Shown: in pieces, positions 1-64,000 of the stretch
Layout of the letters: the number at the start of each line of letters is the position of its first letter
Position numbering within the stretch: position 1 is the stretch's first letter
DNA from: Pirellulales bacterium
Lineage (GTDB): Bacteria > Planctomycetota > Planctomycetia > Pirellulales > S012-138
Direction: 5' to 3'
DNA: 64,000 nucleotides
Assembly: GCA_028066245.1 (NCBI GenBank)
Contig: JALCBR010000003.1
Span: 1-64,000 of the forward strand
The notes under the pieces: generated by a model
Seen by the model: only the letters and a program-made list of their open reading frames with translations
Told to the model about the DNA's origin: nothing
Databases searched by the model: none
Program-made: the position numbers and the translations under genes

Positions 1-1716
1 GAGATACACGCGCAATCGGGCCGAACAGACGATGGTGTCGACCTGATCTTCACCAATGGGCGAGTCTATTCGTTGAATTGGGATGAGCCTGCGCTTGACG
101 GGACGCCTGCGAACAATGCTCCCTACCGCGGTGGGCAATGGCGCCATGATGCTGAAGCGGTTGCTATCCGCGGAGGGGAGATCGTGCGTGTCGGTTCCAA
201 TCAAGATGTGATGGCGATGCGCACGGAAGGACGGACGCGTGTAGTAGATGTTCACGGCGCTTGCATCTTGCCTGGCTTTGTTGATGCACACACCCACGTG
301 GCAAACTTAGGCGCGGTGATGACGCAGCTTGATTTGCGTGGTGTGGAGACGCCGGAAGAGGCAATCGAACTTGCCGTTGCCTGGTCAAAAGATGTTCCTG
401 ACGGTAAGTGGATCGTTGGCCATGGTTGGGACGAAGGCGATTGGGCGACAGACGGCTATCCTGACTGGAGTGAGTTGAGCCGGAGGCTTCCGAATCATCC
501 AGTTGCCTTGGATGGGCTGCATGGATTCGCGACATGGGGAAACAAGCTCGCCTTTGAGAAGGCGGGAATTGACGTCGATACACGGAGTCCCGTGGGGGGT
601 GAAATCTCTAAGAACGAAGACGGCCAGCTGACCGGCATCCTCCTCAACAATGCCTCGAAGATGCTCGCCGCGGCAAGGCCTGCTCCCACGCCAGAGGAGC
701 GGATTCGAGATGTCGCTGCTGGCGCCGCCGAACTGAATCGTTCGGGCTATGTTGCCGTTCATGAAGCTGGCGTCTATTCCGGCGCTTGTGAAGCGTGGGA
801 ACACTTGGCTGAAAACAAGCAGCTCTCAATCCGCTTCTACGGCATGATCGCAGCAACGGATCCCAAGATGGTCGCGACGGCACTTGCGCGCGGACCATTT
901 CAGACCGAGGATAGCATGCTGTTTCTCCGTGGAGTCAAAGCTTATTACGATGGATCACTGGGTGCTCGCGGCGCGCGTTTGCTTGGAGACTACTCTGACA
1001 TGCACGGTCACCGTGGTGTCAGTGGTGACGGCTACGGGTTTGACCAAAGCGTGGTCACCACACTCATCCGCCGTGGATTTCAGGTGGGTATCCACGCGAT
1101 CGGCGATGCCGGCAATCGTGAAACGATTGACTATCTGGAGTCAGTCTTTCAGCAATATCCCAAAGGTCGGGAAGCTCGACATCGAATCGAGCATGCCCAG
1201 ATCTTGCACGTTGATGACATCCCGAGACTCAAGGAACTTGATCTCGTGGCGTCCATGCAACCTCCACACGCGGTGGAAGATATGACTTGGGCAAGGTATC
1301 GGCTCGGACGTGATCGACTGATGGGAGCCTATGCGTGGCGAACATTGAGAGAAACCGGTGCGGCCTTGGCGTTTGGGTCAGACTTGCATGGTTCAGATCA
1401 CAGTATCTTCTACGGCTTGCACGCGGCATTAACGCGGCGGAACAAACAGCAGCAGCCTGTTGGTGGCTGGTTTCCAGAGCAGTGTATGACTATTGAAGAA
1501 TCCATCCGCGGCTATACCTCTTGGCCGGCGTACGCCAGTCATCTTGAGAATAAAACCGGCGTTCTTGCGCCCGGTCGTTGGGCAGATGTGACCGTGATCG
1601 ATCTCGATCCGTTTGAACTAGCTGCCACTGACCCCGGCAAGATTCTGGATGGCAATGTGCTCCTGACGGTCGTCAATGGGCAGGTTGTTTTTGAAGCGAA
1701 GGCTGACGGGGAATAG
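1..1716 (+). CDS. Amidohydrolase family 3 (YtcJ-like), 5' end outside window
   Basis: Metal-dependent amidohydrolase of the YtcJ type, predicted to hydrolyse C-N bonds of an unknown small substrate in the cytoplasm. The reading frame is open from base 1 and the residues before the first ATG (base 73) already match the family N-terminus (LIFTNGRVYSL), so the gene begins upstream and is partial here. The barrel motifs are present: DAHTHV near base 283, HAIGDAGN near 1096, RIEHAQ near 1183 and GSDLHGSDHS near 1378. The C-terminal LAPGRWADVTVID segment is the usual beta-sandwich closure. The family is certain; the substrate cannot be read from sequence. Confidence 0.9.
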   Translation, partial: EIHAQSGRTDDGVDLIFTNGRVYSLNWDEPALDGTPANNAPYRGGQWRHDAEAVAIRGGEIVRVGSNQDVMAMRTEGRTRVVDVHGACILPGFVDAHTHVANLGAVMTQLDLRGVETPEEAIELAVAWSKDVPDGKWIVGHGWDEGDWATDGYPDWSELSRRLPNHPVALDGLHGFATWGNKLAFEKAGIDVDTRSPVGGEISKNEDGQLTGILLNNASKMLAAARPAPTPEERIRDVAAGAAELNRSGYVAVHEAGVYSGACEAWEHLAENKQLSIRFYGMIAATDPKMVATALARGPFQTEDSMLFLRGVKAYYDGSLGARGARLLGDYSDMHGHRGVSGDGYGFDQSVVTTLIRRGFQVGIHAIGDAGNRETIDYLESVFQQYPKGREARHRIEHAQILHVDDIPRLKELDLVASMQPPHAVEDMTWARYRLGRDRLMGAYAWRTLRETGAALAFGSDLHGSDHSIFYGLHAALTRRNKQQQPVGGWFPEQCMTIEESIRGYTSWPAYASHLENKTGVLAPGRWADVTVIDLDPFELAATDPGKILDGNVLLTVVNGQVVFEAKADGE

Positions 1717-1853
1717 AGCTCTGTGGCAAATCGTGACTGCGCCGGTTCGCTCCCTGCTCGGGGGAGCGAACATCGATGACCGTTTCTTGCGCTGATGATG
1801 GCTCGGTTTTAGCAGCACATCTCTTTCCTGCGCATGCTTTTGGGGGCGTGACA

Positions 1854-2657
1854 ATGCCAAGACAACACCGAATCAACGAGATCGTTTGGCGGCGGTATCT
1901 GATCTTTGTCGGCGTTGGATTTACATGTTTGGGGCTGTTTGTCTTAAGCGGCTTACTTACCAATTCATTCCCTGACGGGAACCAGTCGTTGTTATATGTG
2001 GTCGGTGTGGTCGTTTTTTTCCTGTTTTCAATCGGCCTCATCGTCTATGGAAGCTGGCCTGCTAAGAGCATCCTCTGTGTGCATTTCCGGGGTGTCTGGC
2101 GAGTTAATGGAGGACCCGAGATTCGGCATCCATTCCCTTGGACAGAAACGTCTCGCCAAGAAGATCAGCTGACCGCTTACCCTCGACAATCAAGGTTGTT
2201 CCTCGGTGCAGCGGTTCACTTGTGCTTAAGCACCGTATTGGCAATCACAGCCTTCCTGGAACAAGATCCAACTCTGGGGCTTTGGTTAACAATCTTCAGG
2301 CTTGGCTTTCTGGCACTTTCGGTTGTTGTGCTTGGGTTTTCGATCTCCTGGTTTCGGGCAGCGCAAAAGCGTGTTCCGCGCCTGTGCGTGAACGACTCGT
2401 TTGTGTCCGTGCAACAGCTGAGATCTGAAAAGCGAATTGCGTGGGCAGACATTGCCAGCATTGAGGAGTATTACGAGAAGTTTAGCGCTGTCATTCTCGT
2501 TCGCAAAGATGCTCCGGCCTTTGATCCCGACGCCCCCTTTCGCACAGCCAGGCCTCACTTTTCGCTCGTTCCAAACATATTTGGCTCTAACGTCACTTCG
2601 TTCGCGATGTTTCTGCGTGATTGCAAGAAGGCGTTCGATTCAAAATCCACATCCTGA
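1854..2657 (+). CDS. Integral membrane protein with PH-like C-terminal part
   Basis: Unrecognised 267-residue membrane protein. The ATG at 1854 is preferred over the upstream frame opening at 1776, because the protein then starts with a short basic segment followed directly by a hydrophobic helix. Two N-terminal transmembrane helices (about residues 15-37 and 49-70) are followed by a soluble stretch, a second helix pair (about 125-180), and a C-terminal domain of about 85 residues. The last domain (NDSFVSVQQLRSEKRIAW, then SIEEYYEKF) resembles the bacterial PH-like fold found in small membrane proteins. It follows the amidohydrolase at 137 bp, so it may have its own promoter. Function unknown. 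Confidence 0.65.
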   Translation: MPRQHRINEIVWRRYLIFVGVGFTCLGLFVLSGLLTNSFPDGNQSLLYVVGVVVFFLFSIGLIVYGSWPAKSILCVHFRGVWRVNGGPEIRHPFPWTETSRQEDQLTAYPRQSRLFLGAAVHLCLSTVLAITAFLEQDPTLGLWLTIFRLGFLALSVVVLGFSISWFRAAQKRVPRLCVNDSFVSVQQLRSEKRIAWADIASIEEYYEKFSAVILVRKDAPAFDPDAPFRTARPHFSLVPNIFGSNVTSFAMFLRDCKKAFDSKSTS

Positions 2658-2691
2658 ACAAGACTGTTCCATCGCGGGGGCGCCACGGCTT

Positions 2692-2714
2692 GCCAGCGCC
2701 CACTTCGGGCTGGC
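2692..2714. terminator. Weak hairpin between convergent genes
   Basis: GCCA and GCCC arms pair with GGGC and TGGC around a 5-base loop, with a 2-base bulge. It lies between the ends of the membrane protein and the convergent amidase. There is no clear U-tract on either side, so termination is only possible. Confidence 0.3.
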
Positions 2715-2942
2715 GACTCCGGATAAAGGAGCGACCATCGATGTTCGCTTCCGAACAGGCCGGACCGCATAGGCCAATTGAAGTTCTGCTAGCCAAACGG
2801 ACGCCGTGATGTCCAGTTCGTCAATGTTGGGGCAGAGCATCAACAAGCAAGTGCTCTAGAATTGGCATCACTTCAGGACCGCACCAACGAACGTGAATCC
2901 CAATTCCGAGATTCACGTCGCCGGTTGATCATCAACGGTCAG

Positions 2943-4748
2943 TTAATAGTTCATTCCGTCGTCATCATCTGCATTCTCACCGCCATCCCCTCCGGATTTA
3001 TCAGCCTCTTTGGCGGCCAAGAATTTTTCCAGCGGCGGGCGTTGGATATGGAAGCTGGTCGCTTGCTGATAGGCATGTGCCACGGCCAACAACTCCGTCT
3101 CACCAAAAAGCTGACCGGTGAACGTAATGCACTGCGGAACTTCCTCTCCGCGACGTTGCGCAAATCCGATCGGCAGCACGGCGCTTGGATGGCCGGTCAA
3201 GTTTGTGAGCGTAAGATCATTGCCACCCACATAGAGATCGACTTCCTTCATCGTTTCGCGCATCTCTGCAATGACTTTGGCGCGAATCCGGTTGGCTCGT
3301 AGGTATTCGACAGCCGGCGTGAACTGAGCCACGCGGAAAGAACCGGGCCAACTGTTGAGTCCTTCTGTCAGGTTGCGACGGGTCACCTCATCATGTGCGG
3401 CGGCGGCTTCCGTGTTGAGAATGGTGGTAAGCGAACTGACTGGATAGGAATTGGGGAGCGTGATCTGCTTGAGAGTGACGCCCAGCTCCTTCAAGACTTG
3501 TAATTCCGGCCGATCAGAATCCTCGCGGCGCCGGCTGGGGAAATAGCCAACTGTCATGTCACGCAGGTCTCGCTGCGGTGGCCAATGGAAGGGACGATCC
3601 TGCGCAGTAGAGTCCAGACCGTCAAAGCCGTGAATTGCCGAGAAGACAATCGCTGCGTCTTCGATGCTGCGGCAAATCGGACCAATCTTATCCATCGTCC
3701 AACTGAGCGTCATGCAGCCGTAACGGCTCACACGGCCAAAGGTTGGCCGCAGGGAACTGTTTCCGCAGCGACGACTGGGCGACACGATGCTGCCGAGGGT
3801 TTCACTTCCCAACGCGAAACCCACGCAGCCTGCGGCGACTGCGCTCGAGGAACCAGCGGACGACCCGCTGGAGCCTTCCTGGGGGTTCCATGGATTGCGG
3901 GTCATCGTTCTATACCAACGATCTCCCTGCGCCAGTGCTCCCAGAGAAAGCTTGGCGAGCAGCACGGCGCCTGCCTCTTCCAGACGCTTGGCAACTGTGG
4001 CAGTTTCTTCCAGCATCTGATCTCGATACGGAAGAGCTCCCCAGGTCGTCGGGTAGCCTGGCACAGCGATGAGATCTTTGGCTCCCCAGGGGATTCCATG
4101 CAGAGGTCCGCGGTAACGTCCGGCGGCAATCTCCTGATCCGCCTGCTTTGCCTGCTTGAGCGCTAGGTCATCGGTATAGTTGATGACGAATTGCAGCAAC
4201 GGATCATACTTCCGCAGCCGTGCCAGGTAGAGCTTGGTGAGTTCCGTCGATGTCACCTTGCGCGTTCGCAATAGCGCCGCCAACTCGGTCACCGGCAGGA
4301 ATGCCAGGCGTTCGTCGTCATCCGGACGAACTGGCGCAGAGCGTTCCGAGAGCTGAGCCGAGCCGCGATCGCCTGCGTTTGCCGGCGGCAGCCAAGGAGC
4401 CGGGTTGAACGCAAGCACCGGTGCATCACCGTTGACGATCGGAACTGCTCGCATTCGTTCAAAGGTGCCAATCGCTCGATTCAACCCTCGGGCGGCTGAT
4501 TCGCGGTTCCTTTCGCTCAATTCCAGCCCAGAGATCCACTCGGCTTGATGAACCATTTCCGCGGTTACGCGGCTTTGCCCTTGCACGACGTTGGCCAGAG
4601 CTCTTTGAAACACAACCGTGCCGACTCCCAATCCGGCCAACACTTGAAACGCGCGGCGGCGCGAGAGTTTGCCTGCTGGCTGCTGGCTGTGGATGGACTC
4701 GCCGGAGATTTCCGTTTCAACTGGAGACGCTTCGTGGAGATCGGACAT
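2943..4748 (-). CDS. Amidase (amidase signature family), possible Tat substrate
   Basis: Amidase-signature enzyme of 601 residues, expected to hydrolyse amides with a Ser-cisSer-Lys triad. Lys near residue 224 (GAKDLIAVPG), the cis-Ser in GSSGSSAG (about 292-299) and the nucleophile Ser near 320 (GSETLGSIVSPS) are all visible. The N-terminus has three consecutive arginines at 30-32 (KLSRRRAF) followed by a hydrophobic, Gly-rich segment, which looks like a twin-arginine signal, so export is likely. The family is usually 450-500 residues; the extra length is an N-terminal region before residue 150. The C-terminus is unusually acidic and Gly/Asn-rich. The substrate is unknown; GatA is unlikely because of the export signal. 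Confidence 0.85.
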   Translation of the reverse strand: MSDLHEASPVETEISGESIHSQQPAGKLSRRRAFQVLAGLGVGTVVFQRALANVVQGQSRVTAEMVHQAEWISGLELSERNRESAARGLNRAIGTFERMRAVPIVNGDAPVLAFNPAPWLPPANAGDRGSAQLSERSAPVRPDDDERLAFLPVTELAALLRTRKVTSTELTKLYLARLRKYDPLLQFVINYTDDLALKQAKQADQEIAAGRYRGPLHGIPWGAKDLIAVPGYPTTWGALPYRDQMLEETATVAKRLEEAGAVLLAKLSLGALAQGDRWYRTMTRNPWNPQEGSSGSSAGSSSAVAAGCVGFALGSETLGSIVSPSRRCGNSSLRPTFGRVSRYGCMTLSWTMDKIGPICRSIEDAAIVFSAIHGFDGLDSTAQDRPFHWPPQRDLRDMTVGYFPSRRREDSDRPELQVLKELGVTLKQITLPNSYPVSSLTTILNTEAAAAHDEVTRRNLTEGLNSWPGSFRVAQFTPAVEYLRANRIRAKVIAEMRETMKEVDLYVGGNDLTLTNLTGHPSAVLPIGFAQRRGEEVPQCITFTGQLFGETELLAVAHAYQQATSFHIQRPPLEKFLAAKEADKSGGDGGENADDDDGMNY

Positions 4749-4933
4749 AGGATTTGCCTTGGGCGTGCTGGAATCATGAAATGACTGCGGTGCGAGATCG
4801 ATTGTAATTCCTGCTCAACCGCCAAGAAACGCGCAGCCGGCAGATTTATCAACACCAGGTTTTGCGATTGTGAGGGGCACTACGCTCCAGCGGCATGAGG
4901 GCAGGCTATCATTGAGTGGAGGCACCAAAGAGG

Positions 4934-5242
4934 ATGTATGAGATGAAGATTTATCGCGGACATCGATCAATCCGAGGCGCCATCGTTGAGGTGGACGGGG
5001 CGCCCTTGGCGCCGGCCAACCTGCCGGGGCACGATGTCGAGCTGGCATTTGAGTGGGGATACAACGGCAGCGGTCCAGAACACCTGGCGTTGGCCATTCT
5101 GGCGGACTGCTTGGGTGAAGAATCCGCGCTCGTCGCGTCACGCGAGTTCAAGCGCAAATTCGTGGCAGGTTTTGACGACGTGTGGGAAGTCTCTGAAGGG
5201 GAAATCCGCGCCTGGTTCGATGGGCAGAAGCTGCTAGATTAG
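4934..5242 (+). CDS. DUF6166-like small protein
   Basis: A 102-residue soluble protein whose N-terminal YRGHRSIRGAIVEVDG and central EFEWGY-like segment (ELAFEWGYNGSGPEHLALAI) match my recollection of the DUF6166 family, whose function is unknown. The ATG at 4934 follows a purine-rich stretch; a second ATG lies three codons later. The upstream in-frame start at 4916 would add six unlikely residues. It stands alone between the divergent amidase and the next plus-strand gene, with the shared intergenic region presumably holding both promoters. Confidence 0.7.
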   Translation: MYEMKIYRGHRSIRGAIVEVDGAPLAPANLPGHDVELAFEWGYNGSGPEHLALAILADCLGEESALVASREFKRKFVAGFDDVWEVSEGEIRAWFDGQKLLD

Positions 5243-5429
5243 CTGACTGTTTGGTTATCGCTGAGCTATCTCTGAATTCCACGAAGGGGCCGTGGTCGAG
5301 ATGGTCCATGATCTGCTATCCAGGCGAGGTTTGCTGTCGCGCTTGTCTCCAAGTTGAAACGTCACGATGGCGCTTTCAACGGCTAGTTCGGCGTGCTCGA
5401 ATGCGAATCTCTTCGCTCCCGATTCCTCC

Positions 5430-6251
5430 ATGCCCAGGCGTGAAATCGAAAACTGCCGCGCGATCATCACCGGCGCTTCTTCCGGCATCGGCCGCGCGCT
5501 GGCACGCGCGCTGGCGAAAGAACATGCGCAGCTTGTCCTTGTTGCGCGGCGAGAAAATCGATTGAAGGCCTTGGCCGGTGAACTCTCGACAGACGGAGCC
5601 AAGTGTGAGATCACTGTGGGCGACATCACGTCACACGAAGTTCGGCAAGCATGCATCAATCAGGCAGTTCAAGCGTTCGGCGGACTTGACCTCCTCGTCA
5701 ATAACGCAGGCATCGGTGCTTGGGGATACTTTGCTGACTCAGACGAAGCGACTTTGCGCAGCGTGATGGAGGTCAACTTCTTTGCGCTTACTGAGCTGAC
5801 GCGGTTGGCGATCCCGCATTTGCAGGAAGCAAAGCAGCCTGCCATTGTGAATATCGGCTCCATCATCGGCCACCACGGGCTGCCGGCCATGTCTGAATAC
5901 AGCGCCAGCAAGGGCGCAGTCCGCGGGTTCACGGAGTCTTTGCGAGCGGAGCTCATCGACCGCGTTCACGTGATGTTGGTCAGTCCAGCCACCACCGCCA
6001 CAGAGTTCTTTGACGCTCGATCGAGGAATCGTGCCAGCGAAGGTGCGGAAGTGAAGAGCAAAGGCCGCTCGCGCTGGCGTGCGAAGAAGCCCCTCTCCGC
6101 GGAAGCCGTCGCCGCCGCTACGCTGGCAGGAGTTCGCAAGGGTAGACGTGAGGTCTTTCCCGGCGTCACGCCCAAGCTCATTCGTTTGGTAAGCCGCTTC
6201 TTTCCTTGGCTGGTTGAACGCATGGTTGAAGCTGGTGAACGGAAATCGTGA
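5430..6251 (+). CDS. Short-chain dehydrogenase/reductase
   Basis: Classical SDR oxidoreductase of 273 residues using NAD(P)H in the cytoplasm. It has the cofactor motif TGASSGIG near the N-terminus, the NNAG motif (LLVNNAGIG), a catalytic Ser in the IGSIIG segment and YSASK as the YxxxK pair. The ATG at 5430 places the Rossmann strand about 10 residues in, as usual. The tail contains a hydrophobic, membrane-attaching helix (LIRLVSRFFPWLVERMV), common in the DltE/YqjQ-like branch. It is convergent with manA. Substrate not assignable. Confidence 0.9.
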   Translation: MPRREIENCRAIITGASSGIGRALARALAKEHAQLVLVARRENRLKALAGELSTDGAKCEITVGDITSHEVRQACINQAVQAFGGLDLLVNNAGIGAWGYFADSDEATLRSVMEVNFFALTELTRLAIPHLQEAKQPAIVNIGSIIGHHGLPAMSEYSASKGAVRGFTESLRAELIDRVHVMLVSPATTATEFFDARSRNRASEGAEVKSKGRSRWRAKKPLSAEAVAAATLAGVRKGRREVFPGVTPKLIRLVSRFFPWLVERMVEAGERKS

Positions 6252-6330
6252 TATCCCGCATAGGCCGGCAGAGTGTGGGATCAGTTGCATCGCAGCTTGC
6301 TGCCAAGACCTGATGGGTCAGCGTTGCCCG

Positions 6331-7320
6331 TCACGGCAGGAAGATGTCCAGCATCGTGCACGACGCCGTCGGCAAAATCGCAATCTCGCCAGTGCAGGCA
6401 GGTACAAGCAACGTCGAGCCGGTGGTGAGCGTTTGTGCTTCCGCAGATGGCAATTCTGCCGCTTCCGTAGGGGAGACCGTCGCCTGACCGGAAAGCACCG
6501 CCAGGATATGCATGCGGTCGTCACCGCCTCTTACCGACTTGCCATGTAGTTGACCACGTTCGAGCACAAACTTGTCGCATGCAACAAGCTGCTCCCAGCC
6601 TTCGCGCGCCACCGGACGTGGAGTCTGCGGGCTGACGGGGCCACGCTCAAAATCGATCACTCCCAAGGCTTCAGTGACGTGCAATTGCCGTGGCTGGCCA
6701 TCTGTTCCAACGCGATTCCAGTCATACAGACGGAATGTCGTATCGCTTGATTGTTGGATTTCGGCAATCAAAATTCCTTCGCCGATGGCGTGCACGGTTC
6801 CCGCTGGCAAAAAGACGCAATCACCAGGCTGAACAGGGATTTCATGCAGACAAAGCTCACAAGTTCCCCGCTTGATCTCGCGTTCGAGCGCGGCTTTGTC
6901 AAATCCTCGTTTGAGACCAGCGTACAGCTTCGCGCCAGGCTCACAATCAACGATGACCCACGCTTCCGTTTTTCCCAAGTCTGGTGGAGTTTGATGCGAC
7001 GCCTGCTCGTCGTTGGGATGAACTTGAACCGAGAGTGCGCGTTGTGCATCAAGGAACTTGAACAGCAGGGGGAAGTTTGTTTGCGGGTGATGCCTGCCCA
7101 GCAGGGCCAGGCCATGATCAGCGACAAGTTGACCGAGCGTCATGCCCGCCAACGGACCTTCCGCAACCACGCTCTGGTCCTGTCCATGGTCGGCCACTTC
7201 CCAGCTCTCGGCATAGTCGGTTCCTTCGCCGAGATCTTTTCCCAGTTCGGCCAGGCGACGGCCTCCCCATACGTAACGCTTGAGCAAAGGGCGAAATCGC
7301 AGCAAAGGCAACTTTGTCAT
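6331..7320 (-). CDS. manA: Mannose-6-phosphate isomerase, class I
   Basis: Zinc enzyme interconverting mannose-6-phosphate and fructose-6-phosphate, supplying GDP-mannose and related sugars. The 329-residue protein shows the cupin metal site: QVHPND (about residue 98) and GKTEAW, plus the later PAGTVHAIGEG histidine. The N-terminal RFRPLLKRYVWGGRRL is typical of the short bacterial class I (YvyI/ManA) forms. The ATG at 7320 is the first in frame. It lies upstream of tatC on the opposite strand and could feed the glycan operon at 20.9-30.5 kb, although that link is only inferred. Confidence 0.93.
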   Translation of the reverse strand: MTKLPLLRFRPLLKRYVWGGRRLAELGKDLGEGTDYAESWEVADHGQDQSVVAEGPLAGMTLGQLVADHGLALLGRHHPQTNFPLLFKFLDAQRALSVQVHPNDEQASHQTPPDLGKTEAWVIVDCEPGAKLYAGLKRGFDKAALEREIKRGTCELCLHEIPVQPGDCVFLPAGTVHAIGEGILIAEIQQSSDTTFRLYDWNRVGTDGQPRQLHVTEALGVIDFERGPVSPQTPRPVAREGWEQLVACDKFVLERGQLHGKSVRGGDDRMHILAVLSGQATVSPTEAAELPSAEAQTLTTGSTLLVPACTGEIAILPTASCTMLDIFLP

Positions 7321-7715
7321 CGGGCTGGGAGCGCGTGAATTCCTGGTTCAGGTGAATTGCATATCTCGCCTGAGGAAATCTGGTCAGAATCGATCGACCG
7401 TCATCTTCCTGTTTCGTGGGGAATGATCAACCACGCCTGGCTGGGAGCATCCATGGTGCGGGTGCTTCGCTCGTCCTTGAGCTGCTGAGTCTTGCGTTTC
7501 TGTCTGGTAGCAAAGTGCCATCAGAACGTCGCAGGAGGCATTGTGATTTCGCCCGGATTACTCGCACACCAGGTGAGGATCCTCGCAGCCATGGTCTCGG
7601 CACGAGCTCTAGCCTAGGCCACAATTTACGGCAAGTTTACGCATCATTGCCGCTCTGCGCGGTGCTTGATATTATCGCCTTGGCCCTTCCGTGAGTCTCT
7701 TCTAGCGAGCTTGTC
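7321..7715. other. Intergenic region between manA and tatC
   Basis: Divergent promoter region of 395 bases. No open frame here has a recognisable domain. A possible sigma-70 promoter for tatC is given separately. Confidence 0.6.
7647..7675 (+). promoter_or_regulatory. Candidate sigma-70 promoter of tatC
   Basis: TTGCCG at 7647-7652 and TATTAT at 7670-7675 are separated by 17 bases, matching four and five positions of the -35 and -10 consensus. Transcription would start near 7682, about 34 bases before the tatC ATG. Confidence 0.4.
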
Positions 7716-9185
7716 ATGCCGCTCAAGACAGATCAAGACCTGTTCACGAATTCGACAATGACCTTCGGGGAGCACCTCGATGAACTCCGCGTTTGCCTAT
7801 TCAGGGCACTGTTGGGGCTTCTTGTCGCCTTTGGACTGGTTTTGCTGTTGGGCCTTCCGGATCGTGTCATCAAGTTTATCGAAGGGCCGCTGGGCGACTC
7901 GCTGCAAGAGTTTTATCTCTCACAGTCTGAAGGTCATGTCGAGGAAAGCTTGAACCGGCTGAGAGAAGCCGGCCATGCCGCGCCGGATATCAATCTCATT
8001 CGCGAGGCCATCACCGTTGACCGGCTGTTGCCGGAAGTTGACTTCGTCGACGCTCGGCAGACTTGGGACTCGCTGGCGCAAACCTACGGAGTGAATGCGG
8101 CGACATCTGTGATCCCAGACTTCGCCCGAAACGACATCCTTTCGCCCACTGAGCTTTGCCAACAGGTTCTTGCGGGCCGTGACGCTGATGGTGAAAACCC
8201 CGGCAAGCGAGTGTGGGAATTATTGGATCAGCCTGCGCAGCAACTTGTCACCAAGATCGCAGACTTGCAAGCGGACCAAGTGACCCAGGAGGATCACGGC
8301 GCGCTGGCAGCGGGTATCAAAGGTCTGATCTTGGAGAATGAGGATTTCTATCGGCAAGATGATTTTAGCGAAATCCGAGAGACTGAACCGGTCACAGACT
8401 TTCTCGCCGCCGACAAGCTCGCCAAACGGCAACATGCTCGATTGGAACAAGCCGAAAACAACCGAGACAGTTATACGCCAGTTCAATTCAACGCGTTGCT
8501 CCTGACGGCTGCCTTTCCTGACATGATCGCTGCTGGTCCGCGGCGCAATTCAATGATGATGCTGATCCGTTGGCATCGGATCGAGGACGATCCGCGGATT
8601 TCCATCAAGAGTCTCGGCGTTCATGAAGCATTCATGATCTGGCTCAAAGCGGCGATCATGGTCTCACTGGTCATCGCCAGCCCTTGGGTCTTTTGGCAAA
8701 TTTGGAGCTTTGTGGCCTCCGGCCTCTACAAGCATGAGCGGCGCTACATTCATCTTTTTCTGCCGATTAGCGTGCTGCTGTTTATCGGCGGAGCGGCGCT
8801 GTGCTTCTTCTTTGTGTTTCACTACGTGATTGGCTTCTTGCTGAGTTTCAACGCGGGCTCCGGGATCGATCCTGACATTCGCATCAGCGAGTGGTTCGGC
8901 ATGGCCTTGTTTCTGCCGATTGGTTTTGGCATCTCTTTTCAGTTGCCGCTCGTGATGTTGTTCCTGCAGCGGATTGGCATCTTCAGCGTGAAGGCGTACT
9001 TGCAGAAGTGGCGGGTCGCCGTGCTCGTGATTTGCGTGATCGCCATGCTGCTCACGCCGGCAGATCCTTGGAGCATGGTCTTGATGGCGGCGCCGCTAGT
9101 GGTTTTGTACTTCGGTGGCATTCTGCTCTGCCGATTCTGGCCGAACAGTCGCAACCCCTTCCGCGACGCTGACCTGACCACGTAG
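7716..9185 (+). CDS. tatC: Sec-independent translocase TatC with large insertion
   Basis: Core membrane subunit of the twin-arginine translocase, which recognises folded proteins bearing RR signal peptides. The diagnostic HLDELR motif (residues 20-25) precedes helix 1. Helices 2-6 occupy about residues 300-480, with the family-typical segments ASPWVFWQIWSFVASGLY, FGISFQLPLVMLF and MLLTPADPWS. The protein has 489 residues against about 250 in the family. The excess is an extended hydrophilic block of roughly 240 residues (about 60-300) between helices 1 and 2, on the periplasmic side in the TatC topology. I recall similar extensions in planctomycetes. No tatA/B gene is adjacent. Confidence 0.93.
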   Translation: MPLKTDQDLFTNSTMTFGEHLDELRVCLFRALLGLLVAFGLVLLLGLPDRVIKFIEGPLGDSLQEFYLSQSEGHVEESLNRLREAGHAAPDINLIREAITVDRLLPEVDFVDARQTWDSLAQTYGVNAATSVIPDFARNDILSPTELCQQVLAGRDADGENPGKRVWELLDQPAQQLVTKIADLQADQVTQEDHGALAAGIKGLILENEDFYRQDDFSEIRETEPVTDFLAADKLAKRQHARLEQAENNRDSYTPVQFNALLLTAAFPDMIAAGPRRNSMMMLIRWHRIEDDPRISIKSLGVHEAFMIWLKAAIMVSLVIASPWVFWQIWSFVASGLYKHERRYIHLFLPISVLLFIGGAALCFFFVFHYVIGFLLSFNAGSGIDPDIRISEWFGMALFLPIGFGISFQLPLVMLFLQRIGIFSVKAYLQKWRVAVLVICVIAMLLTPADPWSMVLMAAPLVVLYFGGILLCRFWPNSRNPFRDADLTT

Positions 9186-9246
9186 GACAGTGCGAAAGTC
9201 TTTTTGTACAGCTGGCTATGCGCGGGCTGCCAGTTCATGCATCGTC

Positions 9247-9582
9247 TTATGAGGAAAGTGCCCCTACCAACTCCCTCAACGTCAAGTCTTGACCAAAAAG
9301 CTCCTCAGGGAGGCGCCTACCAAACTCGTCTTCCAGCTCGATGACAAATTCGACGGCTGCAAGAGAATCCAGTTCGCTCAGTCGCTTGTCGAGATTTCCC
9401 TCGGTGATACTCATCCCGCTAGGATTTGTTACTGCCCAGATAAGCAATTGGCCGCATTGAGGGCAGGAAGCGTCCGCGAGATCCGCCTGACTCCATGGCT
9501 CGGACGGCTCAATCACAAGGATTTTGCCGCAGACAGAGCAATGCCGCGAGCGACCATCTGGCGTGCCTGATGAGATGAACAT
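9247..9582 (-). CDS. Zinc-ribbon plus acyl-carrier-protein-like fusion
   Basis: Small 111-residue protein in two parts. The N-terminal half has two CxxC knuckles (CSVCGK and CPQCGQ), spaced like a zinc ribbon. The C-terminal half looks like an acyl carrier protein, with the phosphopantetheine-type motif ELDSLAAVEFVIELEDEFG and a following helix (LPEELFGQDLTLRELVGAL). The Ser in DSL would carry the prosthetic group. The ATG at 9582 follows AGGGG; a GTG start at 9624 would add 14 residues. No acyl-carrier-using enzyme is next to it, so its partner is unknown. The ACP fold is well supported by pattern; covalent modification is inferred. Confidence 0.7.
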   Translation of the reverse strand: MFISSGTPDGRSRHCSVCGKILVIEPSEPWSQADLADASCPQCGQLLIWAVTNPSGMSITEGNLDKRLSELDSLAAVEFVIELEDEFGRRLPEELFGQDLTLRELVGALSS

Positions 9583-9922
9583 TCTGAGGCCCCTGGAATC
9601 GAGGACAAATCGCGTCACTTCCACACATCAGCGCAGTGGGCTGACCATGATTCGATGACAGCACTGTGATTGTATCATTTGGGCGATTGGACGACCCAAC
9701 GAGGAATCCACGGTGATCTCGATTGTCTGGATGACTCCCGCCCCCGTTCTCGCCCCTGGAACTGCGGGACCGACCCGGTACAATCAATGGTTCGCGAAGT
9801 GACTCACGCGAGCGCGAAGTCAACTTTGTGAGTCTTCCTTGGCAAGTGAATTCAACCACAAAAACGCCGCGCTTCTCGCGAGGCGGTGGGGCCAGTAAGT
9901 TGGCAGTCGGACAAGGGTCGCC
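9583..9922. other. Intergenic region before gcvT
   Basis: Divergent region upstream of gcvT. A possible -10 element TACAAT is at 9779-9784 with only a poor -35. I looked for the conserved cores of a glycine riboswitch and did not find them. Confidence 0.45.
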
Positions 9923-11038
9923 ATGACACAAACTTTACTCACTACTCCGCTGACACAATGGCACGCCGGGCATGGCGGCCGAATGGTGGACTTTGCCGGC
10001 TGGTCCATGCCGGTGCAGTACACGTCGATTGTGGAAGAGCACAACGCCACTCGCAACGCCGTGGGAATGTTTGACATCTCCCACATGGGACGGTTGCGGC
10101 TTGATGGCGAGGCCGCTGGTGAGTATCTCGATTCGCTCGTCACTCGCCGCGTGGTTGACGCCAAGCCTGGCCGTATTCGATACGCGTTGGTGACCAACAA
10201 TCATGGCGGCATCCGTGACGACGTGCTGGTCTATCACCTGCAAGACGCGACCGGTGGTTCCTATTGGCTGATGGTCGTCAACGCTGGCAATCGCGAGAAG
10301 ATTCTCGGCTGGATTAACGAACACCCGATGCCTGCGGGTGTGACGATGTCTGACTTGACCATGGATTGGGCAATGATCGCCGTACAAGGGCCCAAGGCGC
10401 TGCCGCTCTTACAGCCGCTTGTCGAAGCTGACTTGGCAAGTATGAAATACTACACCGGCTGCGAGACGAAAGTGGCAGGACATGGTGGAATCGTCAGTCG
10501 GACCGGCTATACAGGTGAAGACGGTTGCGAACTGATCGTGGGAGCAAACGTCGCGGCGCAGATTTGGGAATCTTTGCTGGAGTCTGGCTGTGATGCAGGC
10601 GCCCAGGCTGCCGGGTTGGGAGCCCGTGATACGCTCCGACTGGAAGCTGGGATGCCTTTGTACGGGCACGAGCTCAATGAAGAGATCACGCCGCTACAAG
10701 CCGGGCTCAGCTTTGCTGTGACCAAGGGGAAGATCAACCACCCTGGTGCGGATCAGGTTTTTTCCAGTGCCGATGATCCCTCGCTACCGCGACTGGTTGG
10801 CCTGCGATTGGAAGGAAAACGCGTGCCGCGGGAAGGATACAATGTGGTGAGCAACGGCGAACAGATCGGCACCGTTAGCAGCGGGACGTTTTCTCCTACC
10901 ATGCAATGCCCCCTGGCAATGGCCTACTTGAGCCCTGCCCACACGGACCCTGGTACGAAAGTCCACGTTGACGTTCGAGGTAGTGAACTCCCCGCTACGG
11001 TGGAAAAGCTGCCGTTCTACAAAAGAGAGAAGGAGTAA
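9923..11038 (+). CDS. gcvT: Glycine cleavage system T protein (aminomethyltransferase)
   Basis: Transfers the methylene group from the aminomethyl-lipoyl H protein to tetrahydrofolate, releasing ammonia. The 371 residues match the family length. Visible signatures include the N-terminal HAGHGGRMVDFAGWSMPVQY, DISHMGR, the SRTGYTGEDGCEL motif and GLGARDTLRLEAGMPLYGHE near the C-terminal half. The ATG at 9923 follows a weak AAGGG. It is the first gene of the plus-strand run gcvT-gcvH-gcvPA, with 135 bases to gcvH. Confidence 0.96.
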   Translation: MTQTLLTTPLTQWHAGHGGRMVDFAGWSMPVQYTSIVEEHNATRNAVGMFDISHMGRLRLDGEAAGEYLDSLVTRRVVDAKPGRIRYALVTNNHGGIRDDVLVYHLQDATGGSYWLMVVNAGNREKILGWINEHPMPAGVTMSDLTMDWAMIAVQGPKALPLLQPLVEADLASMKYYTGCETKVAGHGGIVSRTGYTGEDGCELIVGANVAAQIWESLLESGCDAGAQAAGLGARDTLRLEAGMPLYGHELNEEITPLQAGLSFAVTKGKINHPGADQVFSSADDPSLPRLVGLRLEGKRVPREGYNVVSNGEQIGTVSSGTFSPTMQCPLAMAYLSPAHTDPGTKVHVDVRGSELPATVEKLPFYKREKE

Positions 11039-11173
11039 AGGACAGGACAAAGGGCGGCGATGTTGCTTGTCTTCTTGCTCCAGCGGATTACTAGGGCCGA
11101 CTTGAGTAACATCTTTCCAACTCTTTAGCTTTTTCTCTCACCTCTCGTTTCCAGCCTTTCACTCTTCCTTCCC

Positions 11174-11569
11174 ATGAATCCTCAAGAACTGCTCTACGCC
11201 GAAACTCACGAATGGGTGGCCGTTGCTGAAGAAGGCGGCGCCAAAGTTGCGACCGTGGGTATCTCGGACTTTGCCGTTGAAGCCTTAACGGACCTCGTTT
11301 ACATCCAGTTCAGCAAGAGCGGCGGCGATAGTGTTTCCGCGGGCGATGCGTTTGGCGAAGTGGAGTCGGTGAAAGCAGTGAGCGACCTTTATAGCCCGGT
11401 GACGGGCGAGGTGGTCGCTGTGCATGACAAACTGGCGGACAAACTGGAAACCCTTGGCGATGACCCTTTCGGTGAAGGATGGATGCTCAAAGTCAAGATT
11501 GCGGATGAATCCTCGCTAGGCAAGCTCATGGATTATGACGCCTACAAGAAGATGTGCGCGGAGCAATAG
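11174..11569 (+). CDS. gcvH: Glycine cleavage system H protein
   Basis: Lipoyl carrier that shuttles the aminomethyl intermediate between P, T and L proteins. The 131-residue length is standard. The lipoylated lysine sits in GEVESVKAVSDLYSPVTGEV, near residue 65. The N-terminal ETHEWV and the C-terminal DPFGEGWMLKV segment are conserved. The coding region of the following gene opens 93 bases after the stop, so the two are likely cotranscribed. Confidence 0.97.
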   Translation: MNPQELLYAETHEWVAVAEEGGAKVATVGISDFAVEALTDLVYIQFSKSGGDSVSAGDAFGEVESVKAVSDLYSPVTGEVVAVHDKLADKLETLGDDPFGEGWMLKVKIADESSLGKLMDYDAYKKMCAEQ

Positions 11570-11661
11570 GCGACGGGGTAAGGAACACGACCTCGATGCA
11601 TGTCCAATTCGCAGGAGTTTGTAGATCACGCCTGGCCTTCCTCTTTCCCTTTGTTCTCTTC

Positions 11662-13032
11662 ATGCCTTACGTTCTCAACACTCCACAAGATCAGGCCGAT
11701 ATGCTGGCCGCGATTGGCATCTCATCACTGGATGAGTTGTTTGATATGGTGCCGGCGGACTTGCGGCTTGACCGCGCGTTGAATATTCCTGCGGCGATGT
11801 CCGAGATGGAGTTGACGTCGCACATGCAGAGTCTCAGCAGTCGCACACAAAGCGCGGACGATACGGTCTGCTTCCTGGGGGGAGGGAGTTATGATCACTT
11901 CATCCCGGCGGTGGTCGACTATGTTTCCAGCCGCGGTGAGTTCTACACCAGCTACACGCCATACCAAGCGGAAGCCAGCCAGGGAAATCTGCAAGCGTTT
12001 TTTGAGTACCAGACGCTGATCACCCAGTTGACTGGCATGGATGTTTCCAACGCCAGTTTGTACGACGGCGGAAGCTCTGCAGCGGAAGCGGTGCTGATGT
12101 GCATCGGCGCCACACGTCGTAATGGCAAGGTGGTGATCCCAGCTTGCGTGCATCCGGAATATCGGCAGATTGTTGAGACGTTTCTGACCAACCTGGACGT
12201 CAAGCTAGAGGTGCTGGAGACGCCTGACGGTTTGATTCGTCCTGATGAGTTGGCGGCCGCGATTGATGAGACAACCGCCTGCGTGCTGTTGCAGCAGCCC
12301 AACTTTTTCGGCAGCGTGCAGGAGATGAAAGAGCTGGTTGAGGTTGTTCACAAAGCTGGCGCGTTGGCTGTCGTTTCGGTCGATCCCATCAGCCTGGGCT
12401 TGCTGACGCCTCCGGGTTCGTACGATGCCGACATCGTTGTCGCGGAAGGACAAGCGCTGGGAACGCCGATGGGGTTTGGCGGACCATACTTGGGAATCAT
12501 GGCTTGCAAGGATGAATTCGTGCGACGCATGCCAGGGCGTCTGGCAGGGCAAACGGTTGACCGTCGCGGAAAGCGTTGCTGGGCTCTGACGTTGCAAACC
12601 CGCGAACAACACATCCGTCGTGAACGAGCCACCAGCAATATCTGCACGAATCAGGGATTATTTGCACTGCGAGCGAGCGTATACCTAGCTCAGATGGGTC
12701 CGCAGGGCTTGCGCGAGGTTGCCAACTTGTGCCTGCAGAAGAGCCGGCACGCGGCCGCAGCGATCACTGCCAATGATCGATTCACGTTGGCGTTCGATGC
12801 ATCAACATTTAAAGAGTTTGTCATCCGGGACGCCGCCGGCGATGTGGACAGTCTAGTCAAGCACGCAATGTCAAAAGGCTATTTTGCCGGCGTGCCACTC
12901 GGTCAATGGTATCCGGACCTGTCCGATTGCTTTTTGGTTGCCGTCACGGAACGGCGAACCAAAGCCGAGATCGAAGGGCTGGCAGAATGTCTGGCCGCCG
13001 CTCCGGCGAAAGCGGATGTTGTCAAATCGTAG
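11662..13032 (+). CDS. gcvPA: Glycine dehydrogenase (decarboxylating) subunit 1
   Basis: N-terminal half of the split glycine decarboxylase (P protein), which needs the PLP-bearing GcvPB subunit to decarboxylate glycine. The 456-residue protein carries FLGGGSYDHFIPAVV, EFYTSYTPYQAE, QGNLQAFFEYQ and DGGSSAAEAVLMC, all typical of subunit 1. The ATG at 11662 is chosen because homologous residues (MPYVLNTPQDQADML) begin there; the frame opens upstream at 11554, overlapping gcvH. The gene is followed after only 25 bases by a convergent response regulator, so gcvPB must lie elsewhere. Confidence 0.94.
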   Translation: MPYVLNTPQDQADMLAAIGISSLDELFDMVPADLRLDRALNIPAAMSEMELTSHMQSLSSRTQSADDTVCFLGGGSYDHFIPAVVDYVSSRGEFYTSYTPYQAEASQGNLQAFFEYQTLITQLTGMDVSNASLYDGGSSAAEAVLMCIGATRRNGKVVIPACVHPEYRQIVETFLTNLDVKLEVLETPDGLIRPDELAAAIDETTACVLLQQPNFFGSVQEMKELVEVVHKAGALAVVSVDPISLGLLTPPGSYDADIVVAEGQALGTPMGFGGPYLGIMACKDEFVRRMPGRLAGQTVDRRGKRCWALTLQTREQHIRRERATSNICTNQGLFALRASVYLAQMGPQGLREVANLCLQKSRHAAAAITANDRFTLAFDASTFKEFVIRDAAGDVDSLVKHAMSKGYFAGVPLGQWYPDLSDCFLVAVTERRTKAEIEGLAECLAAAPAKADVVKS

Positions 13033-13057
13033 ATACAGGCTGTGCAGAACGCCGGCA

Positions 13058-14236
13058 CTAGTTGGCGCTACTGACCGCGGGAATTCTATCTTCGACTTCT
13101 GACCGACAGCGTACGCATATCGGTTCTTGCACTCCGTGTCGGGTCGCTGCAAACACGAGCAGCCTTTCGCGGATTGACTCATTGATTGTCTGCCCTTTGG
13201 AGATGAGCACGTTCCCTGAAAGCGAGCGTACGTGCTGGTCAAGCACCATGTTGTCCTCAAGCTCTCGAACTCCAACGTGGCGAGTGACGTAGTTGGACTC
13301 CATGACCCGAGTCAGTGCATCGACAACTTGGGGGTCATAGTGTCCGGCTGTTTGTGCGTGAATTGCCTCATAGATGTCATCCCATGTTTTTCCGGCCGAT
13401 GTGAGACGGACGACGTCCATGACAAGGCGCAGGATGCGCGAGCCGATTGGAATATCCTCGCCGCGTTTACCGTCTTCAGGCATGCCGGAACCATCAAAGT
13501 TTTTTTGCTGGTAGGCAATAATCTCAGCAACGCCATCCAACCGTGGGATCTTTGCGATCAAGCTCTTGCCTACCTGTGGATGTGCGCAGTAACTCGCCTG
13601 CTCTTCCGTTGTAAGTCGAGCACCCGTTGCGACCCGGGTTAGCACTGAAGCAGGGAGATTAATACAGCCGACGTGCGCAAGCATCGCGGCAATCTCGATC
13701 TCCCATGCTTTTGCAATCTGAAGCTCTTGGCAGATCTGCCCCGCGAGCGCGCGATGGCGCGCTGCCATGCCAAACGCATCCGGGTTTACCATGGCAATGA
13801 CATCCGTCAACAAGCTGACGCTGCTGCTGAGGGTCTTCGTCAGCAATTCGCGTTCTGAAGTGACGAGGCGATGCTGCTCCACGCCAGCCTCGAGGGCCTT
13901 GGTAAATGTTTCCGGTGAGCACGGTTTGGTGAGGAATTGGAAAACATGACCATCGTTCACAGCTTCCATTGCTGTGCTTTGGTCCGCGTTTCCGGTTAGC
14001 ATCATTCGCACGCTGTCCGGAGAAGATTTTTTGACTGCTTTGAGGAATTGGACGCCGTCCATTTCCGGCATTTGCATATCTGAGACGACCACGGCAAATG
14101 GTCCTTGGGACGCAATGGCTTCAAGTCCTTCGTGAGCTCCAATTGCCGTCTCAATTTCAAAGATTTTTCTGAGTTGCCTTTTGTACCCTTGCAAAATGTT
14201 GGGGTCATCGTCGACGAGCAAGAGTTTTCTGTTCAT
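13058..14236 (-). CDS. Response regulator with degenerate HD-GYP domain
   Basis: A 392-residue protein with an N-terminal receiver domain (LLVDDDPN, phospho-acceptor Asp in VVVSDMQMPEMDG, Lys in FLTKP) and a C-terminal HD-GYP-like domain. The HD-GYP fold is visible from RHRALAGQI, the HPQVGKSLI segment and DGSGMP. Key residues are changed: the HD pair is HV (LAHVGCINLP), the HHE triplet is YQQ, and GYP is GMP. Cyclic-di-GMP hydrolysis is therefore doubtful. The ATG at 14236 lies two bases after the stop of the upstream HDOD regulator, so translation is probably coupled. It is the last gene of a three-gene signalling operon. Confidence 0.82.
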   Translation of the reverse strand: MNRKLLLVDDDPNILQGYKRQLRKIFEIETAIGAHEGLEAIASQGPFAVVVSDMQMPEMDGVQFLKAVKKSSPDSVRMMLTGNADQSTAMEAVNDGHVFQFLTKPCSPETFTKALEAGVEQHRLVTSERELLTKTLSSSVSLLTDVIAMVNPDAFGMAARHRALAGQICQELQIAKAWEIEIAAMLAHVGCINLPASVLTRVATGARLTTEEQASYCAHPQVGKSLIAKIPRLDGVAEIIAYQQKNFDGSGMPEDGKRGEDIPIGSRILRLVMDVVRLTSAGKTWDDIYEAIHAQTAGHYDPQVVDALTRVMESNYVTRHVGVRELEDNMVLDQHVRSLSGNVLISKGQTINESIRERLLVFAATRHGVQEPICVRCRSEVEDRIPAVSSAN

Positions 14237-14238
14237 CG

Positions 14239-15459
14239 CTAATTGCTCCTTTGGGCATTGATATTGATATCGTAGGAGAGTTGTCTCCATGCGGGCAACC
14301 GATCGACGACGCCGACTCGATCCAGGTATTCGATGTCCAACTCGATGCTTCCGGTGACACTGCTAGCATCGTCGCCCATGTCGTTCGACAGTACGTTAGC
14401 AATGTGGACGGCCGTAAGGGGGGTGAACTGACCAGATTCGCAATCGCCTGGTGCATGGTGAAAAGCCACTGCCTCAACGATCGAGTTGGGCAACCCCCAG
14501 AGTCCCAGCAGATACGCGCCAACATCCGCGTGCGTATTCCCCAAGAGTTCCCGCTCCGCCTCGCAAAGAGGAACACAACGCTCGCGCGCGAGCGCCATGG
14601 CCTGCTTGTACTCTTGGGGCATCTTGGAGGCTAGCAGGAGTTGGCCTACATCATGAACCACGCCTGCCAGCAATGCATCGCTGGCCAAAGCATCATCATC
14701 TGCCACACTTCTCGCGCATTCCGCGGCAAGGTGACTTACTGCAAGGCTATGATGCTCAATGGCTTTTACAGGGAAGTCTCGCATCGCTTCCGGTGGAAAC
14801 TGCGAAAAGACGCTCGCGGTCAAAACCAACGGTTTCAAAACATCCAGCCCCAAGAGTGAAGCGGCGTGCGCAGCGCTTTCAACGCGTCGCGGTAGGCCAA
14901 AGAACGAGGAGTTCACCATCTGCAACAACTTGGCCACCATGCCAACGTCACGAGAAATCAACTCAGCGATGCGCATGATGGATGCATCTTGCGATTGGAT
15001 TTCCTCCAGCAACTCTCCAAAGACACTTGGCATGCTCGGCAACGCTGTCACTTGCGAAACAAGTTCGACAAGAGATTCGTTGCTCAGCGTTGATCGGAGT
15101 GTACAGGCACGTGAGACGGTACGTTTCAAAGTATCCGCATCGCACGGCTTCGTAAGAAAGAGATGCGCCGGAGTGACGGCGCGCAAGATGCTCGCTTGTT
15201 CAGCTTGTCCCGAGAGAATGATGCGAACCGCATTTGGGAATCGCGTCATGACTTCATTGAGCAACTGAACGCCATCCATACCAGGCATCCGCATGTCGCT
15301 CACGACGACATCGAACGGCTTTTTGGCCATCGTTTGTAAAGCTTGAGCACCGCTTTCCGCAAACTCTAAGTCCCATTCATCACGCATACTCCGAAGCATG
15401 CGGCGCAAACCTGACAAAACGTTAGGTTGGTCGTCAACAAAAAGGACACGCATGTTCAT
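14239..15459 (-). CDS. Response regulator with HDOD domain
   Basis: A 406-residue two-domain regulator. The receiver domain (residues 1-120) has the acidic pair in VLFVDDQPN, the acceptor Asp in VVVSDMRMPGMDG and the Lys in FLTKPC. The rest is an HDOD domain: LPSMPSVFGELLEEI, the SSFFGLPRRVES segment, LLGLDVL and an HD in AGVVHDVGQLLL. HDOD proteins act in signalling, motility and stress, often without catalysis. The gene sits 21 bases downstream of the receiver-kinase and two bases before the HD-GYP regulator. Confidence 0.88.
   Translation of the reverse strand: MNMRVLFVDDQPNVLSGLRRMLRSMRDEWDLEFAESGAQALQTMAKKPFDVVVSDMRMPGMDGVQLLNEVMTRFPNAVRIILSGQAEQASILRAVTPAHLFLTKPCDADTLKRTVSRACTLRSTLSNESLVELVSQVTALPSMPSVFGELLEEIQSQDASIMRIAELISRDVGMVAKLLQMVNSSFFGLPRRVESAAHAASLLGLDVLKPLVLTASVFSQFPPEAMRDFPVKAIEHHSLAVSHLAAECARSVADDDALASDALLAGVVHDVGQLLLASKMPQEYKQAMALARERCVPLCEAERELLGNTHADVGAYLLGLWGLPNSIVEAVAFHHAPGDCESGQFTPLTAVHIANVLSNDMGDDASSVTGSIELDIEYLDRVGVVDRLPAWRQLSYDININAQRSN
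14246..14250 (-). promoter_or_regulatory. Ribosome binding site inside the gene junction
   Basis: AGGAG on the minus strand, 9 bases before the ATG at 14236 and inside the last codons of the HDOD regulator. This supports the short start of the HD-GYP regulator and coupling of the pair. Confidence 0.6.
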
Positions 15460-15480
15460 GGTTGCTTCCCCTTCCCTTAG

Positions 15481-16677
15481 CTACGACCCCTCAATGGGAA
15501 TGCGTGCAACGAATGTCGAACCCTCTCCTTGCTTTGAGGTAACAGAGAGTGACCCTCCATGCTTATCCACAATGACAGACCGCGCGATTGCCAGGCCTTG
15601 GCCGGTTCCCTTGCCCACCCCCTTTGTTGTGAAAAATGGGTCGAAGATTCGTAGCCGTATATGGTCGGGGATGCCCGTACCGGTGTCGCTAACGCTGATT
15701 TCAGCCCAGTCATCATCCCGGCGGGTTTTGACCGTGATACGCCCTTTTTCTGTATTTTCTTTGGTCTTGTCACCGATCGCATGTGCAGCATTGATGATCA
15801 GGTTGAGGAGCACTTGGTTTAGTTCGCCCGGGAGACAGGAGACATCAGGCAACGTCGGATCGAAATCAGTGATAACATCCGCGACGTACTTCCATTCGTT
15901 GTGAGCGACGGTGACCGTGGTTTCGATGGCGTCTGAAAGTCTCACCAAGGCCTTTTGTTGTCCGCCCGGGTGAGAGAACTCCTTCATCGCTCGCACGATC
16001 TTCGCAACGCGTTCGACCCCGCTTAACGATTGATTGATCGCTTGAGGGATCTCGCTGAGCAAGTATTCCATGTCAGAGGATTGTACGGCTCGCTCAGCTT
16101 CTGCGATCAGGTTGGGATTGACTGTGCCCTCTTGGGCAGCTGTGAGCAAACGCCCTAGCGTTGCCAAGACGTGTTCGATGTCGGAAAACGCGTCCTTGAG
16201 GAACCGCGTGTTGTCCCCCACATATTGAGTGGGAGTATTGATCTCATGGGCAATGCCTGCCGCGAGTTGGCCAACCGATTCGAGTTTCTGAGCTTGCGCC
16301 AATTCAGCCTGTAATGTGACAATCCGAGCACCAACGGCAACTCGGGCGAGTAGTTCCGCATCGCGAAACGGCTTTGTCACGTAGTCGCTGGCTCCCGCCT
16401 GGAATGCCTCGACGATATCTTCCGGCTTATTCATTGCCGTTAAGATGATCGTATAGACGAAGTGAGACGTTTTGCTGCGCAACCTCCGACAAATCTCCAA
16501 GCCTGTCACGCCGGGCATCAGCCAATCGAGTACAGCGAGGTAGTACTCGCCTTTGGAGATCACTTCCCAAGCTTCCGTTCCATCGCAGCAGGCAAAGACT
16601 TCGTAACCCTCGTCTCCAAGAGTCTGCTGGAGCATTGTGCGCGTCAGCTTGCTGTCATCAGCGATAAGGACTCGCAT
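15481..16677 (-). CDS. Receiver-histidine kinase hybrid
   Basis: A 398-residue soluble sensor kinase with an N-terminal receiver domain (VLIADDSKLT, acceptor Asp in LAVLDWLMPGVTG, Lys in DYVTKPF) and a kinase core. The H box is AAGIAHEINTPTQYV, the N box LLNLIINAAHAI, and the ATP lid contains DTGTGIPDHIRLRIFDPFFT and GKGTGQGLAIA. It has no transmembrane segment, so it probably answers to another kinase or a cytoplasmic cue. The ATG at 16677 starts exactly at the receiver domain; the upstream extension to 16788 looks non-coding. It heads the signalling operon. Confidence 0.92.
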   Translation of the reverse strand: MRVLIADDSKLTRTMLQQTLGDEGYEVFACCDGTEAWEVISKGEYYLAVLDWLMPGVTGLEICRRLRSKTSHFVYTIILTAMNKPEDIVEAFQAGASDYVTKPFRDAELLARVAVGARIVTLQAELAQAQKLESVGQLAAGIAHEINTPTQYVGDNTRFLKDAFSDIEHVLATLGRLLTAAQEGTVNPNLIAEAERAVQSSDMEYLLSEIPQAINQSLSGVERVAKIVRAMKEFSHPGGQQKALVRLSDAIETTVTVAHNEWKYVADVITDFDPTLPDVSCLPGELNQVLLNLIINAAHAIGDKTKENTEKGRITVKTRRDDDWAEISVSDTGTGIPDHIRLRIFDPFFTTKGVGKGTGQGLAIARSVIVDKHGGSLSVTSKQGEGSTFVARIPIEGS

Positions 16678-17038
16678 CTTTCGACCCTCCCCGAGACCAG
16701 GAGCTTTCGTATCCCGATTTGCAAAACGGGACGAACAGCCTGCTGACTTATCAGCGAGCTGCGCGAATCCCTTGGATGGGATTCCCAATCGTGGCTCGAA
16801 TGCGCCGCAATTGTGAGCTGCGCGAGATTCCGTTCACACTTGGCTCAGATTGACAACGCCACGACAGTTCTTTCAAAGGTCAACCAAGCTTCCGTGCGGG
16901 CATCTGCGTCTATTCAAACATAGGTCGTAGGTAAGACATGAACGGCACAAAACAAATGAAATTCGGATTTGACAGGTTTGTCATGTGATCTAGGTTTTTC
17001 TTGCTGGGCATAGTGCGACCGAGAAGAGAGATCTGAGC
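16678..17038. other. Divergent intergenic region
   Basis: Region of 361 bases separating the receiver-kinase operon from the HTH-receiver gene, so it should contain promoters for both. Apart from the TGACA inverted repeat listed separately, no gene or obvious structure was seen. Confidence 0.5.
16969..16983 (+). promoter_or_regulatory. TGACA inverted repeat overlapping a TTGACA hexamer
   Basis: TGACA (16970-16974) and TGTCA (16979-16983) form an inverted repeat with a 4-base spacer. The left arm overlaps a perfect -35 hexamer TTGACA. No good -10 follows (TAGGTT at 16 bases). It could be an autoregulatory operator of the HTH-receiver gene, 55 bases downstream. Confidence 0.28.
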
Positions 17039-17659
17039 ATGCGAAGAAAATCAGCACTCACAACTGGCGAGATTGCGCAGTACTGCGACGTCAATTTTCG
17101 CACTGTCCTACGCTGGATCGAACGTGGCAAACTTCGAGCCTATAAGTTGCCTGGACGCGGGGACAATCGCGTACGGATTGACGACTTCCGTGAATTCCTC
17201 GAGCAACACAAGATGCCGATCCCTGAGCTATTCACGAGCCCCAGGCGACATCGCGCATTGATTGTTGAGGGTGATGCTCACATAGCGGGAAGCATCTGCC
17301 ATGCACTTGAGCATGTCGGATTTGAGACCGTTGTGGCTCCTGATGGCTTTCGCGCCGGAACGTATCTGGGAAAGTACACGCCTGCGGTCATGACTTTGGA
17401 TTTGCAAATGCCTGGGCTTACCGGGGTGAACATCCTCTCTTTCGTTCGCGCAACCCAAGATGCCTCGAAGACGAAGATTCTTGTCGTTTCGGCGATGCCA
17501 GCGGCGGACTTGCAGCAGGCGATGTTCGCCGGCGCAGATGATGTCCTGCAAAAGCCCTTTGACAACAACCAATTGGTTGAGAAGGTGAAGAGCCTGGTAG
17601 CCGGTTCCACCGTCCGCGTCCCAATCTACGCGCAGAACACAGAAGCGGTCTGTTCTTAG
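17039..17659 (+). CDS. Excisionase-type HTH fused to receiver domain
   Basis: A 206-residue DNA-binding response regulator with reversed order: the helix-turn-helix comes first. Residues 1-60 resemble an excisionase/MerR-type winged helix (LTTGEIAQYCDVNFRTVLRW, then GDNRVRIDDFREFL). Residues 75-195 are a receiver domain with acceptor Asp in VMTLDLQMPGLTG and Lys in VLQKPF. The acidic pocket pair is altered (LIVEGDAH). It is divergent from the kinase-HDOD-HD-GYP operon and is the natural transcriptional output for it, though this is inferred from position. Confidence 0.85.
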   Translation: MRRKSALTTGEIAQYCDVNFRTVLRWIERGKLRAYKLPGRGDNRVRIDDFREFLEQHKMPIPELFTSPRRHRALIVEGDAHIAGSICHALEHVGFETVVAPDGFRAGTYLGKYTPAVMTLDLQMPGLTGVNILSFVRATQDASKTKILVVSAMPAADLQQAMFAGADDVLQKPFDNNQLVEKVKSLVAGSTVRVPIYAQNTEAVCS

Positions 17660-18095
17660 AGACCGTTCCCACCGGCTGGCGCCATCTGGCGCGCGGGACA
17701 AGGCGATTCGGCCGACTGTGATTGCCGAATGATCTGAATGGTCGCCGCATCTGACGTGTAGTGGAGGCGCAAACGCTCTCGCGTCATCCTGGCCGTATGT
17801 TAGCTCTGCAAGCGCAGCCACTCGACTGGCTGTGCTAACTCTTCACCTGTCCCACTTCAAACGGAATCCCAGCGTAGCGCGGCGAAATAACATCAGATCA
17901 TGAGGGCTAAGGCCAGATCTTCGCTGGTGAACCTCGCTAATCTGCTCTCGAATCTCATCAAATGCTTGGCCACATCGTGATCTCAGTTGTGATACAATGG
18001 GCAAATTGGCTAGACCTGTCGGCAGGTGCGAGATGGGGAAAGTCGTGCAACTTGGATGGCTTCATTGGATCTAAAAGAGAGCGGGAGTAAGCAAT
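17660..18095. other. Intergenic region before propeller 1
   Basis: Region of 436 bases. It has a hairpin at 17799-17839, where GTTAGC pairs with GCTAAC and AGCCA pairs with TGGCT; this may end the HTH-receiver transcript. An extended -10 like TGATACAAT lies at 17988-17996. No gene was recognised. Confidence 0.45.
17988..17996 (+). promoter_or_regulatory. Candidate extended -10 promoter of propeller 1
   Basis: TGATACAAT matches the extended -10 form TGnTATAAT at all but one base. No clear -35 is visible. Transcription would start near 18003, leaving a leader of about 90 bases. Confidence 0.33.
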
Positions 18096-20816
18096 ATGGG
18101 AATGAAACGATTCCGGTGGGTTGGAATGAGTTGGCTCTTTGTGGTGTTGCTCAGCAGCCATGCACTGGCACAAGTGCAGGACCTGCCATGGCGCAACATC
18201 GGTCCCGCGAACATGGCGGGGCGCGTGATTGATGTCGAAGCGTTGAACGACGATTACCGCTTTGCGTTGATGGCGTCAGCCTCAGGCGGTGTCTGGCTGA
18301 CCAAGAATGCAGGCACCACCTGGACACCCATTTTTGAAAACTACGGCGTTGCGTCGATCGGCGACGTCGCAATCTGCCAGAGCGATCCCGACATCCTTTG
18401 GGTCGGTACGGGGGAAGCCAACAATCGAAATAGTGTCGCCTGGGGAGATGGAGTCTATAAATCGACCGACGGGGGCGAGACTTTTACCAACATGGGACTT
18501 AAAGATACCCATCAGATCGCCCGCATTCGTATCCATCCGGACAACCCAGACGTCGTCTACGTGGCGGCGGCGGGACATCTCTGGGGCTATAGCGGTCGGC
18601 GCGGTTTGTTTAAGACGACCGATGGAGGGAAAACTTGGAGCAAGCTGACCAACGGCTTGCCCAACCACAGCAAAATCGGAGCGAACGACCTTGTCATGGA
18701 TCCCAACGATCCAGACACGCTGTATCTGACCATGTACCAACGTCGCCGCACTTCGTTTCGATACGACGGCGGCAGCCGAGATGGAGGCATCTTCAAATCA
18801 ACCAATGGCGGCCGCTCATGGAAAAAACTGACCAGCGGACTCCCCACTGGTCCCATGGGACGCATCGGATTAGACATTTACGCCAAGAATCCCCAGATTC
18901 TCGTGGCGATTGTGGAAACCGAATTGGACCCCGATGATCCGTTGTACCCGGGAGTCTGGGGAACTGTGCGGGGAGCTGCCAATCGATCGCTGGAAAAACC
19001 GCAGTCGGGAATTTATCGCAGCGAAGACGGTGGAGAGTCGTGGTCGTACCTCAACACCTACAACAACCGCGCATTTTATTTTAGCAAAATTCGCATCAAC
19101 CCCAGTGACGACCAACGCGTCTACGTAATGACGCAGCGTTTTCAAATGTCTAGCGACGGGGGGCGTACACTCAGAGGTTCCGGCCGCGGAATCCACGGTG
19201 ACTACCACGCGATGTGGATCGATCCTCACAATCCGGATCGCTTCTACATCGGCAATGATGGTGGCCTTTCGCTGAGCCATGACCATGGCCGAACCTACAA
19301 CTTCTTTGACAATGTTTGCATTTGTCAATTTTATGCGATTGGTGCAGACATGCGGCAACCGTACTGGGTCTACGGCGGACTGCAAGACAATGGCACCTGG
19401 TCCGGACCCAGCAACAGTCGCGACAGCCGGGGTGTTTTGAACGACCACTGGTTTAGTGTCAGCGGTGGCGATGGCTTCTATGCTCAGATCGATCCTACCG
19501 ACTGGACAACCGTCTACTCAGAAAGCCAAGGCGGCAACATCGGACGCCGGAATGTGCGTACGCGCCAGTCGTCAGGAATTAAGCCCCGCCGCAACAATGT
19601 CATTAACTACGACGAAGTCGTGCCCGATCCGGCTCCCGATTACTACAGCCGGGGACCATTCCGTTTCAATTGGAATGCCCCCATCCATTTGTCGCCTCAC
19701 AACCCCCATACGGTCTACTTTGGCGGCAACTACCTGTTCAAGTCGGTGGATCGCGGTGATACCTGGAAGATCATCAGCCCTGATCTATCGACGAACAACT
19801 CCGAAAAGATGAAGCCTAGCGGCGGCATCAACCCTGACAATACGGCTGCCGAGTTCCACGGCACTGTTGTCACGATTTCCGAATCGCCGCTGACGCAAGG
19901 TGTTGTCTGGGTGGGCACAGACGATGGGAACGTCCAGGTGACGCGTGATGACGGAGTGACTTGGACCGACGTGACCAAAAATCTAGAAACCGTGCCTGCC
20001 GAGCTGTGGGTCAGTCGCGTCGAAGCTTCGCACTTCGATCCGGCAACTGCGTACGTATCGGTTGATGGCCACCGCAGCGATGATTTTACGCCGTATGTCC
20101 TCAAAACGACCGACTACGGTCAGACGTGGGAGCTGATATCGACTGATCTGCCCGCCGGACACAGCGTGTACGTCGTTCGGGAAGATGCCAAGAACCGAGA
20201 CCTCTTGTTTGTGGGTACGGAATTCAGCGTGTTCTATTCCCTGGATGGAGGTCAATCGTGGAATAGTTTGTTGAACAACATGCCCAATGTGGCGTTTCAC
20301 GATTTGTTGATCCACCCTCGCGACAATGATCTGATCGCTGGGACGCACGGTCGCGGCATTTGGATTATGGATAACATCACACCCCTGCAACAATTGACCG
20401 CCGCCGTGCGCCAACGGCCGGCGCATTTGTTTCAGCCACGGCCAGCGGTTAAATGGCTTTCGATCAGCAGAGGCGGATCGCGAGGCCAGCAATTTTTTTC
20501 TGGTGACAATCCGTCTCAAGGCGCTGTGATCGACTACTATCTCGCCGAGGAGGTTGCAGGGGAAGTTCGCCTAGAGATATCGAATGTGACCGGCGATCGG
20601 CGCTTCCGTACGGAAGTACCGGCAACCGCGGGACTTCATCGATTCCGCTGGGATTTCCAGCTCAATCGAACCGGCCGTGGCCAGCAAGGGCGTGGTCGGC
20701 AGCGCAGAAGTACGGCGGGCGCGGGGCAGTACCGCGTGACGTTAACTGTTGGCGACCAGCAATTCACGCGCCAACTCGTCGTTGAGGATGACCCGATGTT
20801 GACCGACAATCAGTGA
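18096..20816 (+). CDS. Secreted VPS10/BNR-type beta-propeller protein 1
   Basis: Secreted 906-residue protein with a Sec signal peptide (residues 1-26, ending SHALAQ) and a long series of BNR/Asp-box repeats of the sortilin-VPS10 type. Repeated units have the form VYKSTDGGETF, LFKTTDGGKTW, IFKSTNGGRSW and VTRDDGVTWTD. It also has the conserved NIGPANMAGRV and ASASGGVWLTKNAGTTW start. Such proteins are glycosidase-like propellers but usually lack a proven activity. The C-terminal region (about residues 865-885) is Arg/Gly/Gln-rich. It is paralogous to the propeller at 31386-33758 and separated from it by the glycan operon. Confidence 0.88.
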   Translation: MGMKRFRWVGMSWLFVVLLSSHALAQVQDLPWRNIGPANMAGRVIDVEALNDDYRFALMASASGGVWLTKNAGTTWTPIFENYGVASIGDVAICQSDPDILWVGTGEANNRNSVAWGDGVYKSTDGGETFTNMGLKDTHQIARIRIHPDNPDVVYVAAAGHLWGYSGRRGLFKTTDGGKTWSKLTNGLPNHSKIGANDLVMDPNDPDTLYLTMYQRRRTSFRYDGGSRDGGIFKSTNGGRSWKKLTSGLPTGPMGRIGLDIYAKNPQILVAIVETELDPDDPLYPGVWGTVRGAANRSLEKPQSGIYRSEDGGESWSYLNTYNNRAFYFSKIRINPSDDQRVYVMTQRFQMSSDGGRTLRGSGRGIHGDYHAMWIDPHNPDRFYIGNDGGLSLSHDHGRTYNFFDNVCICQFYAIGADMRQPYWVYGGLQDNGTWSGPSNSRDSRGVLNDHWFSVSGGDGFYAQIDPTDWTTVYSESQGGNIGRRNVRTRQSSGIKPRRNNVINYDEVVPDPAPDYYSRGPFRFNWNAPIHLSPHNPHTVYFGGNYLFKSVDRGDTWKIISPDLSTNNSEKMKPSGGINPDNTAAEFHGTVVTISESPLTQGVVWVGTDDGNVQVTRDDGVTWTDVTKNLETVPAELWVSRVEASHFDPATAYVSVDGHRSDDFTPYVLKTTDYGQTWELISTDLPAGHSVYVVREDAKNRDLLFVGTEFSVFYSLDGGQSWNSLLNNMPNVAFHDLLIHPRDNDLIAGTHGRGIWIMDNITPLQQLTAAVRQRPAHLFQPRPAVKWLSISRGGSRGQQFFSGDNPSQGAVIDYYLAEEVAGEVRLEISNVTGDRRFRTEVPATAGLHRFRWDFQLNRTGRGQQGRGRQRRSTAGAGQYRVTLTVGDQQFTRQLVVEDDPMLTDNQ

Positions 20817-20859
20817 ACCGTCCTTCGGTGAACTGACAAATCGCTTTGTCATCCATATA

Positions 20860-20903
20860 CGCTCTGGTGCACCTGAGACAGCATTCTCAGGTGTGCCAGA
20901 GCG
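20860..20903. terminator. Bidirectional terminator
   Basis: Near-perfect stem: 19-base arms (20860-20878 and 20885-20903, two G-U pairs) around a 6-base loop, followed on the plus strand by ATTTTTCTT. It lies between propeller 1 and the convergent glycosyltransferase, so it can end both transcripts. Confidence 0.9.
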
Positions 20904-20911
20904 ATTTTTCT

Positions 20912-22288
20912 TTACCCGCTTTGCCGACTGGCGTTCAGCGATGGCTCATTGTCCAGGCAGGCCATCACCGTTTGGAACAGTGACCGCAATGTACAACGAT
21001 CAGCAACACATTCGTGCATCCAACGGGCAATCTCCTGACGCTCTTCGGGCCGCGTCAGGAAGTGATCAATCTTCTGGTTGAGTTCCTCAACGTTGTCATA
21101 GAGGATTTGATTGATGTCGGTTCCAAACAATCGCACGAGATCAGCTTTGCGATCACAAAGCGCGAACCCCCCTGCGGCAACGCAATCAATGAACTTGGAG
21201 GGCGTGCCTTCATGGATCAGCCCGTTGCTGACGCACACGTTGATCTGAGAACCCGCGTATACCTTCGGCAACTCGTCAAAATGGTGTGCTTCCCCGGCGA
21301 ATTTGAGATTGGGGTACCGTGCCAGCAACTCCCGGCTGTCCGGATCCGCGAACAGGCCGTATAGGCTGACTTCGTGATTGATTCCACCCAACACAGCAAG
21401 CCGAGCAAGTGAATTGATGGCCGATGCGGACATCAATCGATAGAGATCAAAGAACTCCGAGAATTTCATTGGCTCGGCGTTGCGCATTGCCTTGACCAAA
21501 AGTTTCCAGGTTGGTCGGTGCAATTGTTTTGTCTTGACGGCGCAGATATCTTCAATCAACCGGCGTGACTCTTCGGCTTGGTATCGAGCGTCCGCTTCCA
21601 GCAGTTTGAGATAGATATTGCCTACAAAGCTCACGTCAGCGGTGAGTGGTTTTTCCTCGCCAGATGCGCCGACGTCCAGGAAAGCACTGTATGTTGCCAC
21701 GGGATGCCAACACACCCGGCCGGCATCGAGAATTCCCAACTCATCCAGAACGGTCACCTGTCCACTATCCCAGGCGATGTGCCGCATGTTGCGATGGCTC
21801 ATCAGCTCTTTGAACCACGGCGGCGGTGAGGGAGCTCCAGCCGCGTGACTTTCGGCGCCTTCGGTCAACTTCACGTATCGCTTGAAGTCACGGCGCGCGC
21901 GGAACTTTCCGGCAAGCCCCCGTGGATAGACACGTTCCCGGTTGCCGCCCCATCCATTCGGCTTGGGTTCAAAAAACGTCGTCACTGCCCAGAGCGGATC
22001 ATCCCATAGACAAATTAACGGAATGTCTTGTTCCAACAAATCCGGCAGGTCAACCAACGCCAGCAACAGGTAGTTGAAATTAGCGGAGAGCATTGCGTCC
22101 GGCCTGGCAGCCCGAATCTGGCTCATCACACTGCGGGGCTCGGCGGTGACGTCTGAAAGGCGCACGACCATGACATCAATGTCAAGCGCTTCAAGCGTGT
22201 TCACCATCTCCTGCAATCGGAGCAGCATCAGCGTTTCCCACGGACCGGAAAACCCGTCATTGCAGAAGAAGACAAAACGGCGTTTCAT
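20912..22288 (-). CDS. Glycosyltransferase, CgeB-like
   Basis: A 458-residue cytoplasmic glycosyltransferase of the CgeB/GT1_2 kind, expected to move a sugar onto a glycan. It starts FVFFCNDGFSGPWETLMLLR, and the C-terminal half has the donor-binding pattern (HEGTPSKFIDCVAAGGFALC, then NVEELNQKIDHFL). The start at 22288 is chosen for its GGAAAG; another ATG lies at 22327. It is the last gene of the minus-strand glycan operon, ending 9 bases from the bidirectional terminator. Donor and acceptor are unknown. Confidence 0.78.
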   Translation of the reverse strand: MKRRFVFFCNDGFSGPWETLMLLRLQEMVNTLEALDIDVMVVRLSDVTAEPRSVMSQIRAARPDAMLSANFNYLLLALVDLPDLLEQDIPLICLWDDPLWAVTTFFEPKPNGWGGNRERVYPRGLAGKFRARRDFKRYVKLTEGAESHAAGAPSPPPWFKELMSHRNMRHIAWDSGQVTVLDELGILDAGRVCWHPVATYSAFLDVGASGEEKPLTADVSFVGNIYLKLLEADARYQAEESRRLIEDICAVKTKQLHRPTWKLLVKAMRNAEPMKFSEFFDLYRLMSASAINSLARLAVLGGINHEVSLYGLFADPDSRELLARYPNLKFAGEAHHFDELPKVYAGSQINVCVSNGLIHEGTPSKFIDCVAAGGFALCDRKADLVRLFGTDINQILYDNVEELNQKIDHFLTRPEERQEIARWMHECVADRCTLRSLFQTVMACLDNEPSLNASRQSG

Positions 22289-22354
22289 GGGAACTTTCCG
22301 GGGCAGTGGATGTTCGTTGTCCCCCATTTGAGCCGGATTCAGTCTAGCGCTAGG

Positions 22355-23509
22355 CTAGGCGGCTTGGCGACTTCCATGATGGAGCGCATCCTTTAGCGCT
22401 TGGACAACCTGGTCTACGTCTGCGAATTCCATCCGCGGATAGAACGGCAGCGAAATCGCCTGTCCTCCGATCCTCTCGGCGTGAGGAAACTCGCCGCCGA
22501 CAAATCCAAATCGCCGTTTGAAATACGTCAGCAAGTGAATGGCGCGGTAGTTCACAGTCACGCCAATACCATTGGCTTGTAGGTCTTGCAGTAGTTCATC
22601 CCGGCGCGCCTCCGAAACCCAAATTGTTTGCAAGTGGTGGGCATGTTTTACTTCCGGCAGATCAGCCGGGCCGGAGATACCATCAAGCTCGCGGAGGTGT
22701 TCCCGATAATAGTCCGCTAATTTTTGACGGCGTTCCCAATTCTCATCCAGGCGCGCTAACTGTGGGCGCAGCAGAGCAGCCTGCAAGTTATCCATGTTGT
22801 ACTTCCAGCCGAAGTCCACCATGTCCCAATGCGTGTAGCCTTCGCGAGCGCGGTCGGCGGCGTTCTTAGTCATTCCGTGGAGTCGCAAGGGACGCAAGCG
22901 ATTGGCCAGCTCTTGATCATTCGTGGCAATGGCTCCGCCTTCTCCGCAAGTCAAGTTCTTGGTTGCATAGAAAGAGAAGCAAACCGTCTCAGCCAGATCA
23001 CCGGGGCGCACGCCGGCACGGCTTCCTTCCACGCAATGCGCCGCATCTTCGATCAGCTTGACGTCATGTTGATTGGCCAATGCGCGTAATTCTTGCATGT
23101 CGCACATCTGCCCGTAGAGGTGAACCGGGATGATGGCTTTAGTCCGAGGCGTGATTGCCTTAGCTACTTGCTCAACATCCAAATTACCCGTTTCCGGCTC
23201 GACATCCGCAAACACAGGCGTGGCCCCTGCTTGGATGACGGCCGTTGCGGTGGCGATAAAGGTCAACGGCGTGGTGATCACTTCATCGCCTGGGCCGATC
23301 CCCAGCGCTTCAAGCGAGAGTTGCAACGCGGCCGTGCAACTGGTCACAGCAACGACATGCTTGCGGCCCAGGTAGCTCGCCAGTTCGCGCTCGAAGGCGG
23401 CGACGGTTTCGCCGGTCGTCAGGATCGGATCAGCCAGTGCCTGCGTGATCGCCTGCACTTCGGCCGGCCCAAGATCATGTTGATAGAACGGGATGGATCG
23501 CTGATTCAT
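22355..23509 (-). CDS. DegT/DnrJ/EryC1/StrS sugar aminotransferase
   Basis: PLP aminotransferase of 384 residues acting on a keto nucleotide sugar. The PLP lysine lies in SFYATKNLTCGEGGAIAT, with the preceding IEDAAHCVEG acid and the start motif IPFYQHDLGPAEVQAI. The ATG at 23509 is chosen because the conserved N-terminus begins there. The gene is 49 bases downstream of the dehydratase, which would supply its substrate, and upstream of the glycosyltransferase. The product is probably a 4-amino-4,6-dideoxy or 3-amino sugar; which one is not visible. Confidence 0.93.
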   Translation of the reverse strand: MNQRSIPFYQHDLGPAEVQAITQALADPILTTGETVAAFERELASYLGRKHVVAVTSCTAALQLSLEALGIGPGDEVITTPLTFIATATAVIQAGATPVFADVEPETGNLDVEQVAKAITPRTKAIIPVHLYGQMCDMQELRALANQHDVKLIEDAAHCVEGSRAGVRPGDLAETVCFSFYATKNLTCGEGGAIATNDQELANRLRPLRLHGMTKNAADRAREGYTHWDMVDFGWKYNMDNLQAALLRPQLARLDENWERRQKLADYYREHLRELDGISGPADLPEVKHAHHLQTIWVSEARRDELLQDLQANGIGVTVNYRAIHLLTYFKRRFGFVGGEFPHAERIGGQAISLPFYPRMEFADVDQVVQALKDALHHGSRQAA

Positions 23510-23558
23510 GGTCCCCAACTGTCGTTTCGAACGGTCCATCATTTGCCGTGCAGCGACG

Positions 23559-24593
23559 TCAAGCCGCCCTCCGCTGTGCGGGACGCTCCTGCGGAGCGGG
23601 CGTATCTCGCGTCCAGAGTTGGTGCTGCCAGCGAGCAGGGTTGGCCACGTACCAATCGATGGTCATTTGCAATGCATCCGCGAACGATGTCGGCGGATCC
23701 CAGTCGATCAGTTGTTCCGCTTTTGCGCAATCCGCCGTGTGGCGGAAAACCTGACCAGGGCGATCACCAACGCACTGAATCAAGCTCTTGGGTTTGCCCA
23801 TAGCATCCAAGACTGCATGAGCAATCTCCAATACGGAGAGATGCGATTGGGCTCCCAGGTTGATCGCTTCACCAGCAATCTTATTGATGTCGCAATGCAA
23901 GATTCTGTCCAACCCTTCACAGGTGTCAGCAACAAACGTGAAATCGCGCATGGCTTCGCCCTGGCCGTGGACCGGCAATGGTTCTCCGGAAAGCGCGTTG
24001 GTGATGAATCGCGGAATAACTTTCTCAATGTGCTGCTTGGGTCCAAATTGATTGAACGGACGAATAATCACCGCGGGAAGGCCATAGGTGCACCAGTACG
24101 AGTACACCAGTCGATCTGCGCCAGCTTTGGCACTGGCGTACGGGCTCATCGGCAACAGGGGGTGCTCTTCATCCATGCGAACCGACTCCGCCGTTCCATA
24201 GACTTCGGACGTGGAGATATGAATGAATCGCTCGACGGTGTCGCGGTGCTTCAGAATGGCGTTGGCGATCACTTGTGTTCCGAGCACGTCAGTCTGGAAG
24301 AACTGGTAGTTGTCATAGATGGAGCGCGTGACATGAGTCTCAGCGGCAAAGTGCACAATCATGTCAGCGCGTTCAACCAGGCTCTCGACCATGGCGGCAT
24401 TGCAGACATTGCCGTACCAGAATTCCAGCCGGCCTCCACTTTCGCGATAATCGACCGGCAGGTTCTCCACGTTGCCTGCGTACGTCAGCGTATCCAGTAC
24501 CAGCAAGCGGTAGTCGGGATACTTCGTGTAGAGATGATCGACAAAATTGCTGCCGATGAAGCCTGCACCGCCGGTAATGAGAAGCGTTTTCAT
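23559..24593 (-). CDS. NAD-dependent sugar 4,6-dehydratase/epimerase
   Basis: Extended SDR of 344 residues acting on a nucleotide sugar. It has the dinucleotide motif TGGAGFIGSN and YASAK as the YxxxK pair. The active-site segment reads ISTSEVYGTAE instead of STDEVYG of RmlB. This pattern, and the following SPYASAK and RPFNQFGP, recall LegB-type 4,6-dehydratases and UDP-glucuronate decarboxylases, so the exact reaction is uncertain. The ATG at 24593 overlaps the wbqC-like stop by four bases (ATGA), so the genes are coupled. Confidence 0.87.
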   Translation of the reverse strand: MKTLLITGGAGFIGSNFVDHLYTKYPDYRLLVLDTLTYAGNVENLPVDYRESGGRLEFWYGNVCNAAMVESLVERADMIVHFAAETHVTRSIYDNYQFFQTDVLGTQVIANAILKHRDTVERFIHISTSEVYGTAESVRMDEEHPLLPMSPYASAKAGADRLVYSYWCTYGLPAVIIRPFNQFGPKQHIEKVIPRFITNALSGEPLPVHGQGEAMRDFTFVADTCEGLDRILHCDINKIAGEAINLGAQSHLSVLEIAHAVLDAMGKPKSLIQCVGDRPGQVFRHTADCAKAEQLIDWDPPTSFADALQMTIDWYVANPARWQHQLWTRDTPAPQERPAQRRAA

Positions 24594-25288
24594 GAACAGA
24601 GAATCTCCAGGCTGCGTGGTCCACAATTCAGCAACAAGTCGATGATCGACAAATGAGACGCAAACTCGCCGTGCGGCTGCTGATAGGTTGGGTGTTGGTA
24701 GTCTTGGTATTCCAATGTGATGTCGTGCTGGTCAAAAACGCGCTGATCGATGTAATCTCTCCCCGCAGCTCCTTCAAAGAAGTGGTTGGCTCCAATCTCT
24801 CGGCAGATGTTGACCAACCGTTCCGTGGCTCGCCCTTCAACCTGCAACTCGGAAGAGAAGAGAATTGTTCTTTCCAACCCCAGCCGCTTGAGGATCTCCC
24901 GCAGGGCGAAGACGTTCAGGTCCAGCAGAAAGTCCCAATCTTGATCGTAAATCTTGTGAAGCAGATCTTCATGCTCGGCAAAGTAAGCTGCCTTGGCATA
25001 GCTTTGTTGGATTGAGGAAACGTGCTTGCGCGCCCAATTGCGCGAGTTCTCTACCCGAACGTCACGAATGGTTGTTCCCAAGGTGGCTTTGACGGGCACG
25101 GTCAGCCACTTAATTCCGGCTGCTGTCTTGATCCGATTCCGATTTCGCCACGAGTTCTTATCAAACTGCGCATCGTCGTACAAGACGAAGGTGTCCGCGC
25201 GATGGATCTGCGCAATGTAGCCCAGCCAAGGTAGAAAGCTTGGTTGCAGGATCCCGGCAACATGTGCCTTGCTATCAACCGCAGCCAT
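24590..25288 (-). CDS. WbqC family protein
   Basis: A 232-residue member of the WbqC-like family, found in polysaccharide gene clusters, biochemical role not settled. Recognisable segments are ILQPSFLPWLGYIAQIHRAD, FVLYDDAQFDKNSWRNRNRI and the C-terminal HPTYQQPHGEFASHLSIIDL. It sits between asnB and the dehydratase, separated from asnB by 115 bases and overlapping the dehydratase by four. The neighbourhood suggests a role in sugar acyl or amide decoration. Confidence 0.85.
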   Translation of the reverse strand: MAAVDSKAHVAGILQPSFLPWLGYIAQIHRADTFVLYDDAQFDKNSWRNRNRIKTAAGIKWLTVPVKATLGTTIRDVRVENSRNWARKHVSSIQQSYAKAAYFAEHEDLLHKIYDQDWDFLLDLNVFALREILKRLGLERTILFSSELQVEGRATERLVNICREIGANHFFEGAAGRDYIDQRVFDQHDITLEYQDYQHPTYQQPHGEFASHLSIIDLLLNCGPRSLEILCS

Positions 25289-25403
25289 GAGCGTTTTCTC
25301 TCTGAGGAGCTATACAAAGGAATTTTCCAAATAGCGGTTTGGCCGATGACTGTCGTTTTCAATGCGAAATCACTGCTAGCATGCCGCGGAAGTTTAAACG
25401 GAT

Positions 25404-27269
25404 TTAGGCGGCCAGCCGCGCGGAGCGGAACTGCCGATGCCAGGCTTGGAAGTGCAGCAGTGCAAGCACTTGGTTGGCCTTCTGCGTTTGCCCGGCATGG
25501 AACTCGTTGAGCAGTTCCGTCACGTAGACAGGATTGAAAAGCCCGTGTTCGGCCAAGCGGTTGGGGTGCAACTCGGCACGCGTGAATTCTCTCAGTGCTG
25601 ATGTCAACCAATTGTTGATTGGCAGAACGAATCCCTCTTTGGGACGAAACACCATCTCACGCGGCAGGTACCGCGCCGCCGCCTGCTTGAGGAGATACTT
25701 GGTTTCCCCGTTGCGGATCTTCCAACAATCGGGCAGCCGTGCGACAAACTCAACCAGCTTTGTATCCAGGAAGGCGCTGCGGACCTCCAGTGAATGCGCC
25801 ATCGACAGTCGGTCGACGAAGGTCAACACTTGATCCGGAAGCAACGTCCGGAACTCAACACCCAGGATCCGGTTGAGCGGTCCTCCGCCGGCGTGCATCT
25901 CAAAATCGCGACGGAGCCAGCCTGCTGTGCTCGTTCCCTCCAGGGCCGTACGGATTTCGTTCGAATACAGGGCTCGTTTTTCTTCTTCGGAAAACACGAA
26001 CAGCTTTGAACGCCACTCCCAATCTTCTTCTGCGGCCAGGCGCTTGAGAAATGGAACCTGGTCCTGGAACGGACGGATGAGATCCTTGTTCTTGGTGCGC
26101 CGATACTCCTCCCAATTGGCCAACGGTTGGGCCAGGCGGTGCGTCAGGTAGCTTCCAAACAACTCATCAGCGCCATCGCCTGCCAGCGCGACTTTGACGT
26201 GCTGGCTGATTAATTCCGCCAGGAAATACGTGGAAACGACACCGGAAAACGGCTCATCGAACGCCGCAGCGATTGCGGGCAGCCGTTGTGGAAAATCATC
26301 GAAGCTGAGTGCCAACTCGTGATGCTCGGTCTTGTAGCGCTCAGAGACCCATCGGGCCCAATAGCTGTCTGTTTGTTTGTTCTCGGTTGAACTGTCCGCT
26401 TGGTATCCCAAGGTAAATGTCTTGATCGCCTGGGAGGATAGTTCCGCAGCCAGCACGGTGGACAGTGCTGAGTCCACGCCACCGCTTAGGAAGAACCCAA
26501 TCGGTACGTCAGCTCTCAACCTGCGCCTGACACCATCCCGCAGCAGTGACAACAACTCATCAACGAGTTCTTCTTCGGCCGCATCTTCCATCGCCAAATC
26601 CGGCTCGAACGATAGCTCCCAGTACCGTTCAATCCGCAATGGTCGCCCCGGACGATAGATCAACCGGTGCGCTGGCGGTAGTATCCGGATGCCTTCAAAG
26701 ATAGACAGGGGATGTGGAACGTGTTTCAAGCTCAAGTAGTGGTGCAAGGCTTGAAGGTTGATCCGCGGGGAGAATCCTGGAATCATCAACAGCGCTTTGA
26801 TCTCGCTGGCAAAGTAGAGTGAATCGCCTTGCTGGACATAGTACAGCGGTTTCTTGCCCATCCGATCACGGGCTAGCAAGCCAATTCTGGCTTGTTCATC
26901 CCACACCGCCACGGCAAACATTCCGTCGATCTCGCTGACCAAGTCCGTGCCGTGTTCTTCCCACAGGTGCGGCAGCACCTCTGTGTCACACTTTGTCAAC
27001 AGCCGATGCCCTTGAGCGAGCAGGTCCGCTCGAACGTCTTGGTAGTTGTAGAGTTCTCCGTTTTGCGCAGCCCAGATGGTTTCGTACTCGTTGGCGACTG
27101 GTTGGCGGCCATGTTCAACATCCAGAATGGAGAGCCGCCGTGCACCCAGCGTGAAGTGCAAACCGGCAATGACTTGCCCGTCATCCGGACCGCGATGCAC
27201 AAGCCGGGACAACATGGCTTCGGCGGTCGGCCGGTCAGGGCGTCCAAAGACTCCGCAAATTCCACACAT
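25404..27269 (-). CDS. asnB: Asparagine synthase (glutamine-hydrolysing) type amidotransferase
   Basis: A 621-residue enzyme with an N-terminal glutaminase domain (nucleophile Cys2 in MCGICGVFG, RGPDDG, NGELYNY) and a synthetase domain with the PP-loop SGGVDSALS and the GDGADELFGSY motif. It uses glutamine and ATP to amidate a carboxylate. In glycan clusters such proteins often amidate a uronic acid or an acyl group instead of aspartate; that is inferred from location here. It starts two bases after the stop of the membrane protein gene. Confidence 0.92.
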   Translation of the reverse strand: MCGICGVFGRPDRPTAEAMLSRLVHRGPDDGQVIAGLHFTLGARRLSILDVEHGRQPVANEYETIWAAQNGELYNYQDVRADLLAQGHRLLTKCDTEVLPHLWEEHGTDLVSEIDGMFAVAVWDEQARIGLLARDRMGKKPLYYVQQGDSLYFASEIKALLMIPGFSPRINLQALHHYLSLKHVPHPLSIFEGIRILPPAHRLIYRPGRPLRIERYWELSFEPDLAMEDAAEEELVDELLSLLRDGVRRRLRADVPIGFFLSGGVDSALSTVLAAELSSQAIKTFTLGYQADSSTENKQTDSYWARWVSERYKTEHHELALSFDDFPQRLPAIAAAFDEPFSGVVSTYFLAELISQHVKVALAGDGADELFGSYLTHRLAQPLANWEEYRRTKNKDLIRPFQDQVPFLKRLAAEEDWEWRSKLFVFSEEEKRALYSNEIRTALEGTSTAGWLRRDFEMHAGGGPLNRILGVEFRTLLPDQVLTFVDRLSMAHSLEVRSAFLDTKLVEFVARLPDCWKIRNGETKYLLKQAAARYLPREMVFRPKEGFVLPINNWLTSALREFTRAELHPNRLAEHGLFNPVYVTELLNEFHAGQTQKANQVLALLHFQAWHRQFRSARLAA

Positions 27270-27271
27270 GG

Positions 27272-28855
27272 TCAGCCTCCCTTGGCGACGTAGGAGCCAT
27301 GACCCGCTGCCTCGAACACGACCGAGCGCGGCGCTGGGATCGCGCGCTGAGCGCCAAGCGAGCGTTCACTCACCGTTCCAGTTTTGACGTCGACGATATG
27401 CTCTGACTCTGTCAGGAAACGCAACGAGTGCTTGGCCTTTTCCATGTGGACGTATTGAAACACCAGTTGCTCATCATCGGAGTGTGGCAACGTGGCCGCA
27501 TACGTCAGCAGTTTCTGCTCAAAGACCTCAGGCCGGCTGGCAAAGTAGCGTCGTGACGTGAAGATGCAGGTCAGCGTGATCGATTCCACCACGTGGCGAA
27601 AACGGGGCACGCGAGTTTGATAGTCATTGATCACTCGTCGATGAGCCGGCGGTTGGACGAACATGGTTTCGGCAACCTGCGTCCTCTCATCGCGGCGCAA
27701 CGATCGATCGCTATCTTCTTTGTTAGCCTTCTGCAATCGCTGAAGTCCTGGTTGTTCTCCTGAGCGTTGCCCGCGAGGTTCCGCATAGATTCGCAAAAAG
27801 AACCGCGTGTGGTCCGCAGAGAACACACGCCAGATGATGATGCCCAGGGCGTTGGTGTACGCCGCGAGTGCTGACTGGATCAGGCGTGGCAGCGGGCGTT
27901 TCGTGAGGAAGTTGAAGAACAGACCAGCATGTGCCAATGGCAGCAACACGAGGTACGTAGCTAAGACCGTCGCTGAGAGCCACGTCAACCAGGTCGTCCC
28001 GGTCTCGGCGATGACCGCGGTTTGGGTGAACGTCATCGGCGTGATCGCAGCCAGCGCGTACCCTCCCCAGCTCTCCGCCGTAAAGAAGAACAGGCAGCAG
28101 GCGATCACGATTCCGCAGAGCGTACCGAGGCGAATTTGCGCCCAAACGTAAACAAAGCTCAGCAGAATCATGAGGCCACCCCAAAACCGTAAACCGGGGA
28201 TCAGCATCATTACCGCTCCAATCACTTCCACGGACCAGCCGAGATGATTGGCCGTGCGGAGAAAAATGTGATTGGGTTTCACGCAGGCAAAGAAGTTTGG
28301 CCAGTAACTCCAGGCGGGATTGGCCATCCCGTAGTTCATGCCTTCGTTATGGGCATACCCGGCAATGGCTTTGTAGGTGCCGGCGGAAAGCATGATGAAA
28401 GCGAAATCCGCCTGCACCGCCAGAATGGCCAATGACCGAGCGGCGGGCGCGTAGTGACTGGTAAACTCGACGAGGAAAACACTGATCCCCATCCACCAGG
28501 TCATGAAGCCCGGCGCGCCAAACCCCCGGTGCAGTCCACTCCAGCGCATGGCCACAAAGAAGTACCAGCAAAATGCGGCATTGAGCGCCGCAGCCGGCAC
28601 CGTCCATTGTCCCAGCGTCAAAAGCACGGCCGAACACAGCCATGCAGTCATAACAATCGGCAACACGACCGGGTTCTGTACGGCCAAGACTTTCTTGGTT
28701 GTCGCGCCGTATCCGCCAAATCGGCTAGTGAGGAACAGTCTGCGCCAGTGCGGCAAGAAAAACAGCAGCGTCCCCGTCAGCAGCAGTCCGTACGCAATCC
28801 GAATCACGGCTTGCGTTGACGGCAGCAATTCCGGACTGAGGAACGCCTCAAGCAT
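27272..28855 (-). CDS. Multi-pass membrane protein, HTTM-like (tentative)
   Basis: A 527-residue membrane protein with about ten hydrophobic helices in residues 10-340 and a soluble C-terminal domain of about 180 residues. The spread of paired helices and the R-rich loop after helix 1 (HWRRLFLTSRFGGYG) recall HTTM/vitamin K-dependent carboxylase-like proteins. The similarity is only suggestive, so I leave the function open. The ATG at 28855 overlaps the GNAT gene by eight bases. A membrane step in the assembly or modification of the cluster's glycan would fit the position. Confidence 0.55.
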   Translation of the reverse strand: MLEAFLSPELLPSTQAVIRIAYGLLLTGTLLFFLPHWRRLFLTSRFGGYGATTKKVLAVQNPVVLPIVMTAWLCSAVLLTLGQWTVPAAALNAAFCWYFFVAMRWSGLHRGFGAPGFMTWWMGISVFLVEFTSHYAPAARSLAILAVQADFAFIMLSAGTYKAIAGYAHNEGMNYGMANPAWSYWPNFFACVKPNHIFLRTANHLGWSVEVIGAVMMLIPGLRFWGGLMILLSFVYVWAQIRLGTLCGIVIACCLFFFTAESWGGYALAAITPMTFTQTAVIAETGTTWLTWLSATVLATYLVLLPLAHAGLFFNFLTKRPLPRLIQSALAAYTNALGIIIWRVFSADHTRFFLRIYAEPRGQRSGEQPGLQRLQKANKEDSDRSLRRDERTQVAETMFVQPPAHRRVINDYQTRVPRFRHVVESITLTCIFTSRRYFASRPEVFEQKLLTYAATLPHSDDEQLVFQYVHMEKAKHSLRFLTESEHIVDVKTGTVSERSLGAQRAIPAPRSVVFEAAGHGSYVAKGG

Positions 28856-29441
28856 GATGGCTCGCTGTGTCGTGTAACTGCCGTCGAACATGTGCCGAGG
28901 GCACATTGTTCACGCGCGCTTCCCGTAGCAATCCCAACATGGTCACGTCGACGTAGCGCTCGCCGGACCATCGGTCATTCTTCAGCAACCCTTCTTGCTG
29001 GAAGCCCGCGTTTTCAAATGCGCGCACAGCTCTGGCGTTGCTGGCGAGCACGAGCGCAAAAACTTTGTGTAGGTTCAAGCGTTCAAAGGCATACTTGCTG
29101 ATGAGCGATAACGCTTGCGTGCCGAGACCCTGGCTGCGAACGCTGTCATGGCCGACGACAATCCGCACTTCGCATTTGCGGTGACGAGGATCAATGTCCC
29201 ACAACCAAACGTTGCCCACGTGGGAGGGCGTATCGTCTTCGGCTTGTATCTCAATGGCAAAGTACACGCGGTCCGTTTTGCCGTGCAGCGTGGCGAACCA
29301 ATGCTCGTGGGCCGCGTCCGAGACAGGCGTGGCGCGGTCCATCAGCTCCGCAATCTCCCAGTCATTCGCCCAGCGGCGCGTCGCTTCCAGGTGCCGTCGA
29401 TCCAGCGGCACGAGCGACACGCTTGGTCCGTGCATGATCAT
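28848..29441 (-). CDS. GNAT N-acetyltransferase (RimJ/RimL-like)
   Basis: A 197-residue GNAT fold protein. The acetyl-CoA loop is visible as HDSVRSQGLGTQALSL, followed by YAFERLNLHKVFALVLASN and ARAVRAFENAGFQQEG. In a sugar cluster it probably acylates the amino group installed by the DegT aminotransferase. It overlaps the radical SAM gene by four bases (ATGA) and the membrane protein by eight, so all three are one transcriptional unit. Confidence 0.9.
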   Translation of the reverse strand: MIMHGPSVSLVPLDRRHLEATRRWANDWEIAELMDRATPVSDAAHEHWFATLHGKTDRVYFAIEIQAEDDTPSHVGNVWLWDIDPRHRKCEVRIVVGHDSVRSQGLGTQALSLISKYAFERLNLHKVFALVLASNARAVRAFENAGFQQEGLLKNDRWSGERYVDVTMLGLLREARVNNVPSAHVRRQLHDTASHHA

Positions 29442-30550
29442 GACGCTTTCCTTTGCGGTGGTTGATAGATTTCCACATCAACACCGAGATCGTCCTGCAT
29501 GATCTTGCGTACGTGATCTCCGGATGTCTTCAGCACTTTAAGCCAGCCATGTTCCCAATCGCGGATGCCGGCAAACCATGCACTACAGCCACGGCAAGGG
29601 GAACACTCCGCTCCTCGCCCGTTCAGGTGCATTCGCCGATACCAGTTGAAGGCTTCTCCCTGCCAGATTTCTTTGATTGGAACGTCGTTGGCATTGGGAA
29701 ACTGATTGGCTGTGGAGAAGGAAATATCCTGCCCACACAATGCGATGCGGCCGAGGGTATCGACGTTCAATCGCTCGAACGGCCACACGCAAGGTTCCTT
29801 CTTCTCAGTCGGATGGTCGGCATACAGATGCCGGTCCAACGACTTCTCTAATGAAATCGATGTGTTGTCGTCCCAGCTGAGAAACTTGCGTGTGATCACG
29901 TCGTCAACACCAACATCTTTCAGCCAGTAATCGATGGCTTGATCCAGCTTGCCTTCGATGATGTCCTGGCGAATGATCGAAACGACAACGCGTGTACCGA
30001 TTCTCATTTCTTCCCGCATTTGCAAGGCGGCACGGACATTCCCCACCATGCGTTCCCACCAGGCGTTCGGGTCTGCAGGGGGCCCACCTCGTGGCGGACG
30101 CACTGTGGCATAGGTCTCTGCGTCGCCCGCGTCCATGGAGAACTCAATCAGATCAATACCAGCTTTGATCAGGCGGCGCAGCTTGTTCCTGTGCGGTGCG
30201 GACGAACCGAACATGCTGCCGTTGGTGTTTAGCCAAACCCGCGCCCCTTGCGACTTGGCGAACTCGATCATGTCCACCATTCGCGGATGGAGCATTGGTT
30301 CTCCGCCGCCTGTGCAACGCATCCACGATCCGTACTCGCCGCACTCTTTGGCGATGGAGTTCCACAACGGTTCAGGGAACAACTCCCCCTCGCGCTCGCG
30401 ATAAAAGGTGCGTATCTCCGAATTCCCATCCGTGTAAGGGCAATTCGGACAGCCAAAATTGCACGGATAGATGATCGAAAGCACGACCATCAATGGAAAT
30501 TCTTCCCCACCGGTCCGTGCAACGGCACTGGTTCCGTTTGTCGCGTCCAT
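29438..30550 (-). CDS. Radical SAM protein with SPASM-like cluster
   Basis: A 370-residue radical SAM enzyme. The Fe-S motif is CNFGCPNCPY (near residue 30), followed by GGGEPMLHP. The C-terminal Cys groups (CVWPFERLNVDTLGRIALC and CSPCRGC) form a SPASM-type extension binding extra clusters. Such enzymes modify peptides, sugars or other small molecules by H-atom abstraction. The gene is the first of the glycan operon, preceded by an 835-base gap, and overlaps the GNAT gene. The chemical step is not assignable. Confidence 0.88.
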   Translation of the reverse strand: MDATNGTSAVARTGGEEFPLMVVLSIIYPCNFGCPNCPYTDGNSEIRTFYREREGELFPEPLWNSIAKECGEYGSWMRCTGGGEPMLHPRMVDMIEFAKSQGARVWLNTNGSMFGSSAPHRNKLRRLIKAGIDLIEFSMDAGDAETYATVRPPRGGPPADPNAWWERMVGNVRAALQMREEMRIGTRVVVSIIRQDIIEGKLDQAIDYWLKDVGVDDVITRKFLSWDDNTSISLEKSLDRHLYADHPTEKKEPCVWPFERLNVDTLGRIALCGQDISFSTANQFPNANDVPIKEIWQGEAFNWYRRMHLNGRGAECSPCRGCSAWFAGIRDWEHGWLKVLKTSGDHVRKIMQDDLGVDVEIYQPPQRKAS

Positions 30551-31385
30551 GCAACAATCGTCCTAAGCTGGCGAGTCAAGATATCGAGCTAGCGCCATCC
30601 CATCCGTGGCGTGGCTTTACCGTCTCTGCTCTTGCTGGCATCTGGCGTGCCAGCGGAATTCTAGTCGGAGCAGGCCATCCCCCCAACGCCAATTTGATAG
30701 CAACTCACGATGCTAGCGATGACGGTGTTATATCAGTCTTTTGTGAGAGAGCTGACCGATTGCACGCTTTGGTCCAGAGCACCTGTCCGATGGCTGTTCC
30801 GCTCGCCTGAGGGGACGCTGTCATGTCATCCCGTGATGGGAGCCACGCGCATGCGAGCATGGCGCGGGGAACGCTGCGGCAATTCAATCACGCGTTCGCG
30901 AAGGGATGGGGTTGGCGACGGAACGTCAACAAGAAACGCTCTAGGTCCGCATCGGCTGGAATTGCCTGGGCGTACATGCAATCTGGCAAGAGGTCAACGG
31001 TCTGCTCATGCTTGCCGTGAGGGGATTTTTACTTGCGCCCGGCGTCATTTTTGCGTAACTACGGTATTTGCTTGAAGTTGGCGTTCCAGGCACTTAGCAT
31101 ATTGGCGCTGGGCATAGTAGTGCTGGCATTGTGAGTTTGCGTCGCCCGTCGTAGCGAGAATCGATTCCCACGGCGCGCTCCACCAGTGCACTACGCGGTC
31201 CTTGCTTGGTGATCGAAATGGGGCCGGGTTCAGGCCACGATGAGTTCCCGCTCACGCCGCTTGTGGCTTGCCTGAAAGATGACATTTCCCTCTTGCTGCG
31301 CGGTTCGTCGCTTCAAGACTCATTTCTTCATCTAGCACCAAAAATCACCGGTAATCAAAGATCATCCCTTGAGGAGTTGAGCACC
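30551..31385. other. Long intergenic region between glycan operon and propeller 2
   Basis: Region of 835 bases between the divergent radical SAM gene and propeller 2. Only short frames without recognisable domains occur. A hairpin of the form TGGCATCTGGCGTGCCA lies near 30638-30654. It should hold promoters for both directions; none stands out. Confidence 0.5.
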
Positions 31386-33758
31386 ATGCGCCTTCGCATC
31401 CTCGCTCATTGTTCGCTTACTACGTCAGCTTGCCTCGCGGTCATTCTGCTCATGGCCAGTGCGGTGGCTCACGCTCAAGTCAGAGAGCCGGTCACCGATC
31501 CTAGCGATCGACTGGCCCTCCACGCGCAGCACCTGAAGATGCGGGACAGCACGCCCTATCAACAGGACTGGCGATTCATTGGCCCGCAGATCATGAGCGG
31601 TCGGATCACAGACTTGGCCGTTCCCAATGGGCAGCCATACACCATTTATGTCGCCTCCGCATCGGGCGGCGTTTGGAAGACAGTCAACGAGGGCACGACT
31701 TGGAAACCCATCTTTGATGATGCCCCTTCGGCTTCAGTGGGTGCCATCGCCTGTGCTCCCTCGGCACCGGACACCGTTTGGGTTGGTCTGGGCGAGTCGA
31801 ACATCTTTCGCAGCAGCATGTCGGGAACGGGTGTGTACAAGTCCACCGACGCCGGTGCCACTTGGCAACATATGGGCCTGGCAGACTCGCATCACATCGC
31901 GCGAATCGTCATTCATCCGGAAAACCCGGATGTGGTGCTGGTTGCCGCCTGCGGTCACGAATGGACGAACAATGAAGAGCGAGGCGTCTTCAAGACAACA
32001 GACGGAGGCGCTACCTGGGACCGCGTGCTGTACATGAATGAAAGCACCGCGGCGATTGATTTGGTGATGTCCCCGGATGACCCCCAGGTCTTGTATGCCA
32101 GCATGTGGGACCGCATTCGCTTGAAGTGGAGCGATCCGCTGCCAGGCGAGAAAGACGGTATCTATAAATCGATCGACGGTGGCGACACCTGGACCGAACT
32201 GACCGAAGGGCTCCCTGCGCCGGCCGACCGCGGCAGGACGGGCATCGCCATCGCGGCGTCAAACCCTAATGTTGTCTATGCGTTGATTGACAACCATGAG
32301 GTGGCGCGCAAAGCTCGCGCATCCGAGCGCGATGCCTACGGCAATCGCCGCGCGGACATCAAATTTGGTGCGGAAGTCTATCGTTCTGACGATGCCGGAC
32401 AAACCTGGGTCAAAACGCATCAAGGCACGGAGTTGCGGCGGCTGTTCTCAACCTACGGCTGGGTGTTCTGCCAGATTCGGGTGGATCCCAATGATGAAGA
32501 CACCATCTACGTGATGGGCGTTCCGTTGATGCGGTCACGTGATGGCGGAAAAACCTTTGAAGGGATTCGTTATTCCGGCCTGCATAGCGATCATCACGCG
32601 ATGTGGATTGATCCAGCAAACTCCAACCATATCCTCAACGGAAATGACGGCGGCTTGAACATTTCCTATGACGGCGGTGAGACCTGGAAGAACGTTCAAG
32701 ACCTGCCGCTGGTGCAGTTCTATAACGTCGCCTATGACATGTCCCAGCCTTTCAATGTCTTCGGATCTATTCAAGACAATGGAAGCTGGATGGGCTCTGT
32801 CATGCACAACCCGGCGCGTGATCCGCTTACGGATTGGAAGTCAGCTCCTGGCGGGGAAGCCAGCTACCATGCTGTGGACCCAACGGACAACAACGTGCTC
32901 TACAGCGAAGGTTTCTACGGAAGCATCCAACGAGCGACTTTAAGACCTCGCACGACCACCAACATTCGCCCGCGCGAGCCTGCCGGCGAACCGCCGTACC
33001 GCGGTCAGTGGTTGGCGCCATTCATCATCTCGCCGCACAACCCTTACGTGATTTACCACGGAATGAACAAAGTGTTCCGGTCCGTGGACCGCGGTGATAC
33101 GTGGGAGACGATCAGCCCTGACTTGTCTCACAATGATCCGAAGAAACAAGGCAACATTTCTTTCCAGACCATCACTTCACTATCAGAGTCTCCGTTGAAG
33201 TTTGGCGTTCTCTATGCCGGAACGGATGATGGCCGCGTGTGGGGAACACAAGATGGCGGACTGAATTGGAATGAGTTGACCACAGGCACGTCTGAACGCT
33301 CTTGGGTGTCCCGCGTCGCCGCAAGTCGTTTTGATCCGGGGACTGTTTACTTGGCCAAGAACGGACGGCGTGACAGCGATTTCCAAGCTTATCTCTATGT
33401 TTCTGAAGACTACGGAAACACCTGGAAGGATATCGCAGCCAATTTGCCTGGTGGTCCCATCAACGTCATCACTGTGGACCCAAGAAGTGAGGACGTCCTG
33501 TACGTCGGCACGGACTTGGGCGTTTATGTCTCCAACAATCGGGGCGAGAGTTGGAACGTGTTGGGCTCCGAGTTGCCGCTCACATTCGTTCACGACTTGG
33601 TCGTTCATCCGCGGGATGATATCGTCGTCATCGCGACGCACGGACGCGGCATGTTTGCACTGGAGTTGGAGGAACTCCGTGGCACCTTGGGCGGGCAGCC
33701 GTCGAATCGTGGAGGCCAGCCAACAAGACGCGGCCGGCGGAGAGGAGGTGGCCGCTAA
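31386..33758 (+). CDS. Secreted VPS10/BNR-type beta-propeller protein 2
   Basis: A 790-residue secreted paralogue of the propeller at 18096. The signal peptide (LTTSACLAVILLMASAVAHA) and the FIGPQIMSGRI and SASGGVWKTVNEGTTW segments parallel propeller 1. BNR boxes include VYKSTDAGATW, VFKTTDGGATW, IYKSIDGGDTW and LYVSEDYGNTW. The ATG at 31386 has AGGAG eleven bases upstream; the frame opens at 31206 but the extra 60 residues do not look like a leader. The C-terminus is Arg/Gly-rich (NRGGQPTRRGRRRGGGR). Activity unknown. Confidence 0.88.
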   Translation: MRLRILAHCSLTTSACLAVILLMASAVAHAQVREPVTDPSDRLALHAQHLKMRDSTPYQQDWRFIGPQIMSGRITDLAVPNGQPYTIYVASASGGVWKTVNEGTTWKPIFDDAPSASVGAIACAPSAPDTVWVGLGESNIFRSSMSGTGVYKSTDAGATWQHMGLADSHHIARIVIHPENPDVVLVAACGHEWTNNEERGVFKTTDGGATWDRVLYMNESTAAIDLVMSPDDPQVLYASMWDRIRLKWSDPLPGEKDGIYKSIDGGDTWTELTEGLPAPADRGRTGIAIAASNPNVVYALIDNHEVARKARASERDAYGNRRADIKFGAEVYRSDDAGQTWVKTHQGTELRRLFSTYGWVFCQIRVDPNDEDTIYVMGVPLMRSRDGGKTFEGIRYSGLHSDHHAMWIDPANSNHILNGNDGGLNISYDGGETWKNVQDLPLVQFYNVAYDMSQPFNVFGSIQDNGSWMGSVMHNPARDPLTDWKSAPGGEASYHAVDPTDNNVLYSEGFYGSIQRATLRPRTTTNIRPREPAGEPPYRGQWLAPFIISPHNPYVIYHGMNKVFRSVDRGDTWETISPDLSHNDPKKQGNISFQTITSLSESPLKFGVLYAGTDDGRVWGTQDGGLNWNELTTGTSERSWVSRVAASRFDPGTVYLAKNGRRDSDFQAYLYVSEDYGNTWKDIAANLPGGPINVITVDPRSEDVLYVGTDLGVYVSNNRGESWNVLGSELPLTFVHDLVVHPRDDIVVIATHGRGMFALELEELRGTLGGQPSNRGGQPTRRGRRRGGGR

Positions 33759-33930
33759 CTCTCGCAGGTGTATGTCAACAAACATCTGAAATTTGCTGAC
33801 AATTGGATCACCGCATCGTGTTGAAGCTGGAGCGGCAGCGGCGGCAACACAGATCACAAGACCTCACTGCCACACAAGATTGTTTCAATTCATCCCATTG
33901 TCTCTTCTCGTGAATAACGGGGGGTTCCTT

Positions 33931-36900
33931 ATGAATCGTAAGTTCTTTCGATGCGGCCGCGTTCTGGTGGCGGTGATCTTGGCGAGTAGCGTGTGTTGGG
34001 CGGGACTATCACCGGCCCTAGCTCAAAAGCCAGCCCAAACTGCCGACTGGGATCAGGCGTTCAAGTACACCAGTTCGTACTTGAGACAGTTCACCTACAG
34101 CACGTCCGTTACGCCAAAATGGATTGGTGAAACGGATGAGTTCTGGTACTCCTACGAAACCGCAGCCGGCAAAAAATGGTGGCGCGTCAACGCGGCCGAA
34201 GGCAGCAAATCCCCGCTGTTTGACCACGATATCATGACGGCCAAGCTCTCGGAGCTTTCTCGTAAGCCGCTGGAAGCCAACGACCTTCCACTCTCGAACG
34301 AAAGTGTCAACAAAGAGGGTCTCGTGTTGACCTTCGTCACCGAGGGCTACAACTACGAATACAACTTGGGAACGACCGAACTCAAGCAAACCGGCAAGGC
34401 GCGGCAAAACAACCGTGGCGGACGCGGGCAAACTCAGCGCGGCCGGCAGCAGCGCGGGCAAACTCAGCGCGGCCGGCAGCAGCGCGGGCAAACTCAGCGC
34501 GGTCGGCAGCAGCGCGGGCAAACTCAGCGCGGCCGACAACAACGGGGGCAACAGCAGCGCGAGGGCCAACAGAGAGGCAATCAGCAAAATCGCCGCCAAA
34601 ATAATAACCGCACGTATTCGCCGGACCGAACTCAGTTTGCCTACGTGGAAGACGGCAACCTCTATCTAGGGGAAGTCCTTAACGCCAAAGAAGTCGCGGA
34701 AGCTGAAGGCAACCAAAAGGACCAAAAGGACCAAGAGGAGAACAAGGACGACGATGGCGACAAGGATGACGGCGAAACCGACGACGGCGATCAAGCTTAC
34801 ATGGATCAGGGGTTTCTCGATCAGGATTGGTTCCATGATGATCTCGCCGATCGAAATGGCGACGGAATCCCCGATGACCGACAAGACAAAAACGGCAACC
34901 CCATTCTCTTGCAGGACAGACAGGACCGACGGGGTGACGACAAGAAAGATGACGACAAGAAAGACGCTGACGAGCAGGACGAGGATGATGAAAACCAGCG
35001 TCAATCCCGTCGTCGGCGTCCCAGGGAAGAGGTCAAAATCACTCAATTGACCAAGGATTCCGAAAGCGATTACGGATTCAGCGGCGGTCGTGGTGGCAGA
35101 GGCGGCGGTCGTGGTGGCAGTGGTGGGGCCGTGAACTGGTCGCCGGATTCCAAGTCCTTCTACGCAACGCGGCGGGACAGCCGTGGCATCAAAGACTTGT
35201 ATCTGGTGAATGTCCTTAGTGAACCCCGCCCGACGTTGCGCACGTACGGGTATCCCATGCCGGGTGAGGATGCCATTCGCAAGTCTGAACTCTACGTCTT
35301 CCACCCGGAACGCAAAGAGTTGCTCCGCGTAATCCCCAAGTGGAAGGACGAGTCCTACAGCCAGATCTCGTGGCGGGGGGATTCGGACACGCTCCGCTTT
35401 ATGCGTCGTGACCGACTGCTCCGCAATGCTGAGTACATCGACTACGACATCCGCACTGGCGAATCCAAAGTGCTGTTCTCTGAAGGCTTTGACGCCGCGT
35501 ATCTTGACTTGAAATCGGTCCGCTACCTGAGAAAGTCAGAGGAGTTTATCTGGTGGAGCGAGCGGAGCGGATGGGGTCATTTCTACCTGTACTCCAATGA
35601 TGGCGAATTGAAGAACGCCATCACGTCCGGTCCGTTCCGTGCCAGCAGCATTGTGGAGATTGATGAAGATAACCGCCTGCTGTATTTCCGCGGTAACGCA
35701 CGCGAGGCCGATGAGAACGTCTACTACAATCACCTGTACTGCGTCCGCTTCGACGGAACGGGTCTTAAGCTGATGGACCCGGGCAATGCCAATCACAGTA
35801 GCACGTTGTCTCCGTCCAAGCAGTTCTTGGTCGACAACTGCTCGCGTATTGATATGGCGCCGGTTTCCGTTCTTCGCGACGCATCCGGCAATGAAGTGAT
35901 GAAGCTGGAAGAGATGGATACTTCACGGCTGGAGGAGGCCGGTTGGAAGATGCCGGAGACGTTCACGGTGAAAGCCGCTGACGGCGTCACGGACCTCTAC
36001 GGAAATATCTGGAAGCCGTTCGATCTCAATCCCAAGAAGAAGTATCCGGTCATTGCCCACGTGTACCCAGGTCCGCAAACAGAAGGGACCTCCCACACGT
36101 TTTCTGCCACCAGCGGCAATCAGCAACTGGCGCAGTTGGGCTTCATTGTGATTCAGGTTGGCCACCGGGGCGGAACGCCCACCCGCGGTAAGGCTTACCA
36201 CTCACATGGATACTTCAACCTGCGAGACTACGGCCTCGCGGACAAGAAGTTCGCCATTGAGCAACTTGCCGACATGCACTCGTATGTCGATGCCACACGA
36301 GTGGGCATCTACGGTCACTCCGGCGGTGGATTCATGTCCGCTGCGGCGTTGATGAGGGAGCCTTACAATAGCTTCTTCACGGTCGCCGTCGCATCCGCCG
36401 GCAACCATGACAACAACATCTACAACAACTCGTGGAGCGAGCGCTACCACGGGTTGAAGCAAGTCCGCGCCGAAAAGAAGGAAGAAGAGGACAAGGACGA
36501 CAAGGAAGAAGAGGACAAGGAGGGCGAAGAAAAGGAAAAGGACGATCAAGAAAAGGACGACAAGGAGAAGGATGACGGCACCAGCGAAGTGGCGTTGAAG
36601 TCGGACTCCGATTCAGAGAACGGCTCGGAATCTCCGCTCTCAGCGGAAGAAGCTGCCGCCAAGGCCGCCTATGAAAACAAGCTCAAGGAAGCCTTGGATG
36701 ATCTTTCCAGGATCAAGTTCGAGATTGACGTCCCGTCCAACGTGGACATTGCTGAGAACTTGAAAGGGCACTTGTTGCTGGTGCATGGCGACATGGACAA
36801 CAACGTCCATCCAGGCAATACCATTCGCCTGGTTGACGCCTTGATCAAAGCCAACAAGCGTTTTGACATGCTGATTGTGCCTGGCAAAGCGCACAGCTTT

Positions 36901-37023
36901 GGCGATGCCCAAGGATACTTCACGCAACGGATGTGGGAATACTTCGCTGAGCACCTGCTGGAGGATTATCAGGACAGTGCCGATATCTATTCCAAAGCCG
37001 GAAGGTCGTATCGTCGTCGTTAG
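33931..37023 (+). CDS. Secreted S9 prolyl-oligopeptidase family peptidase with low-complexity inserts
   Basis: Serine peptidase of the DPP-IV/acylaminoacyl-peptidase branch, 1030 residues, secreted (signal peptide ends near SPALAQ). The triad is Ser 797 in GHSGGGF, Asp 956 in HGDMDNNVHPG and His 988 in GKAHSFG. The propeller carries four 10-residue Arg/Gly/Gln repeats (about 165-204), an acidic Asp-rich stretch including GDGIPDD, and an RGGRGGGRGG loop. A further Glu/Lys/Asp-rich block interrupts the catalytic domain between Ser and Asp. The family is usually 650-750 residues, so the inserts account for the excess. The ATG at 33931 has GGGGTTCC upstream. Confidence 0.9.
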   Translation: MNRKFFRCGRVLVAVILASSVCWAGLSPALAQKPAQTADWDQAFKYTSSYLRQFTYSTSVTPKWIGETDEFWYSYETAAGKKWWRVNAAEGSKSPLFDHDIMTAKLSELSRKPLEANDLPLSNESVNKEGLVLTFVTEGYNYEYNLGTTELKQTGKARQNNRGGRGQTQRGRQQRGQTQRGRQQRGQTQRGRQQRGQTQRGRQQRGQQQREGQQRGNQQNRRQNNNRTYSPDRTQFAYVEDGNLYLGEVLNAKEVAEAEGNQKDQKDQEENKDDDGDKDDGETDDGDQAYMDQGFLDQDWFHDDLADRNGDGIPDDRQDKNGNPILLQDRQDRRGDDKKDDDKKDADEQDEDDENQRQSRRRRPREEVKITQLTKDSESDYGFSGGRGGRGGGRGGSGGAVNWSPDSKSFYATRRDSRGIKDLYLVNVLSEPRPTLRTYGYPMPGEDAIRKSELYVFHPERKELLRVIPKWKDESYSQISWRGDSDTLRFMRRDRLLRNAEYIDYDIRTGESKVLFSEGFDAAYLDLKSVRYLRKSEEFIWWSERSGWGHFYLYSNDGELKNAITSGPFRASSIVEIDEDNRLLYFRGNAREADENVYYNHLYCVRFDGTGLKLMDPGNANHSSTLSPSKQFLVDNCSRIDMAPVSVLRDASGNEVMKLEEMDTSRLEEAGWKMPETFTVKAADGVTDLYGNIWKPFDLNPKKKYPVIAHVYPGPQTEGTSHTFSATSGNQQLAQLGFIVIQVGHRGGTPTRGKAYHSHGYFNLRDYGLADKKFAIEQLADMHSYVDATRVGIYGHSGGGFMSAAALMREPYNSFFTVAVASAGNHDNNIYNNSWSERYHGLKQVRAEKKEEEDKDDKEEEDKEGEEKEKDDQEKDDKEKDDGTSEVALKSDSDSENGSESPLSAEEAAAKAAYENKLKEALDDLSRIKFEIDVPSNVDIAENLKGHLLLVHGDMDNNVHPGNTIRLVDALIKANKRFDMLIVPGKAHSFGDAQGYFTQRMWEYFAEHLLEDYQDSADIYSKAGRSYRRR
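34423..34542 (+). repeat. Four-copy 30-bp tandem repeat inside the S9 peptidase gene
   Basis: Consecutive 30-base units (34423-34452, 34453-34482, 34483-34512, 34513-34542), with one base changed in the third and several at the 3' end of the fourth. Each encodes RGQTQRGRQQ. The period is divisible by three, so changes in copy number keep the frame. Confidence 0.95.
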
Positions 37024-37057
37024 ACGCCGATCTTTGGAATCTCAAGATTGACAACAC

Positions 37058-37093
37058 ATCAGCCGAGGCATCCCACCGGACGCCTCGGCTGAT
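37058..37093 (+). terminator. Rho-independent terminator after the S9 peptidase
   Basis: Perfect 12-base arms ATCAGCCGAGGC and GCCTCGGCTGAT with a 12-base loop, 34 bases after the stop. The following bases are TGTCTTC, so the U-tract is short. Confidence 0.8.
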
Positions 37094-37385
37094 TGTCTTC
37101 ATAGGCCAGGTATGTCTGCCAACTTGAGGGGCGCAAGACCGCAGCGCACTTCATCAAAATGCGCTGAGTTGCCGGAAGGTCAAAAGAACTGACCAAGAGA
37201 CGGGGCAAGCTCCGGAGGCGTATTCCGCCCGCAACGTTGGAAGTGGCGCGGGGTTCAATCTCATGCTTCGCCGAGACGATCACACTCTCCGGTCCGATTA
37301 TTATGCGTTGCGCTGAAGTTCGGCTAACGCGCGGGCCGGGTGGCTGTCGTGAATTGTTCAATCTCTTCACACTTGAGGTCAAGCC

Positions 37386-38231
37386 ATGTTTCGCCGCATC
37401 AGCCCATCCTGGACGTTGAGCCGTTTTAAAGGAACTTCGTCCGGTAGCAAAGCTTCTTTGATTGGTTGCCTAGCGTTTGCCGCAACAGCGGTGATCTTGC
37501 TGCCCACCGAGGGGATCACCTCACAGGATCGCACCGCGCAGGACGCACGAACACAAGACGCAGGAAAAACAGCGGAGCAGGACGCGGGCAAGACTACATT
37601 GGAGAAGATTCAAGACATGGTCATCGGCGATTGGCGCGGCGTCGGACAACCTCGTCGCGGATCCTCCCGTGGCAGTTGGATTGAGAAAACGGCCTGGTCC
37701 TGGAAATTCACTGACAAGGGAGCATCCCTCGCATTCACGTCTGAGGATGGGAAATTCTATACCTCCGGAACAATTCGTCCTGGCGATGCCGCAGGGAAAT
37801 ATCTGTTTGTGGGAGTCACCGCTGACGGCAAGCAAGAAACGCTAAGCGGTGCGCGAAATGAAGAAGGGATGCTTGTCTTCTCAACGGACAAAGCGGAACA
37901 AGAACGCCCTGCGCGGATCACACTGAGGAATGTCGCCGGGGGTGATCGACTGCTGATCTTGTTTGAACGGAAGTTCGGCGAAGATCGCTACGCTCGGCTC
38001 GCCGAGATTGGCTACACCCGGCAAGGGAGCGGCTTTGGCCAAGGCGCAAGCACAGGGCCGGAGTGCGTGGTCACAGGGGGCTTGGGCACAATTCAAGTCG
38101 AGCACAACGGCAAGGAGTATTTCGTTTGTTGCTCCGGCTGCCGGGACCTCTTCAATGAAGATCCGGAACGGATCTTGGCGGAATACGCCAAGCGCAAGAA
38201 AAAAGCACAGGACAAGATCAAGCAGAAATAG
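37386..38231 (+). CDS. Secreted protein with TRASH/YHS-like metal-binding C-terminus
   Basis: A 281-residue exported protein with an N-terminal hydrophobic segment (about residues 20-45) and a C-terminal Cys motif. The last 60 residues contain GPECVVTG, then EYFVCCSGCRDLFNEDPE and a Lys-rich tail. The C...CCSGC arrangement followed by LFNEDPE is the TRASH/YHS pattern, used to bind heavy-metal ions or to act in copper handling. The middle part (IGDWRGVGQPRRG, then beta-strand-rich) is unrecognised. The ATG at 37386 starts the only long frame. Confidence 0.68.
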   Translation: MFRRISPSWTLSRFKGTSSGSKASLIGCLAFAATAVILLPTEGITSQDRTAQDARTQDAGKTAEQDAGKTTLEKIQDMVIGDWRGVGQPRRGSSRGSWIEKTAWSWKFTDKGASLAFTSEDGKFYTSGTIRPGDAAGKYLFVGVTADGKQETLSGARNEEGMLVFSTDKAEQERPARITLRNVAGGDRLLILFERKFGEDRYARLAEIGYTRQGSGFGQGASTGPECVVTGGLGTIQVEHNGKEYFVCCSGCRDLFNEDPERILAEYAKRKKKAQDKIKQK

Positions 38232-38285
38232 ATCTGGGCTGGACAGGCCAGATCAGATGGAATAGTGTACAAAATAACACTATTC
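38231..38285 (+). promoter_or_regulatory. Two adjacent hairpins upstream of a radical SAM gene
   Basis: First inverted repeat GATCTGG (38231-38237) with CCAGATC (38248-38254). Second inverted repeat GAATAGTGT (38260-38268) with ACACTATTC (38277-38285), perfect over nine bases with an 8-base loop. They lie between the TRASH-like gene stop and the next TTG start. They may be a terminator, attenuator or operator; no U-tract decides. Confidence 0.45.
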
Positions 38286-38313
38286 ATATCGCCTCACTGC
38301 TTCGCACTGTTTC

Positions 38314-39414
38314 TTGGACGCAAGCCCTCGCCACCGTAAGAACGGGCCACAGCGGGCCGTTGGCCGCGGCACACCGCTGGCGCCGGCAAACCGCTTTGAG
38401 TCAACGCATTCCGTCGAGGATCTGGAGCAAATCGCGGATGACGAGGAATACCTAGCGTCCTTACGGCGAGTTCGTACGCAGTATCTCCCTGACGAGAGTC
38501 AGTCAATCGTCAGCCAGAATGACAGCCCTGACTTGGGTTTTCGCTTCAGTATCAATCCGTACCGTGGCTGTGCTCACGGTTGTGCGTACTGCTATGCTCG
38601 ACCGACCCACGAGTATCTGGGCCTGAATGCGGGCATTGACTTTGAGACCCGCGTCTTGGTCAAGCACCGGGCACCGGAGCTCTTTCGCAAGTTCCTGGCG
38701 CGGCGTGGTTGGCATCCCGAGATGATCGCCTTCTCCGGCGTTACGGATTGCTATCAACCAGCGGAGCGGCGCTTCCGGTTGACCCGGGGCTGTCTGGAAG
38801 TGGCCTTAGAGTGTCGGCAACCAGTTGGCGTCATTACGAAGAACGCCCTGGTGTTGCGAGACCTGGATCTCTTGACGCCCTTGGCGGCCGGAAGTCATGC
38901 CCGGGTGGCTATCAGTTTGACAACACTCGATACGCAATTGGCTCGAGATTTGGAGCCGGGGACCAGCAAGCCCGAGGCAAGGCTGCGAACTATCAGGGCA
39001 CTCACACAAAGCGGCGTGCCTACGCAAGTGATGGTGGCACCCATCATTCCTGGGCTGAATGACACGGAAATTCCTCGCCTGCTGGAAGCGGCAGCGGACG
39101 CCGGGGCTTGTTATGCGTCTTTTGTGCTGCTCCGGTTGCCGCAGACGGTCAAGCCGGTTTTCCTTGATTGGCTCTCTCGAGTTCGACCGGACGAAGCTAA
39201 GCGAGTTGAGAGCCTGATTCGACAAACTCGCGAGGGCAAGCTGAACGATTCACGGTTCGGCTCCAGACATCGAGGGAACGGTCAAATCGCTGAACAGATC
39301 GCCGCGACGTTTGGCCTGTTCGCGGGCAAATTTGGCTTGCTGAACAAACCGCCACCACTTGATGCATCCCGTTTTGTCAGGCCGGTAACGGACGGGCAAA
39401 GGCGGTTGTTTTGA
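38314..39414 (+). CDS. PA0069-type radical SAM protein
   Basis: A 366-residue radical SAM protein of the PA0069/Rv2578c family, whose substrate is unknown. The Fe-S motif is CAHGCAYCYA (near residue 95), preceded by SINPYRGC and followed by GVTDCYQPAER. The early VGRGTPLAPANRFE segment is family-typical. The start codon is TTG at 38314. The gene stands alone after two hairpins. It is not the spore photoproduct lyase, which it only distantly resembles. Confidence 0.9.
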   Translation: MDASPRHRKNGPQRAVGRGTPLAPANRFESTHSVEDLEQIADDEEYLASLRRVRTQYLPDESQSIVSQNDSPDLGFRFSINPYRGCAHGCAYCYARPTHEYLGLNAGIDFETRVLVKHRAPELFRKFLARRGWHPEMIAFSGVTDCYQPAERRFRLTRGCLEVALECRQPVGVITKNALVLRDLDLLTPLAAGSHARVAISLTTLDTQLARDLEPGTSKPEARLRTIRALTQSGVPTQVMVAPIIPGLNDTEIPRLLEAAADAGACYASFVLLRLPQTVKPVFLDWLSRVRPDEAKRVESLIRQTREGKLNDSRFGSRHRGNGQIAEQIAATFGLFAGKFGLLNKPPPLDASRFVRPVTDGQRRLF

Positions 39415-39749
39415 AGCCCTGATTAATGTTCTTCTGTCGCGGGGACGCAGCATTGGATTGAGTTGAGAGTCAGAGCGACACATCAGATCTCGCCTGCTCA
39501 TCAGTGGGTTCCTGTCACCTGGGGGACTGTGTGCGGCTGGCCACTGTTAAGAATTTCCGTAAACTTGTCCTCATTCACGGGGGTATAGACGTCACCGGGG
39601 TATCGACCAGAGCTGCCAGAGATCGGTCGTTTCTCTGGCCGCTTGTTCTCCCCGGCGACCTCTAAGAACTCTTGCTGGTATTCGGCTGGCCTCGCGCCGC
39701 CGCCATTCGTAAATCTTGATTTCCATTTCTGTATCTCAGGAGAAGAACT
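39415..39749. other. Intergenic region before a secreted protein gene
   Basis: Region of 335 bases. On the minus strand a frame of about 90 codons is open from about 39778 to the stop at 39501-39503 but has no usable start codon. It includes an inverted repeat CCAGAGA/TCTCTGG near 39619-39641. No other gene is visible. Confidence 0.4.
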
Positions 39750-41390
39750 GTGAAGCGCATTTCCACAATGGTTCTAGCGCTCGTGATGGCGGCCATGTTC
39801 GCCACCCGAACGCAGGCCCAGATGAAGCCGCTGGTCACCTTTTCGGTCGCCAGTTATGACGAGATGATGGCGGATTTGGACTATTTGGCCGGCATGAGTG
39901 GTCAACCTGTCCTGCCTTCGGCCCAGATTGCTGGAATCCTGCAATTGATGGCCGGCGTTAGCGATCCCGGCAGCTTCTTCGCCACGGAAAACCCAACAGG
40001 AGTCATCATTGGAGTTGATGGGGATCGATTCCCAACCTTGGCTTTCTTGCCGATTAAAGATCCCGATACGCTCTTTGCGGTCCTTGGCAGCGTCCTGCCG
40101 GTCGCTCCCCAAGACGTTGGCAACGGCGTCTCCAAGTACGATGTCCCAGGCGGGCCCAGCGTCTTTGTCAAAGCGGAAGGTGATTGGCTCTTCGCGGCGC
40201 AATCAGCGGACGATCTCTCCGACCTGCCGGCGAACCCGGCATCGATCTTGGGAGACCTGCCCACCAACTACAACTTTGGTGTCACCGCCCACCTGCAGAA
40301 CATCCCCAGCGAGTATCGCGAACAGGCGTTGGCAGGGCTGATGGAAGGCCTCAACAGCATTCCCGGCCAGACCGATGCCCAAGTGGAGATGATGCAAGCC
40401 CAGATCGGAGCCATGGAACAACTCTTTGAAGAGTTGGACAAGCTTTCGATTGGCTTTGCCATTGATGCCGATGAAAAGACGATCTACCTGGACATAAACA
40501 TGTCTGCCGTGCCCGGGTCCAGCCTGGCCCGCCAGATGCAAACCAGCACCGAGCTGACAACCCAGTTTGGTGGCTTCGTTCGCGATAACGCCATGCTCAG
40601 CATGAGCGTGGTGGGCGAAATGGCCCAAGCTGATATTGACACCGCCAAAGGGCAACTGGCGCAGATGCGCCAGACGATCATCAACCAGATGAAGGCAGAA
40701 GCCCAGGGGTCTGAGGAACACCTCCAGTTCATGGAAGAGTGGATGAACGATGTCATGGATCTGGTCACGGCCACCATTGAAACCGGTGAAGGTGACATGG
40801 GGCTGGCTGTTGTCGGCGATGACAGCATCTCCGCCGTGATGGGAATGCATGTCGCCAGTGGCGATCAGGCGGAAGCCTTGTTCGATAAGATGTTGGACTT
40901 CATCCGTAATGAAGGCGCGCCCGTTGACGATGTGTTAAAAAAGAACGCGTTCACCGTCGACGGAGTTCGCTTCCACACCATTACGCCTCCCGCGAATGAA
41001 GTTGATGATGAAATGCGCATGATCTTTGGCAACAGCCCTGCGATCGCGGTTGGCTTTGGCGAAGATGTGTTCTACATGGGCTTTGGCACTGATATCTCCG
41101 ACACGTTGAAAGAGATGATGGCGCAGAGCAAATCCGTTAGCGATAAGGCCGTTGATCCGTTCCGGATGTCGGTTTCGCTGGCGAGCATCATGGCTTTTGC
41201 GTCCAAGGTTTCCCCTGAGGCAGCTGCGCTGGCAGGTGACATTCAGCCTGGGGTCGACCACATCCGTATCACCAGCAACTATCGGGGCGTGACAGCTCAG
41301 ACACGCGTTACGGTTGAAGAAGGTGTTATCAAGTTTGCTGCCGCAGCAGCTCAGAAATATGGCCAGATGGCCGCTGGCGGCGGATTATAG
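39750..41390 (+). CDS. Secreted protein of unknown function
   Basis: A 546-residue secreted protein starting with GTG, placed by AGGAGAAG seven bases upstream. The signal peptide ends near RTQAQ. The mature part begins with PLVTFSVASYDEMMADLDYLAGMSGQP and consists of alternating helix and strand segments, rich in Met and Gln with helical coiled stretches (about 205-235 and 300-335). I do not recognise a catalytic motif. The type resembles secreted planctomycete proteins of the DUF3352-like kind, without certainty. Confidence 0.65.
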   Translation: MKRISTMVLALVMAAMFATRTQAQMKPLVTFSVASYDEMMADLDYLAGMSGQPVLPSAQIAGILQLMAGVSDPGSFFATENPTGVIIGVDGDRFPTLAFLPIKDPDTLFAVLGSVLPVAPQDVGNGVSKYDVPGGPSVFVKAEGDWLFAAQSADDLSDLPANPASILGDLPTNYNFGVTAHLQNIPSEYREQALAGLMEGLNSIPGQTDAQVEMMQAQIGAMEQLFEELDKLSIGFAIDADEKTIYLDINMSAVPGSSLARQMQTSTELTTQFGGFVRDNAMLSMSVVGEMAQADIDTAKGQLAQMRQTIINQMKAEAQGSEEHLQFMEEWMNDVMDLVTATIETGEGDMGLAVVGDDSISAVMGMHVASGDQAEALFDKMLDFIRNEGAPVDDVLKKNAFTVDGVRFHTITPPANEVDDEMRMIFGNSPAIAVGFGEDVFYMGFGTDISDTLKEMMAQSKSVSDKAVDPFRMSVSLASIMAFASKVSPEAAALAGDIQPGVDHIRITSNYRGVTAQTRVTVEEGVIKFAAAAAQKYGQMAAGGGL

Positions 41391-41448
41391 AAACGCGAGA
41401 GTGAGATCTTGTTGACGGGTGCGCATCTGATTCGCTCGTCACAAAACA

Positions 41449-41486
41449 AGACGCGGCGTGGTACGAGACTCTCGTCCACGCCGCGT
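41449..41486. terminator. Terminator between convergent secreted-protein genes
   Basis: ACGCGGCGTGG (41449-41459) pairs with CCACGCCGCGT (41476-41486). The inner ACGAG/CTCGT extends the stem. It is flanked by ACAAAACAAG on one side and TTGTTTGTT on the other, so it may act in both directions. Confidence 0.78.
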
Positions 41487-41535
41487 TGTTTGTTAATGGC
41501 GACCGGACTCAGGAGTTCCGCCGCATGACAATATG

Positions 41536-42129
41536 TTAGGGAGAAATGTAACGCAGGATGTTCAACAGCGGCTGTCCAGGCACGTAGACCTTCGGTTGGC
41601 CAAGAATCCCCTGTCCCACGTATTGTTCTCGCACCGTGGGCGTCAAGTTCAGCAACGGTCGGAATGTCGTGTATGAGCCAGCTCCACTCGGGCCATATGC
41701 CATGTTTGCCGGAGCGTAATACGTCGTGTACGCCGGCTGGCTAATCGGGTTGCAGATACAGGTGCCGCGCGTGCCGTATCCCACCTGAGTTTGCGGCGGA
41801 TAGTACACTGTTTGCGGCACCGCGTCAGTCGTTCCAATCGCTCCCGAATTTACCGGCGTGCTCTGCTGTTTTTTGATGCCATCCCCAACTTGTACCGGTG
41901 CCTGAAGTTGAGCTGTTCTGGCTTCCAGCTGCTTGGGACCAGAGTTCTTCACCGCGTCTTCCCACGGGATTTCTCTCTGGAAAGACGTCAGTCGCACCGG
42001 TGCGGACAACTTGGTTCTTGAGGGAGGATTTGGTTTCTTGGCCGGCCGCCAGCCATCTTGGGCTTGTGCGGCTGTGAATGTCATGCCGGTAAGAAAAAGT
42101 ACGGCAAGAGTTCCGATTGCGCAACGCAT
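41536..42129 (-). CDS. Secreted Tyr/Pro-rich protein of unknown function
   Basis: A 197-residue exported protein with signal peptide residues 1-20 (ending TAAQAQ). The mature part has a Tyr-, Pro- and Gly-rich middle (VYYPPQTQ, TTYYAPANMAYGP) and a C-terminal LLNILRYISP. There is one CxC pair (GTCICNPIS). No enzyme motif is seen; a structural surface role is possible. The ATG at 42129 has AAGGAAG upstream; the longer frame to 42288 lacks a signal sequence. Confidence 0.6.
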   Translation of the reverse strand: MRCAIGTLAVLFLTGMTFTAAQAQDGWRPAKKPNPPSRTKLSAPVRLTSFQREIPWEDAVKNSGPKQLEARTAQLQAPVQVGDGIKKQQSTPVNSGAIGTTDAVPQTVYYPPQTQVGYGTRGTCICNPISQPAYTTYYAPANMAYGPSGAGSYTTFRPLLNLTPTVREQYVGQGILGQPKVYVPGQPLLNILRYISP

Positions 42130-42980
42130 GAGCGTCTTCCTTTCGTGTGAGCAGTCAACTCGATGACAAACTCCGCAGACGCCTTCCATGGCCGCCGGAC
42201 TTTTCCGGCTTGCGGTGCAGTGAACATCTATGCAGAGCGTGTGCCAAACGCGGCTTGATTGAGCGCTAGCGTTGCTTGCTGGCGACACGAGATCCGATGG
42301 CGGCCACAGATTACGCCAACTATCGAGTTATGCCCTAAACCGCAGGCGGGTCGCTTCAACGGCTCAGAGGATCATCACAACGCCTTGAGGATCACAAAGC
42401 CCTGTAATCCCTACAAATTCCACAGCTGTGAAAGCGGAGAATCAAAGTGATGATAGGAGCGTCGCGAGAGCGCGTGCCTGGCTTTGCTTAGCCAGCTCTA
42501 TGGAGGCAAGTCATCGACGGCTCAGTTCAAGCTGGTGGGAAGACACATCCAGTTGGCGGAGGGCTTCACAAGAACATGCTGATGGAAGAGATCCCATCGC
42601 AGCGATGATGCGGCAAGCGCGAGGAGCAGTTAACCCCAAGGTTGGTTTCACGAACCTGTGGCAGTCGGGATGTATGGCTCTTGTCGTCTTCCGGGAATCA
42701 CGTCCGTTTGCCAAGTTCTCCCCAAATCCTCGTGTTATTGTGCAGGATTCGTACCGTATTGGCTCTTTCGGCGGGTTGTTCCCCGATTAGGATAGTGAAT
42801 CACCGAGAGCCTGCCTGCCAACACTTTCCCACCGCTCCCACTCCAGCGACCAAGACCACCCGCCTGCTAGGTTGCTACGACGATCGTGGAGGTGTTTGCA
42901 CCAGAGGATCGCTCCGGCACCACAGGGCTTGCCACGGCTGGTTTTGTATCACGTTACCCATAGATCGAAGGGACCACATC
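42130..42980. other. Long intergenic region before the M14 gene
   Basis: Region of 851 bases. A 120-residue frame (42428-42790, GTG start) lacks any recognisable domain and is not supported. No terminator or clear promoter was identified. Confidence 0.45.
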
Positions 42981-44738
42981 ATGAAAACTCAGCGGACGAT
43001 ACCTCTTATTCTGGTTTGCGTGTTTTGCTGGTCATCGTTTGTCAATCAAGCTTCATCACAGGAGTTTGAAACGCCTGCAGAAGCGACCGACTTTCAAGCC
43101 GGGCCGACCATGTACGGTCCGATGATGGAGTTCCTCGAGCAGTTGCAGACGAAAAGCTCTCTACTGAATATTCGCAAGCTGACCAGCACGCTGCGCGGCC
43201 GTGATGTGGTGTTGTGCGTCATGTCAGACCCGCCCGTCTATCGGCCTGCTGACGTGATCAACTCGGACAAGCCCATCGTCTTGATTGTCTCCAATGTCCA
43301 CGGAGCCGAAGTGGCGGGAAAAGATGCAACACTGATGTTGGTACGAGATTTAGTGGTCGGTGAGCTGAAGTCATTGCTCAAAGAGACGGTTGTTTTGGTG
43401 GTGCCTAACATCAACCCTGATGGCACGGAAGCTCGTCGCCGGACCAATGAAGAAGGGTTTGATCTCAACCGAGACTACTTGAAGCTGGAATCGCAAGAGA
43501 TTCGCGCGTTGGTCACTCAGGTGATCAACAAGTGGCAGCCTGATTTGCACGTGGATACGCACAACGGTGGATCAGCCCCCTACACGTTGGTTTATCAGAC
43601 CAACATGAATCCGGCCGGAGATAAGGAGCTCATGTGGTTGGGCAATGAAGTCGTCCTCCCGCGAATCCGCGAAGCTCTTCGCGAGGAAGACTACGATGGA
43701 TTTTGGTACAGCGGGCCGCGATCGATCGGAGGTGTTCCCGGGTGGGCCCCCACGTCAGTCGAGGCTCGTAAACAACATGTGTATTCCACATTGGCAAACA
43801 TGCTGGGCTTTTTGTTTGAAACCCCCAGTGGAACGCATCGGGTCATTGAGAATGGGACCAAGGTTGTCCCCATTCCAAGCCGGGAGCGGTATCGCCACCA
43901 GGTGCGAGGGCAATACATCGGTCAACGCGAGGTTGTCCGTTTTGCCGCTGACCAGCCCGAAATGTTGCGACGCACCGTCCTGAATGCCAAACGGCGCGCA
44001 ACCGAACTGGGCCATGACGATTCTGACGATGACCAAGTGATCCTCAGCTATCGACAGGTCGCCAAATACATGGATTCATTTTGGATCCGAAACCGAAATC
44101 GGCAAGAAGGACAAGATGCCTATACCCTGGTCAATCAGCCGGTTTTCACTCAGTTTGTGCCCATCGAAACAACGACCAGACCGTGGGGATACATCCTTCC
44201 GCCCCAACTGGCGTCCGTGGTTCCGTTGTTGCTGGACCATGAGATCACGGTTAAGCGAATCGAAGAGCCCATCACGGTCGAGGTCGAATCGTACATGGCA
44301 AACTCGGTACGCAACACCCAGTACTACCAGGGGCACTATCTCAAGTCGGTCGATGTCGACAAAGTAACTCGGGAGCGCAGCTTTCCGTCTGGTTCTTTTT
44401 TCGTTCCATCCGGCCAACCGAAATCGAACCTGATCAGTTACCTGCTCGAGCCGCAAACGGACGACAACCTTGTGACCTGGGAATTTCTCAATCGTTTTGT
44501 CCGGTTGCGCGATCGGCCAGCTCCGCCAGAAGATTCCGAAGCTGAGGACGGTTCAGCAAACGAACAAGGAGCGGAAGGCGGTGAAGCCGCTGGCAATCGC
44601 CGTCGTCGAGGTGGTAGGCAAAGATCTCAGCGTGGTCAACAGCTGATTCCAATTCATCGCGTCATGAAACAGACCACGTTCCAGTCAACGCTGGTTGACG
44701 TTTTCAATGACAGCCAACGCAATCGATACGTTCGTTGA
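42981..44738 (+). CDS. Secreted M14 family zinc carboxypeptidase
   Basis: A 585-residue secreted zinc peptidase (signal peptide ends near NQASSQ). The zinc site is H107 and E110 in NVHGAEVAG with H190 in DLHVDTHNG. The catalytic Glu is near 280 in FETPSGTHR. The segment NINPDGTEARRRTNEEG, then FDLNRDY, is also typical of the family. The C-terminal 90 residues are Arg/Gly/Gln-rich (NRRRRGGRQRSQRGQQ), unusual for M14. It lies alone between two long intergenic regions. Confidence 0.9.
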   Translation: MKTQRTIPLILVCVFCWSSFVNQASSQEFETPAEATDFQAGPTMYGPMMEFLEQLQTKSSLLNIRKLTSTLRGRDVVLCVMSDPPVYRPADVINSDKPIVLIVSNVHGAEVAGKDATLMLVRDLVVGELKSLLKETVVLVVPNINPDGTEARRRTNEEGFDLNRDYLKLESQEIRALVTQVINKWQPDLHVDTHNGGSAPYTLVYQTNMNPAGDKELMWLGNEVVLPRIREALREEDYDGFWYSGPRSIGGVPGWAPTSVEARKQHVYSTLANMLGFLFETPSGTHRVIENGTKVVPIPSRERYRHQVRGQYIGQREVVRFAADQPEMLRRTVLNAKRRATELGHDDSDDDQVILSYRQVAKYMDSFWIRNRNRQEGQDAYTLVNQPVFTQFVPIETTTRPWGYILPPQLASVVPLLLDHEITVKRIEEPITVEVESYMANSVRNTQYYQGHYLKSVDVDKVTRERSFPSGSFFVPSGQPKSNLISYLLEPQTDDNLVTWEFLNRFVRLRDRPAPPEDSEAEDGSANEQGAEGGEAAGNRRRRGGRQRSQRGQQLIPIHRVMKQTTFQSTLVDVFNDSQRNRYVR

Positions 44739-45342
44739 CGCCGCAGGGAAACACCTGACGCAAGGTCATCAACTCAGCGCCATGCGGCAGTCGCGAACAT
44801 CAAATCCGCGGCTGCCCATGGCGGCGGCGCTAAGAGTGAGTTGAAAAATAAGAACCGGACTCCGTCATCGACCGAGGCGGTTGGCGCACCTGGTGGCACC
44901 CCTGGCGGCTTGGACGCTGGCGCGACTGTTGAAACCACTGTTGGCGCGCCTGTTAGAACTTCCGGAAAATCCACCCATCAGAGGGGTGGGTTTTCGTTTT
45001 GACGAATGACAACCTCGACCGAATGTTCTTGCGTAAGCGAGTGCGCGTTCCGGTTATGCGGGCTTCGGTCGTTTCCCGCAAGTTTGTCCTGCGACGTGCC
45101 GCACGCGGGGCGGTCATGACCTAGAGTTGGATATGGCCGTTCGGCCACGATGAAATCTTGCACGCGGTTTCCCACTCAGGCTAATCACATCGTACCGCCT
45201 GTGCTTGCGAGCCGCACAAACGAAATGGATGAACTCAACGGCTGTTTGACCCGCGGTTGTTGAAAGCTGCCGACATCTTTCGAGAACGTGTGTTCTCTGG
45301 TGATGACGTGTGCGGCAAAGTGCGCGGTCGAGGATGGTCCTC
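44739..45342. other. Intergenic region with terminator
   Basis: Region of 604 bases after the M14 stop. It has a terminator at 44966-45000. The frame of the M14 gene stays open for about 88 codons after its TGA, which is not taken as coding. Nothing else was recognised. Confidence 0.5.
44966..45000 (+). terminator. Rho-independent terminator
   Basis: AAAATCCACCC pairs with GGGTGGGTTTT around a short loop; the tail is TTTTCGTTTT. It lies 228 bases beyond the M14 stop. Confidence 0.78.
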
Positions 45343-45684
45343 ATGCGTTGCCAGCAACTCGCCGGACGAATCGAAACCATGCAGCCCACGGCTGCGCCGC
45401 GCGATGTGGCGAGGCTATGCCTGCTGCTCGCCAATCGTGTTGGTTCCTTGGATGAACTGGAAAGCGATGAGAGCCTTTGCCGTGCCTGGCGTGACATGGC
45501 GATCCGATTGCAGGGCGCCACGGACCAGCACGAGGCAATGACTGAAGAGCTTGAAGAGCTCACCAAAACGAGTGCGGAAGATTTCCGTCCGGAACAGGTC
45601 TCGATCTTAATCCGCGCCATCAAGGTACAGAGCCAAATCCTGCAAATGTACGTTGGACCCTCCAGGGTCAATGCCGAGCCGTAG
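45343..45684 (+). CDS. Small helical protein of unknown function
   Basis: A 113-residue, mainly helical soluble protein with no recognised domain. Its charged, evenly spaced sequence (VGSLDELESDESLCRAWRD, TEELEELTKTSAEDF) looks coding, and a short amphipathic coiled segment is likely near residues 60-80. The ATG at 45343 has GAGGATGG upstream; in-frame starts at 45310 and 45334 are possible. It precedes mnmG by about 140 bases and may share its transcript. Confidence 0.55.
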   Translation: MRCQQLAGRIETMQPTAAPRDVARLCLLLANRVGSLDELESDESLCRAWRDMAIRLQGATDQHEAMTEELEELTKTSAEDFRPEQVSILIRAIKVQSQILQMYVGPSRVNAEP

Positions 45685-45827
45685 CCGAATCGGGCAAGTT
45701 GGCCAGGACGGACCAGAACACACACCGTAACTCGTGGGCAAATGCTGCCGCCCTCCTTTCTCTCCGGCATGGACTTGCGTATCGTGGATCGCGTAAATGT
45801 TGATCCACCAGCTTGCCTCCGCGAACC

Positions 45828-47702
45828 ATGCCGTCCCCATCCGCCTATGATTATGACGTGATCGTTGTCGGCGCTGGGCACGCCGGCACGGAAGCCGCTT
45901 GCGCCGCGGCGCGGATGGGCGCCAAGACCGCGCTCTTAACAACCAATCTCGATACCGTCGGCCAGATGAGTTGCAATCCGGCCATCGGCGGAGTTGCCAA
46001 AGGGCAGATCGCCCGGGAGGTGGACGCGCTGGGCGGACTCATGGGGTTGGCCACGGACGCCACCGGCATTCAGTTCCGCCTGCTCAACCGCCGCAAGGGT
46101 CCGGCCATGCACAGCCCTCGCGCGCAAGCTGATAAAAAAGCCTATCAGCAGGAAATCAAGCGGCTGGTTGAAGAGCAGCCCAACCTCTCGCTCCGGCAGG
46201 AAATGGTCGAAGACCTGGTGGTGGAATCTGCCGGTGTCGATTGTGCGCAAGATGATGAACTTTCTGCGGACGGCGCCGGTGAGAGTTCCCGGCGACCGCA
46301 TGTGACGGGTGTTCGTGTCCGTGGCGACGCCGTCTATCGCGCACCGGCAGTCGTGCTGACGACAGGAACATTCCTGCAGGCGGTGATGCACACCGGCGAA
46401 GCGAAATCTTCCGGCGGCCGCGCCGGCGAAGGAACCACGTCCGGAATCTCCGCGGCGCTGGGACGGTTAGGTTTTCGCCTGGAACGCTTCAAGACCGGCA
46501 CACCGCCACGGCTCAACGGGCGGACCATCGATTTTGACAAAGTCGAACGACAGCCCGGCGATGAACGTCCGCAACCGTTCTCCTTCTTGACCGATACCCT
46601 TACGCAAGAGCAGTTGCCTTGCTGGATCACGCACACCAACACCACGGTGCATGAGCTGATTCGGGCGAACCTCGCTCGCGCGCCGATGTACTCTGGACAG
46701 ATCAATACCACCGGCCCGCGCTATTGCCCTTCCATTGAGGACAAGATCGTTCGCTTTGCGGACAAGGAGAGTCACCAGATCTTTCTGGAGCCGGAAGGGA
46801 GGCAGACGCGCGAGTTTTACGTCAATGGCGTTTCCACCAGCCTACCTCGGGACGTGCAGGACGAAATGTTCCGCCACATCCCTGGCTTAGAGCGAGCGGA
46901 GATCATGCGTTATGGGTACGCAGTCGAGTACGATTTCTGCCCGCCGGAACAGCTCTGGGCCACATTGGAAACCAAGCGAGTCGCCGGTCTGTATTTCGCC
47001 GGGCAGATCAATGGGACCACGGGCTATGAGGAAGCCGCTGCGCAAGGGCTGATGGCCGGAGCCAATGCGGCGCTTGCTGTTGCAGACAAAGAGCCATTTC
47101 AGCTGCGGCGAGATCAGGCCTACATTGGCGTTTTGATTGATGACCTCGTCACTCGTGGCGTCGACGAACCATATCGCATGTTTACCAGCCGCGCCGAGTA
47201 CCGGCTTTCGCTCCGGCACGATAACGCTGACCGCCGGCTAACGCGACTGGCAGCGGAGTCCGGATTGATCTGTCCCAGACGACTCGCACGTCTGGCCGAA
47301 AAGGAAGAACGGATCGAGAGAGTGATGGCCGCGTTGGAGAGTGTTCGCCATGAGGAAGTCACGCTTGCCAAGTTCCTGCGACGATCCGAAAACAGCTGGT
47401 CAGATGTGATAGCCATTGGTCCAAGCTTTGCGGACGTCCCCCACGACGTGGCCGACCAAGTTGAGACCGATGTAAAATACGCCGGCTATGTTGGCCGCCA
47501 GCAGGAACAGGTCCAACGGCAGCTGCGCATGGCTGAGAAGAGAATTCCTCATAATTTTAATTATGCGCATGTGCCGCATCTTCGCATGGAAGCACGAGAA
47601 AAACTACAAAAATTCCAGCCGACCAACTTCGATCAAGCAGGCAGAATCAGCGGTATTACGCCTGCGGATATCGCGGTGCTGCTCGTCCACTTCCGCACGT
47701 AG
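45828..47702 (+). CDS. mnmG: tRNA uridine-5-carboxymethylaminomethyl modification enzyme MnmG
   Basis: FAD enzyme that with MnmE makes the cmnm5 modification at the tRNA wobble uridine. The 624-residue protein has the FAD-binding [10 protein letters not shown], the [24 protein letters not shown]-type motif (MSCNPAIGG visible), [12 protein letters not shown], and [10 protein letters not shown] near the C-terminal third. The ATG at 45828 starts the conserved segment; five extra codons lie upstream. mnmE is not in the window. Confidence 0.96.
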
Positions 47703-48190
47703 CAGACTTGTCTGTGCGAAATGACCTCGTTGGGGTCAAGATCGTGAGAAATTTTCTGCAAATTGCGAAACCCGATCGGAAAAGCGGGGTTCAGAATAAC
47801 GGACAAAGTAACGCTGAGATCTTCCCCACGGGTCTGGGCGTTAGCGAACAAGTGGCGTCGGGCGACTGACGTTACTCCAGCGGGCCGGGTTGGCGGTGAA
47901 CCCGGCTCGTTTTTTATTGGAATTTTGACTGGGCCATGTGCCCATGTTGTTACAGCGGCAAAGCCGTCTCCTTACGCCTACGGCACTTTTCTCAGCCGTT
48001 GCACTAGATGATGCGCATGACGTACCGCTTGCGCTCTGGGGAATGTGTTCGTAGCAGTCCCCAACCTTGAGTCAAATGCGAGAGTGAACCTGGCGCGGCT
48101 CGCAAATCGGGACACGTTCGTGCACGATGTTGGTTTCCATCTTTGGGATTCACGCAGCCGGATGATCGTCAACAGCCTGCCAAGCACGAC
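47703..48190. other. Intergenic region with hairpins and a terminator
   Basis: Region of 488 bases between mnmG and dprA. Before the terminator lie two small inverted repeats (GACC/GGTC near 47723-47737; AACCC/GGGTT near 47769-47791). No open frame is supported. A small RNA is possible but not shown. Confidence 0.45.
47884..47915 (+). terminator. Strong rho-independent terminator
   Basis: GCCGGGTT (47884-47891) pairs with AACCCGGC (47899-47906) around a 7-base loop, followed by TCG and a run of seven T. It lies 182 bases after the mnmG stop. Confidence 0.93.
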
Positions 48191-49384
48191 ATGCTGCGTC
48201 GCGAACTGTTCTTTGCAATCGCGCGAAGTGAGGGGGCGGTGGAACCATACGACAACAATTCCGTGAAGGTTGCCGGTTGCGACGATCAGGAGCTGGAACT
48301 CACTCTTCGCCTGGCATTGGTCCCGGGCGTCGGTCCACGGATTCGCCAAGCTTTGCTGGAACGGTTTGGTTCACCCGAAGCGGTCTTTTCTGCGTCGCAA
48401 GCAGCTCTGCGTGAAACGTCCGGCGTGGGCGTGAAACTTGCCCAGGCGATTTCCGCCGCGCGCAACAACCTCGACATTGCAGGGCTGATCGCGGAATGCC
48501 GTGACGACAACGTCGGTATCATCACCCAGTGTGATGATGCCTATCCGCGTCTGCTGCAGGAGATTCACGATCCTCCTGGCGTATTGTTTGTTGATGGCCA
48601 ATTGCAGTCCGCTGACGCGCTGGCGATCGCCATTGTGGGAACGCGGCACGCCACCAACTATGGGCTTGCCCAAGCACAAGGACTTGCCGCAGGATTGGCG
48701 CGGGCGGGGCTAACGATTGTCAGCGGCCTGGCGCGGGGCGTTGATGCCGCCGCCCATCGTGGCGCCTTGAAAGCAGGCGGGCGAACCATCGCTGTGTTGG
48801 CCAGTGGCGTGCGAAACATCTATCCGCCAGAGCATGAAGAGCTGGCGGCTGAGATCGCCTCGCAAGGTGCGGTTGTTTCTGAAGCACCACCCCGCGTTGC
48901 TCCTCGCAGCGGCGTCTTCCCCCAACGCAACCGCGTCATCAGCGGGATGTCGTTGGGCGTGCTCGTGATTGAAGCTGCGGCCAGAAGCGGCGCGCTGATC
49001 ACTGCGCGGCACGCCATGGAACAAGGAAGGGACGTCTTTGCATTACCGGGCCGCGTGGACAACCGGGTCGCCCGAGGATGCCATGCGTTGTTGCGAGACG
49101 GTGCGAAACTGGTCGAATCGCCGGACGACATTCTGGAGGAGTTGGGGCCGCTCGTTTCGCCTGCGACCGCTGCAGACGGTGAAACGGTTCACCATCCGGG
49201 GGAATTGCTGCTCAATGATCTGGAACGCGAGGTGCTGGCCAAGGTCCAGGCTGACGCAACATCCATCGATGACATTGTCACAGCCAGCGGATTGCCGGCA
49301 CATCAGGTGCTTTCCGCACTCAGTGTCTTGGAGATGCGGCGATTGATCCGACGCTTAAGCGGGCAGTTTGTTTGTCGCGTGTAA
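48191..49384 (+). CDS. dprA: DNA-processing protein DprA
   Basis: DNA-uptake protein that loads RecA on incoming single-stranded DNA in natural transformation. The 397 residues include an N-terminal helix-hairpin-like segment (VPGVGPRIRQALLERFG) and the Rossmann core (IVGTRHATNYG, SGLARGVDAAAHRGAL, FPQRNRVISGMS). A C-terminal winged helix ends near RLSGQFVCRV. The ATG at 48191 is chosen; a TTG at 48143 would add 16 residues. The gene is alone on its transcript after the terminator at 47915. Confidence 0.94.
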   Translation: MLRRELFFAIARSEGAVEPYDNNSVKVAGCDDQELELTLRLALVPGVGPRIRQALLERFGSPEAVFSASQAALRETSGVGVKLAQAISAARNNLDIAGLIAECRDDNVGIITQCDDAYPRLLQEIHDPPGVLFVDGQLQSADALAIAIVGTRHATNYGLAQAQGLAAGLARAGLTIVSGLARGVDAAAHRGALKAGGRTIAVLASGVRNIYPPEHEELAAEIASQGAVVSEAPPRVAPRSGVFPQRNRVISGMSLGVLVIEAAARSGALITARHAMEQGRDVFALPGRVDNRVARGCHALLRDGAKLVESPDDILEELGPLVSPATAADGETVHHPGELLLNDLEREVLAKVQADATSIDDIVTASGLPAHQVLSALSVLEMRRLIRRLSGQFVCRV

Positions 49385-49482
49385 TTTGAGACCCGCAGCC
49401 AGATTCAGTAGCGGAGTTCTCAATTTGACCTTACCATAAACTGTCTGTTTGCCGTTCCTTCGCGAGAACAGCCAACCCACCG

Positions 49483-50643
49483 ATGAAACGAGAAAACAGA
49501 ACACGAGCTGCGCGACCGTTACCGTTGGTTGTGCGATATGTCTTTTTCGCCGGTATGCTTGCGGCTACGATTGTCGCGCTTTGGCAAAGCGGTTCACCAG
49601 CGACATCGCCAGCTTCGGCCGCCAGCCTGTTTCTCCAAGATCGCGGCCAGCAGCCAGTGCTTCGCCCAGTCCCTCGGGACATATTACCGGCAGAGTTGGA
49701 AATTGATTGGCAGCAGTTGTTTCCCGGGACGATGCGCAACGAACCGGAAGACAACCCCGTCACGCTGGCCAAGGTGGCACTCGGTCGACGGTTGTTCTTT
49801 GACCCTATCCTTTCCGATGACGGCACCGTCGCCTGCGCCAGTTGTCATGATCCGCGACACGCATTCGCGACGCCTGACCGCGTGGCGATTGGGATTCGTG
49901 GTCAAGTCGGCAAACGCAATTCGCCGTCTTTATTGAACGTGGCGCTTGGAAGTTCGTTCTTTTGGGACGCGCGAACTGAGGGACTGGAAGCCCAAGCATT
50001 GGAGCCGATCAGCAATCCCTTGGAATTGGGATCTGACCCAGACGCTGTCGTGATGCGGTTGGCCGCGCATGCTGAGTATCCGGCCTTGTTTCAAGATGCG
50101 TTTGGAAGTCCCGTTTCGAAGGAGAATCTCGCTCGGGCGATCGCCAGCTTCGAGCGCGTATTGGCTTCTTCCAACAACGGCGCGGATCGATTTCATAATG
50201 GCGAGATTACGGCGCTTTCTGTCAGCGCCAAGCAAGGACTGTGGTTGTTTGAAAGCCGTGGCCGCTGTTGGATGTGCCACTCGGACGACAACCTGACAGA
50301 CAATCAGTTGCACAACACAGGCGTCTCCTGGGGTGAGGAACCGCTGGATTTGGGGCGGTTTGAACAGACGGAAATTCCCACCGACCGCGGACGGTTCAAG
50401 ACGCCCAGCCTGCGGGACGTCGCTCGAACTGCTCCGTATATGCACGATGGCAGCTTGGCCACATTGGAAGACGTGGTTGAATTTTACGACCGCGGCGGCG
50501 TGAAGAATCCCTATTTGGATGAGCTCATGCAACCACTGAACTTGTCCGAAGACGACAAGCGGCACCTGGTCGATTTTCTTCGTGAACTCAACGGTCAGAT
50601 CGATTGGGGCACCGGTGCGGCGAAAGAACGGCAGCCACGGTAA
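49483..50643 (+). CDS. Di-haem cytochrome c peroxidase family protein
   Basis: A 386-residue periplasmic protein with an N-terminal membrane anchor (about residues 14-34) and two haem-c sites, CASCH (base 49831) and CWMCH (base 50263). The first is followed by HAFATPDRVAIG and NSPSLLNVA, and the second by the DRGRFKTPSLRDVARTAPYMHDG segment. This is the CcpA/MauG-type fold, reducing hydrogen peroxide with electrons from small cytochromes. It is convergent with an amidohydrolase, 22 bases apart. Confidence 0.93.
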   Translation: MKRENRTRAARPLPLVVRYVFFAGMLAATIVALWQSGSPATSPASAASLFLQDRGQQPVLRPVPRDILPAELEIDWQQLFPGTMRNEPEDNPVTLAKVALGRRLFFDPILSDDGTVACASCHDPRHAFATPDRVAIGIRGQVGKRNSPSLLNVALGSSFFWDARTEGLEAQALEPISNPLELGSDPDAVVMRLAAHAEYPALFQDAFGSPVSKENLARAIASFERVLASSNNGADRFHNGEITALSVSAKQGLWLFESRGRCWMCHSDDNLTDNQLHNTGVSWGEEPLDLGRFEQTEIPTDRGRFKTPSLRDVARTAPYMHDGSLATLEDVVEFYDRGGVKNPYLDELMQPLNLSEDDKRHLVDFLRELNGQIDWGTGAAKERQPR

Positions 50644-50665
50644 CGCCGGGACGATGGCCACTTCC

Positions 50666-51973
50666 TTATGACATGCCGCGCCGTGCGCAGACTTGGCCGC
50701 GGATGACTGTCGCCGTGACTTGGCTCTTTGGGTGGAGCAATCGTTCAAACGGATCGCTCGCGCCGGTTGACGCAAGCGCGACAATGGCAAATGTCGCTTG
50801 ATCACCGACGCGAAAGCTCGAACGGTCATCTTGTCTGGCGGTCCATGGTTTTGTGCCACTATCAAGGATTGCGCTTCGCGGAATGTCCGTGTGAGCCGCC
50901 AGGAACTGCAACTCTTCAAACAGATTGAGATTGGGATTGGACGCACGGCTGTCCGTGCCAATCGCCAGCCGCACGCCCATCTCCAATGCTCTGGCCGCTG
51001 GATGAGGGGCGTGACCAAAGTATGCGTGCGTTCGCGGACAATACACCAGCGTCATCCGTTCGCGATGATCCGCCAGGAACCGTAATTCATCCTCGTTCAG
51101 AAAGTTTCCGTGAATAATGTAGGATTGGGGCGCTCCCGAAAGAACCCGCAGGTAATCCAACGGCCGCACCGGCAGGTGGAACGCCTCGCCGTGCCAGACG
51201 CCCAGTTCATCCAGTAGTTGGCGGAACGCGCCGTCGCCGGTCGCCAGATAGTCCATCTCCTCCGGTGATTCCGCCAAGTGCATGGCGACCGGCCAACCGC
51301 GCCGTTTGGCTAACTCAACGGAACGCTGCACTAAATCCATGCTTGTGGAATACGGCGCATGAGGGCTGAGCCCAGGAGCACACGTAGCAGTTTGCGACCT
51401 GGCGGCTTCGCCGACCTCGCACCAGAACGGCTCTTCACAGGCTGCTTGCAACAATTCATCTGCGCGCCGCGGGTCTGTCGAGATCATTTCACGAAAGGCG
51501 ATCACATCGAGTGGTGAATCTGCGATTGGCGGGAGCGACCAGCGAGCCGTCGCGATCTCACCAAGCCGGGTCACGCCAGCGCGCAGAGATTCAGCCAGAC
51601 CGGCAGTCAACGATTGTGTCGCTTGGGTCACGTCGCCTGGACCATCACCGACGGTGTTGCTTCGCTCCGCGATCACCAGTCGAATCCAATCCGGCAGCTT
51701 CATGCCTGGCTGACCGAGCGGTTGCTTGAGATCACTGAATTCCAGGTGCGTGTGGGCGTTATTCAAACCAGGACTGATGGCCGCATCTTCCAGGTCAAAG
51801 CAGGGGAACGCAGCGCAACTTTGCGGTGGACGAGCTCCGAATGCCAGTTCGACAATCCGCCCTGCATCGACCACCAGCCAAGCGTCTTCGCCCAGCAGAG
51901 CATTACGAGAAAACAATAGCGACGACTTCAGCGCAAAGGCAGTCGGCAGTAATTCAGGCAGAGCGTGCGTCAT
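50666..51973 (-). CDS. Amidohydrolase (SsnA/deaminase-like)
   Basis: A 435-residue metal-dependent hydrolase of the TIM-barrel amidohydrolase superfamily, in the cytosine-deaminase/SsnA branch. The metal and active-site motifs are NAHTHLEF (near residue 75), HLAESPEE, a following IIHGNFLNE and GTDSRASNPNLNL. The substrate is unknown, perhaps a purine-like or S-adenosylhomocysteine-like amine. The start codon overlaps the stop of the ankyrin gene by four bases (ATGA), so the two are coupled. Confidence 0.88.
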   Translation of the reverse strand: MTHALPELLPTAFALKSSLLFSRNALLGEDAWLVVDAGRIVELAFGARPPQSCAAFPCFDLEDAAISPGLNNAHTHLEFSDLKQPLGQPGMKLPDWIRLVIAERSNTVGDGPGDVTQATQSLTAGLAESLRAGVTRLGEIATARWSLPPIADSPLDVIAFREMISTDPRRADELLQAACEEPFWCEVGEAARSQTATCAPGLSPHAPYSTSMDLVQRSVELAKRRGWPVAMHLAESPEEMDYLATGDGAFRQLLDELGVWHGEAFHLPVRPLDYLRVLSGAPQSYIIHGNFLNEDELRFLADHRERMTLVYCPRTHAYFGHAPHPAARALEMGVRLAIGTDSRASNPNLNLFEELQFLAAHTDIPRSAILDSGTKPWTARQDDRSSFRVGDQATFAIVALASTGASDPFERLLHPKSQVTATVIRGQVCARRGMS

Positions 51974-53115
51974 GAGTCCCGCGACTTCTCCAGCACCTCA
52001 ATCACGTCGATCGCATTTCGCTCTTTGGCCACATCCAGCGCCGTTTTCTCGGCTTCGTCTTTGGCATCTTTCTTGGCGCCGGCATCAAGCAGTTTTTCGG
52101 CCAAGACCGCGTCGCCTCGTAACGCCGCGATGTGCAGGGCCGTCTGCCCTTTCTTGTTGGCCAGGTTCACGTTGGCTTTGTGTTCAATGAGCAACTCCGC
52201 AAGGCTCTGCCGGCCAGAGTAGATGGCTGTGTGCAAAGGTGAGTTGCCGTTGGAATCCGCGGACGTGGCGGAAGCGCCGCCTTCCAGCAGCGCTTTCACG
52301 GCTGGCAGATTTGTGGCGATGCACGCCAGGTGCAGCGGCGTGTAGCCTTCGGCATCCATCAAGTCGTCCGTTGCGCCTAACTGGAGCAATTTCTTGATGG
52401 TGCTGGTCTGCCCGGCGACGGCCGCCGCATGCAACGGAGTGTATCCTCCTTGGTCCCGAGCGTTCAGGTCTGCGCCATGTTCGGCCAGGAGCGATACCGT
52501 CTCCGCATCACCGCGGAGTGCCGGCACGTGCAAAGGAGAATATCCCTGCTTGTTCTTTGCTTTGACGTTGGCGCCTGCGGTCAGCAACAAACGCACAACA
52601 TCGGGCTCACCAGATTGCACGGCCAGGTGCAGCGGCGAATCACCGTCTTGATCTTGGGCGGCCAGGTCAGCCTTCGCATCCAGCAAGACAGAAACTGCCT
52701 GTGCTTGCCCCAGCCACGCGGCCAGGTGCAAGGCCGTGTCACCGTTCGTGTCGGCGTCATTCAACTTGGCGCCGGCGTTGAGCAAGGTTGTGATCATCGC
52801 GGCATGCCCTTGTGCGGCTGCGGTGAGCAAGGGCGTTGCGCCGTCGACTTTCGCCTGGACCTCCGCGCCTTTTTCCAACAGGCAATCAGCGATTTCGACA
52901 AAGCCACGGTTGGCCGCGATGAACAGTGGCGTTTCCTCCGTCAAACTGCGCGCGTTGACAGTTTCCGGTTCACGCTCGACCAATGCCTTGACTTCCTCAA
53001 ACTTTCCTGCGGCAACCAGCCGATGAATCTCGCCGGCGCGTAACGCAGCGCAATCGCCGATAACCGATTTGGCAGAGATCAGCACAGCCAATAAGGTGAG
53101 CCCAGCGTTTCTCAT
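51970..53115 (-). CDS. Exported ankyrin-repeat protein
   Basis: A 381-residue protein with an N-terminal signal (MRNAGLTLLAVLISAKSVIG) and then about nine or ten ankyrin repeats through residue 370. Repeats have the form NGDTALHLAAWLGQAQAVSVL and GYTPLHAAAVAGQTSTIKKL. Ankyrin repeats bind proteins; the partner is not visible. It precedes an amidohydrolase with which it is translationally coupled, and it starts close to the divergent queF gene (146 bases), so they probably share a promoter region. The ATG at 53115 is chosen because the signal peptide begins there. Confidence 0.85.
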   Translation of the reverse strand: MRNAGLTLLAVLISAKSVIGDCAALRAGEIHRLVAAGKFEEVKALVEREPETVNARSLTEETPLFIAANRGFVEIADCLLEKGAEVQAKVDGATPLLTAAAQGHAAMITTLLNAGAKLNDADTNGDTALHLAAWLGQAQAVSVLLDAKADLAAQDQDGDSPLHLAVQSGEPDVVRLLLTAGANVKAKNKQGYSPLHVPALRGDAETVSLLAEHGADLNARDQGGYTPLHAAAVAGQTSTIKKLLQLGATDDLMDAEGYTPLHLACIATNLPAVKALLEGGASATSADSNGNSPLHTAIYSGRQSLAELLIEHKANVNLANKKGQTALHIAALRGDAVLAEKLLDAGAKKDAKDEAEKTALDVAKERNAIDVIEVLEKSRDS

Positions 53116-53261
53116 GGTTCGCACTTTGAATGACGGTGACGAAATTGCGGGACTTTGATGCCGCAGCACCATTGTGTATTCTCGCCCGATGGCCTGGCAA
53201 GTTTTCACACTTTGGCCTGGTGACGATGAATCTTGGATCCCCTCTTGGAACTGCATGACCG

Positions 53262-53615
53262 ATGGCTGGTTTTTCCGACACTTTGGAGACATTTCCCAAT
53301 CCCAATCCGGGGCGAGATTTCACGATCGAAATCATCTGTCCTGAGTTTACCTCGGTTTGTCCCAAGACGGGTCAGCCTGACTTCGGCACTTTGACCTTTC
53401 ACTACATTCCGGACGAAAAATGCCTGGAGTTGAAGAGCCTGAAGCTGTATCTGCAACAGTTTCGCAATGAGGGCATCTTTTATGAAGCGGTCACCAACCG
53501 CATCCTGGATGATGTCTGCGGCGTCGTGGCGCCCAAGTGGATGAAGCTGACAGGCGCCTTCACGCCGCGCGGCGGCATCAGCACGATAGTCGTTGTTGAG
53601 CACGGCAGCCGATGA
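53262..53615 (+). CDS. queF: NADPH-dependent 7-cyano-7-deazaguanine reductase
   Basis: Reduces preQ0 to preQ1 in queuosine biosynthesis, using NADPH in a four-electron step. The 117-residue size fits the short (unimodular) QueF. Visible signatures are [12 protein letters not shown] with the catalytic Cys, and [18 protein letters not shown] (the E-KS-K-Y motif). The C-terminus [12 protein letters not shown] is conserved. The ATG at 53262 is the only good start. It is a single gene here, with no other queuosine gene in the window. Confidence 0.96.
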
Positions 53616-54066
53616 GCGGTCGCTGCGGGTGACGTCTGTGGCCATGCGTCTGACGTAGTGCCGGCATCGACGATGCGCATGCGTGGTCCGTCCAATTGGC
53701 ATCATCGTCGCCATCGACACAATCATTAGCACTGCCAAGATTTACGCTATCAAAGAAGTCAACCATGCTAGCTGGTCGGACATGTCGCTAGCACCTGTTC
53801 GACTTTAACAAAACTGGAAAATTTCTTCTCCAGTTGTGGTATGGGTTTGCGTCGTCTGCGCGCGGAATTGTAATTCTTACTGATTTGCCAATGGGCGAGT
53901 TGCGTGGAATGTTTCCTACGCAGGCTCTTGCTGCGCGCGCAATCCGTATGGAAATGGTCCCGCAGCCTCAGCCTGATCTTCGACTGGCGATTTTGAGTCT
54001 TGTTCGCAGCGCGGCTGACGTTTCGTAAACACGCGATGTCTGTTAGCGCATTTTTTGGGGGAAACC
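53616..54066. other. Intergenic region before the YTV protein gene
   Basis: Region of 451 bases. It holds an inverted repeat AACTGGA (53812-53818) with TCCAGTT (53829-53835), and two copies of the GCTAGC hexamer near 53770 and 53789. A weak 64-residue frame (53834-54028) is not supported as a gene. Confidence 0.45.
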
Positions 54067-55398
54067 ATGCGTTTCTTGACGTTTGTCGCCGTTCTGGCGA
54101 CAAGTTTGATGCCGCAAGGTGTGGCCGTGGGCGATGTCTATCTCACCGGCGCCCAAGAGGTCCATCCTACCGGCACGTATCGGCTTGTTTACCAAACGGC
54201 TTACGAAGAGCAGCAGTGCACTGCGTACCGGGTGGTGACGGAAACTCAGTACCAGACGCGCCGTGTGACCTCCTATCGCGACGTCTGGGAGACCGAAGTT
54301 CGCGAACGGCGATACACCGTGCAACGGCCTGTCTGGGAGACGAACTATCGGCAAGAACAGTACACGGTTCTCAAGCCTGTCTGGGAAACGCGGATTGAAG
54401 ACCGCAGTTACGACGTCGTCCGCAACGTGATGGAGACGCAGCAGCGCGAAGAACGGTACACCGTGCACCGTCCGGTGTGGGAAACGTCAGAACGCGTGGA
54501 AGAGTATTGCGTGCAGCGGCCTGTCTATGAAACGCACTATCGCGAAGTCTGCAAAGTCAACTATCAGCCCGTCACCACGTACAAGACTCAGTACACGGAT
54601 CAAGGCTGTTGGACTACGCAGACGGTTTGCCACCCCGGCAAAGTCCGGGAAGGGTTGCGCTGGTTGGCGGCTCGCTGCAGTGTCGACCCGGCCACTGGTC
54701 AGACCGTTCATCATCGCGCAGGACTACACTGGGTTCCCATTCAGGGGCCGGCCAAGTACGAAACCCGCCGGGTCTGGCAACCCAAGATGGTTGCTCAGCA
54801 GATCCCCGTGACTTCCTATCAGGCGCAGACTGTCAAAGAACAAATCCCTTATCAGGTTTGCCGCATGGTGCAGGAGACCGCAACTCGCCGGGTCCCCGTG
54901 CAGACGTGCCGCATGGTCGCCGAGGAAGTTGTTCGCCAGGTGCCGGTTCAAGTTTGTCGGCAAGTGGTGGAACGCGTGGAGAACAAGGTGCCTGTCAAAG
55001 TTTGTCGGATGGTCCAAGAGACCGCCACGCGGCAGGTTCCCGTGCAGACCTGCAAAATGGTGGCGGAAGAACGTGTGGAACAGACACCTGTCCGCGTCTG
55101 TCGTCGAGTGGCTTACGAACGGGAAGTTCAAGTGCCACACTGCGTGCAGAAGCTGGTGCCCTATACCTACACAGTCCGCCGCCCGCGCTGTGTGGTGTAT
55201 CGGGTTCCCGTTGATCCGTGCACCGGCGCGGACCTTGCCCCGGTTAACCCGACTGCTCCCACAACAATTCCTTCGACAGTTCCTTCGACCACGCCCGGCA
55301 CGGGCGTCCCCACGCCTGCTGACGCTGGCTCTTCAAACGCAAAAGCGGGCGACACTCCGCCACCGAGCCTTCCGGCAGGTTCGGACCCCGGCGCGTAA
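54067..55398 (+). CDS. YTV-repeat cell-wall protein
   Basis: A 443-residue exported protein (signal peptide ends near QGVAVG) of the YTV-repeat type known from planctomycete cell-wall proteomics. The first half repeats R-YTV-RPVWET with variants (RRYTVQRPVWET, QYTVLKPVWET, ERYTVHRPVWET). The second half has a different repeat of about 20 residues with a Cys (VCRMVQETATRRVPVQTCRM). The C-terminus is Pro/Thr-rich and low-complexity. Cys occurs at a regular spacing in the second half, suggesting disulphide cross-links between chains, which is an inference. The ATG at 54067 is the only start with a signal. Confidence 0.87.
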   Translation: MRFLTFVAVLATSLMPQGVAVGDVYLTGAQEVHPTGTYRLVYQTAYEEQQCTAYRVVTETQYQTRRVTSYRDVWETEVRERRYTVQRPVWETNYRQEQYTVLKPVWETRIEDRSYDVVRNVMETQQREERYTVHRPVWETSERVEEYCVQRPVYETHYREVCKVNYQPVTTYKTQYTDQGCWTTQTVCHPGKVREGLRWLAARCSVDPATGQTVHHRAGLHWVPIQGPAKYETRRVWQPKMVAQQIPVTSYQAQTVKEQIPYQVCRMVQETATRRVPVQTCRMVAEEVVRQVPVQVCRQVVERVENKVPVKVCRMVQETATRQVPVQTCKMVAEERVEQTPVRVCRRVAYEREVQVPHCVQKLVPYTYTVRRPRCVVYRVPVDPCTGADLAPVNPTAPTTIPSTVPSTTPGTGVPTPADAGSSNAKAGDTPPPSLPAGSDPGA

Positions 55399-55428
55399 CA
55401 GACGAAGGCTCGGCTGAGAAACACACAC

Positions 55429-55464
55429 AAACCCCTTCGAGTCTTGTTAACTCGAAGAGGTTTT
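55429..55464 (+). terminator. Terminator after the YTV gene
   Basis: Long stem of AAACCCCTTCGAGT with ACTCGAAGAGGTTT (one mismatch), loop of seven bases, ending TTTTGTCTTG, 30 bases after the stop. Confidence 0.82.
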
Positions 55465-55688
55465 GTCTTGCCAGCATTGCCAGCATCGCCGAGCGATCCT
55501 GCCAATCGGCATTGTCGCAATCGCAAATGCAGGGCTATGATCGGCCCGCGTTTGACCCAGACTCTCGCCCCAGGGCATGGTCCAGCGTTGGTGTTGTTGG
55601 CGTTCTCTTGGCAAGTCATTGCTGGTTTCTCGCCGCCGCGCCAGTGCGTGCTCTTTGGCGTCATTCCTTCCCGCAGGAGCGCATCGGG

Positions 55689-56321
55689 ATGCCGACCCAG
55701 TTGAAGACGCTCGTGGTCGCAGCGACCACGTGTACGCTCGTCGGATTGATCGTGACGTACACCGTCGGACAATCGGGAAAAAACGGCGCGGGTGAAGATA
55801 AGTCACGGCCGAAGTGGAAGTCTGAGGATGCATCCCCTCGCCGAGTCTCGCAAAAAGATGAACCTACGAGCGGTCCGCTGACACCTTTTGAATCCGCACA
55901 GTTTTGGAGTGCGGAAATGGGAGCAGCGCCCAGGAACTTGGCTGCGTCAGTTGGCGAAGAGAAATTTGCGCAACAGCAGACTGCCACTGGTGACGGCCTT
56001 CCAGGACCGATCAATCAGTTGGGAATGGCTGCGGTTGGTTCTTCGACCGCCGGCTCTAAGCAACTTTCCCATCAAGCCAGTGAGTTTCTCACGACGTTGC
56101 AGGCATTGGAGTCTCGCTTGCAACGCCTGGGCGCATCGTATTACCGGTTGGAATCGAGTGAAGATGGTCTGAGTTTTCGCTTTCATTGCGAAATGCCGTT
56201 GACGGAACGCCCTGGCTTCCACCGGTTCTTCGAAGCCGACTCGGCCTCGCCAGAAGAGTCTATGGAACAGGTGATTAACGCGGTCGAGCATTGGCTTGCG
56301 CAGCGCAGCGCAAACGATTGA
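55689..56321 (+). CDS. Exported protein of unknown function
   Basis: A 210-residue protein with an N-terminal hydrophobic anchor (residues 5-25) and then a charged linker. The last 70 residues form a compact predicted helix-strand domain (LESRLQRLGASYYRLESS, RFHCEMPLTERPGFHRFFE). No family is recognised. The ATG at 55689 has GCAGGAG upstream; the frame opens at 55512 but the earlier residues do not look coding. It ends 54 bases before the methyltransferase start, so the two are probably cotranscribed. Confidence 0.6.
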   Translation: MPTQLKTLVVAATTCTLVGLIVTYTVGQSGKNGAGEDKSRPKWKSEDASPRRVSQKDEPTSGPLTPFESAQFWSAEMGAAPRNLAASVGEEKFAQQQTATGDGLPGPINQLGMAAVGSSTAGSKQLSHQASEFLTTLQALESRLQRLGASYYRLESSEDGLSFRFHCEMPLTERPGFHRFFEADSASPEESMEQVINAVEHWLAQRSAND

Positions 56322-56374
56322 CCGATGCTCGCAACCGAAACCTTGTTGCTCCTGCTGCAATCGACGAGATCCCT

Positions 56375-57133
56375 ATGCGATCCATTGTCACGTCCGCCAG
56401 ATCGTTGCTGTTCGCTCCCTTCCGTGGCGTGCGCGCGTTTGCTGCCGGATTGGCGCGGAAGAATCGCGAATGGGGTCCGAGAATTTTCGCCTGGTGGTGG
56501 TGGCGTTCCGCGAATCGGCCGCACGTGCTCGATCGCACGTATCAAGAGATGCTGGACGAACTGCCGGATGATGCCATCGGATTGGACCTGGGGAGCGGCA
56601 ACTCGCGGATCCGGCCAGGTGCGGTGACTGTCGATACGGAAGCCTATCCCGAGGTGGATCATGTCTGCGACGCCACGAAACTGCCGTTTCCGGACGAGCA
56701 TTTTGATTATGTGTGGAGTAACGCGGTCCTAGAGCATGTTCGCTATCCCTGGAAAGTCGCAGCAGAGATTACACGCGTACTCAAGCCTGGCGGTTTGGCG
56801 ATCATTCAAACGCCGTTTTTCGAGAACGTGCATGGTTGGCCGGAAGACTACTTTCGCTACACTCCCAACGGACTGCGGGTCTTGTTTGAAGACCTCGACG
56901 ATGTGGCCAGCGGCGTTTCGGCTGGACCGGGGCAGGTGCTGCCCGACATCGTGCAATTTTATATGACCGGACTGACTGATTTGCAGCAACGCGGCGCGCT
57001 GCTCAACTTATGGGCCGTGTTCGTGGGCTTCTGGTTACTGCCGATTCGATATCTTGATCGCCTGATCTGCAAGCGGCCGTTCTTTTGGAAGCTCGCCAGG
57101 GCCTATTACTTTGTTGGTCGAAAACCCGTGTGA
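56375..57133 (+). CDS. SAM-dependent methyltransferase (class I)
   Basis: A 252-residue class I methyltransferase. The SAM-binding loop is IGLDLGSGNS (about residue 68) followed by an acidic VTVDTEAYP; motif IV-like PFPDEHFDYVWSNAVLEH and the KPGGLAIIQTPF segment are typical. The C-terminal region (about 200-252) has a hydrophobic stretch (LLNLWAVFVGFWLLPIRYL), suggesting membrane association or lipid-like substrates. The ATG at 56375 is chosen as the first with conserved residues. Substrate unknown. Confidence 0.87.
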   Translation: MRSIVTSARSLLFAPFRGVRAFAAGLARKNREWGPRIFAWWWWRSANRPHVLDRTYQEMLDELPDDAIGLDLGSGNSRIRPGAVTVDTEAYPEVDHVCDATKLPFPDEHFDYVWSNAVLEHVRYPWKVAAEITRVLKPGGLAIIQTPFFENVHGWPEDYFRYTPNGLRVLFEDLDDVASGVSAGPGQVLPDIVQFYMTGLTDLQQRGALLNLWAVFVGFWLLPIRYLDRLICKRPFFWKLARAYYFVGRKPV

Positions 57134-57277
57134 GTGGCAGAATCCAACAGAGGGATACCACATCGGCAGCAGTACAAAGGAACGGCGGATAGCCAGACGT
57201 TGAATGCACGCTCGGATTCGTCCCCAGACGTTTCTTTGACTCCGCTCATTTTTTTCAGCCTCTGATCGAATCGCCCG

Positions 57278-57535
57278 ATGGATCAATTGCTGATGTTCAT
57301 GTTAGTGGCCATCGCGGTGCTGCTCGCGGACCGGCTTATCTTTCGGGCACTCAAGCGACGGATGGGGCATCGCCGTCCGAGCAAACGACGCATTGTGCTG
57401 GCGTTCAGCATATGGGGCGTCCTGTTGATTGCGACGGGTGTCTGCCTGTGGTTGCTGCCGCTGGAGTTAATCTGGGTGGGGCTTACACTGCTGGTCGCGG
57501 CACATTTTTCTTGGAAACTGATTATGCTCGGCTGA
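57278..57535 (+). CDS. Small two-helix membrane protein
   Basis: An 85-residue membrane protein with a hydrophobic N-terminal helix, a basic middle (FRALKRRMGHRRPSKRRIV) and a second strongly hydrophobic stretch of about 45 residues, probably two more helices. No family is recognised. It lies 144 bases after the methyltransferase and 112 bases before scpB. Confidence 0.55.
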   Translation: MDQLLMFMLVAIAVLLADRLIFRALKRRMGHRRPSKRRIVLAFSIWGVLLIATGVCLWLLPLELIWVGLTLLVAAHFSWKLIMLG

Positions 57536-57647
57536 TGGACCAAGCCCTCAAGAAAGAAGTTTGGCTGAGCTTGACGAATGACACATTGCCGGCGCAAATA
57601 GTTTGCGGTTGCAAAGCTAGGTCATCGAATTTCTTGCGTGCCTTCTT

Positions 57648-58490
57648 GTGAAGACGATGCGGCATTCCCACCCAATCCTCAAGCGGCAGAGAGCGCAACG
57701 CACTACGGCACGGCTGCGCACACCTCGCCAGTTGAGGGTCGGTCGGACGCTGCTTACGCTGAATTGTCGCGTTCGTGGTGACCGCTGGCGTCAGTCGCAA
57801 CACTTTGAGGAGCCGGCCGATGGTAGCTTGTCACGCCCTTCCGATGCCGCTGCCATTCGCCGTCTTGAGGCTGTGCTGTTTTTGGCACAGACGCCGCTGA
57901 CCAGCCGCAAGTTGGCCCGGCTCTGTGGTCTGGCTGACGGCACGCGTGCGCGGACATTGTTGCGGCGGCTCAATGAGATTTATGACCAATCAGGGTATGC
58001 ATTCCGCGCGGAGAACCTGGCCGGTGGAATCCAACTGCTGACGCGACCGCGGTTTGCCCTGTGGCTGCAAAAGGGGGGACTCCGCGTCACCGCTCCTCGG
58101 CTCTCCTCGCCCGCGATGGAAACATTGGCGGTTGTGGCCTACTTACAGCCGGTGCTGAGGGCTGACGTTGAAGCCATTCGAGGCGTCCAATGCGGGGAAT
58201 TATTGAAGCAGCTGATGAGCCGAGATTTGGTGCGAATTAGCGGCCGTTCTGAAGAGTTAGGCCGTCCCTATTTGTACTCCACAACAAAGACGTTTCTAGC
58301 CCAGTTTGGACTGAAAAATCTGGACGATTTACCCGCCGCCGGGCATCCGCGCAAAGCGACCAGTTCTGATATACTCACACCCGCGGTCGGTGAGAATGAG
58401 GACTCCCAAGAAGTCCGAAATGCCGGAATGAGTACGGCCTCTCTGATTGCTGCTGAGTCTTCTGACTCCCAAGCTCAAACACCCCGTTGA
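57648..58490 (+). CDS. scpB: Segregation and condensation protein B
   Basis: Kleisin-associated winged-helix protein of the SMC-ScpAB condensin complex. The 280-residue length includes an N-terminal extension of about 65 residues not usual in the family. The conserved domain begins RRLEAVLFLAQTPLTSRKLA and continues with GGIQLLTRPRFA, SPAMETLAVVAYLQPV and the IRGVQCGELLKQLMSRDLV segment. The start is GTG at 57648. scpA is not in the window. Confidence 0.9.
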   Translation: MKTMRHSHPILKRQRAQRTTARLRTPRQLRVGRTLLTLNCRVRGDRWRQSQHFEEPADGSLSRPSDAAAIRRLEAVLFLAQTPLTSRKLARLCGLADGTRARTLLRRLNEIYDQSGYAFRAENLAGGIQLLTRPRFALWLQKGGLRVTAPRLSSPAMETLAVVAYLQPVLRADVEAIRGVQCGELLKQLMSRDLVRISGRSEELGRPYLYSTTKTFLAQFGLKNLDDLPAAGHPRKATSSDILTPAVGENEDSQEVRNAGMSTASLIAAESSDSQAQTPR

Positions 58491-58628
58491 ACTTGGGCAA
58501 GAATTCGTTAGAACGATTCAACCTGCGAGCCGAGAAGTCCCGATTGTCCCTGCAAGGGATAGCTGTTTCCCCGCTCAAGTTCTACGTCATCAACGGTCAG
58601 CACGTTTATCATCCAGGAGTTCGCCGTC

Positions 58629-59069
58629 GTGAGAACTGTCGTGAATCCTTTGGTCGCCGCTCTTTCAGCGGAATCTTCGTCCGTGGGAAGTGAAAGCAGC
58701 ATGTGGCTGGACGAGTCCCTTGCGCTGTTGTGGGACCCGCGGGCTGAAGAGGACGACGATGAGTACGAAGACGACGAGGAAGAAGACGAAGATGAATACG
58801 AGTACGAGGACGATGAAGAATACGAGGATGAAGAGTACGAAGAAGACGAGGACGATGAAGATCTCGACGAGGACGACCTGGACGACGACGAGTATGAAGA
58901 TGACGAGTGGGAAGAAGTCGACGACGATGAAGACGACGAAGATGAAGACGACCTCGACGATGAAGACTTGGACGAAGACGACCTGGACGACGATGAGTAC
59001 GAAGAAGACGACGAATGGGACGACGACGAGGAGGACGATGATGACTGGGACGACGAAGACGAAGATTAA
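58629..59069 (+). CDS. Extremely acidic Asp/Glu-rich protein
   Basis: A 146-residue protein. After about 38 ordinary residues, nearly every residue is Asp or Glu with Tyr, Trp or Leu placed regularly. An internal duplication is visible: a DLDEDDLDDDEYE block occurs twice. GTG start at 58629 with AGGAG nine bases upstream, 138 bases after scpB. No family is recognised; a role as a cation, histone-like or nucleic-acid mimic is only speculation. The minus-strand frame over the same bases is Arg/His-rich and is a shadow. Confidence 0.6.
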   Translation: MRTVVNPLVAALSAESSSVGSESSMWLDESLALLWDPRAEEDDDEYEDDEEEDEDEYEYEDDEEYEDEEYEEDEDDEDLDEDDLDDDEYEDDEWEEVDDDEDDEDEDDLDDEDLDEDDLDDDEYEEDDEWDDDEEDDDDWDDEDED

Positions 59070-59172
59070 CTAGGGTGAATCGCGTGCTTGTCGTTCCCGT
59101 CAACGATTGGGCCCGTCAAAGTAGTTTCCATGCGCTTTCTGATACATCGCGCTGTTGCCGCAGCTGAGCGGC

Positions 59173-59733
59173 TTACGGATGCCCAATCTGCACCGCGAAT
59201 TCTTCCTCGGTCCACCGCTGTGTGATGTGTTGAGGGCAGTTCCAATCAAAGGCCGCGATTCGATAGGTCACAAGACGTTCGATCGTCGCTTTGTAGTCCC
59301 CATCCTGTAACAGTTGGAGGAGCTCCGGCTGGTCTTCGGTGTGGGAGATTTCCGCGTACGCCATGATTTTGAGTCGCTGCCGGTTGGCGTAATCCATGAG
59401 GAAGAGAGCAACTCGATCATCATGCTTTAAGTTGCCGGTTGTGATGTACTGTCGATTGCCCCGGAAATCCGCGAACCCAAGAGTGGTGTGATTCAAGATT
59501 TTGAGAAACCCTTTTGGCCCACCGCGAAATTGCACGTATGGCCAACCTGTTTCGCTGACGCTGGCAACGTAAAAGCCATCACGTTTTGAGATGAATTCAA
59601 TTTCTCGGTCGCTAAGGCGATTGTCTTCCCAGTCCATCGATTCCAGCCTCGCACCCTGCTCTCGGACACCGTATTGCTGTTGCACGGTTTTTACACTTGG
59701 CGTGAAGGTTAACTCTGGATACTTGCGAGGCAT
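59173..59733 (-). CDS. Pyridoxamine 5'-phosphate oxidase family FMN protein
   Basis: A 186-residue FMN-binding split-barrel protein. The N-terminal region reads DREIEFISKRDGFYVASVSE with GWPYVQFRGGPKGFL, then the FADFRGNRQYITTGNL segment typical of the flavin-binding barrel; DRVALFLMDYANRQRL follows. It is a redox protein but not necessarily PdxH. The ATG at 59733 starts the conserved part; the frame extends upstream to 59904 without support. It follows the thioredoxin by 248 bases, with a terminator between. Confidence 0.82.
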   Translation of the reverse strand: MPRKYPELTFTPSVKTVQQQYGVREQGARLESMDWEDNRLSDREIEFISKRDGFYVASVSETGWPYVQFRGGPKGFLKILNHTTLGFADFRGNRQYITTGNLKHDDRVALFLMDYANRQRLKIMAYAEISHTEDQPELLQLLQDGDYKATIERLVTYRIAAFDWNCPQHITQRWTEEEFAVQIGHP

Positions 59734-59933
59734 TGCGATCTCCGTAGTGTAGAGCGTTTTGAAGCGGGCATCTTCTTGAGTTGCCGACTCAAAGACCGAC
59801 CTCTCAGCGCGACCTGGGTGCAACAGCCGTGGGTTACACTCGCGCACGTAGCACAACGGCTGTTTCGTTTTCCAGCATTTCCATGGTCCTTCCGCTATTT
59901 GCACCGAATCAACGGGATTGCCCCGTAAAAGCA

Positions 59934-59962
59934 GCGGCCGCGCCGTTCAAAGCGACGGCCGC
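59934..59962 (-). terminator. Candidate terminator after thioredoxin
   Basis: Arms CGGCCGC and GCGGCCG with a longer loop, followed on the minus strand by TGCTTTTA. It lies about 20 bases beyond the thioredoxin stop, so the FMN gene may need its own promoter. Confidence 0.5.
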
Positions 59963-59981
59963 CAAACGTACGCCCTACGAG

Positions 59982-60308
59982 TCAGGCTGCCAGATTGCTG
60001 ATTGCCTCCTGGTAGCGTTCTTTGGGTTGTGCGCCGATTAGCTTGTCGACGACTTTGCCGTTCTTGAATAAGAGAACTGCAGGAATCGAGTGAATCTCGA
60101 ACCCGCTCGGTGCGATTGGATTTTCGTCAATGTTGAGTTTTCCAACCTTTACGGTACCGTCATACTGTTTGGTCAGCTCTTCAATCGTTGGCCCCACTGC
60201 TCGGCAGGGCCCACACCACGAGGCCCAAAAATCGACCAACACAGGTTGATCACTGTCTAAAACCTCAGTCTGAAAACTTGCATCGGTGAATTCGATGGGC
60301 TGAGTCAT
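59982..60308 (-). CDS. Thioredoxin
   Basis: A 108-residue thioredoxin with the active site WCGPC in VDFWASWCGPC, cis-Pro in IPAVLLFKNGK and the family-typical DENPIAPSGFEIHS loop variant. It carries electrons to disulphide targets such as peroxiredoxins or ribonucleotide reductase. It lies directly downstream (46 bases) of the ferredoxin-thioredoxin reductase subunit, which would reduce it. Confidence 0.95.
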   Translation of the reverse strand: MTQPIEFTDASFQTEVLDSDQPVLVDFWASWCGPCRAVGPTIEELTKQYDGTVKVGKLNIDENPIAPSGFEIHSIPAVLLFKNGKVVDKLIGAQPKERYQEAISNLAA

Positions 60309-60354
60309 TTCGCTGTCCTTTCAAGTTGGTGTGGAAAAGTTAAATGGGTTGGTT

Positions 60355-60753
60355 TCAGATTTGGTGGCGTGCTTCTCTGCCGCGTTCCGGTGTTGGATCT
60401 TCTACCACTCCGTAAATTTGGCGACCTTCATGGTCTTCTGGTAGGTATTCTGTGATGGGCAGGCCCTCAGGCGTCACGAACAACAAACAGTGGCAATACT
60501 TGAACTGCTTCATTTCGTCGCAAGCGCAAAACCACTGCCGGCTGGAATCGACTTCAGCTTGTTTGTCTGGGTAATAGTTACACGGACACAAGGGGCGCCC
60601 GAACTCGTCAACGTGCGCTGCCAGGCCAGATACAACCGCATCGGTCACGTCTTGGTTTGGGTGTCCTGACGTCCCGGACTTTTTCCGGTACTTGTCAACG
60701 TAGTTCTTCATGCGTTCGAGTGAACGCTGTGAAGGCTTCTCTTTCGTTGTCAT
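60355..60753 (-). CDS. Ferredoxin-thioredoxin reductase catalytic subunit
   Basis: A 132-residue protein with the catalytic-subunit Cys pattern CPC, a 17-residue gap, CAC, an 8-residue gap, CHC (LCPCNYYPD, WFCACDEMK, YCHCLLFV). It binds a 4Fe-4S cluster next to a redox disulphide and passes ferredoxin electrons to thioredoxin. The second Cys triplet is CAC where plant enzymes have CPC. The ATG at 60753 is chosen because the upstream frame, open to 61020, looks like leader sequence. No variable subunit gene is adjacent. Confidence 0.9.
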   Translation of the reverse strand: MTTKEKPSQRSLERMKNYVDKYRKKSGTSGHPNQDVTDAVVSGLAAHVDEFGRPLCPCNYYPDKQAEVDSSRQWFCACDEMKQFKYCHCLLFVTPEGLPITEYLPEDHEGRQIYGVVEDPTPERGREARHQI

Positions 60754-61016
60754 TGTTTTTCCGCGTTGGATCGAATGGAGATGTCGGGAATTGGTCAAGC
60801 TACACGCGCAGCATTCACTGATTGGGTTGGCATGAGCAATGTGAGCAACCATCGCTGCCGAAGTACCGCAGCCTGCCGCCGTTTGCGTCGCTCTTCCGCG
60901 CTCCATGACTGTTGGATTGCGTTGATTGAGCGACGAGTCTCGCTTGCTTGTTTTCGCGCCGTTGTGGTCTTCATATGAGTTCCTCGCAGCGTCCGTGTTA
61001 GTAGGATGATGGTGAG

Positions 61017-61127
61017 TCAATCCTGCGTTCCGCCGTTGGGCTTAGCGGCGCGCAGGACGGGGTAGTATTCAGCAAACACGAAATCTTCGTCTGCAATGGA
61101 GTGACAGGTGTTGCAATTGGCCGTCAT
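61017..61127 (-). CDS. Haem-c micro-ORF, probable cytochrome C-terminal remnant
   Basis: A 36-residue frame beginning ATG at 61127, whose start overlaps the stop of the alpha/beta hydrolase gene (ATGA). It reads [16 protein letters not shown] and ends at a TGA. The CxxCH motif covalently binds haem c in exported proteins, but this one has no signal peptide. It resembles the C-terminal end of a larger cytochrome, so a truncated gene or a fragment left by rearrangement is likely. It lies between the hydrolase and the reductase subunit. Confidence 0.45.
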
Positions 61128-62176
61128 TGCGCCGAGCTTTCGCGACCGACATTTCGGCCAAGGAACTTGAGCATGTATTCAGCGATGAGCCTGCCATCTT
61201 CTTCAAGTGCGAAGTGGCCCGTGTCCAACAAGTGAAATTCCAAGTTGGTGAGGTCACGCTTGTACGGATGCGCGCCCTCCGCAGGGAAGATGTAGTCATT
61301 CTTGCCCCAGACAATCAGCGTGGGTGGCTGGTATTCGCGGAGATATTTTTGCCACGACGGATAGCGAGCGGGGTTGGAACCGTAGTCCAGAAACATCGCT
61401 AGCTGGATTTCCTGATTGCCGGGGCGATCAAGCAGACGTTGATTGATGTGCCAGTTGTCAGGACTGATGCGCTCGACGCTTCGGACGCCGTGGGTGTACT
61501 GCCATTTTGTCGCGTCGATGGTTAGGAGCTCTCGCAGAGCATTGGCATTCTCTTGAGATGGATCGGCCCAGTACGTACGGAGTGGCTTCCAAAAGTCACG
61601 CAGGCCTTCGTCGTATGCGTTGCCATTCTGAATGATGAGTGATTGCACACGTTCGGGATGCTTGACGGCCAGACGAAACCCGACCGGAGCTCCGTAGTCC
61701 ATGAGATACAAGCTGTAGCTCTCGATGCCGATTTTGTTGGTCAGCTTCTCGATGACGGCGGCGAACGTGTCGAACGTGTATTCGAACTCGTCGACCGCCG
61801 GCATTGAGCTATTCCCATAGCCGGGATAGTCCGGTGCAATCACGTGGTATTGATCCGCAAGCTCAGGAATGAGATTGCGAAACATGTGCGACGACGTAGG
61901 AAACCCGTGCAGTAGCAAGACGGTTGGAGCGCCCTTCGGTCCTGCCTCGCGATAGAAGATCTCCAAACCATCGATTTCGACAGTCTTGTGCAGTACAACT
62001 GCGCTTGATTTCGTATCAATAGCGCTTCCATTTGATGTGGGTGGTGCGGTCTTCATCACCGGCTGTGATTCAAGCACGCGCGCACCCTCAGAGGTGCCAA
62101 CCATGTGACTGCTCAACGTGAGGACGACGAGAATCCAGAGAATGAAAGGGGGCGAACTTCCGGTTGGCCGGATCAT
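61124..62176 (-). CDS. Exported alpha/beta hydrolase (epoxide hydrolase/dehalogenase-like)
   Basis: A 350-residue alpha/beta hydrolase with a signal peptide ([18 protein letters not shown], to about residue 30). The oxyanion motif is [11 protein letters not shown]; the nucleophile looks like Asp in the [10 protein letters not shown] elbow, as in haloalkane dehalogenases and epoxide hydrolases; the His lies in [11 protein letters not shown]. Substrate unknown. The gene follows the isochorismatase-like gene by 64 bases and its last codons overlap the micro-ORF. Confidence 0.87.
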
Positions 62177-62240
62177 GAGAATCTCCTTGTTTGTTTTGGG
62201 TGTGTTGCGTCTTTCCGAGGAACTTGGGCAAGCAGGTCGT

Positions 62241-62960
62241 CTAGCTGGACACTAAGGCGGCTTTCGCCGACTGACATTGCTCACCGCAGTTCTCGGCACG
62301 CCCAGCAATCCGCTCAACGGCTTGAGCTGTGCTCATGACTTCGCTGGCCAGCATGCGGAAGTTAGTTCGGGCCGCAGCCATGCCGTCTCCCTCTGGGACT
62401 TGAGCTGCCGCAGTCGCGTCTACGACAACGCCGACAGCAAAGCCCTGCTCAATGAGTTCGCGTAGGTGACTTTCGACACAGAGATTGGCCGACATGCCGC
62501 CAAGCAGTACTTTGTCGATACCGCGTTTGCGAAGTTGCAACACAAGGTCGTTCGATTCTGGACCAAACACTTTGTGCGGGCTTGTCACGACCGTGGAACC
62601 GTCATTGATGTAGGGCTTGTATTGTTCCAGCCAGTCCGCTCCCGAGTTTTCAAAGTTAGTCAGATTGAGTGGTCCTTCGCGGTCGAACATCCGGATGTCA
62701 TGCATCAGTTGTTCGAGGGCGCCCTCAAACCGCCAACCGTGATCGTGAGGATAGTAGTAATGTGGAGAAACAAAGACCGGCATTGATGCGGTCTTTGCTG
62801 CGCGGAACAGCGACTCGATGTTGTCAACCGTGCCGTTTTCGACGACGCTTTCACCAACAACGCCCCAAGCTACTCCCTCAGGGCTGAGGAAGTCATTCTG
62901 TGGATCCGTGATCACGAGAGCTGTTTGTTCGTCGATTGTGATTCCTGGCTGTGGAAGCAT
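62241..62960 (-). CDS. Isochorismatase-like cysteine hydrolase
   Basis: A 239-residue protein of the isochorismatase/nicotinamidase fold. The triad is visible: Asp in [10 protein letters not shown], Lys in SPHKVFG and Cys in [11 protein letters not shown]. It would hydrolyse amides or ureido compounds. The C-terminal tail is extended. It lies 26 bases downstream of the AhpD-like gene and is the second gene of the sigma-54-type operon. Confidence 0.92.
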
Positions 62961-62986
62961 AACTTGGTCTCCAAAAGGGTTACGGG

Positions 62987-63538
62987 TTAGTTATCGATGA
63001 CAGGCACTGAAGGAAAGTCGATGTCGGTTTGAGCGACGTTGTTGAGGTAATTCGCAAAGGTCACGAACACGATTTGCCCAAGGATTTCTATAACCGCTGG
63101 GTCGTCGCAACCGGCGGACCGGAGATCTTCGAGATCGTCCTCAGAGACGTTGCCGCGTTTCTCAATGACTTGGCGTGCGAAGCGAAGGACAGTCTCAAGG
63201 TGTTGGTCAGGTGAATCGCTGTTTCGCGCGTCGCGTACTGCGTCTTCCGTAAGGCCGATCGATCGCGCGACAGCGGAGTGGGAAGCGACGCAATAGTCAC
63301 AGCCATTGACCTGACTCACGGTCAAAGCGACTTGCTCGCGAAGTTCCTGCGACAACTCACATTGGTCCAGAGCATTGCCTAGCCCCAAATAGGCCTGCGC
63401 GACGGAAGTTGAATGGGCCATCGTGGCGATAAAGTTGGGCACCATGCCAAGTTGTTCTTCCACATTGGCCATCAACTTCTGCGTCGCGCGAGGCGCTGAT
63501 TCGAGATCGATAGGATGCAAACGGGGCATTTGAGTCAC
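62987..63538 (-). CDS. AhpD-like/carboxymuconolactone decarboxylase family protein
   Basis: A 183-residue all-helical protein with the CxxC redox motif in NGCDYCVASHSAVA (near residue 80), preceded by LREQVALTVSQV. These AhpD-like proteins act as peroxidases or thiol disulphide partners. The presence of a reductase-thioredoxin pair downstream makes a thioredoxin-linked peroxidase role plausible. It is the first gene behind the -24/-12 promoter. The ATG at 63538 is the first in frame. Confidence 0.9.
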   Translation of the reverse strand: MTQMPRLHPIDLESAPRATQKLMANVEEQLGMVPNFIATMAHSTSVAQAYLGLGNALDQCELSQELREQVALTVSQVNGCDYCVASHSAVARSIGLTEDAVRDARNSDSPDQHLETVLRFARQVIEKRGNVSEDDLEDLRSAGCDDPAVIEILGQIVFVTFANYLNNVAQTDIDFPSVPVIDN

Positions 63539-63576
63539 TCTCTGATCGCTTCACGTTTCGCTTTAACGCTCGCTTC

Positions 63577-63598
63577 AAAAGCACACGCCGTGCCAACC
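63577..63598 (-). promoter_or_regulatory. Sigma-54-type promoter (-24/-12)
   Basis: On the minus strand TTGGCACG is followed by four bases and GTGCT. The GG (63593-63594) and GC (63581-63582) are exactly 10 bases apart, as required. Only one base (T to G) departs from the TTGCT of the -12 element. Transcription would start near 63569, about 30 bases before the AhpD-like ATG. Confidence 0.78.
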
Positions 63599-63666
63599 GC
63601 GACTGGGGAAGCGCAAGTGCATACTCACAAAACGCTTGCGGCAAGAAACGCCCCCCGGTACGTTGT

Positions 63667-63697
63667 CATGAGATTTCATGATTCGTGAAATCTCATG
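63667..63697. promoter_or_regulatory. Perfect 12-bp inverted repeat, probable activator site
   Basis: CATGAGATTTCA (63667-63678) and TGAAATCTCATG (63686-63697), spacer of seven bases. It lies about 75-100 bases upstream of the -24 element, where sigma-54 activators bind, and upstream of the divergent regulator gene. Confidence 0.72.
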
Positions 63698-63707
63698 TTG
63701 CCGTTGT

Positions 63708-63716
63708 TGAAATCTC
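63708..63716. promoter_or_regulatory. Third half-site of the inverted repeat
   Basis: TGAAATCTC repeats the right arm of the palindrome (63686-63697) in the same orientation, 22 bases further on, which is two helical turns. Confidence 0.5.
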
Positions 63717-63756
63717 GTTTTGCGAATGCCGGGCGTTAAGAGTGCGAACACAAGCG

Positions 63757-64000
63757 ATGAATCTTGAGTCGCTGCACGCCATCTCCACGATGGTCGCTAA
63801 ACAGCGGAACGTCGAATCCGTATTGAAAACGGTGGTCGACTCGCTCGTGCAAAGTTCGGATCTGGCCCTTGCCCGAATTTGGCTGACGCAGCCTGGGGAC
63901 ATCTGCGAAACATGTGTGATGCGTTCGGAGTGCCCGAATCAGTCCCAGTGCCTTCATTTGGTTGCCAGTGCAGGTCGACCGCAAAATCCCGACAGTGGAG
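63757..64000 (+). CDS. GAF-domain sigma-54-type activator, 3' end outside window
   Basis: Only the first 81 residues are present. They start MNLESLHAISTMVAKQRNVE and contain ALARIWLTQPGDICETC, then MRSECPNQSQCLHLVASAG. This Cys-containing GAF segment is characteristic, as I recall it, of Fis-type sigma-54-dependent regulators. The AAA+ and DNA-binding domains would lie beyond base 64000. It is divergent from the AhpD-like operon and the likely reader of its -24/-12 promoter. Confidence 0.78.
   Translation, partial: MNLESLHAISTMVAKQRNVESVLKTVVDSLVQSSDLALARIWLTQPGDICETCVMRSECPNQSQCLHLVASAGRPQNPDSG

What the first reader, a model, noticed from the sequence alone, without database searches (positions are those of the whole stretch)
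20912..30550. Eight-gene glycan-modification operon with a radical SAM/SPASM enzyme
The genes run in one direction with overlaps or small gaps (most within 66 bases, the largest 115) and end at a strong terminator. They combine a nucleotide-sugar dehydratase-like SDR, an aminotransferase, a GNAT, AsnB, a WbqC protein, a membrane protein and a glycosyltransferase. A radical SAM/SPASM enzyme at the start is unusual for plain sugar clusters and suggests an extra C-C, C-S or H-abstraction step.
Basis: partly seen in the sequence, partly recalled or inferred. Interest (0 to 1): 0.65.

Follow-up and report, generated by a model that had tools for sequence, protein, structure and literature searches.

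The report
Radical-SAM amino-sugar operon with carboxylase-like membrane protein
Eight co-directed genes that probably build an unusual amino sugar for the cell surface; most of the set recurs, rarely and patchily, in distant bacterial phyla, and its unannotated membrane protein proves to resemble the vitamin K-dependent carboxylase of animals.

Summary
The eight genes are real, co-directed and almost contiguous. One detail is wrong: the "strong terminator" has its T-run on the other strand and serves the convergent neighbour. (1) The radical SAM protein belongs to a tight subfamily, 66-76% identical overall to proteins from Planctomycetota, Acidobacteriota, Melainabacteria and Vulcanimicrobiota (54% in one Prochlorococcus), yet rare in every group sampled. 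(2) In ten loci, the window included, it lies with a partial or full set of the same genes. (3) The "membrane protein" has no Pfam hit, but its predicted fold matches the vitamin K-dependent gamma-carboxylase GGCX. Profile comparison with the HTTM family agrees (probability 95, E 3e-8; reversed controls below 1). GGCX's catalytic Lys218 is kept (K179, invariant in 19 of 19); its His160 is not. In five loci a DCC1-like thiol-disulfide oxidoreductase, a domain fused to HTTM elsewhere in this genome, lies beside it. The radical SAM enzyme is nearest in structure to BtrN, BlsE and DesII and keeps four auxiliary-cluster cysteines. Best reading: a 4-amino-4,6-dideoxyhexose pathway with one radical step and a quinone/thiol-linked membrane step. 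The exact product is unknown.

The parts
29438..30550 (-). Radical SAM enzyme (370 aa): CxxxCxxC at 30-37 and a one-cluster SPASM/twitch domain (C254, C272, C319, C322)
   Evidence: Pfam PF04055 and PF13186; invariant Cys in 18 aligned sequences; profile hits BtrN and BlsE; Foldseek BtrN, BlsE, DesII
28848..29441 (-). GNAT N-acetyltransferase, PseH-like
   Evidence: PF13302 E 1e-20; TIGR03585 PseH 79 bits, below its cut-off of 93
27272..28906 (-). Membrane protein (544 aa), divergent HTTM / vitamin K-dependent gamma-carboxylase fold; invariant K179 and motif RGxGAPG (a later start near 28855 is possible)
   Evidence: No Pfam/NCBIfam hit; AF2 model; Foldseek top 16 all GGCX; hhalign to HTTM prob 95 with reversed controls 0.5-0.6
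25404..27269 (-). AsnB-type glutamine amidotransferase / asparagine synthase, catalytic Cys2 and SGGVDS intact
   Evidence: PF00733, PF13537; motif check
24590..25288 (-). WbqC-family protein
   Evidence: PF08889 E 1e-80; the only one in this genome; no solved-structure relative
23559..24626 (-). Nucleotide-sugar 4,6-dehydratase-like SDR (probable start 24593): GGAGFIG, STSEVYG, YASAK
   Evidence: PF16363, PF01370; TIGR01181 314 bits, cut-off 365; motif check; dTDP-glucose 4,6-dehydratase structures
22355..23542 (-). DegT/DnrJ-type PLP sugar aminotransferase (SFYATK)
   Evidence: PF01041 E 9e-124; PseC/ArnB/perosamine synthase-like
20912..22327 (-). Glycosyltransferase of the Glyco_trans_1_2 (CgeB-type) family; no relative found in the other clusters
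   Evidence: PF13524 E 2e-13; no BLASTP hit in the related loci
20860..20903 (+). Intrinsic terminator of the convergent + strand gene 18096-20816; not a U-tract terminator for the operon
   Evidence: Terminator scan and sequence

Best explanation
A patchily distributed, probably horizontally spread pathway that makes and attaches an unusual nucleotide-activated amino sugar for a surface glycan. Proposed order: the SDR turns an NDP-hexose into the 4-keto-6-deoxy sugar; the DegT enzyme puts an amino group on C4; the GNAT acylates it; AsnB, with WbqC, adds a further amide group. The radical SAM/twitch enzyme performs one radical step on a ring or side-chain carbon (oxidation, deamination, epimerisation or decarboxylation, in the manner of BtrN, DesII or BlsE). 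The membrane protein, with a carboxylase-like fold and in several lineages a DCC1-like thiol oxidoreductase beside it, performs a quinone- or thiol-linked step at the membrane. The glycosyltransferase transfers the sugar. Shown: gene identities, intact motifs, the recurring set, the predicted fold and the conserved lysine. Inferred: the substrate, the order, and the reactions of the radical SAM, WbqC, AsnB and membrane proteins.
For: Families and motifs. The set recurs in Planctomycetota, Acidobacteriota, Melainabacteria and Prochlorococcus although both key genes are rare: the membrane protein was found in none of the 57 other related genomes searched; close radical SAM hits occur in 3 of 392 genomes of the phylum, 1 of 277 in the phylum of G448 and 1 of 41 in the genus of the Prochlorococcus locus. 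In the 392-genome sample the membrane protein occurs in just 2 genomes, both among those 3; chance probability about 4e-5 (my calculation). Membrane protein: GGCX fold, HTTM profile match with clean reversed controls, invariant lysine in the GGCX Lys218 position, DCC1-like neighbours and HTTM-DCC fusions, one in this genome. Radical SAM: BtrN, BlsE, DesII; DesII acts on TDP-4-amino-4,6-dideoxyglucose (PMC11434129). More distant radical SAM relatives also sit beside DegT with WbqC or AsnB.
Against: No biochemical data, and no substrate can be read from the sequence. Radical SAM proteins about 70% identical occur outside sugar clusters in several genomes, so the gene is not bound to this pathway. 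In the order of G447 the pairing with the membrane protein is loose: both in 5 genomes, radical SAM alone in 4, membrane protein alone in 1, of 15. NCBIfam scores for dehydratase, aminotransferase and acetyltransferase are all below the curated cut-offs. The membrane model is of middling confidence (pLDDT 70), Foldseek TM is only about 0.43, and hhalign to the four canonical VKGC-type sequences alone is weak (probability 3 with A2; 41 with A5).
Confidence: 0.55

Rival explanations
1. The radical SAM enzyme and the HTTM-like membrane protein form an independent functional unit (for example modification of a lipid, quinone or protein) that has been captured into glycan clusters in some lineages; the sugar genes are its neighbours, not its pathway.
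For: In Vulcanimicrobiota-type genomes both proteins are encoded apart from each other and from recognisable sugar genes; one such genome (G446) has three copies of the membrane protein; the radical SAM protein is much better conserved than its sugar partners.
Against: Four genomes of that order have the radical SAM gene and no membrane protein, one the reverse. More distant radical SAM relatives again lie beside DegT, WbqC or AsnB, which ties the enzyme to amino-sugar clusters. I could not search those genomes for unlinked sugar genes.
Confidence: 0.2
2. An ordinary O-antigen or exopolysaccharide cluster in which the radical SAM and membrane genes do nothing beyond variants of known reactions (for example epimerisation or dehydrogenation, and O-acylation or transfer of a lipid-linked sugar).
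For: Most families are standard polysaccharide genes; the glycosyltransferase has no relative in the other clusters; Lawsonia and Solidesulfovibrio plasmids carry loosely similar cassettes.
Against: The membrane protein does not look like a known transferase, flippase or polymerase, and its GGCX-type fold with a conserved lysine suggests redox or base chemistry.
Confidence: 0.2
3. A small-molecule (secondary metabolite) pathway that uses a deoxyamino sugar rather than a surface polymer.
For: BtrN, BlsE and DesII all come from antibiotic pathways (established knowledge; structural hits); the operon holds a single glycosyltransferase and no recognisable flippase or polymerase.
Against: No scaffold gene (polyketide, peptide or other) was seen among the ORFs of the window; L009 places the radical SAM gene beside exporter and heptose genes that read as O-antigen type; WbqC is typical of O-antigen loci (general knowledge).
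Confidence: 0.05

Closest known systems
DesIV-DesI-DesII (TDP-desosamine) route: 4,6-dehydratase, PLP aminotransferase, radical SAM deaminase
   Same: Same three enzyme types in the same logical order; DesII is among the three best structural matches of the radical SAM protein and acts on TDP-4-amino-4,6-dideoxyglucose (PMC11434129)
   Different: DesII is longer and only distantly related (16-18% identity in the Foldseek alignments); here a one-cluster twitch domain is present; AsnB, WbqC, GNAT and an HTTM-like protein are added
BtrN and BlsE (twitch/SPASM radical SAM enzymes on aminocyclitol and sugar nucleoside)
   Same: Best profile and structural matches
   Different: 14-19% structural identity; BlsE family model scores 29 bits against a cut-off of 400; different gene context
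Vitamin K-dependent gamma-glutamyl carboxylase (GGCX) and bacterial HTTM (PF05090) proteins
   Same: Predicted fold, HTTM profile match, invariant lysine at the Lys218 position, DCC1-like partner in several loci
   Different: No Pfam HTTM or lumenal-domain match; the position of catalytic His160 is Pro132 or a gap in the alignments; own RGxGAPG motif and a C-terminal extension
PseB-PseC-PseH (pseudaminic acid) and viosamine-type routes
   Same: Dehydratase, DegT aminotransferase and PseH-like acetyltransferase
   Different: PseC and PseH models are below cut-off (349 of 423.5; 79 of 93.1); the SDR is RmlB/LegB-like, PseB scoring only 46 of 408; no sialic-acid-type synthase in the operon
Lawsonia and Solidesulfovibrio plasmid cassettes (DegT + radical SAM + WbqC or AsnB)
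   Same: Same combination of families around a distantly related radical SAM protein (23-27% identity)
   Different: No HTTM-like protein or 4,6-dehydratase annotated in the stretches shown; additional methyltransferases

Membership tests
HTTM / vitamin K-dependent carboxylase (PF05090) | Match to the curated HTTM model | tested here: not met
   No hit for any of 10 members at E <= 1, nor for the window protein at E <= 10
HTTM / vitamin K-dependent carboxylase (PF05090) | HTTM/GGCX fold | tested here: met
   Foldseek top 16 PDB hits all GGCX, probability 0.98-1.0, best E 5e-6, but TM about 0.43 and model pLDDT 70; hhalign to 12 HTTM proteins prob 95, E 3e-8, reversed controls 0.5-0.6
HTTM / vitamin K-dependent carboxylase (PF05090) | Lysine that deprotonates vitamin K hydroquinone (GGCX Lys218) | tested here: met
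   K179, invariant in 19 sequences, aligned with the AGxxK lysine of HTTM proteins and, through L047, GGCX Lys218; role of Lys218 from PMC9146348
HTTM / vitamin K-dependent carboxylase (PF05090) | His160 (essential in GGCX) | tested here: not met
   Aligned with P132 in two profile alignments, with a gap in the third
HTTM / vitamin K-dependent carboxylase (PF05090) | VKGC lumenal domain (PF22777) | tested here: not met
   No hit; present in the bacterial VKGC-type proteins L046 and L047
Radical SAM with SPASM/twitch domain | CxxxCxxC [4Fe-4S]-SAM motif | tested here: met
   C30, C34, C37 invariant in 18 sequences
Radical SAM with SPASM/twitch domain | Auxiliary cluster ligands | tested here: met
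   PF13186 over cut-off; C254, C272, C319, C322 invariant, enough for one cluster, not two
BtrN, BlsE or DesII proper | Family-level sequence match | tested here: not met
   BlsE model 29 of 400 bits; only profile- or structure-level similarity
dTDP-glucose 4,6-dehydratase (TIGR01181) | Score over curated cut-off | tested here: not met
   314 of 365 bits; STSEVYG in place of the Thr-Asp-Glu recalled for RmlB
PseC / PseH (pseudaminic acid) | Score over curated cut-off | tested here: not met
   349 of 423.5 and 79 of 93.1 bits
Surface-glycan biosynthesis operon | Glycan product made by these genes | not testable with these tools
   Needs mutants and glycan analysis

The most novel reading that the evidence does not exclude
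The membrane protein uses a reduced quinone (vitamin K-type) and its conserved lysine, with DCC thiol chemistry to recycle it, to activate or carboxylate a lipid-linked amino sugar that the radical SAM enzyme has oxidised, and AsnB turns the new carboxylate into an amide. This would be vitamin K-carboxylase-type chemistry on a carbohydrate, a kind of glycan modification I know no example of.
Probability: 0.08. Interest if true: 0.85.

Novelty: new variant of a known kind. Interest (0 to 1): 0.5.

Why it matters
It defines a recognisable, patchily distributed amino-sugar cassette found in several phyla, with two enzymes whose chemistry is unassigned: a strongly conserved sugar-cluster radical SAM/twitch enzyme and a divergent relative of the vitamin K-dependent carboxylase that current family libraries miss. 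If the carboxylase-like protein works on glycans, the chemistry of that fold would extend beyond the protein carboxylation for which GGCX is known. The profile made here allows both to be found elsewhere and tested.

Tried and rejected
Phage or plasmid carriage of this radical SAM subfamily: no match in phages, only 23-28% relatives on plasmids, nothing in viral contigs for its peptide patterns. Strict co-inheritance of radical SAM and membrane protein: rejected by the 15 genomes of the order of G447. Direct pattern search of genome contigs with the membrane protein found nothing, because its sequence diverges; the radical SAM query found the clusters. Orthology to the canonical bacterial VKGC-type proteins alone: weak (probability 3; 41), and His160 is missing. 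An empty insertion site could not be shown: only one of four same-family genomes has a relative of the flanking VPS10-like gene, without informative synteny. Literature: no paper in the library describes WbqC function or this gene set; the one promising hit concerned the hopanoid enzyme HpnH. The radical SAM tree neither proves nor excludes particular transfers: few branches are firm.

Full report
OBSERVATION. The eight genes exist at the stated places, all on the minus strand, with small gaps or overlaps. Pfam confirms radical SAM + SPASM, GNAT, AsnB, WbqC, dehydratase-type SDR, DegT aminotransferase and a Glyco_trans_1_2 glycosyltransferase; the 544-residue membrane protein has no hit. Catalytic motifs are intact: CxxxCxxC; AsnB Cys2 and SGGVDS; SDR GGAGFIG/STSEVYG/YASAK; DegT SFYATK. 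The terminator claim is wrong in direction: the 19-pair hairpin at 20860-20903 has its T-run on the + strand and serves the convergent gene 18096-20816.

DISTRIBUTION. A membrane-protein search of 58 closely related genomes found only the window itself. In 392 genomes drawn from the phylum, radical SAM hits at E <= 1e-30 occur in four: the window's genome, G138 and G078 (47-48% identity in the tool's rows) and G381 (32%). In 277 genomes of the phylum of G448 there is one; in 41 of the genus of the Prochlorococcus locus, one. Yet proteins 66-76% identical overall come from a Planctomycetaceae MAG, Acidobacteriota, Melainabacteria and Eremiobacterota/Vulcanimicrobiota MAGs, and 54% from a Prochlorococcus single cell. 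The protein tree does not separate phyla cleanly but has few firm branches. Horizontal spread is the simplest reading; it is inferred, not proven.

THE SET. Within those loci the same genes recur: L007 rSAM-GNAT-MEM-AsnB-WbqC-DegT; L008 DegT-rSAM-GNAT-MEM-AsnB-WbqC-SDR; L019 DegT-rSAM-MEM-AsnB-WbqC-SDR with GNAT reversed; L020 (Prochlorococcus) rSAM-MEM-AsnB-WbqC-SDR-DegT; also L010, L011, L014, and, partly cut by contig ends or rearranged, L016 and L018. The window makes ten. The window's glycosyltransferase has no relative in them. More distant radical SAM relatives (23-32%, or 44-45% for L004 and L005) also lie beside DegT, WbqC, AsnB or SDR (L005, L006, and plasmids of Solidesulfovibrio and Lawsonia); L004 is in one frame with a formyltransferase-like domain by its sequence.

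THE MEMBRANE PROTEIN. An AlphaFold2 model from ten orthologues (pLDDT 70, pTM 0.72; transmembrane blocks about 85-94) matches GGCX in all of the first 16 PDB hits (best E 4.7e-6, probability 1.0, TM about 0.43). Independently, the profile of 19 orthologues matches the profile of 12 HTTM proteins (probability 95, E 3e-8), while either profile reversed gives 0.5-0.6. Against only four VKGC-type sequences the match is weak (probability 41 with the deeper profile) but in the same register. [quoted passage not shown] The His160 position holds P132 or a gap. A DCC1-like oxidoreductase (PF04134) lies beside the membrane gene in L008, L011, L016, L018 and L034, and upstream of the radical SAM gene in L020; L034 belongs to the same genome as L009. 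HTTM-DCC fusions occur in this genome (L069) and in a relative (L065). So it is a divergent, partly re-tooled member of the HTTM fold, not a gamma-carboxylase by test.

THE RADICAL SAM ENZYME. Profile search finds BtrN and BlsE first; structure search finds BtrN, BlsE and DesII (model pLDDT 77). Four auxiliary cysteines are invariant, enough for one extra cluster. DesII acts on TDP-4-amino-4,6-dideoxyglucose (PMC11434129), the type of product expected from an SDR + DegT pair; this is an analogy, not proof.

LINKAGE. In the 392-genome sample the membrane protein occurs in two genomes, both of which carry the close radical SAM gene. Of 17 genomes reached through radical SAM loci, all but one (G078, 80% complete) carry the membrane protein somewhere. 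But in 15 genomes of the order of G447 the pairing is loose (5 both, 4 radical SAM only, 1 membrane protein only), and in that order the radical SAM gene stands among non-sugar genes. I therefore do not claim an obligate pair.

VERDICT. A surface amino-sugar operon is the best reading (0.55). The product, the radical reaction and the function of the membrane protein are unknown. It is a new variant of a known kind, with moderate interest because of the carboxylase-like membrane protein and the strong conservation of the radical SAM enzyme across phyla.

Noticed in passing
18096-20816 and 31206-33758: Two paralogous VPS10/sortilin-like beta-propeller proteins (+ strand) flank the operon on either side, as if the operon had been inserted between tandem copies.
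   Followed up: partly
L012 9511-9861, L013 9549-9899, L015 9570-9899, L021 9555-9899, L017 9421-9816: In Vulcanimicrobiota-type genomes the stand-alone radical SAM gene is preceded by a divergent short gene for a small protein with a hydrophobic N-terminal part and no Pfam hit (two tested).
   Followed up: partly
L004 1435-3558 (-): Radical SAM domain in one frame with an N-terminal formyltransferase-like domain (methionyl-tRNA/sugar formyltransferase type by eye), which hints at a formylated amino sugar.
   Followed up: no
L069 1-2451 (-) (G000:C108): The same genome encodes an 817-residue HTTM-DCC1 fusion protein, and another HTTM protein on C48 (L054).
   Followed up: partly
7716-9185: TatC-like protein of 489 residues with a long soluble insert after the first transmembrane segment, by eye.
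   Followed up: no
33793-37023: Prolyl-oligopeptidase-like protein with long repeated Arg/Gln/Gly (RGQTQRGRQQ) and Asp/Glu/Lys-rich inserts.
   Followed up: no
54055-55398: Protein built of repeated Tyr/Val/Arg-rich motifs (YTVxRPVWET, VPVQTCRMV).
   Followed up: no
L018 5769-7676, 11089-13008, 18150-20039: Three similar proteins around the Melainabacteria cluster; the two tested are glycosyltransferase-TPR proteins.
   Followed up: partly
L088 and L085: The membrane-protein match in G447 and G774 is reported with one in-frame TGA: frameshift, sequencing error or decay.
   Followed up: no
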